This document shows, one piece after another, positions 1 to 39,169 of a stretch of DNA of 39,169 bases (position 1 is the first letter of the stretch; the number at the start of each line of letters is the position of its first letter). The notes beneath the pieces were generated by a model that searched no databases, was not told the DNA's origin, and worked only from the letters and a program-made list of their open reading frames with translations. A program made the translations under genes and the position numbers. This DNA is from a virus. The stretch lies in IMG/VR virus record IMGVR_UViG_3300040801_001664, positions 1 through 39,169 of that record; one strand, given 5' to 3'.

Positions 1-21
1 ATTAACTCCTGGTGTATGGGA

Positions 22-29
22 TATTTATG
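22..29 (-). promoter_or_regulatory. Candidate T4-type late promoter (CATAAATA)
   Basis: On the minus strand this reads CATAAATA, one base from the GATAAATA octamer found before other structural genes here. It overlaps the stop codon of the sulfotransferase gene. An AGGAG ribosome-binding site follows at positions 6-10, so the promoter would serve a gene that begins beyond the left edge. Confidence 0.5.
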
Positions 30-804
30 CGAGCTTCTCTTCCTGATTAAATTGGTACCCGTACTTATTGATTATACCACCATCCTTGGCTGCAACCAAC
101 GCCGCGAGCTCAAAATCGTAGTGGTCTTGATAAGGGAACTTTTGCTTACGCACACGCTCAGCCTGGCCGTGCAAAACGTATTCTATGTATTCTGGGGTTA
201 GATCAACACACTGTCCTGTAATGCGGAGGAAGTCTTCGGTGAAGTTCTCCATCTTACCAACCTTGACAGAGTCCGCTGGTTCTGGTTTGAAGATTCCATA
301 CAACACACTTCTAAACCACCACGTGAAGTATCCAGCACCAAAATCCTTTGCATAATGCGCATAGTTGTATGGACACATAAACCCTTTGCACAGATCTCCT
401 TGACCCAATGGTTTATATGCGGCTTCCATCATCCGTATCCGACGATTACTCCCCTCTGTGCCATCATCAATAGTGAGTAGCCGCTTGATGGTGTCGGTGA
501 AATACAACGGACTCGATGGTTCCAAACCGTGTGTGAAAACGAAACGTGTTGGTGCATCGCCTATCTGCATCGCCCAGCTAAGCCACGATGGATACCACGA
601 CCACGGATTGCGGACAAATCCTATTCTGGGTAGGTCACGATATTCATCAGGCAAAAACTGCACATGCTTATGATACGTGTTGTGATATCGCTTGAGATGC
701 ATGCCCTTCATGCCTCTCGACATAGCGGGCAATAGCTTCCTCATAACAGTAGTGCCTGCTGTCTTTGGCACGTGTAGAAAGACGAACTTGTCGGTGATAT
801 ACAT
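25..804 (-). CDS. Sulfotransferase family protein (PAPS-dependent)
   Basis: A 259-residue protein with the two signatures of PAPS-dependent sulfotransferases. The 5'-phosphosulfate loop is at residues 10-20 (LHVPKTAGTTV) and the 3'-phosphate site at residues 60-75 (RIGFVRNPWSWYPSW, with R65 and a following serine). Such enzymes transfer sulfate from PAPS to a hydroxyl or amine, often on a sugar. No signal peptide or membrane segment is visible, so it should act in the host cytoplasm. The acceptor is unknown; a surface glycan or a virion protein are both possible. It is the last complete gene of the tail cluster and is separated from the fibre gene by a strong terminator, so it needs its own promoter. 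No convincing Shine-Dalgarno precedes the ATG. A late-like octamer lies exactly five bases upstream of the start. Confidence 0.8.
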   Translation of the reverse strand: MYITDKFVFLHVPKTAGTTVMRKLLPAMSRGMKGMHLKRYHNTYHKHVQFLPDEYRDLPRIGFVRNPWSWYPSWLSWAMQIGDAPTRFVFTHGLEPSSPLYFTDTIKRLLTIDDGTEGSNRRIRMMEAAYKPLGQGDLCKGFMCPYNYAHYAKDFGAGYFTWWFRSVLYGIFKPEPADSVKVGKMENFTEDFLRITGQCVDLTPEYIEYVLHGQAERVRKQKFPYQDHYDFELAALVAAKDGGIINKYGYQFNQEEKLA

Positions 805-809
805 GACTT

Positions 810-817
810 TATTTAGC
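810..817 (-). promoter_or_regulatory. Candidate late promoter with start-codon spacing (GCTAAATA)
   Basis: GCTAAATA on the minus strand, a two-base variant of GATAAATA, ending five bases before the ATG at 804. If the element occupies -13 to -6 as in T4, transcription would begin at the A of the ATG. The terminator just upstream makes a separate promoter for the sulfotransferase gene likely. Confidence 0.4.
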
Positions 818-822
818 GCAAC

Positions 823-849
823 AAAAAAGGGGGCCGAAGCCCCCTTTTT
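823..849 (-). terminator. Intrinsic terminator with UUCG tetraloop
   Basis: On the minus strand: a six-base-pair stem GGGGGC/GCCCCC closed by the loop TTCG, then a run of six T. The C(UUCG)G loop is the exceptionally stable type common in T4 terminators. It lies 18 bases past the tail fibre stop codon and should end late transcripts from the fibre. The A-tract on the other side could allow weaker action on the plus strand. Confidence 0.9.
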
Positions 850-867
850 CGTAGATCGTCAGATCTC

Positions 868-3800
868 TTACACACCTGCGACACCCGTCACGATAACTGT
901 GACTGCTGCAGCGGAGCTGAGCGTTACAGTTAGGTTGTTGGCATCTGTCATCGTGATCGACTGAGGAATGATTACCTGATCGGAACCATCAACAACCGTT
1001 ACGTTGACGTACTGCTGGCCGAGACCGTGGTTGATTACGTGAGACGTTGCCGAAGCAGAGGACTCGACGTAGTGGAACGGTACGTTGCGGAAGTCGGAAT
1101 TACCGCTATCCCACACCAGTGCCTCACCAGCTGCTGGAGTGGTGGTCGTCACATCGGTCAGATCGTTGACGGAAGCGGCCAGATCGATCGTAACCGTATC
1201 TGTCGCACCAGCCGTCGTGTCGATACCTGTACCACCTGCGATGGTTAGAGTATCGGTACCAGTTACGATCGTCTGTGGTGTACCAGCATCGCCAGCAACT
1301 GTCAGGTTGCTTGCCGTACCGGTCAGACCACCCTGGGCGTTGAGCATGGACACCATTTGTGCTGGTGTGAAGTTAGCCCAACGCTCGCTGCCGACATCCC
1401 AACGAGCAAACACTGCACCCGCTTCCTGGATGTTGACATCCGCATACCAAGATTGACCTGTGATCGTCTGGAGAGAACCACCCTCATCCGCATACTTGGC
1501 GTTCGCAACCCACTCGCCGAATCCACGCATACCCGTTGATGCGATGAGCGAGTCGGACCAAACTGCTACCCACTGCTGATCATATGGATCCCATGCGAGT
1601 ACCTGTCCACCGCGCTGGTGGCCTACGCCAACATAGCCTGCCCATGGCGCGCGGCGCTCGCCATGGGGGTTCGATGGATATGGACCAAGAAGATCCTGTG
1701 TCCACGTGCCTTCACCACCAGCACCAATACGATCGTAGATCGAATCGAAGTTGACGGCGCCCGCCCCTTTGAAGAACTCGTATACGTCATTCAGGTCACC
1801 TAGCGCTGCGTTCAGATCGATCGTGATCGTTGCAGTACCAGCATTACCTTCAACCGTCAGAGTCGTGGAGTCGATGTTCAGTGTGTCGTCTGTACCCGTT
1901 AGGATGATGTCATCACCCGACACAGGAGCAAACGTTAGCGAGATGCTCTCCTGAACACCAACTGGGTTCAGTTCAACGAAGCCTGCTGTTACAACGAAGT
2001 CGGTATCGTTGAAGCTAGCTGTACCTTCTGTTGCAGAGCCTGCTGTCGCAGCCGCTGTTGCTGTCGCGATGTCGAACTCAACGGTGACCGGACCTGTGCC
2101 AGTCACATCGGTCGACAGTGCCGAACCAGTTGCGCTGGTGAAGTTAACCGTTTGACCTGGAAGGACGAACGCGGAGGAACCAGCGTCACCAGCAAACGTT
2201 GTCGTCTGAACAAGCAGACCAGTAGCGTTCTGGATCAGACCGCCGCCGCTAGCCAGGAGTAGGTGCAGCTGACCAGCTGCTGTCGTAGAGCGTGTTGAAC
2301 CGTCTTCCGTTAGGACGATTGCACCCGTGGTGGAATCAAACAGCTCGATACCAACCTCGTCGGTTGGAAGCTCGAAGATACCAGCACCAAGGTTGACGTT
2401 CAGAGTTGTACCAGTTGCGGACAGACCGACACCTGGGATAACCGAACCAGAACCAGAGAACTGAACAGGATCGATATCATCAGTACCAACTGTGAATGTG
2501 CTGATGTCGTCAACCGTTAGAACCCAACCTGTATCGGCATATACCGTACCTTCGTTGACGAATGTGAACGAAGATGGGATCTCGTCGTCTTCGTCGCACA
2601 GACCGCAACGCGTCAGAACCGTTGGGTTAGAACCGTCACCGAGTGCTGTTACGACGTAGATACCGTTTTCTGCTGCATTTGTACGACCAGCAACAAGAAC
2701 ACGCTCATCAAGTGTGGTTGTTACACCGTCGATTGTACCAGCAGCGCCGTTAGCGTCACGTGTTAGAGTTGCGCCAACACCGGAGACGCCGTTGTCGTAT
2801 GTCCACGCACCACCAACGCTATCGATGCCGTTGGAGTCAGCGTATGCTGTAACAGCAGCCTTGATCTTCAGACCTGTGACAACGTTATCAACGTACGTCT
2901 TGTTTGCTGCGTCCGTGCCGTTGATTGGCTCAGCGACGTTGAGGATGAAGTTGCCATCCATGTCAAGGTTGCCGGTCATTGCATCGCCAGCTTTCTCAAC
3001 CCAGATGTCGTTTGTGCCGCCAGCCGAAAGGCCTAGAGCTGTAACAACAGGGTTAGCTAGGACTGTACCGTCACCAGACAGAGCTTCCCAACGGTTGTCG
3101 GTAGCACCATCGTAGACTAGGAAGTCGTTGTTAGTAGGAGCCGAGGAAACAGCCGCGTCAACGTCTGCGTGATCGCCGAGTTCCTGTGTACCGCTTGCTG
3201 TGTCGATAGCGTCGTCAACATACTTCTTGTTAGGAACGTCATCGTCGTCCAGAACAAGCGTCTCGTAGTCGGTCGTGCCAACAACGCTCAGCGTACCGTC
3301 GTCTTCGATCAGTAGGCGCTGTACGCCGCCTGCTGCGAAAGCAAGTTCGTTAGCAACTGGCTGATACAGACCTGTGTCTGCGTCGCCCGCAAACTGGAGG
3401 CTAGGAACTGCTGCCGAACCAACTGGTACGATAACTTCCTGTGTAGACGTAACACTGCCAGCAGCAACTGTCAGAACAGCCGTGCCGCCAACCGAAAGAC
3501 CTAGCGTATCTGCTGCGCCTGAGAATAGACCAGTGTTCAGATCACCTGCAAAGGTAAACGAAGGAGCAGCTGCCGAACCACCCGTGTTCTCGATAACAGC
3601 ACCAGACATGATGAGGTTGCCCGTCATCGTGTCGCCTGCTTTCTCTACCCAGATGTCACCTGTACCGCCAGCGATAAGACCCAGAGCCGTACGAGCTTCG
3701 GAAGGTGTGAAGTCTTGCCACTCACCTGGTGTTGTGTTGTAGACAAGGAAGTTGTTGTTTGTTGGCGATGGGACGTTTACGTCACCGATCTCATCGAGAG

Positions 3801-4839
3801 AGGTAACGGAGGATGCCGTAATCGCGTCATCAACATACTTCTTGTTAGGAATGTCGTTCTCTTCCGTAACGAGAGCTGCGTAACCAGTGTCAAGACCACC
3901 ACCATCAACGGCTAGAGAACCGTCAGAGTTGATGATCAGACGCTCTGTGCCACCAACCGCGAAACCAAGAGCTGCGTTAGTGTCGGCGGAGAACAGACCT
4001 GTGTCTGGATCGTTTACGAAGGCAAAAGAAGGTACACCTTCGTTACCGTCGCCTGCTAGGATTTCTTCGGAAGCGGTAACGCCACCTGTGACATCGACGC
4101 CTGTTGGTCCGAACGATGCGACCTGAGCGCCGGACGCCGCAATGCCAATCTCGTTTGCTGTGTCGCGGAACAGACCTGTGTCAGTGTCACCGCCCAGATA
4201 AATGCTTGGTGCTGCCGGAGTACCAGCAGCCGCTACGATATCACCCGAGAACGTTGCGTCAGCAGAGAACGTCTTAGCTCCAGAGATTGTTTGCGAACCT
4301 GTCTTTGTAACAAGGTTAGCTGTATCAGGAGTTGCATTCTCCCACGTTGAACCGTCAGCAGAGTAGAAAACATCACCTGCCGCTAGACCTGCTAGGTTGA
4401 CATCTGTTAGCTCGCCAAGCGTGTCAACGCCTGCCGCAGCAGAGATAGCTGCGTCAAGTTGCGTCAGAGCGTCGACAAGAGAGTCTGTACCTGTCAGACC
4501 CGAGACGTTGCCGAGAGCGTTTAGAGACGCTTCGTTGAAGGTACCGTCGACGTTAACGAAACCAAGAGACGCTTGCGTGTCATCCAGCTCAGCCTGGATA
4601 CCTGCCGCACCGCCACCTGTGCCGAAGTTCTGCCATGCAGTACCATCGTAGAAGTAGTACAGATTGTCGTCTGTGTTATAAACAATACGACCAGCGCCTG
4701 CTGCACCTGTCGCAGCACCGCCGTCTGCTGGTAGGCCGGATCCACCGACAGCACCAGCGATGCGCTCGATGAAAGCGTTCTTGATAGAGTTCGCTCCGCC
4801 ATCGATCGCAAAAAATTCTAGATCACCATTGATTCTCAT
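868..4839 (-). CDS. Long tail fibre protein with repeated modules
   Basis: A 1323-residue, Gly/Ala/Thr/Asp-rich, low-Lys protein with phage fibre repeats. Four copies of a module of the form P-S-x-x-F-x-G-D-x-D-T-G-L-F occur near residues 211, 270, 426 and 479. PNKKYVDDAI occurs twice (331-340 and 536-545), and WVEKAGD-MTGNL occurs twice. The N-terminus (MRINGDLEFFAIDGG) would attach to the virion. The C-terminus (about residues 1255-1323) holds a small beta domain with the motif VINHGLGQQYVNVTVVDG, shared with the 107-residue protein encoded at 5201-5524. The likely role is host recognition. The start is supported by AAGGAG six bases upstream. The gene has its own late-type promoter and a 64-nt leader, and a strong terminator follows. 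No chaperone-dependent tip could be identified. Confidence 0.85.
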   Translation of the reverse strand: MRINGDLEFFAIDGGANSIKNAFIERIAGAVGGSGLPADGGAATGAAGAGRIVYNTDDNLYYFYDGTAWQNFGTGGGAAGIQAELDDTQASLGFVNVDGTFNEASLNALGNVSGLTGTDSLVDALTQLDAAISAAAGVDTLGELTDVNLAGLAAGDVFYSADGSTWENATPDTANLVTKTGSQTISGAKTFSADATFSGDIVAAAGTPAAPSIYLGGDTDTGLFRDTANEIGIAASGAQVASFGPTGVDVTGGVTASEEILAGDGNEGVPSFAFVNDPDTGLFSADTNAALGFAVGGTERLIINSDGSLAVDGGGLDTGYAALVTEENDIPNKKYVDDAITASSVTSLDEIGDVNVPSPTNNNFLVYNTTPGEWQDFTPSEARTALGLIAGGTGDIWVEKAGDTMTGNLIMSGAVIENTGGSAAAPSFTFAGDLNTGLFSGAADTLGLSVGGTAVLTVAAGSVTSTQEVIVPVGSAAVPSLQFAGDADTGLYQPVANELAFAAGGVQRLLIEDDGTLSVVGTTDYETLVLDDDDVPNKKYVDDAIDTASGTQELGDHADVDAAVSSAPTNNDFLVYDGATDNRWEALSGDGTVLANPVVTALGLSAGGTNDIWVEKAGDAMTGNLDMDGNFILNVAEPINGTDAANKTYVDNVVTGLKIKAAVTAYADSNGIDSVGGAWTYDNGVSGVGATLTRDANGAAGTIDGVTTTLDERVLVAGRTNAAENGIYVVTALGDGSNPTVLTRCGLCDEDDEIPSSFTFVNEGTVYADTGWVLTVDDISTFTVGTDDIDPVQFSGSGSVIPGVGLSATGTTLNVNLGAGIFELPTDEVGIELFDSTTGAIVLTEDGSTRSTTAAGQLHLLLASGGGLIQNATGLLVQTTTFAGDAGSSAFVLPGQTVNFTSATGSALSTDVTGTGPVTVEFDIATATAAATAGSATEGTASFNDTDFVVTAGFVELNPVGVQESISLTFAPVSGDDIILTGTDDTLNIDSTTLTVEGNAGTATITIDLNAALGDLNDVYEFFKGAGAVNFDSIYDRIGAGGEGTWTQDLLGPYPSNPHGERRAPWAGYVGVGHQRGGQVLAWDPYDQQWVAVWSDSLIASTGMRGFGEWVANAKYADEGGSLQTITGQSWYADVNIQEAGAVFARWDVGSERWANFTPAQMVSMLNAQGGLTGTASNLTVAGDAGTPQTIVTGTDTLTIAGGTGIDTTAGATDTVTIDLAASVNDLTDVTTTTPAAGEALVWDSGNSDFRNVPFHYVESSASATSHVINHGLGQQYVNVTVVDGSDQVIIPQSITMTDANNLTVTLSSAAAVTVIVTGVAGV
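3307..4209 (-). repeat. Tandem-like D-T-G-L-F modules in the tail fibre
   Basis: Residues 211-511 of the fibre contain four diverged copies of a module of about 33 residues. Each begins with PS and a beta strand, then GD-x-D/N-TGLF/Y, then a strand ending in a G-G-T/V-x turn. Cores are GGDTDTGLF, VNDPDTGLF, AGDLNTGLF and AGDADTGLY. They are interleaved with two PNKKYVDDAI segments. Such modules can recombine and change fibre length or specificity. Confidence 0.75.
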
Positions 4840-4908
4840 TAAAGGCTCCTTTGATCAAAAGTTAGTAGTTCAAGCTTGATTATGGGTATAATGTTATGTG
4901 TTGATAAC

Positions 4909-4916
4909 TATTTATC
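4909..4916 (-). promoter_or_regulatory. Late promoter GATAAATA for tail fibre
   Basis: An exact GATAAATA on the minus strand, preceded by CTT as at two other copies. The predicted transcript start at about 4903 gives a 64-nt leader before the fibre ATG, longer than the other late leaders in this window. Confidence 0.7.
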
Positions 4917-4941
4917 AAGGGAGAACAAATTTCAGGGTATA

Positions 4942-4956
4942 CGCGGAGACTCCGCG
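4942..4956. other. Short perfect palindrome between DUF5659 gene and fibre promoter
   Basis: CGCGGAG-A-CTCCGCG is a perfect inverted repeat starting three bases after the stop codon of the upstream minus-strand gene. It could fold with a 3-5 nt loop. No T-run follows, so it is not a clear intrinsic terminator; an RNA-processing or 3'-protecting role is possible. Confidence 0.4.
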
Positions 4957-4958
4957 GT

Positions 4959-5192
4959 TTATGGGGCGGAAATTCTACGTACGCTTGTAGTTAGTTGTCG
5001 GATCATGTTGTTGAATGCAACAGGCTCGACGAGAGCGTTGCCGAGATCGTACTCGACTAGAAGATCAGCAGGCGCTTGTTCGAATACAAACGTCCCCTTG
5101 TTACCTTGTTTTTCAATTGTCAACATTTGCAGACCGTTGAGGCGCAAGTATGCAGCCAAAATAATGTCGCTTGTCTTAAACGTTTCGTTCAC
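4959..5192 (-). CDS. Small DUF5659-like protein
   Basis: A 77-residue protein starting with GTG; a GAGGT ribosome-binding site overlaps the stop of the preceding gene. The pattern matches what I know of DUF5659: an N-terminal K-T-S-D-I-x-L-A-A-Y-L-x-x-x-G segment, a central KGTFVFE strand, and a C-terminal helix with ALVEPVAFNNMIRQL. These proteins are common in phages and their function is unknown. A small DNA- or nucleotide-associated role has been suggested by neighbourhood only, and nothing here decides it. It sits in a late tail operon, so it may be a minor virion component. It is not recognised as any T4 protein. Confidence 0.65.
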   Translation of the reverse strand: MNETFKTSDIILAAYLRLNGLQMLTIEKQGNKGTFVFEQAPADLLVEYDLGNALVEPVAFNNMIRQLTTSVRRISAP

Positions 5193-5200
5193 GTACTACC

Positions 5201-5524
5201 TCAAACCTCAAAGAATATAATGTGCGCTCGTCCCGAAACTGGTGTGCCAAAAGTGATGTCAATTGTGTTGATGTCGATGATGGAAATTTCGTCAGGTTGA
5301 ATAACATCACCAGCAGTTGTGAACACTTGTACCAGTAGTAGGTCAGATCCCTGCCCGTGAGATATCGTCCAGACGTCTGTTGCAAGACCTTGGATATGCA
5401 GATAACCCTCCGCTGCTCCACCAAATCCTGGCGGGCCGCCCCCTGGTGATCCAAGTCCTGGGTTACGGGTTGCGACTAGCTCACCTGTTTCTTTATCTAT
5501 GTGAATAGGTACTAAGTTAGCCAT
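5201..5524 (-). CDS. Small tail protein with fibre-tip-like domain
   Basis: A 107-residue protein. Residues 1-35 are a flexible Gly/Pro-rich linker. Residues 38-107 form a beta domain with the pattern W-x-I-x-H-G-Q-G, then V-x-V-F-T-T-A-G-D-V-I-x-P, then a final strand ending in GRAHIIFFEV. The same pattern closes the tail fibre (NHGLG, VTVVDG, VIIPQSI, VTVIVTGVAGV), so the two probably share a fold and perhaps a trimeric or adhesive role. It lies between a structural protein and the fibre, in one late transcript. AAGGA precedes the ATG. It could be a fibre accessory or short decoration protein; I do not recognise a specific T4 counterpart. Confidence 0.7.
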   Translation of the reverse strand: MANLVPIHIDKETGELVATRNPGLGSPGGGPPGFGGAAEGYLHIQGLATDVWTISHGQGSDLLLVQVFTTAGDVIQPDEISIIDINTIDITFGTPVSGRAHIIFFEV

Positions 5525-5527
5525 CGT

Positions 5528-6499
5528 TTATCCTTGGTACTTTATGAGTTGTTTGATATCTACATACATTGTGTTGGGAGTAACAACTCGACCAATCTCT
5601 TGAATAGAGAACTGCTGCGGTGGCGCTAGTACCAGCTGTCCTGTCACTCCAACGAACAACGGGTCGCCGGCATCCCCGTTAGAGAAATCTAGCAACGTTG
5701 AAGTGTATGTACCGCTAGTGATTACACGAACAACTTCCCCTGGCACCGCATCCTCGTTTACAACGCCGATTGCGGGAGCTCCTGGCTGTGTGTTAGAAGC
5801 AAGACCAACCTGGTTTGGTCCTTTCAGCGCTATTGCAGACCAGGCAGGAATGTTCTCGACAGCTGTTGCTGTGTTAAACAGAGCTTCGAGCTGGAACTCA
5901 GCTGATCCGGTAAATTGCGACGCAAGCGCGCTGGCTGTTGTCAAGAATCTGCGTTGGCGGAAGGGACCTTGACGCTGAACGGGTCTGTCGTTCTCATCGA
6001 AAACTATGAAGCCTGAGTTTGTTGGTGTCCAGAGACCTGCTTGCGATCCAATCCCAAATGCTTGAATGTTGGAGGTTGACCCAGCAGGAAGCTTTGCAAC
6101 GAAGACACGTATAACACGAATCCATCTGTTGTTACTACGTAGCTTCTGTGTCGTTTCGTTCTTGTCAAACCAATGTTGACCATTAGCTGGATTAGGTGGT
6201 GCTCTAAAGCTTACAACAGGTTCGAGGGTTGTGCTGCCAAACGATCGGACGCCCGTCTGAGGATCAATGTCTACATAAAGCCAGTAGTCGATACCGTTAA
6301 TGAATGGTCCGTTCCACGCTGAAGGTATAGTTTGGCGCTCTTCGAACGAGTAGTCCTCGGTACCATCTGCAAAGGTGCAGACGAACGGATCTGGCGATAC
6401 AACGAGATCGACGTCGACGCCCGATCCTCTCAGGAATGTTGGCGTACCAGCCGTGTCAGTCTGATAGCGAAGCAGACCTTGTCGAAAATCTATGCGCAT
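5528..6499 (-). CDS. Tail/baseplate structural protein, unassigned
   Basis: A 323-residue protein with a beta-rich composition and no catalytic motif. The segment at about residues 105-137 (G-Q-H-W-F-D-K-N-E-T-T-Q-K-L followed by WIRVIRVFVAKL) resembles a strand-turn element widespread in phage fibre and baseplate peripheral proteins ('HWFD...W'). The C-terminal third (about residues 230-310) looks like a decoration-protein-like beta barrel: VVNEDAVPGEVVRVITSG, then GDPLFVGVTGQL. It has its own GATAAATA promoter, a 19-nt leader and a TAGGGAT ribosome-binding site. By position after gp6 it could connect fibres to the baseplate (T4 gp9/gp10 location), but I cannot show homology. Confidence 0.7.
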   Translation of the reverse strand: MRIDFRQGLLRYQTDTAGTPTFLRGSGVDVDLVVSPDPFVCTFADGTEDYSFEERQTIPSAWNGPFINGIDYWLYVDIDPQTGVRSFGSTTLEPVVSFRAPPNPANGQHWFDKNETTQKLRSNNRWIRVIRVFVAKLPAGSTSNIQAFGIGSQAGLWTPTNSGFIVFDENDRPVQRQGPFRQRRFLTTASALASQFTGSAEFQLEALFNTATAVENIPAWSAIALKGPNQVGLASNTQPGAPAIGVVNEDAVPGEVVRVITSGTYTSTLLDFSNGDAGDPLFVGVTGQLVLAPPQQFSIQEIGRVVTPNTMYVDIKQLIKYQG

Positions 6500-6523
6500 A
6501 GCAATCCCTATTCCAGTTCAGCG

Positions 6524-6531
6524 TATTTATC
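6524..6531 (-). promoter_or_regulatory. Late promoter GATAAATA
   Basis: An exact GATAAATA on the minus strand in the 45-base gap between two structural genes. It predicts a start near 6518 and a 19-nt leader for the 323-residue protein. Confidence 0.75.
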
Positions 6532-6544
6532 AAGGGTAAGCCTC

Positions 6545-7699
6545 TTAGTCGGGAACTATGAAGCCTGTCGGCGTATCATCTGTGATTGACTCGTTTGTCA
6601 CGATCGCAGATCGATTGCTGACTGGGTCATAAGTTACCGAGGCAACCGTGTACGTCCCATTATTAGCCCCAGATGTGTATGGGCCGAAGGAACTGTATGG
6701 CGGTGCAAGGGCCAATATTACCTCAAAGGAAGCGACAAGGTCTGAACGAGCATCCCCTTCAACAACGAACGTATCGGTACCGCTATCGGCTCCAAGGATG
6801 AAGTATTGAAACAGTGGGGTCGTTCCAGTTGCATCGAGAGTCTGAATATCGAGCGACTCGACAAAGACAGGGCGGACCACCGTCATATCTGGCGACGGAC
6901 AGTACGATGGTTCATCGTAACCGTATCCACCAAACACAAGCTGCCCATCCGTCAACAGGCCATCGGCCAATACGTTTGTGCTGCAGAATAGCTGTATCTC
7001 CGTTGCGCTTGTTATAAACGGTACGGCGATTTGATACCGTTGATTGAAATCTGGATTACCCGTTTCGTTTCTAATCTCAACAGCAAACCCTGCCTGGAAG
7101 TCATCGGGGTTGATGTTTGGTCCTGTGACAGTGATTAGATTTGCGGCAGCTGTGAACTCAACAGTATACGTTGGTGGTTCATATATCAGGAATGCACCCG
7201 TCGCTGTTGTGGTGTTGTCGACAGGAGCCGGTCCAACGAAATACTCTGTTGTGAAAGTCGTACCAACAGTGACAACCGTGCGGTCCGTTGCGGTATCATA
7301 CACAGGCGGAGGGAAAGAAGCTGTGTACTGTACCGTCGGCTCTATTCCGTCAGGATCTCGTACTTCAAACACCGATCCCAGTGTTAATGATCCTGTAACG
7401 TCACCGACGATGAAGAGAAGGTTTGAGCCTGCCTGTGCGTGCGTGACAAGAAACTGGCTGCTTTGATCCCACCCGTCTCCCCATCCTCGTGGACACAGTT
7501 CGACAATCGACTCTAGATCGCCTGAATCGTCAGCCAGATCCGTATCAAACACGATACCAATGTTCGTCAACAGTTGTTCGGTGAACTCAACGTTCACCTC
7601 ATCTTCGTGAACGTAGTTCACTAGGATCTCGAGGATCTTGGTGTGATATGGCTTCTGCGCTTGTACGAAATCTACAAGCCCTTGGATCGGATTAGCCAT
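6545..7699 (-). CDS. Baseplate/tail structural protein, follows giant protein
   Basis: A 384-residue protein. The N-terminus (GLVDFVQAQKPYHTKILEIL, residues 6-25) resembles a segment I associate with large virion proteins of marine T4-like phages. The rest is beta-rich. It includes a module near residues 310-370 (GANNGTYTVASVTYD) also found in the giant protein encoded next door, which suggests common ancestry or fission of one protein. The start overlaps the end of the giant gene by eight bases, so the two are translationally coupled. It occupies the T4 gp8 position after gp6 and the gp7-like slot, but sequence similarity to gp8 is not evident to me. No enzymatic motif is visible. Confidence 0.7.
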   Translation of the reverse strand: MANPIQGLVDFVQAQKPYHTKILEILVNYVHEDEVNVEFTEQLLTNIGIVFDTDLADDSGDLESIVELCPRGWGDGWDQSSQFLVTHAQAGSNLLFIVGDVTGSLTLGSVFEVRDPDGIEPTVQYTASFPPPVYDTATDRTVVTVGTTFTTEYFVGPAPVDNTTTATGAFLIYEPPTYTVEFTAAANLITVTGPNINPDDFQAGFAVEIRNETGNPDFNQRYQIAVPFITSATEIQLFCSTNVLADGLLTDGQLVFGGYGYDEPSYCPSPDMTVVRPVFVESLDIQTLDATGTTPLFQYFILGADSGTDTFVVEGDARSDLVASFEVILALAPPYSSFGPYTSGANNGTYTVASVTYDPVSNRSAIVTNESITDDTPTGFIVPD

Positions 7700-10600
7700 T
7701 TACGAGAGCCTCCGTTTGAAGTAGCTGGCTTCCCTCGAGAGTTACCCACGAGGTCTTGAATATGCCAGGATACTTATCCTTCGTTGATAGAGCGTCAAGC
7801 AGCACTTTGAAGAAGATGCGGTTGACAGCCTCTACGCTGAAGTTATTGTAGATGTTGTCGAAGAACGCGATCGTCCCACCTTCCGTTTCCGTCTCGTTTG
7901 CTTGGAAGAAACTGTTGACGTCTACTGGCGCAAAGTTGTTTGTCGGATCTTGAAGATCGTCAATCACTGTAGCGAGAGCTAGCTGTCCATTTACAAACGC
8001 TTGACCTTCATTCAATCCGTAACGTGTCTGTGTTCCGAACTCTGCGTCGTACGCCTCGCGAACGAAGGAGGGTACACGCACAACAGGATTGTCTAGCTTG
8101 CGACCAATGACCGATTCAGTGATTCGATCCCAATACTCCCGAGGAATCTTGAATGGTTGACCTTGTCTAACAAGTGTCCACTCTGCATGAAGAGTTTTTA
8201 GGTGTAGCGGGTCGCCTGTTCGTTCTGTGCGACCGCCACCTAGCGCCACTTGATCGGTCAACGGATTTGCCGGATCTGATCTTGTCATTAGTTCATCACG
8301 CAACGTGAAGTCGCGTGTAAATCGCATGACATAACGACCATTATCGTTGATCACGTTTGATAGTCCCTTGAACACCGTACGCGTGTATCGGAGCGGCAAG
8401 CTGCCCGCGGCTGGCTCAAGCCCTTCAGGGATGAGGTACGGTGTTGGAATCTGACGGAGTGTCTGCTCAGCAACTGCAAGAGATGGGTTGTTACCAACGC
8501 GTGCAGTCTTACCTCGCACCCAGAAGTAGTAGCGTTGTGTTGTGTTGCCAAACTCATCGATGATGTTGCGAACACTGTAGTTGTAGCCACGTCGGCGCTG
8601 TACCAGTCGTGGGCTTGGATCCGTCTCCGGATCGAACGCATCTTCTGGCTCTTCAGGCTCTTTCACAATAGACACACGATCCGCTTCGTTAGCAGCTGTG
8701 GAGATTGTCACCTGGCTAGCCACTACGACAACGCTTTCCGTGAACAGTCCATTGATGTATACATCAACGGTGTCGCCGTTGTTGATATCGTCGAGGCCTG
8801 AACCCGTAACTACCGAGAATGTAGTATACGGCGCCGAAGCTGAGATACGAGGCGTTTGTCTTTGTATGTTTCTTGGGATCTCAATCCAGTTATCATCAAA
8901 CGGTGGAAGCATTGAGCCGCCCGCGGTTGTTGTGGTCAGATCAACTGGCTCACCGTCTTCTGTTGCCGATACGGTAATCGTCGTTGGACCTGCTCCTGAA
9001 GCGGTCAGAACGTAGTAGAACGTTGACTCACGAAGAGGTGCTGGCAGGCTGCCTGTGAAGGTCACCTTGTCGCCCACGGATACCGTACCAGAGACTGTGA
9101 TCTCGTCAGTCGTGTCGTTTACTACTGTTATCGTCTGTGCTACTCGCGTGCGCACCTGGATGTCTGACTTCGCTGTACCTGACTTACGAACCCGAGGGTC
9201 GATCGAGATATCTACTGCCTCTACAGCAGCGATAGCATCATACTCCTCTGGTGGAACATCAGACTCAGTCCACTGATATAGTTCAATGTCCGCAAAGTCA
9301 GCAAGCTGACCCCAGCGACGGTAACGAAGTTCGCGATCTGGGAAGATTGCTTCGTCGTGATAAGGCACGTACTCGCGGGCTGCCGTATTCCACCACACAC
9401 GACCAACTTCTTGTTCACGCCACGGGCTATCGTCATTCTTGCTGGCAATGGTTGCAGCGTTGTACGTTGCCGGATCTGTGTCCGATTCGAATGTAACAAC
9501 GTTCTCGGCAATCGTGTAGTGGTAGCCACGTCGAGGATCCCAGAACGGAACATCGGTCACTACCAGTTCATCCACCGTATCAATGACTTTAGCCGGGTTC
9601 TGCGCATCCCTGTTTGGATTGACCGCATACATGCGGAACTCTTCGCCTGGGCCGAGAAGTGTGGCAGGATCGACAGAGAATACGATGTGTTGACTATTGA
9701 ACACCTCATAGGTTGGTGGCGTTACAAGTGTACCAGCACCGCTACTATCTACAAGAATCAGTCTGACGTCGTCGAAGAACACTTCTTCGTCGAAGCGAAC
9801 ATACCACCGGCCGTCATCACCTGGATCGCCGCCAGCAGAAGCTGCTGTAAACACATGAACATCGGTAATGTCAGCATCAAGATAGAACGTGTCGCCATTG
9901 TCCGATAGCTTCGCAGCCTGATCCGGTTGGTCCGCCCAACGATCTTGATCGGATAAGAAAACACCTTCGAACGTTGGCTCGGTGTCTGCGACACGATCCT
10001 GTGATGGATCAAGGAAATCGATTCTCGTGTCCGCGCGGAGAGCATCTCTCTGAGTTAGATTCAGGCTGATATACTCTTGCTCAGCTGACGATCCAAACTC
10101 AGCGACCTTGAATGCCCACACTTCATCAACTTCAGCTTGCGCAAACGTCTCAGAGTTAGCAAACGCATCGAGGCCCAGTGTTGATCCTTTAGAAGCAATG
10201 AACCCACGCCAGAACGCGAACTGCGACTTAGCATTGAGGTTGAGTTCCGTTAGGTACTCCTGCGTACCGGCGCCGGCGTAACCGAGAGACCTACGACCTT
10301 CAGTAATGATCTTCGACGCCTCGAGCGCTCTGTATGTGTCATAAGCATTCTGTAGATCCAACACCGACGACTCAATGTTAGGTCTCAACTGCTCATCTGG
10401 TGTGAGGTAATAACCACCCACGACAGGACGTTGAGTGAACTCTTGCTGACGGAAGAACAACAACTCAAACCGTGCTGTGTTAAGCCCAACAAACTGATCG
10501 TAAATCAAGAAGCCTTCAACCGAGTTATCGTTGAACAGAATGATGTGCTCCGTGCCATCGATGAACAGATTGGCACTTGCAATGTGTCGGAAGTCACGAG

Positions 10601-13600
10601 TTGGATCTTGCTGTTGTGTTGGCAGCAGAGGGTTAGGCAGTTTGTTCTGTACATTGATTCTCGCTAGCTTGTCAAGTCGGAACACAGCGAGCTGTTCCGT
10701 TGTGAGCTGATCGCCGTTCTGATCCGTGATCAGCTGCACGCCACGAAGATCGGCTGCCGTCGTCTTCGAGATATCAGACAGAATGCCCTGTAGTGTACGC
10801 ACCCAAAGGTTTGTGCGCGCTGGATTGATCTCGTACGAAGGAAGCGCAAACTTACCCTGTACATACTCGGTCAGATACAACGGACCTGAGCCGCCTGTAA
10901 GAAGGTCCACAGCGTTACCGAGCAACGCATCAGTCCGCGTGAGGGCTACTTGTACACGCGCTGGATCGTCGCCCATGATCAGGTAATATGGCGTGTTCGG
11001 TAGTAGTGGTGTTGGCACCATTCCGTTTAGAACACCAACACGAACCTTTTGACCAGTTACCCAACTTGGTACCGTCGACGAGAATACAAACTCGTCTGCA
11101 AGTGGGTCTACAGCGACCGGGTACGTTTCCGGTTGTGCCTGACGGAATGATCGTAGCCTGAAGATCGCATCGAGGAATCGTTCCGTTTCTGTCTCCCACG
11201 TGATTGGGCGCTGAAGATCAACATCAATCTCTTGGAACTCGTAGTTGAACTCGAAACCTTCTTCTTTCTCAAGTTCCGCGTAACCGTCGATAACGTTGAT
11301 TAGGTTCTGGATACCACTGATCGCAACTGGAGGCTGAACTGTCAATACGCTGTCAGTATCAAGCACATAGTGCTTCCACTCACGATCTGTCGAACTGCCA
11401 TCAAGAGCGATAAACTTGTATGCGATCTGTCCAACCTCAATCTTACCTATACCGGCGCTTGAGAAGTCAACAGGAATCCGCTCGAAGGCGTTGCGAGCTG
11501 TCGAAGCGAGCTGGAACTCAGTATCACTGATACGGATCACATAGTATGTTGTGTTTGCTTGGAACGGCGAAGGTAGTCCGACCGTTGAGGAGATTTCAAC
11601 AGCATCGCCAGTCTCCCACGGAATTGAGCGATACTCAACCGTCAACACACCATCAACGGTTGGATCCGGTAGAGACGCGCCCGTCGAGATTAGTGTCACG
11701 TCGTTAGCAGAATCGTAGACAACATTCGTGGCTGTGTACACACCATTGTTACCTGTCGACTCGGTGATCATGAAATCGAGATTTTCCGAGAACGCTTCTA
11801 CTTGGTTTCCTAGTATGGTAAACACGCCGCCCAATTGATCAATTGCCGTGACGTTATACTCGTAGATACCAAACACATTGGTGATTGTTCTTGCTCGCAC
11901 AGGATAGTTACGTACATTGTAGTACGACAGCGTACGAGCTTCCGTTGCGAAAGTATCGAGCTGGAAGCGCCAAAGCGATTCGGTATCTTGACTGACGAGA
12001 CGGTTAGGTACCGACAATACCTTGACGTTCAAAGCATCAAAGGTCAAGTTGTCGATACCTGGCGAGTTCTTCAGAAGGATGCGGTAGTCGCGAGCGTTCA
12101 TCTCGAAGTTAGGTGTGTCGATCGTAAACGTACTCGTGTCAATCACCGAGCCAAACTGATACGCTAGAAGTGGATTCCAATTTGTCCACAGTGGTCTGAA
12201 GTTTGACGTGACGGTGTCAAACCCTGAAGCTCGATTGAAGTTTACGTACCACTGGTTTAGTCCTTGGAACTGAAGAAGTTCGTTTGTGTTGTAGATGTCT
12301 CCGTGGAAGCGCACGTCTTTGTGGCTGTATACTTGCTCGAGATCAGCGCTAATGTTGAGACCACCTACCTCGATGAACTCTTCACCGAATGTGCTGTGGA
12401 AGAAGCGCACGGGCTCCATACGGAAACCAACCGTGAGATCGTCGTACAGTCTCTGTGCGGTCTGTGACCATTCAAATTCAACCGGACCACCATCACCAAA
12501 CGTATAGTCGGCACTCTGCGCAACGATTTCACCAAAAGTCTGGAAGGCAGAACGAACCGACGCTGATCCACCATTAGCGCTGAAGTCCCAGTAAGGTGGG
12601 AACACGTCATCTGGGCCGTACCCATCAAGTGTTACATCATCGATGTTGACGGAAACATAAGCGTACTGTTCTGGCACATCCAGGGCAGATCCTGTACCTA
12701 CGCCTACACCATCTGGTAGCGGACGGCCTACAGGAACAGCGCCGATTCGAATGTTCTGCCACATACCTGTCGTTGTAGCGTGGTTGTAGATCCAGCGGCG
12801 AGTGCCTGTCGTATCGAGATACTCTTCATCCCACCACTCTGGTTTTTCTTCGTAGCCTTGTAGACGCCACGGCTCGAGGTGTGGGTATGGTGTGTTATAC
12901 AGCTTATTGTACAGGTCGGTCCACCAACCACCAGTAGGCGGCGCGCCTGTCTGGGGTGGGCTAGTCATAATCGACTGGTTGTAGTTCCACGTGAATGGGT
13001 CTGCTGGGTCGTAGAATTGCGACGACGAGTAAGGATCATCGATCTCTTGTTCGCGCAACCAATCAATGAACGCATCTTGTAGGTACGCGTTAAACGTATC
13101 GGCCTCTGTAATGGTGGCACTGATATCAGGGCACGAGATCTCGGATGTCGCTAGAGCTGGTACATCGAATGCGAGCTCCTCGAGTTCGGGAGCGTAATCG
13201 TACAGGCGTGTTTCCACATCGAGCAACAGCGCACTTAGCAGGTCATCGAGGTCGACGACTTCCCAAGCAGCTGTAATGATCTCATCGCCCACAGACGTAA
13301 CAGGCTGCCAGATTTCTGAACTATCGAGCTGGCGTAGCGTCTGCGTACCTGTATCATACCAGAAAGCACCCGGCTGAACACCAATTGGCGGTGATACACT
13401 GATCGATGCTACAGCAAAACGATACAGCACACGACTGGTGCCAACCACCTGGTACCAATAGATGCCCGTGCGCTGCGTTACAACAAGACCGAGATCGCTA
13501 AATGTAGTTGGGACGGGATCTGCAGTTTGGATACCAAACGTTTCGCCTGTGAATGATCGCTCGTCCACAGTATTGATTGTCAGTTGAATCAAACTCTCTT

Positions 13601-16600
13601 TCGTGCGTTGTGCTAGCGTTGGCGTAGAGCGATGTCCGTCGTGATGAACTAGTTGATATACACCCGTATCCTCGTCCTGGATAATGTATGGTCGTCGCGC
13701 AAACGCCATACGAATGTATGGTAGTGTCGCTGGCCAGTTGCGAACTCCGGAGTCAGTTACAGGATCGTATGTGTTACTGTCACCGTACAGTAGTGCAAGA
13801 TAATCATTGAGCTCATAACGACGTATGACATCCTCCGCAATAGAGTCTTCAAGACGATCGATAAAGGACGCCGATGTGTTTGTTAGATACGATACCAGAT
13901 TATCGCGGTAGATCTCTTTCAGTGTGTTGAGGGAGTTGAGATATTGCTCGTGTGCAAAGTCAATAACACCTCGAGGTGTCACATTATCAACAAAGATTGC
14001 CGACAGCAACGTATCGTAGCTGAAGTTGTGTTCTTTGATTCTTCCACCCAGTCCAAAGTTGGGATTAAGCAGTAGGTAGAACACGTTACCTGGTACTGTT
14101 ACACCCGGTACCGCAGATTGCGCATTGATGATCGATGAGAAATGAGCAACGAGTTCACGGAACGTAACTTCTTGTCTGTTCTCGTGCTCGCTGTTGAAGT
14201 ATAGCTGGTCTGGGATTTCCCAGAATCCGTTTGGATCTCCAACAGGCACAGGATTCCGAGACGAATCTACATACTCTGGAATGTACTCTTCTTCGAAGTT
14301 CCCCTCGCGCCAGATCGTTTGTGGTTCGCCGTTTAGCAAGTACGCGAACATCTTGCCGTTATCTTCTTCCAACAGATACTGCTCGAAGACATAGTTTCCA
14401 TTTGGACCAATCTCAAGTCGGAGACCGGTTAGGACATTTACGACCGCATCCGAAGACTCTTTGAAACCAAACAATTGGTTGGCTTGGAACGCATCTGTAC
14501 CGTCAACATTCACAACATCAAACAACGGATACTGGTTGACATCTGTCTTAACCTGCTCGCTGCGACGATAGTTGATTAGTGATAGCAGCTCGGGCCCATC
14601 GATAGCAAATTGCGCCTCGTCTTCAATCGTTCGGATTTGCAGAGAACCTCTTCCAACATCGGATGCCGCAGGAGGACCTACCTCGATACGAATTGTTGAG
14701 TTGAGTGGTACGACATAGTCGAATTGGATGCCCGAAACAAATCCCGACCCGCCGTCGATCTCCACAAACTGCCCGTATTGACGGATATCGTCGACGTATA
14801 CGCGAATATCGTTCTGCCCAACAAGAGCAACCTCGTCCATCAGTACCGTTTCGGTGCCAGCTGTATCGAGCGGCACAGTCACGCCAAGCGGGACACCCCC
14901 TGGCTGTGTGATTGTATACTCGACGGCGTAGCGAATTTCGTCACCACCAAAATCTGTGGCGTCCACCGTATCGCCTGCTCTGTACTGCGCCTGAACGCCA
15001 CTGAACGTTACAACCACAGGTGGTGATGTAGGATCGATTGCAACATTTGGCGTTTCTGGTTTAGGAGTGACCGGTATAGTGTCTACCACATCCACCAGCA
15101 CCCAGTGAATATTGTAGCCTCTCCACGTATCGCCTTGTGACGTAAACACTGGTGAAATCTCACCGGTTGTCGCAGGTGTGGTGGATGGATGGAAGGCAAA
15201 CCCTTCCTGTATGGTCACTACTGTACCAGCTGGCGTGTAGGACGATGACACAACTGTGTATGTTGTGTCGTTTGCTGAATCGTCCGGATCGTTCTCAATT
15301 CTGAACTCGTAACCTGGCACGAACGTTGATGTTAGATCACCGTCAAGCGGCGACAACGTAACGTTGAATTCATCAACAATGAGATAGCTGAGAGGCTTGA
15401 GCTCAATCAGCTGTGGTTGGTCTGTTGTGTCGTTGAAATCAACAAACTGGTTGTCGCGGTACTTCCAAACGTAATCCTTGAAGTTCCATTTGTTCAGCTG
15501 AACTAGCGCACTGTACTCGATGATCGGTTGTGTCGCTTGACGAGCAGCGGCTGTGTTAACTACAGCATTTTTGTGTATCCACTTGTTTTGTTCAATCCAC
15601 TGGTTTGTTTCGAAGTTACACGCTTCGGCTGAGTCCCAGTACAACTCACCGTACTGCGATAGGCTTTGGATGAACGACAGAAGATCGTCGAAGTTTGCTA
15701 CGACAATCTCCCAACTACTACCATTGTACTGGCGAAGTGGCCCTTGAGCACCACCTGAGATATCGTACCACAAGTCGCCCACATTAGGTGCTAGCGGCGC
15801 TGTCGGCAGGGTGATAGCATCGAACGTCCCTGCTGGTTCGCCTATTAGCGTTCCAAGGAAACCGAAATCGTTACCGTCCCACGGACCTTGGCTCCAACCA
15901 ATATCTCCATCACATGCACAAGCCTTTTCGAGGAAAAATACCGACAACAACTCGGTCAATGACACGACGCCGCCACCTGGATCAGCATTTGTAATGTCTT
16001 GTTGAACAATGATATCTGTGGTGTCGTCGGTGATGTTGTATGTCGACGACAGAGTGTTGAAGAACGTGTTGTTAATCGATGCGTTCGTCGATCCTCGAAC
16101 GAAGAAACGGAAACCAGCAGCAAATAGCACTGTCAGATTACCGGGGATAGAAATCACATTGTCTACGGAGTTAATCGATTGGATGACGTACTCGTTATCA
16201 TATACGTCAAGTGTCTCTTGATAAGCAACAACTAGTTGCTTGGCTTTGGCGCACCGATTCTCAATCGTAATGTACTGCTGTGGTGAAGACGGATCAGTTG
16301 GATCAACCCAGAAATAGTCTCGGAAGTTGATAAATTTGTCAAGGTCAATTGGCGGTATCCAGTTAAACGTCTTCGCACTACCCCAAATCTTCTGGCGGCA
16401 CGGATCGACGCCAAGGCGCTCCAACTCGTTCAGAAGATCAACATAGGTCGATGTATAGTTCTCTCCACCGATGCGGGCGTTGAGAACAGGTTGAAGCTGA
16501 AATGCCTGACGATGTGGCGTCGGTTCTTGAATTTGTCGATTGCGCAGACTGTCGTTTACTTCACCAACGATGCCGTTAGCCCGCTCAATCTCTGGTTTAG

Positions 16601-16721
16601 AGAACATGCGGTTGAGAGCGTTGTTGAACACGCTCTCATTCGTAGACGATTGAAGTACTTCTGGTAGAAGTTCAAACAGATCCGAATATGGTCGGGTGAA
16701 ATCGCTGTTTTTGTTGGCCAC
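7692..16721 (-). CDS. Giant virion structural protein (3009 aa), baseplate wedge position
   Basis: One uninterrupted 9-kb reading frame. The start is GTG, with GGAG 10 bases upstream. The N-terminus (LFELLPEVLQSSTNESVFNNALNRMFSK) and residues about 88-140 (STYVDLLNEL, then PIDLDKFINFRDYFWV) match a pattern I know from very large structural proteins of marine T4-like phages. The rest is mostly beta, with two recurrent modules. One is N-x-T/G-x-Y-T-x-V (near 15225-15290 and 11710-11770). The other is a T-x-Y-Y-V/L element followed by V-D-L/F-x-x-x-G-x-G (near 11440-11640, 10865-11100 and 8925-9100). It follows gp6 directly, where T4 has gp7 (about 1030 residues), so it may be an expanded wedge protein. 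That role is inferred from position. Confidence 0.85.
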   Translation of the reverse strand: MANKNSDFTRPYSDLFELLPEVLQSSTNESVFNNALNRMFSKPEIERANGIVGEVNDSLRNRQIQEPTPHRQAFQLQPVLNARIGGENYTSTYVDLLNELERLGVDPCRQKIWGSAKTFNWIPPIDLDKFINFRDYFWVDPTDPSSPQQYITIENRCAKAKQLVVAYQETLDVYDNEYVIQSINSVDNVISIPGNLTVLFAAGFRFFVRGSTNASINNTFFNTLSSTYNITDDTTDIIVQQDITNADPGGGVVSLTELLSVFFLEKACACDGDIGWSQGPWDGNDFGFLGTLIGEPAGTFDAITLPTAPLAPNVGDLWYDISGGAQGPLRQYNGSSWEIVVANFDDLLSFIQSLSQYGELYWDSAEACNFETNQWIEQNKWIHKNAVVNTAAARQATQPIIEYSALVQLNKWNFKDYVWKYRDNQFVDFNDTTDQPQLIELKPLSYLIVDEFNVTLSPLDGDLTSTFVPGYEFRIENDPDDSANDTTYTVVSSSYTPAGTVVTIQEGFAFHPSTTPATTGEISPVFTSQGDTWRGYNIHWVLVDVVDTIPVTPKPETPNVAIDPTSPPVVVTFSGVQAQYRAGDTVDATDFGGDEIRYAVEYTITQPGGVPLGVTVPLDTAGTETVLMDEVALVGQNDIRVYVDDIRQYGQFVEIDGGSGFVSGIQFDYVVPLNSTIRIEVGPPAASDVGRGSLQIRTIEDEAQFAIDGPELLSLINYRRSEQVKTDVNQYPLFDVVNVDGTDAFQANQLFGFKESSDAVVNVLTGLRLEIGPNGNYVFEQYLLEEDNGKMFAYLLNGEPQTIWREGNFEEEYIPEYVDSSRNPVPVGDPNGFWEIPDQLYFNSEHENRQEVTFRELVAHFSSIINAQSAVPGVTVPGNVFYLLLNPNFGLGGRIKEHNFSYDTLLSAIFVDNVTPRGVIDFAHEQYLNSLNTLKEIYRDNLVSYLTNTSASFIDRLEDSIAEDVIRRYELNDYLALLYGDSNTYDPVTDSGVRNWPATLPYIRMAFARRPYIIQDEDTGVYQLVHHDGHRSTPTLAQRTKESLIQLTINTVDERSFTGETFGIQTADPVPTTFSDLGLVVTQRTGIYWYQVVGTSRVLYRFAVASISVSPPIGVQPGAFWYDTGTQTLRQLDSSEIWQPVTSVGDEIITAAWEVVDLDDLLSALLLDVETRLYDYAPELEELAFDVPALATSEISCPDISATITEADTFNAYLQDAFIDWLREQEIDDPYSSSQFYDPADPFTWNYNQSIMTSPPQTGAPPTGGWWTDLYNKLYNTPYPHLEPWRLQGYEEKPEWWDEEYLDTTGTRRWIYNHATTTGMWQNIRIGAVPVGRPLPDGVGVGTGSALDVPEQYAYVSVNIDDVTLDGYGPDDVFPPYWDFSANGGSASVRSAFQTFGEIVAQSADYTFGDGGPVEFEWSQTAQRLYDDLTVGFRMEPVRFFHSTFGEEFIEVGGLNISADLEQVYSHKDVRFHGDIYNTNELLQFQGLNQWYVNFNRASGFDTVTSNFRPLWTNWNPLLAYQFGSVIDTSTFTIDTPNFEMNARDYRILLKNSPGIDNLTFDALNVKVLSVPNRLVSQDTESLWRFQLDTFATEARTLSYYNVRNYPVRARTITNVFGIYEYNVTAIDQLGGVFTILGNQVEAFSENLDFMITESTGNNGVYTATNVVYDSANDVTLISTGASLPDPTVDGVLTVEYRSIPWETGDAVEISSTVGLPSPFQANTTYYVIRISDTEFQLASTARNAFERIPVDFSSAGIGKIEVGQIAYKFIALDGSSTDREWKHYVLDTDSVLTVQPPVAISGIQNLINVIDGYAELEKEEGFEFNYEFQEIDVDLQRPITWETETERFLDAIFRLRSFRQAQPETYPVAVDPLADEFVFSSTVPSWVTGQKVRVGVLNGMVPTPLLPNTPYYLIMGDDPARVQVALTRTDALLGNAVDLLTGGSGPLYLTEYVQGKFALPSYEINPARTNLWVRTLQGILSDISKTTAADLRGVQLITDQNGDQLTTEQLAVFRLDKLARINVQNKLPNPLLPTQQQDPTRDFRHIASANLFIDGTEHIILFNDNSVEGFLIYDQFVGLNTARFELLFFRQQEFTQRPVVGGYYLTPDEQLRPNIESSVLDLQNAYDTYRALEASKIITEGRRSLGYAGAGTQEYLTELNLNAKSQFAFWRGFIASKGSTLGLDAFANSETFAQAEVDEVWAFKVAEFGSSAEQEYISLNLTQRDALRADTRIDFLDPSQDRVADTEPTFEGVFLSDQDRWADQPDQAAKLSDNGDTFYLDADITDVHVFTAASAGGDPGDDGRWYVRFDEEVFFDDVRLILVDSSGAGTLVTPPTYEVFNSQHIVFSVDPATLLGPGEEFRMYAVNPNRDAQNPAKVIDTVDELVVTDVPFWDPRRGYHYTIAENVVTFESDTDPATYNAATIASKNDDSPWREQEVGRVWWNTAAREYVPYHDEAIFPDRELRYRRWGQLADFADIELYQWTESDVPPEEYDAIAAVEAVDISIDPRVRKSGTAKSDIQVRTRVAQTITVVNDTTDEITVSGTVSVGDKVTFTGSLPAPLRESTFYYVLTASGAGPTTITVSATEDGEPVDLTTTTAGGSMLPPFDDNWIEIPRNIQRQTPRISASAPYTTFSVVTGSGLDDINNGDTVDVYINGLFTESVVVVASQVTISTAANEADRVSIVKEPEEPEDAFDPETDPSPRLVQRRRGYNYSVRNIIDEFGNTTQRYYFWVRGKTARVGNNPSLAVAEQTLRQIPTPYLIPEGLEPAAGSLPLRYTRTVFKGLSNVINDNGRYVMRFTRDFTLRDELMTRSDPANPLTDQVALGGGRTERTGDPLHLKTLHAEWTLVRQGQPFKIPREYWDRITESVIGRKLDNPVVRVPSFVREAYDAEFGTQTRYGLNEGQAFVNGQLALATVIDDLQDPTNNFAPVDVNSFFQANETETEGGTIAFFDNIYNNFSVEAVNRIFFKVLLDALSTKDKYPGIFKTSWVTLEGSQLLQTEALVNG

Positions 16722-16745
16722 TAAGACATATCTCCGCTTTGATGA

Positions 16746-16753
16746 TATTTATC
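16746..16753 (-). promoter_or_regulatory. Late promoter GATAAATA for the giant gene
   Basis: An exact GATAAATA on the minus strand in the 62-base gap between gp6 and the giant gene. It predicts a 19-nt leader before the GTG start. Confidence 0.75.
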
Positions 16754-16783
16754 AAGCGTGCGGAGGGTTGTTAGTAGGGACCC

Positions 16784-19591
16784 TTATGGATCGAGTCTTA
16801 GGTTTTCGTCTGTGTAGGATTGAACAATGATGATATCATCTACTGTTACATCAGGCTGCACAACTTCGTCTTCCCGCACTACAACTTGGAACAGATCACC
16901 AAACTGGTTGTCTGTGCGCGTAGGCACAATTACAACCGACGATACGTCTACAGGTAGCCGCTGGTGGATGGCCGCGGCAAGTTCCGTGAAGTAGAACGTC
17001 TCTCCAAAGTCCCACAGCTCGATATCGAAGAATTCATTGACGACATCAACAATCTCCGTCTTAATGCGGTTGTTCGTTAACGTGGAGTTGCGAGACTTGA
17101 TGACTTTTAGCTGCCCCTGTAGCTCCGGCTCTGCCTTATCGCCAAACAACAAACGAATCAAACCTGGACGAAGGACAACCGTGTCGGAGATCATCTTCTT
17201 CGTCAGCAACTCGCCGTATGATGAGCGAAGTTCGAGTGGTGTTGGAGCAACCGGTTCAATCGTCGTCTCTTCAGCAACCCAGTCCGCGACGGCATCGACA
17301 TATCCTTGTGTGAGGATAAACATATCGATGATGTTTGATGCTGCTGGATCAATAAGGTTGAAGCGGGGAGTGAAGTGGAACCACGCGAAGTTAAACGGTG
17401 TTGTGTTTGCCACACCACCGCCGGTTGTGGCGTCTAGCGCGGCATTTCGATCCGGTGCGATTAGCGTACCGACGTTGAAATCAGCCGATCCGTCTTCGTC
17501 GAAGTCGATATCGAAATCAGGCACGCCATCGCCGTTGCGGTCTTCCGGCACAACAACGAGCTTATTGATATCGGGTAGACCTGCGGGCGTATTGGCCTGC
17601 TGCAAAATCTTCAATCTAACATTGCCTGCTAGAATACCTGGTGGGTTTGGTGAAGCACCAGGAAACTCCGGATTAACATTCGCTTGCAGGATTACAATCT
17701 CATCTTGCGCTGTAATAATCGTATCAGCCGATACGATGCTATCGCCGTCGTTAGTGTTCCAGAACCGCGTGTCCTGACTTTCTGCTATGATGCGTCGAGT
17801 AGTTCGTGTTACATTCCACGTGTTGGGGGCAACGTACTCTACTTGGATTTGGTAGTTGGTAGGTCCACCGGTTGTGCTCCACAGCCCCGCTGGCGGCGAG
17901 ACGGTCTCGTCGTAGTAGAAAGTTACAACACCACCGCCGCCAATAACAAGCGAATCGAGCTCCGCCAATATTGTAGCTCGCTCAGCTACCGTGAATTCTG
18001 TTCGTACTGATTCCAGAGGAATGGTATCAGCGATGAATAACGCAAAGTCGGCGGTTGACAGGATTGGCTCGATCAGGGTGTCGAGAATCTGATCTGTACT
18101 GCCCGTCGACGAGGATGTCTGTGTTGCCGTATCGTCATCATAATACAGCAGTAGGTCGTTACCAAAAATCTTGACGTTCTCGTATGACTCGCTCGGATCG
18201 TGCCATGGAATATACTTACTATCGCCTGCGAATGTGCGATTGATCGCACGAAGCTTTGCGATTGAAGGATCTTGTAGTGGGAACGTGTTATAGTCTTCGC
18301 CACTTACCATACGATCCTGCGCGAAGTACGTCGATGGTGCTGTGCGTCGAATGTGCTCAATCGACTCAGACGCAGCCGCGTTTTGTAAAGAGTTGATCAG
18401 CGAGAATGTAACAGTGATCGTCTGTACGTTACCAGCCACATCAAGATACGTGAAGGCCATAGGGCGGCTAACGACAGCATTTTGAGGAACGACTACAGGT
18501 TCGCTTAGAGATACGCGATGCCAGATGTCGAACGACCCTGATGGGATATTGGCAAACTCACCGTCGCCAAAGATTAGACGAACACCGTCGTTGTCGAGTG
18601 TTTCAATCTCATATTTGTTGCGTTCGTTTACTGTGTTGAACGCAATGTTCTGTGACGCAGTCGTGTCAACCTCTACCCACTTACCCTCAGCGTCAACCAA
18701 CTCGCCCGTGTCAGGATTGACGTTGTTGAGATAGACATCTGTGTTATTGATGTTTGTATTCGCCACATCGAACGTCTGGTTTGGCGTCACACCATCGAAC
18801 GCTGTGCGTTGGACGTTCATTGTACCCTGCTTCGTGTACATCAGGAAGCCGGTCGTGTTCGACCCATCTCCCAGACCATCGTTGGCGAATACCAACGAGA
18901 ATGGTACATTGCGCTCCGGGTGTCGCTCAATCGGACCCAACTCTTCGTCGAGTGTAACCGGCACAAGTTCCATAGGTACAGATCTGCCAGAAACAGTAGC
19001 TGCGTATCCGAGTACACCAAGGGGAGTTGGTACGTTTTCTAGTTGGTACAGCTCGAAGATGATGTCTTCGACTTGAATGCGTTCTTCTGGTGATACGGAA
19101 CCAAACGGCTGCTCAAGCAGGCGGTTCATGATCAAGAGAAACTGCGTCTTCCAGTTGGGGTTGTTTGGATCGTTCCAACGGATCTGACGGTTGGAGAGGT
19201 TGGTGCCATTCGTGTCGAAGACGTTCTCGGTTGTGCGAATCGAGTTGATCTTCACGAACCCACGAGCTGGGATGTTGCGTGAGGGTTTGTAAGAGATCAG
19301 CTTAGCAAGTCGTAGGACTGACTCCTTGCGCTGTGCCTGCGTAATGAAGTTCTCGTGAGCGTTGAGGTCAAGTCGATACGCCACAAGTTCCGCCATATAG
19401 GCGAACAATTCAAGCACAGCAATGAATTCTGATGACTCAATGTAGTCGTTAAAGTCTTCTGGAAAGTATGCTTTGATGTACTCAATCATACTCTCCTTGA
19501 CAGTGACGAAGTCGAACGCAGAGAAGTTTACCTGCTGAAAGACTTCGTACGCAGTCTCGAAGGACTCAGCTCTTGAAACGATACGACTCAT
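16784..19591 (-). CDS. gp6: Baseplate wedge protein gp6
   Basis: A 935-residue protein of the gp6/baseplate J family, longer than T4 gp6 (about 660). The N-terminal signature is typical: KESMIEYIKAYFPEDFNDYI (32-51), then a helical stretch ELFAYMAELVAYRLDLNAHE, then QRKESVLRLAKLISYKPSRN, which includes the R-L-A-x-x-x-G/S-Y-x-P-x motif of the family. The extra length is largely in the central and C-terminal beta-rich region. The C-terminus (TEIVDVVNEFFDIELWDFGE) is also family-like. In T4, gp6 dimers form the inner ring that ties the wedges to the hub. Its ATG overlaps the gp25 stop in a TAATG junction, and gp25 is its known wedge partner. T4 order 25-6 is conserved. Confidence 0.92.
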   Translation of the reverse strand: MSRIVSRAESFETAYEVFQQVNFSAFDFVTVKESMIEYIKAYFPEDFNDYIESSEFIAVLELFAYMAELVAYRLDLNAHENFITQAQRKESVLRLAKLISYKPSRNIPARGFVKINSIRTTENVFDTNGTNLSNRQIRWNDPNNPNWKTQFLLIMNRLLEQPFGSVSPEERIQVEDIIFELYQLENVPTPLGVLGYAATVSGRSVPMELVPVTLDEELGPIERHPERNVPFSLVFANDGLGDGSNTTGFLMYTKQGTMNVQRTAFDGVTPNQTFDVANTNINNTDVYLNNVNPDTGELVDAEGKWVEVDTTASQNIAFNTVNERNKYEIETLDNDGVRLIFGDGEFANIPSGSFDIWHRVSLSEPVVVPQNAVVSRPMAFTYLDVAGNVQTITVTFSLINSLQNAAASESIEHIRRTAPSTYFAQDRMVSGEDYNTFPLQDPSIAKLRAINRTFAGDSKYIPWHDPSESYENVKIFGNDLLLYYDDDTATQTSSSTGSTDQILDTLIEPILSTADFALFIADTIPLESVRTEFTVAERATILAELDSLVIGGGGVVTFYYDETVSPPAGLWSTTGGPTNYQIQVEYVAPNTWNVTRTTRRIIAESQDTRFWNTNDGDSIVSADTIITAQDEIVILQANVNPEFPGASPNPPGILAGNVRLKILQQANTPAGLPDINKLVVVPEDRNGDGVPDFDIDFDEDGSADFNVGTLIAPDRNAALDATTGGGVANTTPFNFAWFHFTPRFNLIDPAASNIIDMFILTQGYVDAVADWVAEETTIEPVAPTPLELRSSYGELLTKKMISDTVVLRPGLIRLLFGDKAEPELQGQLKVIKSRNSTLTNNRIKTEIVDVVNEFFDIELWDFGETFYFTELAAAIHQRLPVDVSSVVIVPTRTDNQFGDLFQVVVREDEVVQPDVTVDDIIIVQSYTDENLRLDP

Positions 19592-19977
19592 TATACACCA
19601 CCCTCACCAAATTGAATGTTCAAGTTCATCTGATCCGTCAGGTCCAACTCTATGTAGCGAAGTAGACAGCGGGCTGTCACTGTGTGACCATCAGGATTGG
19701 GGTCTACCGATAGACTGATCAGCTCCACGCGTGGATCAAAATCAAACACTTCACGCAGTTCGCTTTGTAGTGCGTCAAGCGTATCTTCGTCTAGCGGCTC
19801 GAATGCGAGATCTGGAATGATAGTCCCGAAGCGTGGCATGCGCACGCGCTCGCCACGACGCGTGAAGATGTGGTTGAGAAGATCCAGCTTCACCAACTCA
19901 ACATCTCGCACTTGGAACGTGCCGTTCATCTCATACTCAAATGATGAGTACCCTCTGTACAGATTCTCTCTTGCCAT
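19591..19977 (-). CDS. gp25: Baseplate wedge protein gp25
   Basis: A 128-residue gp25/GpW-family protein, close to T4 gp25 (132). The key segment is residues 28-60: LVKLDLLNHIFTRRGERVRM, then P-R-F-G-T-x-I-P-D-L-x-F-E-P. The family uses the R-x-x-x-P-x-F-G motif to hold the sheath-initiating core. A conserved ending (DPRVELISLSVDPN, then beta strands) follows. It forms the wedge core with gp6 and gp53. No Shine-Dalgarno precedes the ATG, and a late promoter lies exactly five bases upstream, so its own transcript may be leaderless. Read-through from the spike gene can also express it. The next Met (residue 16) would remove conserved residues, so the first ATG is preferred. Confidence 0.93.
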   Translation of the reverse strand: MARENLYRGYSSFEYEMNGTFQVRDVELVKLDLLNHIFTRRGERVRMPRFGTIIPDLAFEPLDEDTLDALQSELREVFDFDPRVELISLSVDPNPDGHTVTARCLLRYIELDLTDQMNLNIQFGEGGV

Positions 19978-19982
19978 GCGGC

Positions 19983-19990
19983 TATTTATC
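19983..19990 (-). promoter_or_regulatory. Late promoter GATAAATA positioned for leaderless gp25 mRNA
   Basis: An exact GATAAATA on the minus strand, with only GCCGC between it and the gp25 ATG. With the T4 late geometry (-13 to -6), the first transcribed base is the A of the start codon. Confidence 0.65.
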
Positions 19991-20007
19991 AGAGGGTTCG
20001 GGAACCG

Positions 20008-21765
20008 TTAGCGGCGCCAATTCTCACCACGCTCAACAGTTTCTTCGAGGGTAGTTGTACCGTCCTCATTAGTAGATGTGAACTTCTTGCCAACAAGCGG
20101 ATCCTCGTAGTTGAGGAAGATAACGCCATTATCATCACTGTCTGTCCGAGACCACGGCTCATGGAACGGCCTGCGGTTGGCTTTATATGCGACCTCTGCT
20201 TCCAGTGCTGCTTGTGTAGCGTCATCAGGAGGAGGGGCGTGGGAACCAGGACCTGAGCTGTCGATCTCGGTTGGTGCTGGCACCGGACTACCGTTTCCAG
20301 GATTGGGTGGTCCACTACCACCATGCGTATGCGCGTTAAACGCCTGACGGAAATCGTCCACTTCGCCAACAAATTCGTCAAGGAAGTCAATTAGGTCGTT
20401 GACTGTTGTGTCTTTACCACTCACATCGAAAGTAACATCTAAGCCCGGATCAAGACGTATGTCAGCCCCTGATTTGAGTAGCAGGTTGTCCTGTGAACCC
20501 AGCTCTAACGTCGTGCCAGCGTTCACACCAAACACGCCTCCCGCTTCGCCCAGCACATCGACAGCGGCGTTGAAACGAATACTTCCACCTGCAAGAATGT
20601 GTGTGTCGTTAGCGGACTCTGTGCGGATCTCATCACCTGCATCGATGTGTGTCGTCTCTGCTGACGTCACACGTATCTCTGCGTCAGAGTCAATGTGTGT
20701 AGTCTCGTCGGAATGAAGTCGGATTTCTTTTCCACTGTTGAGGTGAATACCTTTCTGCGCGTCAACGCGGAAGGAACCTTCGGTAGAGAAGTTCACATCT
20801 TTTGTAGCATGTGCACTCAGCTTACCATCAGTGTGAATGTCGATGTTCCCTGCTTGATCAATCTCGATCCAGTTCTTACCCTTCGCTGTACTGATGTAAA
20901 TTCTCTCGTTTGTATCGTCGAGAATGATCTGGTGTCCAGCTGCTGTGCGGAAGCGAATACGAGAGTTTTCGGGACGATCATCCATCGAAAATGCATGGAA
21001 GCCTGGCGACACAATCGACGTGACCATGTTGTCAAGATTAGGCTTGGTTGTTAGTTCCTTGTCGCTATCCTGATCCGTACTCGTTTCGATGATGATGTCG
21101 TCGGGCGCAAGAAGGTTAGTTCTATATCCCTGCGTGAGATCGTCCGCTGCTCGAGAAATAGAAGTGCGCGATACGTTGTTCTCTTTAACAACAGATACCT
21201 GATAGTCAGCAGCCCGTGTTAGGAACTCAAAGTTGATGTCACCTGTAAGCGGCTCACGAAACGCTTCTTTTTGATTCTTGTGTAGCGGCTGAATGGAGTT
21301 TTCGAACGAATCAAACGGACCAGTTACGTTAGGTTGATCGTCTTCGTCTTCATCGATGATATCTTCATTCTGTGAGTACCGGCCATGTGGCATCGTATGC
21401 GCCATATGAGTGTTGTAGACGCAGCCTAGCCACACACGGTGATCAGGCTTGCCGTCGAGGCACATCACTAGTACCTGAGCGCCCAGTTTTGGTATCGCCC
21501 ACATACCATAAGCAGTTGGTCCAGATACATCATCTTCATCTGCACCGCGAACACCAACCTGTACGTTCCCGCCAAATGGTGAAACATACTCGGCCCACGG
21601 AAGATTAGAAATGGCGACGTCGTCGCGATCACCGAGAGCTGGGCATTGAATACGAAGTCGACCCATCTGCATAGGGTCAGCAGTGTCTACCACCGTTCCT
21701 TTGGTAATACCTTGGATCAGCGGTTCCTGGTTTGTCAGGTGTTTTTGTGAAGAATTCTCAGCCAT
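20008..21765 (-). CDS. gp5-like: Baseplate central spike, gp5-like OB-fold plus beta-helix, no lysozyme
   Basis: A 585-residue protein from the ATG at 21765, chosen because it lies one base after the hub stop codon and has AGGTAAG in front; an upstream ATG at 21798 lies inside the hub gene. The N-terminal OB-fold shows MGRLRIQCPALGD, then LPWAEYVSPFGG, then GAQVLVMCLDG, as in gp5/VgrG/gpV. The middle is a beta-helix with four 16-residue repeats. A Pro/Gly-rich segment containing AHTHGGSGPP follows, and then a charged tail. T4 gp5 carries a lysozyme domain between the OB-fold and helix. I see none here, so peptidoglycan cleavage must lie elsewhere or be unnecessary. It pierces the outer membrane at the tip of the tail tube. 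Confidence 0.88.
   Translation of the reverse strand: MAENSSQKHLTNQEPLIQGITKGTVVDTADPMQMGRLRIQCPALGDRDDVAISNLPWAEYVSPFGGNVQVGVRGADEDDVSGPTAYGMWAIPKLGAQVLVMCLDGKPDHRVWLGCVYNTHMAHTMPHGRYSQNEDIIDEDEDDQPNVTGPFDSFENSIQPLHKNQKEAFREPLTGDINFEFLTRAADYQVSVVKENNVSRTSISRAADDLTQGYRTNLLAPDDIIIETSTDQDSDKELTTKPNLDNMVTSIVSPGFHAFSMDDRPENSRIRFRTAAGHQIILDDTNERIYISTAKGKNWIEIDQAGNIDIHTDGKLSAHATKDVNFSTEGSFRVDAQKGIHLNSGKEIRLHSDETTHIDSDAEIRVTSAETTHIDAGDEIRTESANDTHILAGGSIRFNAAVDVLGEAGGVFGVNAGTTLELGSQDNLLLKSGADIRLDPGLDVTFDVSGKDTTVNDLIDFLDEFVGEVDDFRQAFNAHTHGGSGPPNPGNGSPVPAPTEIDSSGPGSHAPPPDDATQAALEAEVAYKANRRPFHEPWSRTDSDDNGVIFLNYEDPLVGKKFTSTNEDGTTTLEETVERGENWRR
20542..20733 (-). repeat. Four 16-residue beta-helix repeats in spike
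   Basis: Consecutive repeats of the form (G/D)-x-x-I-R-x-x-S/N-x-x-x-T-H-I-x-x, for example GKEIRLHSDETTHIDS and DAEIRVTSAETTHIDA; the fourth is diverged. The DNA repeats every 48 bases. Such strands stack into the rigid three-sided needle of gp5-type spikes. Confidence 0.8.
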
Positions 21766-21766
21766 C

Positions 21767-23935
21767 TTACCTGTCTCTTCCCAATCTTGACGGTACACGA
21801 GCTACCACCTGCTCTTTCATTTCCTTTGCTGTTCGTGGCGATCCGGCCGCACGGAGACGCTGCGATGGTCCTCCTTGCGTGCTATCAGGTCGCTCCGACT
21901 CATTTTCCGCTTCAGCCTCTTCAGCTGTAGTATTTTGGTCTACTGTCTGTTCTTCTTCGGCGACCTCAGCGTTCCCACCCCTACTACCCTTGCTTAGCAA
22001 ACTCTCTCGTGGAACAGCGTTTGCTTCAATGTCTTGCGTGAACTCTCCGTTCTCGAACTTATGAACGATCTTAAGCATTCTGTAGAAACCGGTATACCAG
22101 AAGTCGATCAACCTCTCTGGTGTTCCACCTCCCGCTACATACGCAGCGCTATCGCTCGACGGCGACTCGTTGCTGGCCGGCATCTTGATATTGATCTTGA
22201 ATAGCGACGGGGTTCGGTCCCAGTTTGTCAGTACTCGCGTCTCAGAAGGTGGTTCGGTATTATCGCCCTCCGTCTTTTCATTTATCGGTGTATTAGACAG
22301 GGCTAGCAAGTACGGATTACCGCGTATAGAGAAGTTTGTCATCACTTGCTCAAAAGACGCTTGTCTCGACAGTGCAGCGTTGAACTCAAGTGTAGAGAGC
22401 GGGTTGCCGATGTTTCGCGACAAAGCGTCTTGTACGTCTGTAGACGGATAGACAACTGCGCGGCTTCGTCTTGCCAAATCTTCACTGGACGTGGCGGATA
22501 GACCGGATACGACAGCATCAGTATTCGCTGAACCGCCAGACAACTGCCCTTCAACTGTCGCTGGAGAGTTATTTGTTGTTCGTAGCGTTTGCAGGAACAT
22601 CAGTCCCTGCTGCATGCTTATGTCAAACTTTGTGATGTCAACATTCTTTCCCGTGAAATAGTAGTCGTACTCAATGATACTATTTCGCAGATCGCCCAGA
22701 TCAGGCGATGCACTTACTAACGGTTCATCTGTTTCAGAGATTCGCTTCTCGTCGTCTGTGGGCCCCTGGTTTAGCGCTCTTTCCAGTACTTTGTCGGTAA
22801 CTTGCCACTCACGAACAATAGTGTAGGTCACAACCATTGCGTCCGAATCACCGGTGTCTGAGTCATCACCTGTAGATGCGACTGGCTTATCTTCCATCGT
22901 GACGGAGCTGTGTATCTTGTAAACGTAGCGTAGTCCGTGCTCGTCAGGTTTAGTCGCATCATCCTGTACCTTCTGACACCGCTTCATGATCTCTTGGATT
23001 GCCATCTCGATCGTGAAGTTGCGACCGAACTCAAACGCAGCAGGTTCTCCAGTATCATTCCGAAGTCGAATGTTGTGCGAGTCGACGAGATAGTCTTCTT
23101 GCTCGTACACCGGATCTAGGTTTACGACAAACTTGAGGTTACGGAACGTTTCTTCGATGTTCTCGACGCTAATCCCCTCTTCCTCGGCTCGTTCTTTGGC
23201 AGCTTGCTTGATATCTTTGTAAGTCTGGCTCGACTTCTTGTTCATCTCAGCAAACAAAACTTCGAGTACATCTTTTAGTCTCAACGAAGGTGGTACGAAC
23301 TTGACGTTCTGTGCGGCGCGCGATATCTGTGGTAATCGAGCAGCACCGTTGTGTGAAGCTACGAAGTCGATATTATAGATGCCGCCTTCGGGCGAAAACG
23401 ATCCCTTGACGTCTAGTAGCACTAGCGACAAAGGTTTGATATCAGCGATCACTCTAGGTCCATCAGCATCTTCTGCCATATGTCCGACGAAGAATGTCTT
23501 CAACAGGTATGTAATCCCTGTAGGGTCAGTCTTGAACTGGTCCGCGATCGTATTGAGGACGTTGAGGAAGAGGAAACCACGTGCTTCTCTTACCTGCATG
23601 TCTCCTTGGACTGCGATGGAGTTACCTTTATCCGTCTGGTTTATTGATCCAGCAACAAGCGATTCCCACTTAACAGATTCAATTGTGTATCTCGAATCCT
23701 TGAATCCATTGATAACAACAAAGTACTGATCTGTGATAGCACTATCTGTTTCAACATTGCTGTTGTTTTCATCAACAGGGATGGCCTCAAACGATTGCAC
23801 ATTTTCGTACCGTTCAAGGTCATTACCATACTCGGAGCTCAGCTTATCAACAACCTTCTGGTTGCTGCATGCTAGAAGGACGTGGTGGTAGCTGAATGTA
23901 TGGTATCTGTCAAGGATATTTGGAGGTGATGACAT
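21767..23935 (-). CDS. Baseplate hub protein, gp27/gpD-like
   Basis: A 722-residue protein placed directly before the spike gene, as hub proteins are in contractile tails. The region about 590-650 contains WYTGFYRMLKIVHKF followed by G-E-F-T-Q-D-I-E-A-N. This is the usual end of gpD/gp27-type hub domains, in which a strand pair ends in 'G-x-F-T-Q'. The N-terminal half is a beta-rich tube-like region, with RGFLFLNVLNTIAD near 118 and a GIYNIDFVASHNGA strand near 188. The C-terminal 80 residues are acidic, then basic, and look disordered. It probably forms the trimeric collar that seats the spike and starts the tube. T4 gp27 is about 390 residues, so this is much larger. The role rests on position plus that motif. 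Confidence 0.7.
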   Translation of the reverse strand: MSSPPNILDRYHTFSYHHVLLACSNQKVVDKLSSEYGNDLERYENVQSFEAIPVDENNSNVETDSAITDQYFVVINGFKDSRYTIESVKWESLVAGSINQTDKGNSIAVQGDMQVREARGFLFLNVLNTIADQFKTDPTGITYLLKTFFVGHMAEDADGPRVIADIKPLSLVLLDVKGSFSPEGGIYNIDFVASHNGAARLPQISRAAQNVKFVPPSLRLKDVLEVLFAEMNKKSSQTYKDIKQAAKERAEEEGISVENIEETFRNLKFVVNLDPVYEQEDYLVDSHNIRLRNDTGEPAAFEFGRNFTIEMAIQEIMKRCQKVQDDATKPDEHGLRYVYKIHSSVTMEDKPVASTGDDSDTGDSDAMVVTYTIVREWQVTDKVLERALNQGPTDDEKRISETDEPLVSASPDLGDLRNSIIEYDYYFTGKNVDITKFDISMQQGLMFLQTLRTTNNSPATVEGQLSGGSANTDAVVSGLSATSSEDLARRSRAVVYPSTDVQDALSRNIGNPLSTLEFNAALSRQASFEQVMTNFSIRGNPYLLALSNTPINEKTEGDNTEPPSETRVLTNWDRTPSLFKINIKMPASNESPSSDSAAYVAGGGTPERLIDFWYTGFYRMLKIVHKFENGEFTQDIEANAVPRESLLSKGSRGGNAEVAEEEQTVDQNTTAEEAEAENESERPDSTQGGPSQRLRAAGSPRTAKEMKEQVVARVPSRLGRDR

Positions 23936-23937
23936 TA

Positions 23938-24291
23938 TTAGTCTCTAGCTGGTATGCCGCCTGTCGAGTTCGTGAGGATCGACAGAAGCACTCTATCGGT
24001 CGCAGGAAGTCGAATCTCAGCGCCCTCAACCAGTTCTACGTTCTCGTCTACTATATTGTTATATTGCATTACCAGCCACGCGAGATCCGAGTTACGAAAG
24101 AAATCGTACGCGATCAAATCGGGGCGGCGTGCTTGGCGGCTTGTTATCGTTACGAAGATATCATCGTCGCGTTGTTTGATTATACGGCGCTCCCACCACC
24201 CAAGTCTACGAGGATAGCGTGTAGTTGCACCACCTTGTGTGTAGCGCGATGTTGACTTATCTGTTGAACGCGGTCTCTTCTGTGTAGCCAT
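23938..24291 (-). CDS. gp53: Baseplate wedge protein gp53-like (LysM-like)
   Basis: A 117-residue protein. The core (about 55-98) reads RRPDLIAYDFFRNSDLAWLV, then M-Q-Y-N-N-I, then L-V-E-G-A-E-I-R-L-P. This is the LysM-like pattern of T4 gp53, whose equivalent is ELANAIYGNPQLYWVLLMCND. T4 gp53 is longer (196 residues), so this is a compact version. It links adjacent wedges in the inner baseplate with gp25 and gp6. Residues 1-35 are basic and low-complexity. The ATG overlaps the preceding stop (TAATG), and two bases separate its stop from the hub ATG. A tail-protein-X type LysM protein is the alternative name for the same fold. Confidence 0.8.
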   Translation of the reverse strand: MATQKRPRSTDKSTSRYTQGGATTRYPRRLGWWERRIIKQRDDDIFVTITSRQARRPDLIAYDFFRNSDLAWLVMQYNNIVDENVELVEGAEIRLPATDRVLLSILTNSTGGIPARD

Positions 24292-24980
24292 TAGAATCCT
24301 TTGAGTCGACCTCTTCTGTAATCATCTAGGTTAAAGCGATTGAAATCACTCGGCGATTGTGTTTCGAATAGGTTAAGGTCGACAGACATGATTGTCGGAA
24401 ACGGCTCTCCTGCTGGAATCTCAATAAAGTCGCCTTGAAGTGTCTCTTCCCTAAATGCAGCCGTTGGAATGTAATCAACGTCACTGGGGTAGGTGATCTG
24501 TAGGTTGTTTAGAACGACGGGAATGTTGTGTAGGTTGAACTGCGAGCCTCTTGACGTAGAGGTAGACGTGTTGGTTGATTCGCCTATGTCAGGCCTGTCT
24601 GGATTGGAAATTGTCGTCTTTGCTACTGTTCGAATAGGTTCGGCGGCGAAGGCGTAGAGCGACAGTACGTCAGGCGGTAGTCCGAGTCTACCGTTACTAG
24701 CGCTGCCAAAATAAGGTAGCGTCCAACTTCTCAGTCGTTGAAGTTTGATCATATTCTTCGACGCTTCAAGGGGAGTACGAGATATCAGGCGCGCGTTGTT
24801 AATGGCAAACACACGAGACGGTGTGTGCGAGTAAGCATAGATCGTACCCGGCGAATGAACAGGGTTCATTGACTTATACTCAACCGACCGCGTTTCAGAT
24901 ACGTCCGGCACTACGTCAAATACTACCAGATCTCTGGACAGCTGCGACCGAAGTTTTACTTTGAAGTTATTCTGTGCCAT
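24291..24980 (-). CDS. Tail tube-baseplate junction protein, gp48/gp54-like
   Basis: A 229-residue protein. The best signal is the middle: SKNMIKLQRLRSWTLPYFG, a short linker, then L-G-L-P-P-D-V-L-S-L-Y. A helix, an aromatic-Pro, then a 'G-P-P-D-V-L' strand is what I expect of gp48/gp54 tube-initiator proteins of T4-like phages. Its position between the nucleotidyltransferase and gp53, in the baseplate operon, agrees. It would cap the hub and template the tail tube. T4 gp48 is about 360 residues, so either the N- or C-terminal part is missing, or this is a different tube-like protein. The N-terminal 70 residues are beta-rich. Start and stop overlap both neighbours by TAATG junctions. Confidence 0.55.
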   Translation of the reverse strand: MAQNNFKVKLRSQLSRDLVVFDVVPDVSETRSVEYKSMNPVHSPGTIYAYSHTPSRVFAINNARLISRTPLEASKNMIKLQRLRSWTLPYFGSASNGRLGLPPDVLSLYAFAAEPIRTVAKTTISNPDRPDIGESTNTSTSTSRGSQFNLHNIPVVLNNLQITYPSDVDYIPTAAFREETLQGDFIEIPAGEPFPTIMSVDLNLFETQSPSDFNRFNLDDYRRGRLKGF

Positions 24981-25579
24981 TACTTGCTCTTAGGTAGATG
25001 CTCTTGCATCTTCTTGATCAACTTCGCTGCTTCTTCGGCGCTTAACCCTGTGTACGCAGACACCTTTGCAGCGTCTCCTGCAGCTGCTGCGTCGCGTACT
25101 TTCGTAGCGCTGATGCCCTTCACATCATCAGCATCAGGATCGCGCGTCAACACCTCTGCTTCATATCGGTCTGCTACTTCATCACCGAAGATCCGACCAA
25201 CCATCGACTTATACGACTTGGCTCTGTCTGAACCTGTGACGCCGCCAACAGGCACCATCTTCTCTTTACCCATTTGTTCTACTGCGTCGTATGGGTTCTT
25301 GGCGATTACAATGTGAACCTGAGGGAACATATCGTGTAAATACTTCTTACGTATGTCACCATCCAGAGGATTCTTCGCATCGCGCTTGCCTGAGTCAACA
25401 ATGATCACAACAGGTGTTGCACTATGCTTCTTGCCCAACTTGACAAGTTTGTCAATCATCAAAGCATGCCCTTTATGCGGCGGATTAAACCGTCCGGGGC
25501 TTATTACCACCGGCTTCATGTCTTTGATGTCTTCTGGTGAGAAAGCGGCTTCCTCACTGATAAACTGTTTGAATCCCAT
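24980..25579 (-). CDS. Nucleotidyltransferase with capsid-targeting-like N-terminus
   Basis: A 199-residue member of the cytidylyl/adenylyltransferase (HIGH) superfamily. The catalytic H-x-G-H motif is H35-K-G-H38 within SPGRFNPPHKGHALMIDKL, and the second signature is ISATKVR (156-162). These enzymes join a nucleotide to a phosphorylated substrate (NMN, pantetheine phosphate, FMN, glycerol or choline phosphate); the substrate is not evident. The first residues, MGFKQFISEEA, resemble the T4 internal-protein capsid-targeting sequence (MKTYQEFIAEA), which the gp21 protease cuts after I-x-E. It is first in the late structural operon, behind an exact TATAAATA promoter and a GAGGAG ribosome-binding site. 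That suggests a virion-packaged, injected enzyme. The packaging idea is inference; the family assignment is firm. Confidence 0.85.
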   Translation of the reverse strand: MGFKQFISEEAAFSPEDIKDMKPVVISPGRFNPPHKGHALMIDKLVKLGKKHSATPVVIIVDSGKRDAKNPLDGDIRKKYLHDMFPQVHIVIAKNPYDAVEQMGKEKMVPVGGVTGSDRAKSYKSMVGRIFGDEVADRYEAEVLTRDPDADDVKGISATKVRDAAAAGDAAKVSAYTGLSAEEAAKLIKKMQEHLPKSK

Positions 25580-25608
25580 CGGTAGGGCGTCTCCTCTTCG
25601 TTAGAAGA

Positions 25609-25616
25609 TATTTATA
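25609..25616 (-). promoter_or_regulatory. Canonical T4 late promoter TATAAATA
   Basis: The only exact T4 consensus TATAAATA in the set. It heads the long minus-strand structural operon, with a predicted 24-nt leader and GAGGAG before the first ATG. Confidence 0.85.
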
Positions 25617-25620
25617 GGCG

Positions 25621-25648
25621 TTGACTTTGGGGACCTGGACGGTATAAT
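25621..25648 (+). promoter_or_regulatory. Sigma70-type promoter for gp55-gp47-gp46 operon
   Basis: TTGACT at 25621-25626, a 16-base spacer and TATAAT at 25643-25648. The start should fall near 25655, 17 bases before the gp55 ATG, with GGAG between. This is a host-RNA-polymerase promoter back-to-back with a late promoter, so the late sigma factor can be made before late genes are on. Confidence 0.8.
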
Positions 25649-25671
25649 CACCCCCACTGTATGGAGTATCT

Positions 25672-26133
25672 ATGGCAACAACAACGAAGAAACGAAAGAC
25701 CAACTATCTAAACAACCGGGACCTTTTGGCGGAAACGATCAAAAGTAAAGAGCAAGGCCAGATGACTGACAAGTTGGCTCGCATGTTGCAGATGCTTTGT
25801 GCTCGGTATGGGAGTAGAGCGAATTTCGCTAACTACACCTACAATGAAGACATGCAAGCATATGCCATGTGTTCACTATGTAAAACGTGGAGTGCCTTCA
25901 ACCCCGAGAAGAGCAGCAACGCGTTTGCGTTCTTTACCCAATGTGTCAAAAACTCATTCATCCAATACCTCAAACAAGAAAAGCGTCAACGTAATATTCG
26001 CGACGAGCTCCTTGTTGAGCATGGATTGAATCCATCCTATACTTACCAACTAGAGAACTCCTCAGATGGTGAGGACGAGGAGGGTGGACCAGTAACGAGT
26101 TACACCCCCGAAAGTTCCGTAGAAGAACAATAA
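25672..26133 (+). CDS. gp55: Late-transcription sigma factor gp55
   Basis: A 153-residue homologue of T4 gp55 (185), the minimal sigma factor that directs host RNA polymerase to TATAAATA-type promoters. Matching segments are NYLNNRDLLAETI (11-23; T4 NYVNNKELLQAI), then a region with MCSLCKTWSAFNPEK, then the sigma2-like AFAFFTQCVKNSFIQYLKQE (about 86-105; T4 HAYITQACFNAFVQRIKKE). The C-terminus is acidic and ends in SSVEEQ. In T4 the gp55 end binds the polymerase flap region, and T4 also needs the gp33 and gp45 co-activators, not seen in this window. It starts the plus-strand operon, directly behind a sigma70 promoter, and lies opposite the late promoter it should activate. Confidence 0.92.
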   Translation: MATTTKKRKTNYLNNRDLLAETIKSKEQGQMTDKLARMLQMLCARYGSRANFANYTYNEDMQAYAMCSLCKTWSAFNPEKSSNAFAFFTQCVKNSFIQYLKQEKRQRNIRDELLVEHGLNPSYTYQLENSSDGEDEEGGPVTSYTPESSVEEQ

Positions 26134-26146
26134 TAAAGGGACAAGT

Positions 26147-27205
26147 ATGGCCGTGATGAAGAAAGGTGCGTTTTGCACCGACATCCATTTCGGCAAGAAA
26201 TCCAACTCAAAGCTCCACAACGAAGACTGCATCAGATTCCTGAAGTGGTTTAAGAAGAACGTTGAGGAGATGGGGGATGTTGACTACATCGGATTTCTTG
26301 GCGATTGGCATGAGAACAGACGCGCGATTGACATCGACACACTGAACTACTCGTTTGAAGGTGCACGGATCCTTGACAGCATTGGTCTTCCTGTGTACTT
26401 TGTTGTCGGTAACCACGATCTGGGTAGACGTCACACACGAGACATCCACTCAATCATTCCGTACTCAGAACTGAAGAACTTCATCATCGTTGATGAACCT
26501 CTCGTTTCCGAAGACATCGGCGATGGTATGTTGTGGTCTCCATACCTCTTCCACTCCGAATACCCAGACCTTCAGAAGTACCTGAACATTCCTGTGTGGG
26601 CAGGGCACTTTGAGTTCCAAGGGTTTGTGATCACAGGTCAATCTGGCACACTGATGAACGCCGGTCCGTTACCGACCGATTACCAAGGTCCAAGACATAT
26701 CTTCTCAGGACATTTTCATAAGCGCCAAGCTCACGAACAAGTGATCTACATAGGTAACTGCTTTCCGATGGATTTTGGTGATGCGGGTGATAATGCTCGT
26801 GGAATGATGACGTACGATCACGAGAAGGATGAGGTTACTTTCTTCGATTGGGAAGATTGCCCATCATACATTAAGACCACGATTTCCGCACTCGTTGAAG
26901 ATGACTCTATCCTAAGACCCGACGCACGCGTCAAGTGTATTGTTGACATCCCGTTAACATACAATGAAACTCTCAAGCTGCGTTCTCACTATACTGATGC
27001 GTACGGATTGAGAGACTTCATCATGGAAGAGTCGCGAGAGCTTCACGACGCCATGACAGGAACTGACTCGGAAATCAAGTGGGACGAGACGACGAGACTG
27101 AAGGGTGTGAATGAGCTCGTTATCGAGATGCTCAACGAGATCGACAGCGACCAGATCGACAATAGCATGCTTGTTCAGATCTATCGTGGTCTTACAGCAG
27201 CCTAG
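26147..27205 (+). CDS. gp47: Recombination nuclease subunit gp47 (Mre11/SbcD-like)
   Basis: A 352-residue calcineurin-like phosphoesterase, close to T4 gp47 (339). Metal-binding motifs appear in order: D12-I-H14 (TDIHFG), G52-D53-W-H55-E, G88-N89-H90-D91-L, WAGHFEFQG near 160 and SGHFHKRQ near 193. The second motif reads GDWHE instead of the usual GDxxD. With gp46 it forms the complex that resects double-strand ends for recombination-dependent replication, also needed for host DNA degradation in T4. AAAGGGA precedes the ATG, 14 bases after gp55. It is followed by gp46 with a 42-base gap, as in T4 order 47-46. The C-terminal half is the gp46-binding region by family analogy. Confidence 0.92.
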   Translation: MAVMKKGAFCTDIHFGKKSNSKLHNEDCIRFLKWFKKNVEEMGDVDYIGFLGDWHENRRAIDIDTLNYSFEGARILDSIGLPVYFVVGNHDLGRRHTRDIHSIIPYSELKNFIIVDEPLVSEDIGDGMLWSPYLFHSEYPDLQKYLNIPVWAGHFEFQGFVITGQSGTLMNAGPLPTDYQGPRHIFSGHFHKRQAHEQVIYIGNCFPMDFGDAGDNARGMMTYDHEKDEVTFFDWEDCPSYIKTTISALVEDDSILRPDARVKCIVDIPLTYNETLKLRSHYTDAYGLRDFIMEESRELHDAMTGTDSEIKWDETTRLKGVNELVIEMLNEIDSDQIDNSMLVQIYRGLTAA

Positions 27206-27247
27206 CACCCACAAAGGACGACTTTTGGAAAAGATGAACAACAGGGT

Positions 27248-30091
27248 ATGATCCGATTTACCACACTAACGCTAAAGAACTTCCTGTCGTACGGAGCAGA
27301 GCCAACAGTCATTCCGTTGGAGCGGCCGGGGACGACACTGATCGTAGGCGAAGACCTCGACAACTCAGCTGGGGGTACTGGAGCGAATGGCGTGGGGAAA
27401 TTCCAAAGTGTGGATTCGCTCGTCAAAACGCCCGATGGTTGGGTCCGTATGGGGGATATCCAACTCGGCGAAAAACTACAAATGCCCGATGGGACAGTAG
27501 CTCCGGTAACAGGAATTTTCCCACAAGGAAAACAACCCCTCTATCGTGTTACATTTGCCGATGGAAGGAGTACGTTGGCGGGCGGGCCACATCTGTGGAC
27601 AGTATTCTCACACAGATGGGGTAAGCAAGGAACTCGCGGTACGAAGACGGTAACTACTGAACAATTGGCTAGTTATCTCGACGAATGCGCGGAGAGAGTT
27701 TTCAAACCTTGGTACAATATTTTCGTACCAACCGTAACTCATCCAGAGACGAACGACAAAGACGTTCCAATCGACCCTTATTTGTTGGGTGTATTACTTG
27801 GTGATGGGTGTATCTCGCAGGGCGGTGGTATGATCACAAGCGCCGACGACGCCGTAATTGATACATGCAGAGAGATCCTCGCCCGTGACCACGGTCAACA
27901 GCTGGTTTTACAAGAATATGAATACAGCAATGGCTATGATTGGTGTGTGCGCGGAATTGGAAATAACGCACTTAAACAATGCTTGACAGGTTTGAACCTG
28001 TATGGAACTACATCCAGCACCAAATTTATACCCGTCGATTATCTCGAGGGGACATCTAAACAACAGAAACTGGATTTGTTGGCTGGTTTGTTGGATACAG
28101 ACGGTACAGTTGGAAAAACCAAAAATGTGAGCTTTTGCTCTGTTAGCAAGCAGCTTGCTCAAGACGTTCAATACCTCATTCGTAGCTTAGGCGGAAAGGC
28201 TACAATTAGCGAGCGACAACCTTTTTATACTAACAAGAAGGGTGAAAGAGTAAGAGGACAAACTGCTTATAACGTTTCTATTAGATATTCTAACCCTCGA
28301 GAATTGTTTCGGTTAGAACGCAAACGACAACGGTTATCGGAGGGGTCAACACAATACGCTGAAGAGGGTCTTCGTGTTGTGAATATCGAGCTGGCTGAAG
28401 AGGGCGAAGCCCAGTGCATTATGGTTGATCACCCTGATCATCTTTACATCACAGACGACTTCATCGTTACACACAACACCGTAATTATCAACGGTCTTGC
28501 ATATGGTGTGTACGACCGTCCCGTTTCGAACATCTCGAAAGACAACCTCGTCAACAACATCAACAAGAAGCATATGGAAGTTGTCGTTGAGTTCTACAAG
28601 GGCGACGACCACTACCTAATTCGTCGCGTTCGCAAGGCTAAGAGCTATGCTGCTGGGAACTTTGTTCAACTGTTTGAGAACGGTAAGGACATCACCCCCG
28701 ATAGCGTCGCGAATACGAACAAGCATATCGAGTCAATCATCGGACTGCCGTTCGAACTGTTCTCACGGATCGTCGTATTCTCAGCCACGAACCTTCCGTT
28801 CCTCGACCTTCCGGTTCGCAGTCAGACTGGTCCGAACCAAACTGACATCATCGAAGAACTGTTTGATCTCAAGACGCTGTCGCACAAGGCCACAAACCTC
28901 AAAGAGCAGCTCAAAGAGCTGGAGCTACTAATCTCTGGTAAGCAAGAGCGTATTGCACTTCTTGAGGAAGAACTTGGGCGTCACGAGAAACAGCTTGAGT
29001 CTGCTCATCGTCGTGTTCGTGATTGGGAGAACGGTAGACAGAGAGATATCGCAGAGCTTGAACGAAAGCTCAAGCGTGTATCCGCCGTAGATGTTGAGGG
29101 TCAGCATCAACTCCACAACCAGCTCGTAGAGATCGATAATGAGCTTGAGAAGGCTGTGGCTGAACAGCGTGATGTAGAACGTGAACTCAAAAGGATCAAC
29201 AAGAGCAAGAAAGATGCTGAGAAGGAGCTTGCACACCTTCTTGACGACAAATGCCCCTACTGCTTGCAGAAGTATGCAGGTGCGGCCGACAAGATCGCCG
29301 AGAATGAGCAGATCATCGTTGAGTCGGAAGAAGGGCTGGAGATATATGGTGAGAAAATCAGCAACATCGACGACCTCGTCGACGGTTGGTCCAAGAAGCG
29401 CGAAGAGATTAAGAGCCAGATTACGGTGAACGATCTACAGGAACTGATGGAAACGATGAGCAAGAGCTCCGACTATCAGCGTAGGATCGAAGAACTCAGA
29501 GCTGCCAGCAACCCCTTCGAGGAGCCTCTACAAGAACTAGAAGAGTTCGAACTCGAAGAAATAGATTACGACGAGATCAACGATCTAATGAAGAAGCGCG
29601 ATCACATGAAGTTCCTTCTCAAATTGTTGACGAGGAAGGATAGCTTCGTGCGGCGGGTGCTTCTCAACAAGACACTACCATTCCTGAACCAACGTTTGCA
29701 AGACTACCTCACTGCACTAGGCTTGCCTCATCAGGTTCAGTTCACACACGAAATGACAGCGAGTATCACTGAGTTTGGTCGCTTGATGGACTTCGGTAAC
29801 CTGTCTAACGGACAGCGTGCCCGAGTAAACCTAGCACTATCGTTCGCATTCAGAGATGTGCTACAGAGCATGCATCAAAGAATCAACATCTGTTTGTTGG
29901 ATGAGGTTCTTGATGTTGGACTGGACTCCGTAGGCGTTACGGCCGCTGCTAGGATGATCAAGCACAAGGCACGTGACGAAGGATTGAGCCTATATATCAT
30001 ATCACATCGCGACGAGATTGATAGCGCGTTTGATAGGGTACTAACGGTTCAGAAAAGCGACGGATTTAGCAGGATTTATGAAAATGAATAA
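27248..30091 (+). CDS. gp46: Recombination ATPase gp46 (Rad50/SbcC-like), intein-containing
   Basis: A 947-residue precursor. Removing residues 52-410 leaves 588 residues, near T4 gp46 (560). The extein has Walker A GANGVGK|T, split by the intein, and long coiled coils (about 525-665 and 690-790) around a CPYC zinc hook (669-672). It also has the ABC signature LSNGQRAR (852-859), Walker B CLLDE with D885/E886 and the D-loop VLDVGLD, and an H-loop ISHRDE around S919-H920. It pairs with gp47 for end resection in recombination-dependent replication. The P-loop strand carries an insert EDLDNSAGGT that I associate with marine T4-like gp46. Since the intein cuts the ATP site, the enzyme should be inactive until spliced. 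The gene overlaps the next by 14 bases. Confidence 0.93.
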   Translation: MIRFTTLTLKNFLSYGAEPTVIPLERPGTTLIVGEDLDNSAGGTGANGVGKFQSVDSLVKTPDGWVRMGDIQLGEKLQMPDGTVAPVTGIFPQGKQPLYRVTFADGRSTLAGGPHLWTVFSHRWGKQGTRGTKTVTTEQLASYLDECAERVFKPWYNIFVPTVTHPETNDKDVPIDPYLLGVLLGDGCISQGGGMITSADDAVIDTCREILARDHGQQLVLQEYEYSNGYDWCVRGIGNNALKQCLTGLNLYGTTSSTKFIPVDYLEGTSKQQKLDLLAGLLDTDGTVGKTKNVSFCSVSKQLAQDVQYLIRSLGGKATISERQPFYTNKKGERVRGQTAYNVSIRYSNPRELFRLERKRQRLSEGSTQYAEEGLRVVNIELAEEGEAQCIMVDHPDHLYITDDFIVTHNTVIINGLAYGVYDRPVSNISKDNLVNNINKKHMEVVVEFYKGDDHYLIRRVRKAKSYAAGNFVQLFENGKDITPDSVANTNKHIESIIGLPFELFSRIVVFSATNLPFLDLPVRSQTGPNQTDIIEELFDLKTLSHKATNLKEQLKELELLISGKQERIALLEEELGRHEKQLESAHRRVRDWENGRQRDIAELERKLKRVSAVDVEGQHQLHNQLVEIDNELEKAVAEQRDVERELKRINKSKKDAEKELAHLLDDKCPYCLQKYAGAADKIAENEQIIVESEEGLEIYGEKISNIDDLVDGWSKKREEIKSQITVNDLQELMETMSKSSDYQRRIEELRAASNPFEEPLQELEEFELEEIDYDEINDLMKKRDHMKFLLKLLTRKDSFVRRVLLNKTLPFLNQRLQDYLTALGLPHQVQFTHEMTASITEFGRLMDFGNLSNGQRARVNLALSFAFRDVLQSMHQRINICLLDEVLDVGLDSVGVTAAARMIKHKARDEGLSLYIISHRDEIDSAFDRVLTVQKSDGFSRIYENE
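27401..28477 (+). mobile_element. Class 3-type intein with LAGLIDADG homing endonuclease in gp46
   Basis: A 359-residue insertion exactly between K51 and T411 of the Walker A lysine-threonine. It begins with Phe, not Cys/Ser/Ala, and then has the block A strand VDSLVKTPDGW. The class 3 signature is complete: W117 in block B (H115-L-W117), C390 in block F (EAQCIMVDHPDHLYI) and T408 in block G (VTHN), that is W66, C339 and T357 in intein numbering. The last residues are H-N, followed by extein Thr. The endonuclease has LLGVLLGDG (179-187, D186) and LLAGLLDTDG (277-286, D285), both with their acidic residues, so it looks active. Codon choice (many TTG and AAA) differs by eye from the flanks. Confidence 0.9.
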
Positions 30092-30428
30092 ACAACGACG
30101 TATTATGCACCGCGACGTACATGAGAACGAGATCCTACCAGGACCCGAGATCCTTACAGGTAAGGCATACAAACAAACGGGTAAGATTGAACAATGTGAT
30201 CCTTGGGGCTCTACAGGCATCAAGGTCGACTACTGGCTCGAACGTATCAAAGGCACCGAACAAAAAGCTGAATTCTTCAACTGGGCGACCGGCGACACCG
30301 ACGAGTATGATGCCGCGGTGTTTGAAATCTACATCAAGGACGAGGACGATCAGTGGCAACAAGTTGCCGATGGTCCTCTGCCCCTTGATGAAGAGGCGTG
30401 GGAAGAACTAGGAAGAAGCATCATATGA
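30078..30428 (+). CDS. Small acidic hypothetical protein
   Basis: 116 residues, not recognised. The N-terminus is basic (MKMNKQRRIMHRDV), and the rest is acidic and aromatic, with WLERIKGTEQKAEFFNWA in the middle and DEEAWEELGRSII at the end. Beta-strand/turn alternation around residues 60-100 suggests a single compact domain. The ATG sits inside the gp46 end, with AGGA upstream; a second ATG at 30084 is possible. It opens a chain of overlapping small genes and shares an ATGA junction with the next one. It may assist the recombination or replication module, on position only. Confidence 0.7.
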   Translation: MKMNKQRRIMHRDVHENEILPGPEILTGKAYKQTGKIEQCDPWGSTGIKVDYWLERIKGTEQKAEFFNWATGDTDEYDAAVFEIYIKDEDDQWQQVADGPLPLDEEAWEELGRSII

Positions 30429-30661
30429 GTGAAAGCCAACCAGTCCTCATCGACAAAGACCGCGATCTTCTCGACCATACCCTTGACAACATCGACGTTG
30501 AGGAGATTAAGTACTATGAGGATGACGACGAAGACGGCAGAATCAAGATTGTTGTTGTTGGCTCCTTCAACGACGAAGAACAAGCTGAGAAGTTTCTCGG
30601 TAACACAAACAAAGACGCCATCGACGCTTACGAGCGAGCAATGAAAGGAACAGTAGGATGA
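30425..30661 (+). CDS. Very small acidic hypothetical protein
   Basis: 78 residues from the ATG at 30425, chosen for its ATGA overlap with the preceding stop and the AGGAAGAAG upstream; an ATG at 30398 would lie inside the neighbour. Highly acidic: it contains an EDDDEDGRIKIVVVG stretch, then helix FNDEEQAEKFLGNTNKDAI, then YERAMKG. The end YERAMKGTVG resembles that of the protein ending at 32552 (YERAMGTVEGKE), hinting at duplication or a shared C-terminal signal. Function not recognised. Confidence 0.7.
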   Translation: MSESQPVLIDKDRDLLDHTLDNIDVEEIKYYEDDDEDGRIKIVVVGSFNDEEQAEKFLGNTNKDAIDAYERAMKGTVG

Positions 30662-31074
30662 TCACGAACTCATATCTATCAGATTACCAATTCGAACAGC
30701 TGAAAGAGTGCTTCGATAAGAACGACTGCTACAGCGGCGCAAGGATGCTGTCTGAGTTGCTTAACAACTGGGCTGCCACGATGGCGATGGATATCGAAAC
30801 GGGCAATGTTGCTCCTGCTGATATGAACACGTCGCAAGCTGAACATCTGATTGAACTTGACGAGCGACTTGAGCAAATGTCCCAGCAGATCACTATGATT
30901 TGCGAACAAGTTGGTAGGTTACAAGCGATGCACGTTGATGGCGCCGAGCACGTCCCGACGATTGTCACGACATCCGCACAGTTAGAAGCACTGGCGGCCA
31001 AGGAAGAGTCTAAGAGCTCCGATCGTGTCGTCGTCGAGACGTCATTTGAAAGAGCGCGGAGAGCACTAGGATGA
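30658..31074 (+). CDS. Hypothetical helical protein
   Basis: 138 residues, not recognised. Mostly helical: an amphipathic N-terminal part (LSDYQFEQLKECFDKND), then a helix-turn with YSGARMLSELLNNWAATMAM. A predicted coiled coil follows around 60-95 (SQAEHLIELDERLEQMSQQI), and then a loose C-terminus. An ATGA junction joins it to both neighbours, so translation is coupled through the chain. It could be an oligomeric accessory protein; no catalytic residues stand out. Confidence 0.65.
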   Translation: MITNSYLSDYQFEQLKECFDKNDCYSGARMLSELLNNWAATMAMDIETGNVAPADMNTSQAEHLIELDERLEQMSQQITMICEQVGRLQAMHVDGAEHVPTIVTTSAQLEALAAKEESKSSDRVVVETSFERARRALG

Positions 31075-31256
31075 TGGCGTTCATAGACAACACCACCGAT
31101 TGGGGGTCTGAAGGCCCTCCAAAAGGTGAGCTCCGTGACGAGACAGAATTCCAACCCTATACGATTGCTGAGGTTGTATTTCTTACCGTGTCGTTAGTCA
31201 ACGATTCACACGAGCGCTACCTGCGCGCGATGGAGGTTCTAAATGATGGGAAATGA
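31071..31256 (+). CDS. Small hypothetical protein
   Basis: 61 residues, unrecognised. The first 25 residues are polar, with Gly and Pro (DNTTDWGSEGPPKGELRDET). The rest is one helix, YTIAEVVFLTVSLVNDSHER, then YLRAMEVLNDGK. The ATG overlaps the previous stop by ATGA. Its end overlaps the next start by 14 bases, with GGAGG for that start lying inside this gene. Confidence 0.6.
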   Translation: MMAFIDNTTDWGSEGPPKGELRDETEFQPYTIAEVVFLTVSLVNDSHERYLRAMEVLNDGK

Positions 31257-31449
31257 TCCAGAAGCATTCACTGTGCTAAAAGACGTCGACCCTGATACCC
31301 AACGGTACATTACCGTCGAAGAGTTAGTCGAGCACGTTACTGCAATCGTAGGTGAGGACTGTATGAATGCCGCGCGCGAACGTGTCAAAAAAGAAATCAA
31401 CCACATGCGCTATAGTGATGCTATGGAGGTAGTCAATGCGAAGCCTTGA
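31243..31449 (+). CDS. Small hypothetical protein
   Basis: 68 residues, unrecognised. GGAGG six bases before the ATG at 31243 sets the start. It contains an acidic front (DPEAFTVLKDVDPDTQ), helices VEELVEHVTAIVGEDCMN and AARERVKKEINHMRY, and ends in AMEVVNAKP. The end is near-parallel to the upstream protein's AMEVLNDGK, and both genes carry a GGAGG inside that segment. The shared ending therefore partly reflects the embedded ribosome-binding site. Confidence 0.6.
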   Translation: MMGNDPEAFTVLKDVDPDTQRYITVEELVEHVTAIVGEDCMNAARERVKKEINHMRYSDAMEVVNAKP

Positions 31450-31627
31450 AGAGCTCGGTCAACTCGAAAGTATGGACCAAATGACTGACGAAGAGCGTGC
31501 TTGGGTTGAAGAAGAAACCAGAGATTGGTTCGCCAACATCAGAAAACTGGTTAGTACTGACGCTGGACAGCGTCAGATCCAAATCTCCCCACGAGCGTTC
31601 GTTGAGCACATGAGAAAAAAAAGATGA
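31436..31627 (+). CDS. Small acidic hypothetical protein
   Basis: 63 residues, unrecognised. The front is a helix with LEELGQLESMDQMTDEERAW, then VEEETRDWFANIRKLVS, and a positively charged end, FVEHMRKKR. The GGAGG ribosome-binding site lies eight bases before the ATG. The last codons are ATG AGA AAA AAA AGA TGA, which form an A AAA AAA slippery heptamer in frame. A -1 shift there would enter the next gene. Confidence 0.6.
   Translation: MRSLEELGQLESMDQMTDEERAWVEEETRDWFANIRKLVSTDAGQRQIQISPRAFVEHMRKKR
31615..31622 (+). other. A8 run, in-frame A AAA AAA slippery heptamer at ATGA gene junction
   Basis: Codons AGA AAA AAA AGA TGA contain A AAA AAA in the zero frame. The -1 continuation reads AAG ATG AAC, directly in frame with the following gene, giving a possible 225-residue fusion. 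No clear stem-loop follows. The run may equally be simple sequence at a coupled start. Confidence 0.4.
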
Positions 31628-32112
31628 ACAACGAAATTGAGAAACTCCCAAACGGCGACTTTGAAGTTGTGGAAGATCGTGTTGGAGCATCACTTGAAGA
31701 GACAATGACAGCCGACATTCAATACTTTGAGCGAAAGCTCGCTCGAGCTCGACCCGAAGACAAAGACCGCATCCAAAGCCAACTCGATCTTGCCAGAGAA
31801 TCTCTAGCTGCTTTCTTGGCAGCTCGTCAGGGCATGCTACCTCAGATGGAAGTTACCCATATCGAAGCGCCCGCCGAGAATCTCTGGGCGGGATGGACGG
31901 TAGAAGAAACTGTAGATGATGAGACCATTTTCGGAGACGACGATGCCGACAGCGATGAATTGGTTGACGATATTGTGCAGGACCTAACTGCTAGGCTACT
32001 TGATTGGCCACTGTCAGAACTGGTCGAGCTAGCTGAAAACGGCCCGACAGACGTAGCTAAAGCTATCGGTAGAGAGGTACTCAAACTACGATACGAGGAA
32101 GCAAGGCGATGA
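31624..32112 (+). CDS. Acidic hypothetical protein
   Basis: 162 residues, unrecognised. Helix-rich: TADIQYFERKLARARPEDKD, then SQLDLARESLAAFLAARQGM. These look like a helical hairpin of two coiled-coil arms at about 30-70. A strongly acidic linker follows (DDETIFGDDDADSDELVDDI), and then a helix around LLDWPLSELVELAENG. The end is basic (LRYEEARR). The acidic centre could mimic DNA or bind a basic partner; that is only a suggestion. An ATGA overlap joins it to both neighbours. Confidence 0.6.
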   Translation: MNNEIEKLPNGDFEVVEDRVGASLEETMTADIQYFERKLARARPEDKDRIQSQLDLARESLAAFLAARQGMLPQMEVTHIEAPAENLWAGWTVEETVDDETIFGDDDADSDELVDDIVQDLTARLLDWPLSELVELAENGPTDVAKAIGREVLKLRYEEARR

Positions 32113-32552
32113 TTGGATCAACAGACATCGCCAAACGGTTCGCCGACGACGTATACCATTCTCTAGAAGATATGATCGACCGGTGTGGTGTCGCGAAGCC
32201 ATTCACCGTGAGATTCACAGTACCAGACGGCGCTTCCGGTGAAGAAGTTTTCGATAGTGTTAACCGCCTGGCGGAGCACGAAGAGTTTGTGATCGCACGT
32301 GTAGACTTCATGCACGAAGATTGCACCGATAACACTCTGGCAGTCGACATCACCATTCGACCTAGAATCAAAGCTGAGGCCACTATTGATATTGGCGATG
32401 GTTGGACACTCCACATTCACGAAGAAGAAGACCTGGAAGAAATCTTCACTGAGTTTGACCTGGCTGTGGCGAAAGACCTTGAAAAGAAGCGCAAAGAACA
32501 GCTCAACGAGAAGTACGAGCGTGCAATGGGAACTGTAGAAGGGAAGGAGTAA
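32109..32552 (+). CDS. Hypothetical alpha/beta protein
   Basis: 147 residues, unrecognised. N-terminal helix (TDIAKRFADDVYHSLEDMID), then alternating strands (KPFTVRFTVPDGASGEEVFD; FVIARVDFMHEDC; LAVDITIRPRIKAEATIDIG). This suggests a ferredoxin-like alpha/beta fold. It ends in a coiled acidic helix (DLEKKRKEQLNEKYERAMGT). The ending resembles that of the 78-residue protein (YERAMKGTVG). Its stop shares TAATG with the next start. No metal site is visible. Confidence 0.6.
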   Translation: MIGSTDIAKRFADDVYHSLEDMIDRCGVAKPFTVRFTVPDGASGEEVFDSVNRLAEHEEFVIARVDFMHEDCTDNTLAVDITIRPRIKAEATIDIGDGWTLHIHEEEDLEEIFTEFDLAVAKDLEKKRKEQLNEKYERAMGTVEGKE

Positions 32553-32716
32553 TGTACCTACTCCCAGGTTGCAGCGACCCCTATAAAAAGAAAAACGAAA
32601 AGGGCGGAGATTGGGGTGAATTTGAACAACACCTCATCGCTGAAGAACTAGCAAATGCCAAGCAGAAGCAAGACGAAAGGAAACAAGTTCGAGAACGACA
32701 TAGTCAAGTGCTTTAA
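32552..32716 (+). CDS. 54-residue hypothetical protein
   Basis: A tiny gene: ATG at 32552 within a TAATG junction, preceded by GGAAGGAG. The product has a CSDPYKKKNEKGGDWGEFEQ stretch, a helix HLIAEELANAKQKQDERKQV and the end RERHSQVL. The strong ribosome-binding site and TAATG overlap support it despite its size. It ends 62 bases inside the nuclease gene, in a different frame. Function unknown. Confidence 0.55.
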   Translation: MYLLPGCSDPYKKKNEKGGDWGEFEQHLIAEELANAKQKQDERKQVRERHSQVL

Positions 32717-33296
32717 CGAACTGCACGAGACTGAAGAGTTCCGACGCACACCAAACTCCGGTGCGATGATGGGTCGCTCGAACGCAGCGAAGTTCGCTGG
32801 ACTGTCTGAAAATGTCCAGCGCACGCTGAGTTCCGATATCATTACACCAGAGTGGTATCCTTTCGCCATCGAGTGCAAGCATTACGGCGACAAGCCGAAC
32901 TACGCTGCGATCATCAAAGAAAACGATACAACTCTTGATCGTTGGCTTGGTGAAGCTATCTTCGATGCAATCAATCAGAATTTGCATCCAATGCTATGCT
33001 TCAAAACAGACCGCAAAGGTACACATGTCGTAATTCCGCGGTACTGGATGGAGCCGTATCTAGCGTGGCCAGCAAGACTGTACAACGGCAATGAGTGCTT
33101 GGTTCCGTCACATTACGTGATCTACGATCACATCTTTGTTATCATGGGGCTGGATGCGTGGTGTGCGTTTGGTCCGGTGTCAATTAGCACGTACATGGAA
33201 GATCCGCAAGATGTAGGTGAAATGACCGATGCGGCTCGCACCAGATTCTTTGAAAGCAGCGAAGCTAAGAAGTATCTACAACAATTAGACTCCTGA
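32655..33296 (+). CDS. PD-(D/E)XK nuclease, Holliday-junction-resolvase-like
   Basis: 213 residues. The N-terminus (KGNKFENDIVKCFNELHE), then RRTPNSGAMMGRSNAA, then SSDIITPEWYPFAIECKHYG, fits the PD-(D/E)XK fold. D61 and the E73-C-K75 pair are the metal-binding and catalytic residues, and E13 may be the first acidic helix residue. The pattern 'R-T-P-x-S-G-A' before D-I recalls archaeal Hjc-type and phage resolvase-like nucleases. The C-terminal half (VIYDHIFVIMGLDAW) is beta-rich and not recognised. Located after the gp47/gp46 chain, it may act in branched-DNA processing. A T4 gp49 analogue is a natural guess, but gp49 has a different fold. The next gene lies 407 bases away, so transcription may end here. 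Confidence 0.7.
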   Translation: MPSRSKTKGNKFENDIVKCFNELHETEEFRRTPNSGAMMGRSNAAKFAGLSENVQRTLSSDIITPEWYPFAIECKHYGDKPNYAAIIKENDTTLDRWLGEAIFDAINQNLHPMLCFKTDRKGTHVVIPRYWMEPYLAWPARLYNGNECLVPSHYVIYDHIFVIMGLDAWCAFGPVSISTYMEDPQDVGEMTDAARTRFFESSEAKKYLQQLDS

Positions 33297-33703
33297 AGTG
33301 GACCGACTCCCTGGCTATTCAATTAGCAGGGTTGCGAAGCTGGGTAGCGCCAGATAGGGCAGTGATGTCCTGGATCCACGAGCCTTGAAGCTGCTCAAAC
33401 TGGTGACGCGCGAACGTCTGCACTACGAGGCGATGCCTGTAGTTCCGTAGTAGTAGTGTATTGAAGGCTACCGTCCCCATCAGTCTCGAACTATGTCTGT
33501 AAAATGGGTATAAATGCACTACCTCAGTGTTAAAGTTTCCCGGCCGCGATGGCCAAAAACTGGGGGGAATTAGAACTATGTCTATTAGAAAATAATCGGA
33601 GAAATGGAGACCAATTGGCGAACAAGTGAGCCGAAGGCGAACTGGTCGCCAATTGACGAAGTCACTGTTGATCTGTCCCCCGATTGGGCGTACTATTGGG
33701 CCT
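33297..33703 (+). other. Non-coding interval before helicase gene
   Basis: About 407 bases without a convincing gene. Visible content: a short GTG-led frame of 19 codons (PGYSISRVAKLG core) ending in TAG; a direct repeat GAACTATGTCT at 33488 and 33573, each placing an ATG in front of a tiny frame; a GGCCGCGATGGCC hairpin followed by five A (33541 area); a TATAAATG at 33509, one base from a late element; and a 10-bp inverted repeat at 33612. No tRNA cloverleaf is apparent on either strand. Confidence 0.5.
33612..33655. repeat. 10-bp inverted repeat upstream of helicase
   Basis: CAATTGGCGA (33612-33621) and TCGCCAATTG (33646-33655) are perfect complements around a 24-base loop. GGCGAAC also repeats directly at 33617 and 33636. 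A weak sigma70-like pair follows: TTGATC at 33668, then 17 bases, then TACTAT at 33691, seven bases before the helicase ATG. Either an operator-like site or an RNA hairpin is possible. Confidence 0.45.
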
Positions 33704-35305
33704 ATGTCCGATATCCTCAATTTCTGGCCAATCCCTGAATTCCAACCTAGACCCAATCAGGTTGCCGCTTTGGAATGGTTGGCCGAACAAGATGCGAAGT
33801 ACTGCTTCCTGCAGGCACCGGTTGGTGCAGGTAAGTCCCTCATTGGTGCCACTTTTGCTGGTTACCGAAAAGCCATGCAGGGCAACACCCACGGTTCGTA
33901 CATCCTGACTCCACAGAGGATACTACAGGAGCAATACGAGAAGACATTCCCACGGCATATTGCTGCTAGCCTCTATGGCAAGGGGAACTATCAATGTGCC
34001 AAATGTGATTCGACATGCGATGTTGGTTCCGTTCTGGATAAGAAGTGCGGTAGTTGCCCTTACGACATTGCTAAGACGGCTGCTAAGGCAGCTGAAAATG
34101 TTATCCTGAACTACAAGATTGCATTCCTGATGTTCCGGTACACCAACGTATGGGCTACACGCCCATTGATGGTACTAGATGAATGTCACGTTGCAGAAGA
34201 CCATCTAACAGAACTTGACGCTGCCACAATCCACGAAAAGCGTGCAGAGAAGTATGGAGTCAAATGGCGTACATTTGACGACATGTTCCTAGCCCGTAAT
34301 TGGATCCGTGATGAGTACCTGCCAAAAGCACAAGACCATTACGACGATCTCTATGAAAGTCTCAAGCACATTGTAGAAGCTGGAGATTCACCGTCTTCCT
34401 CCGATGTACGCAAGTTGAAGGAAATGAGCGGCCTTGGCGAGCATCTCGATAGTGTTGGTGAAGTTGTTTATCTACCAGACGACCAACTTCAGGATGTATT
34501 CGTTCTCGTCAAAGATAAAGTGACGATGAAGTTTAAGCGTCTCAGTGGTGGTCCAATCTTCCATGAGATAGTCAAGCCACAAGCCGATAAGTTCTTGTTC
34601 ATGTCGTCGACAATCCTGAACTACAAAGGATTCTGCAACGACTTGAGCATCGATCCAGAAGATGCAGTCTACCTTGACCTGAACTCTGAGTTTGATCCAG
34701 AAAACCGTCCTGTATACTTCATGCCACAGATGAAGATGAACGCATCGTGGAAAGCAGATGAGAACGCTGGCAAACGTGAGCGAATGCTCCGGCGCATCAT
34801 CGATATCTGCAAGATGTATGACGAAGACGGTGTTACCCAAAGTGGTATTATCCACAGCGGTAACTTCCAGGTTGCGCAGTGGTTGGTGGAGAACCTCGAA
34901 GGAAAGATTCCCCAAGAGATTTGGCACCATAACCCTGACAGTGGGCGCGATCGAAATGACATTATCAACGGCTTCCAGCGGGATCAACTTCCAGGTATCT
35001 TGATCTCACCTTCTATCACAGAAGGACTCGATTTGAAAGACGACCTCTCCCGCTTTGCAATCTTCGTGAAGATCCCTTTTGGATTCCTTGGAGACCAGTG
35101 GATCAAGCGTCGTATGGAGATGTCGCAGGAGTGGTATCAGCGCAGAGCGCTGATCGATGTCATTCAGGGTGCTGGACGTGTTGTGCGTTCAAAGGAAGAT
35201 TGGGGACACACGTTCATCCTCGACGCATCGTGGGCATATCTGTACAAGTCGACTTCTAGGCACATCCCCGATTGGTGGAAGGACGGCTACCTAGTAGCAG
35301 ATTAG
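33704..35305 (+). CDS. XPD/DinG-type superfamily 2 helicase with Fe-S cysteines
   Basis: 533 residues from the ATG at 33704 (MSDILNFWPI); an in-frame GTG at 33626 would add 26 unlike residues. Walker A is APVGAGKS (38-45), Walker B is D-E-C-H (159-162), then FLFMSSTILN, SPSITEGLDLKDD and QGAGRVVRSKED (motifs III-VI). Between motifs Ia and II lie five cysteines (98, 101, 105, 115, 118 in NYQCAKCDSTCDVG and DKKCGSCPYD). This is the place of the 4Fe-4S domain of XPD/DinG helicases. Such enzymes unwind 5'-3', often at forks, D-loops or R-loops. T4 itself uses UvsW and Dda, so this is a different choice. It ends in a convergent overlap (TTAG) with the minus-strand chaperone gene. Confidence 0.88.
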   Translation: MSDILNFWPIPEFQPRPNQVAALEWLAEQDAKYCFLQAPVGAGKSLIGATFAGYRKAMQGNTHGSYILTPQRILQEQYEKTFPRHIAASLYGKGNYQCAKCDSTCDVGSVLDKKCGSCPYDIAKTAAKAAENVILNYKIAFLMFRYTNVWATRPLMVLDECHVAEDHLTELDAATIHEKRAEKYGVKWRTFDDMFLARNWIRDEYLPKAQDHYDDLYESLKHIVEAGDSPSSSDVRKLKEMSGLGEHLDSVGEVVYLPDDQLQDVFVLVKDKVTMKFKRLSGGPIFHEIVKPQADKFLFMSSTILNYKGFCNDLSIDPEDAVYLDLNSEFDPENRPVYFMPQMKMNASWKADENAGKRERMLRRIIDICKMYDEDGVTQSGIIHSGNFQVAQWLVENLEGKIPQEIWHHNPDSGRDRNDIINGFQRDQLPGILISPSITEGLDLKDDLSRFAIFVKIPFGFLGDQWIKRRMEMSQEWYQRRALIDVIQGAGRVVRSKEDWGHTFILDASWAYLYKSTSRHIPDWWKDGYLVAD

Positions 35306-35502
35306 ACGCGCTGCTTACCTGAGGCCCTATCCATAGCCTTGCGCTCGTTCTCGTAGTGGCGTTCAATGTATCGAGCAACGATCAATCGTTCTGTATGAGT
35401 TAGGTCAAACGCTTCTGTGTAAGTAAGACCGCCCTTCATGTGGAAGGCCAGATCAACAGCCTGATCGATAAGTCGAGCCGACTCCGACTGCATTTGCGCC
35501 AC
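35302..35502 (-). CDS. gp51-like small tail protein; putative frameshift extension of gp26-like
   Basis: A 66-residue protein if started at the GTG at 35502. The motif HMKGGLTYTEAFDLTHTERL, followed by helix VARYIERHYENERKAMDRAS, looks like the small proteins after gp26 in T4-like phages and like tail assembly chaperone T-domains. It occupies the T4 gp51 position (T4 order 26-51). The same frame is open upstream, without a stop, through the slippery site at the end of the gp26-like gene (Y-V-I-L-K-S-G-N-P-Q-H-F-R-E-T precedes the GTG). The protein may therefore be made mainly as a gp26-like fusion of 337 residues. AGGGA lies four bases before the GTG and is partly inside the hairpin, so independent initiation is possible but shielded. 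It ends in a convergent overlap with the helicase stop. Confidence 0.7.
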   Translation of the reverse strand: MAQMQSESARLIDQAVDLAFHMKGGLTYTEAFDLTHTERLIVARYIERHYENERKAMDRASGKQRV

Positions 35503-35508
35503 AGTTTC

Positions 35509-35553
35509 CCTGAAGTGCTGTGGGTTACCTGACTTCAGGATTACGTAAAAAAA
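35509..35553 (-). promoter_or_regulatory. Candidate -1 programmed frameshift signal (slippery T7 + hairpin)
   Basis: Reading the minus strand: codons ACT TTT TTT ACG TAA contain T TTT TTT in the zero frame (35553-35547). A seven-base spacer follows, then CCTGAAGT (35539-35532), a 15-base loop, and its exact complement ACTTCAGG (35516-35509). The zero-frame stop comes two codons after the slip. The -1 frame is open for 15 codons to the GTG of the 66-residue gene and through that gene. Sequence, spacing and position next to the tape measure gene match lambda G/GT-type sites. Confidence 0.75.
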
Positions 35554-36314
35554 GTGATAGGATTAGACGGGACGTCGATCTCCCAATCTTCACCACAATC
35601 TTTGCACTTAATTGTCTGCTTTGGCTGAATACCCCAGTCACTGACCTCGATAATTTCGTCAGCAATCTGGCCGATCCACCCAGCAGGAACTTCGTTCAAC
35701 CACTCGAGAATCTGATCGCGATTCTCGATACCATCGACGTCTTTGATCATTCCAGACAGGTTGGTGAATACTATCTTAGCGGCGTCTTCATTTGACATGC
35801 TGTCGAAATTGTCGGTGGACTGATACATTGCAATCACGTCTTTGAACATAGGCGGGCGCATTTCAACAACCTGACCATTCGGCATGGTAACAGAGTACTT
35901 CTTGGTGGGGTCGACTTCTTTGGTTGACCGTAGCAATTCGCGAGGCTGCAGAGTATACGTGTGCATCTGTGCATCCTCGCAGGTGTGTGCAATTTGAATG
36001 TCGAGGTCTTCTCCGTATGATACCAGACGGAGACACATCAGCAAATAATCAACATCCTTGGACAGGAGATCCATAGGCTTTTGAATTTGAGGAATTCTTC
36101 GCAGGAAAACTTCCTCAATAGCCTTACCTGATAGCAGCTTGTCGGGCGACTTCAACACGAGCTCATCAATCGTGGTCATGGGAGCAACATGAACTTCTCC
36201 ATCAACAACATCGTCGCTAATCTCACCATTGGTGTAGTACTTTCCACGCGATGGTAGTCGGAACGTTTCACCTGGAATACGCACTTTTGCCAGTAGTGGA
36301 TTTTGGTCTGTCAT
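35541..36314 (-). CDS. gp26: Baseplate hub/tail chaperone gp26-like
   Basis: A 257-residue protein related to T4 gp26 (208). Typical segments are the N-terminus RIPGETFRLPSRGKYYTNG, then a helix region PMTTIDELVLKSPDKLLSGK, then DVDYLLMCLRLVSYGEDL, and a single C-x-x-C near the C-terminus (KCKDCGEDWEIDV). T4 gp26 is needed for hub assembly. Here it stands head-to-head with the tape measure gene and ends in a slippery T7. Together with the following gp51-like frame this looks like the G/GT tail assembly chaperone pair, in which the main product and a minority -1 fusion coat the tape measure. GGAG precedes the ATG. It has its own late-type promoter. The chaperone role is inferred, as T4 gp26 is described as a hub factor. 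Confidence 0.82.
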   Translation of the reverse strand: MTDQNPLLAKVRIPGETFRLPSRGKYYTNGEISDDVVDGEVHVAPMTTIDELVLKSPDKLLSGKAIEEVFLRRIPQIQKPMDLLSKDVDYLLMCLRLVSYGEDLDIQIAHTCEDAQMHTYTLQPRELLRSTKEVDPTKKYSVTMPNGQVVEMRPPMFKDVIAMYQSTDNFDSMSNEDAAKIVFTNLSGMIKDVDGIENRDQILEWLNEVPAGWIGQIADEIIEVSDWGIQPKQTIKCKDCGEDWEIDVPSNPITFFT

Positions 36315-36337
36315 TATGATCTCCTATAAGGTCGAAC

Positions 36338-36345
36338 TATTTACA
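36338..36345 (-). promoter_or_regulatory. Late-type promoter TGTAAATA for gp26-like operon
   Basis: TGTAAATA on the minus strand, keeping the TAAATA core. It predicts an 18-nt leader before the gp26-like ATG, in the same size range as other late leaders. Confidence 0.55.
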
Positions 36346-36387
36346 AACACCCTCAAATGCCCTTGCCCCCTGGAACCCGTAGCGATA

Positions 36388-36395
36388 AGTAAATA
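36388..36395 (+). promoter_or_regulatory. Late-type promoter AGTAAATA for tape measure
   Basis: AGTAAATA, back-to-back with the minus-strand copy 42 bases away. It predicts a 17-nt leader, with GAGGAA before the GTG start of the tape measure gene. Confidence 0.55.
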
Positions 36396-36417
36396 GGTAA
36401 GTTGTAGAGGAACCGCA

Positions 36418-38676
36418 GTGGCAGAGAACGTCGATTACACAGTATTGGGCAGACGACTAGCTGAAGGTATGCGACAGGCTGGCTTATTCAGAGATATAGC
36501 CGAGGCCACTCGTGGACGCACCCAGGGCGATCGGGAAGGTGACAACATCACTGTTGATGTTGGTGATGCTGTCGAAACCGCCTTCAGACCTAGCAATCGC
36601 GCTATCAAGAACTGGAACAAGGCTGTCCAGGGACAAACTGTGTTTATGCGCGCCGAATCTCGTGAGGCTGTAAAAAGATTTAGGGCAGCTCAAACGCGCC
36701 ATCAAGAGGCCCTAAAAAATCAACAGCTAGCAATAGAAGCCGAAAAGAAGGGTGCAAAGATAGCAAACTACCGTCGCAGAGTTGAGGAAGCTCTCGTCGA
36801 AAGCACAGAAGAAATGCGTGAGGCGCAGCAAGCCTATATCAATGCGCAGAACCCAGCCACCAACAAGATGGCTATGCTCGCAGGTAGGGCAGGAACCGCA
36901 GCGTTGGCACTAGGTAGTATCGCTGCGGTGGGGGCCAAGTATCTTGCGGGCCAAACAGTGCAGCAACTAGCTGCCGGTTCCCAGCTAGCTGTTGGCGAAA
37001 TGGAAATGCTCACCGCAGCGGTTGGCGTAACCACCGAAGAGTTTCTTGAGCTTGAGGGGGCAAATCGACAAGCTCTAAACGCTATGGGCGGAACCTCTGT
37101 GGCGATGCAAGGTTTTAGGAATCAGATTGCAGCGGGAATATTTGAGGCTGATGGACTAGCGCGCACGTTTGGTAGTGTACGCAAGGGATTTATTGGTGTG
37201 GTTCAAGCAACAGGCGACATGGCCAAGAGCGGCATGCGCTCCACAGCAGCCACTCAGGGATACATTCAGCAGATGGATGAGTTCCGAACAATTTTCGGAA
37301 CGACGCCTGAGCAGTTTAGACAACTCAACAACACTTTGATGGAGAATGTTGAGGTTCGCCAATCGCTGAGAGGACTGGACCAAAATGAGCGTCGTGTTCG
37401 GATGGAAGGCATCCGAATGCAGATTGAGTTAAACGGCGCTCTTGGTATGACGTCAGAGCAGGCTGTTGCAGCTGCAACTAGATTACAAGAGATAGCAGGT
37501 GGAACAGCCAAAAATAGACTACAGCAAGCAGCAAGATTCCAAGCAATGGCTGCTGCGTACGGTATTGAAGGTGGCGCAGAGGCTGCAGCAGCAATTCGCG
37601 CAGGACGTAGGGCCACACCTGAACAACAACGTATCATTCAACAGGTTGCCAATCAACTATCTGATATAGGTGCACGCACGGAAACTGGTGGAACCATTGG
37701 CCAGGAAATGATGTTTCAGCAAATGTCAGACTCCTTGGGTCTGACGGAGCTGGTCGGCAAAAATTCTGTTTTCAACAGCACTCTCGGTGAAACAAATAGG
37801 GCACTAGAGGGTACTGATGACGCTGTTAAACAACTCAACGCACTGCTGGGTCCTGGCAGCGAGTTCACCACACTAAACAACAACACCGACAAGCTGAGCG
37901 AAACCATGGGCGGTTTGGCTATCGCCGTCGAGCGCCTATCCGATGCTATTGATAGTAAACTCGGCCAGTTGCTCAAGCAGGTGGGGAGCACAGCACTAGG
38001 CGCTTTCACAGGCGGTGCTGCTGCAGCTAAATTTGGACCTAGTGTTCTCCGAGCGCTAGGCCTTGGCAGGTTTGCCGGACCAGGTCTTGCGGCGGCCGCT
38101 CCTGCAATGATTGGGCCGGGTGTGGCAGCCACAGGCGCAGCGGCTGCAGGTACGGCAGCCCAGGGTGCTGCCGGGGCAGCAGGAGCGGGGGCACAGGCCG
38201 CTGCAGCTGGCTCTCGAGCTGGCGGCGCTATGCGTTTGCTTGGAGGTGCAGGAAGACTCGGTGGAGCAGTGCTGTCAAAAGCGTTCTTGCCTTTGACTCT
38301 TGCTATGGGTGCATACGGTGTAATCAAGGATTTCGATAAACTTGAAGGACCAATGGACTACATCAAGGCTATTGGGTCAGGCATGTCAGGTGGTTTGTAT
38401 ACTCCAGAGTACAGCACCGATGCTCCAACACCTGAACAAATGGCAGCTGGAGATATCACGGAGGAGCAACAGATGTTCTTCCCTGTGATAGCAGAACAGG
38501 CACTTAACCAAACCACACTAGCTGAAGCCGCACTCGAAGTCTCCCGAGAACAGAAAGCGTTGCTTGAACAACTCGTTGCTCTGCAAGGTAGCCTACTCGA
38601 TCACGTTACTGCTCCTAAAGCAACCCCTGGACCGGGCGTCGAGCGACGAGCACTACCAGGGTCAGAGATGTTCTAA
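36418..38676 (+). CDS. Tail tape measure protein
   Basis: 752 residues, starting with GTG behind GAGGAA. Residues 80-145 are coiled coil (SREAVKRFRAAQTRHQEALK, then AIEAEKKGAKIANYRRRVEE). Hydrophobic Ala/Gly segments follow (AMLAGRAGTAALALGSIAAV at about 152; a long Ala/Gly-rich region at about 525-610; SKAFLPLTLAMGAYGVIKDF). A helical middle contains GMTSEQAVAAATRLQEIAGG. This mix of coiled coil and membrane-like segments is typical of tape measure proteins, which fix tail length and later enter the host envelope. T4's equivalent, gp29, is 590 residues. Divergence from the gp26/gp51-like pair, which probably coats it, supports the role. The middle Ala-rich DNA is repetitive in codon use (GCA/GCT/GCG). 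Confidence 0.8.
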   Translation: MAENVDYTVLGRRLAEGMRQAGLFRDIAEATRGRTQGDREGDNITVDVGDAVETAFRPSNRAIKNWNKAVQGQTVFMRAESREAVKRFRAAQTRHQEALKNQQLAIEAEKKGAKIANYRRRVEEALVESTEEMREAQQAYINAQNPATNKMAMLAGRAGTAALALGSIAAVGAKYLAGQTVQQLAAGSQLAVGEMEMLTAAVGVTTEEFLELEGANRQALNAMGGTSVAMQGFRNQIAAGIFEADGLARTFGSVRKGFIGVVQATGDMAKSGMRSTAATQGYIQQMDEFRTIFGTTPEQFRQLNNTLMENVEVRQSLRGLDQNERRVRMEGIRMQIELNGALGMTSEQAVAAATRLQEIAGGTAKNRLQQAARFQAMAAAYGIEGGAEAAAAIRAGRRATPEQQRIIQQVANQLSDIGARTETGGTIGQEMMFQQMSDSLGLTELVGKNSVFNSTLGETNRALEGTDDAVKQLNALLGPGSEFTTLNNNTDKLSETMGGLAIAVERLSDAIDSKLGQLLKQVGSTALGAFTGGAAAAKFGPSVLRALGLGRFAGPGLAAAAPAMIGPGVAATGAAAAGTAAQGAAGAAGAGAQAAAAGSRAGGAMRLLGGAGRLGGAVLSKAFLPLTLAMGAYGVIKDFDKLEGPMDYIKAIGSGMSGGLYTPEYSTDAPTPEQMAAGDITEEQQMFFPVIAEQALNQTTLAEAALEVSREQKALLEQLVALQGSLLDHVTAPKATPGPGVERRALPGSEMF

Positions 38677-38703
38677 GACGTGGTAAGCGTTTTCAGGTCT
38701 GCC

Positions 38704-38711
38704 GATAAATA
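38704..38711 (+). promoter_or_regulatory. Late promoter GATAAATA for portal
   Basis: An exact GATAAATA, with a predicted 23-nt leader before the portal ATG. It lies in the loop of AGGTCT...AGACCT (38695-38700 and 38711-38716), a 6-bp inverted repeat. Confidence 0.75.
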
Positions 38712-38739
38712 GACCTTAGACACAATCGGACCACTATAA

Positions 38740-39169
38740 ATGGCAGACACACCAAAATTCACAGGGTTTTACAAGATTGTACAACCCGCTCCAGAAACAA
38801 CACGAGTAACCGATAACCAGTCTCTAACTGACGCTGGCATCTATGGTAACTACTCGTGGTACCAGCGTCTCGTTCAAGGTTCCGGTTCTCGCATCACCCG
38901 TTACCGTGAGTATGACCTCATGGATAACGACGTTGACATTTCGCGTGCGCTTGATACGATCGCCGAGGAAATTAGCGGTAACGACGAGGCGAGCGATGAG
39001 CCGTTAGTGATCTCTGTTGTTGCTGAAGACGATTCCGTGATCTCCGACACGCAGGTGCAGACACTTCGCGCAGCGCTGCGTTATTGGGTTAACATGAACG
39101 ATCTTCGTACGAAGATTTTCAAGATCGTTCGCAACACTATCAAGTACGGTGATGTCTTTTTCCGCAAGC
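38740..39169 (+). CDS. gp20: Portal vertex protein gp20 (partial, N-terminal 143 residues)
   Basis: The reading frame is open from the ATG at 38740 to the right edge. The stretch GSRITRYREYDLMDNDVDIS, then RALDTIAEEISGNDEASDEP, then VNMNDLRTKIFKIVRNTIKY, then GDVFF, is the familiar gp20 start region ('R-x-x-R-Y-x-E-Y-D-x-M-D', then 'A-L-D-x-x-A-x-E'). The portal is the ring through which DNA is packaged and ejected, and to which the tail attaches. Only about a quarter of the expected length (T4 524) is present. The predicted leader has only a weak CGGACC before the ATG. Confidence 0.93.
   Translation, partial: MADTPKFTGFYKIVQPAPETTRVTDNQSLTDAGIYGNYSWYQRLVQGSGSRITRYREYDLMDNDVDISRALDTIAEEISGNDEASDEPLVISVVAEDDSVISDTQVQTLRAALRYWVNMNDLRTKIFKIVRNTIKYGDVFFRK

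Follow-up and report, generated by a model that had tools for sequence, protein, structure and literature searches.

Phage lambda makes a short tail assembly chaperone, gpG, and a minor long form, gpGT, which arises by -1 frameshifting; the genes lie beside that of the tape measure protein (PMC5009743). A 2016 NAR review described G-T frameshifting as widely conserved and named T4 as the exception (PMC5009743). The T4 proteins gp26 and gp51 are described as hub assembly chaperones, and gp51 is essential, has an unknown function, and is absent from the particle (PMC3004832). As reported in papers that cite the work (PMC10274946, PMC12846349), T4-like tail assembly chaperones were identified by Vladimirov, Gautam and Davidson in 2022 (Virology 566:9-15, PMID 34826709). 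Of the papers citing that study, the Adele paper notes poly-T slippery sequences in T4-like short-form genes, and PRFect notes that some T4-like phages have, instead, two copies, one short and one fused and long. An earlier note on the DNA analysed here had hinted that gp26 and gp51 were not assigned to the chaperone family. On these citing accounts the hint is out of date, and the interpretation given in the note is sound but not new at the family level.

The window, which is the whole 39,169-nucleotide stretch of viral DNA that was analysed, contains a new, distant member of the T4-like tail assembly chaperones, and its arrangement has already been described. It resembles the T4-like chaperones of Vladimirov et al. 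2022, as these are summarised by the citing papers, in having a gene pair with one short and one long form; it differs in that the phage is uncultivated and that its protein shares about 40% identity with the XacN1 counterpart. Judged from the sequence, the locus very probably belongs to a distant T4-like myovirus and encodes its tail assembly chaperone in a short and a long form by a frameshift of the G/GT type.

The likeness to lambda gpG/gpGT is one of layout, and no sequence similarity was shown. The lambda heptamer is G GGA AAG, whereas that of the window is T TTT TTT, and the putative tape measure gene of the window is divergently transcribed. The short form of the window family is larger than that of lambda and has two CxxC-like pairs in most members.

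The gp26-like gene and its -1 frame in the window

The locus comprises the following features.

35541..36314, minus strand: short form, gp26-like, 257 aa, PF12322 (T4_baseplate); equivalent of G / TAC-N
35547..35553, minus strand: slippery heptamer T TTT TTT, in zero-frame register (X XXY YYZ); the corresponding site reads T TTT TTY in 94 of 103 clusters of relatives
35302..35547, minus strand: -1-frame extension, 81 residues after FF; T / TAC-C domain
35302-35502, minus strand: small 66-aa ORF, the downstream part of the -1-frame extension
35302..36314, minus strand: predicted fusion, 337 aa; equivalent of GT / TAC-NC
35509..35539, minus strand: perfect 8-bp stem CCTGAAGT/ACTTCAGG with a 15-nt loop; 35532-35539 pairs with 35509-35516
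36418..38676, plus strand: divergent neighbour, 752 aa, putative tape measure protein by position and character

The short form matched PF12322 above the curated cut-off (43.2 bits against 24.5, E=5e-11). Its gene ends on the minus strand with ...CCT ATC ACT TTT TTT ACG TAA, in which TAA occupies 35541-35543. A -1 slip after TTT TTT would continue FF as YVILKSGNPQ... in a frame that is open for 81 codons and reaches a stop at 35302. Most ribosomes would terminate at the TAA just after T TTT TTT and yield the 257-aa short form, and a minority would slip back by one base to yield the 337-aa long form, which ends in a helical domain. Re-reading of the minus strand and translation confirmed the gene end ACT TTT TTT ACG TAA, the heptamer in the zero frame, and the open -1 frame with a 257-aa product beside a 337-aa fusion, all of which the earlier note had described. 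Its label "gp51-like" for the small gene holds for the C-terminal part of T4 gp51 and not for gp51 as a whole, which is a gp26 paralogue plus the C-terminal part that the small ORF of the window resembles. The small ORF alone had zero matches in searches of Pfam and PHROGs.

The perfect 8-bp stem was also read in the sequence as the note had given it, starting 7 nt past the heptamer. The stem is at best a possible stimulator of slippage, and the folding downstream of the heptamer in the window was unremarkable (z -0.77). Compared with shuffled sequence, the downstream region of the relatives had a mean z of -0.91, and the upstream control had -0.33. Strong downstream hairpins were found in some relatives (XacN1, L015, and L016). 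Across the relatives no conserved downstream RNA stem was found, with a mild excess of folding only, and SD-like stimulators upstream of the heptamer were not enriched (4 versus 6 in the control). A stimulator of slippage may exist.

The note had identified the neighbour as a divergently transcribed tape measure gene. The divergent orientation stands, and it is conserved together with the gene in three relatives (L014, L015, and L016). The neighbour had zero family matches in Pfam, PHROGs, and NCBIfam, so its putative identity as a tape measure protein rests on position and character. In phages immuto and SP-15 the genes follow the order sheath, tube, gp26-like gene, small ORF, and annotated tape measure gene; the gp26-like gene is where the gene for a tail assembly chaperone classically lies. 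This position is thus occupied exactly in immuto and SP-15, and in the window and L014-L016 the gene pair adjoins the putative tape measure gene.

Three other features of the window were observed. The ORF at 27248-30091 on the plus strand encodes a gp46/SbcC-like subunit with an intein-like insert at about residues 46-410, near the Walker A motif; the insert resembles inteins found in terminases and helicases. A cytidyltransferase-like gene (24980-25579, minus strand) directly adjoins virion structural genes, and a single 3009-aa ORF (7692-16721, minus strand) adjoins a baseplate wedge gene.

Conservation of the proposed shift site among relatives

A scan of viral contigs with the single window protein as the query gave zero matches, and alignment-based queries were needed. 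Two alignment-based scans of viral contigs provided about 160 further loci. The 171 closed ORFs were grouped into 103 clusters at 80% identity. The heptamer T TTT TTY was present at the same two Phe codons in 94 of the 103 clusters and was followed there by an open, homologous -1 frame; six clusters had near variants of it, and three had the domain in another frame. The scan of relatives for a conserved slippery site, which the earlier note had proposed as a check, gave a positive result. Since the site and the frame relation recur in 94 of the 103 clusters, and the frame relation in about 100, a homopolymer sequencing error in the window contig is ruled out.

The near variants were T TTT TCN in five clusters (L019, L128, L142, L166, and L172) and G TTT TTT in one (L014), which is the closest relative of the window. 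All six retain an open and homologous -1 domain, and the canonical heptamer is thus not absolute. A GTTTTT motif has been reported for chaperones of Vandenendeviridae (PMC12846349). The sequence T TTT TTT or T TTT TTC was found at this pair of Phe codons in phages XacN1, RAS14, Phosso, Atu_ph07, PBECO4, SCTP-2, PA5oct, Vibrio phage 2.275.O, and RaK2, and their -1 products can be aligned from the shift site onwards (FFRxRLL...PEEI...). The extension in the -1 frame is mostly 76-77 residues long among the relatives.

The base before the first Phe codon was T in 97 of 98 clusters, where third-position use in the remainder of these genes predicts 43.0. Because the loci share ancestry, such cluster counts are not independent trials and overstate independence. 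The T is kept even though the residue that precedes Phe-Phe varies (N, D, S, H, A, T, R, or Y). The first Phe codon was TTT in 98 of 98 clusters, compared to 697 of 1009 (69%) elsewhere.

The small ORF could instead encode a separate protein with its own start, perhaps coupled to the upstream stop, in which case the frame relation would be incidental. A separate small gene is annotated in many relatives, and the window has a GTG 15 codons into the -1 frame with an AGGGA stretch upstream of it, which favours this explanation. However, among the 98 clusters the distance to the first ATG, GTG, or TTG of the -1 frame ranges from 1 to 48 codons, some clusters having none, and the records of PA5oct and RaK2 have no annotated small gene although the domain is present. 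From the zero-frame stop to the first start codon of the -1 frame, 15 non-overlapping pairs showed 69, 33, and 116 differences at -1 codon positions 1, 2, and 3. The pattern indicates that ribosomes read this stretch in the -1 frame, and an internal start would not account for it. Together with the T that 97 of 98 clusters retain at a synonymous position, these observations make two independent proteins highly improbable.

Transcriptional rather than ribosomal slippage could also join the two frames. Polymerases are known to slip on runs of T or A, and the window has a run of seven T. Most relatives have only six T (T TTT TTC) and some five (T TTT TCN), which is short for polymerase slippage. 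In nearly every relative the codon phase is that of a tandem tRNA slip, and we consider a transcriptional origin of the long form very unlikely.

The +1 clade and T4 genes 26 and 51

In a sister clade (L190, L191, L192, L010, L012, L092, and L207-L286), which includes Mel-JY01, LR756508, SP-15, immuto, RM378, and many immuto-like contigs, the C-terminal domain is in the +1 frame and overlaps the end of the gp26-like gene. It is the same domain as that of the -1 clade (hhalign 96.5%, E 7e-10). The putative shift region has the form TTT-Y, with TTT TTT in 14, TTT CTT in 12, and TTT CTA in 3 of the 29 sequences, and TGG CCT usually comes next. Immediately ahead of the first TTT, the base was C, A, or G in all 29 members and T in none, compared to a T background of 37%; in the -1 clade, 97 of the 98 clusters have a T there. 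If tRNA-Phe moved by +1 from UUU onto UUY, all 29 members would be accounted for. A shift on the second codon instead (CTT T, the RF2 type) does not fit the members with TTT CTA. A -2 slip may be another reading of the frame in this clade.

The +1 sister clade is the least familiar result of our analysis. As +1 frameshifting was proposed for the chaperone of HSTV-2 (PMC5009743), the +1 direction alone is not new. The switch of direction inside one recognisable family may be. We regard it as moderately probable that the direction of frameshifting switched within one chaperone family, which, with the duplication in T4 described below, would amount to three solutions for a short and a long form.

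Phages P-SSM2, S-PM2, Cr30, phiM12, KVP40, and HTVC008M each have one match to PF12322 and a T TTT TTY followed by a -1 domain. The small ORF is labelled gp51 or baseplate hub assembly catalyst in the database records of P-SSM2, KVP40, and HTVC008M, and the KVP40 record likewise likens it to the C-terminal part of gp51 only. Two PF12322 genes are present in T4 and in RB43 each. The T4 genes are located as follows.

L013 5803-6429 and 6480-7229: T4 genes 26 and 51, divergently transcribed paralogues

In RB43 (L193) the 51-like gene and the 26-like gene form a tandem with a few bases of overlap. Both T4 proteins match PF12322, gp51 over residues 1-201, and the C-terminus of gp51 corresponds to the -1 domain. 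It matched the -1 domains of KVP40 and cyanophages (hhalign 95.6%, E 1e-8), which in turn matched the domains of the window clade (82%, E 1e-5). A direct hhalign comparison of gp51 with the T domains of the window clade gave a weak match (10.9%); the link between the window and gp51 runs through the KVP40 and cyanophage domains. T4 differs from the window in having two genes without a frameshift, with gp51 as a permanent long form. These sequences are most simply read as a duplication of an ancestral frameshifted gene in the T4 lineage, after which one copy would have retained the short form alone and the other would have fixed the long form. The earlier note had held that related phages with both proteins and no heptamer would speak against the frameshift. 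Such phages occur, namely T4, RB43, and the +1 clade, and the forms that they take fit the model.

It is hardly credible that Phe-Phe is kept for protein reasons only and that the T run is its by-product: the FF motif is found at the end of T4 gp26 too, and PF12322 extends to it, but in this protein without a frameshifted partner the motif is encoded by TTC TTT after GAG, which is not slippery, and the synonymous-site test and the avoidance of T before the first Phe codon in the +1 clade (0/29 versus 97/98 in the -1 clade) contradict this explanation.

Predicted fold and proposed roles

The AlphaFold2 model of the short form had a mean pLDDT of 93. A Foldseek search of the PDB with the model found nothing significant; the best E was 0.26, and the HK97 chaperone had E 2.0. 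Realignment of 828 candidate chains (VIA) placed YqbN (Z 6.5), the HK97 tail assembly chaperone (Z 6.1), and 5ir0 (Z 4.0) as the top three. YqbN is itself a chaperone relative. HK97 gp13 and B. subtilis YqbN (2ob9, 3klu) are thus the best structural matches of the short form, with Z values that are middling and a likeness that is not significant in Foldseek. A search of PDB sequences with the family profile found nothing relevant. In the model of gp51 the G domain is followed by a C-terminal extension that contains helices, and a Foldseek search with this model gave no meaningful match. The likeness of the predicted fold to tail assembly chaperones is supportive and not proof.

The frameshifted G/GT-type chaperone proposed in the earlier note is backed by the conservation at the synonymous site, the homologous -1 domain, the gene order in relatives, and structural matches that resemble tail assembly chaperones. 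If the roles are those of lambda gpG/gpGT, the short form would cover the tape measure protein and the long form would recruit tail tube subunits, with both of them leaving before the tail is completed. We infer the slippage itself, its efficiency, and the binding roles of the two forms.

The results support the later view that T4 gp26 and gp51 are two chaperone forms split into two genes. They also support the view that most wider relatives of gp26 and gp51, including those of uncultivated and jumbo phages that are annotated only with a "baseplate hub" and a hypothetical protein, appear from their sequences to still use the frameshift. The annotation of a large group of phages would be corrected. 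The family allows -1 slippage, apparent +1 slippage, and gene duplication to be compared directly.
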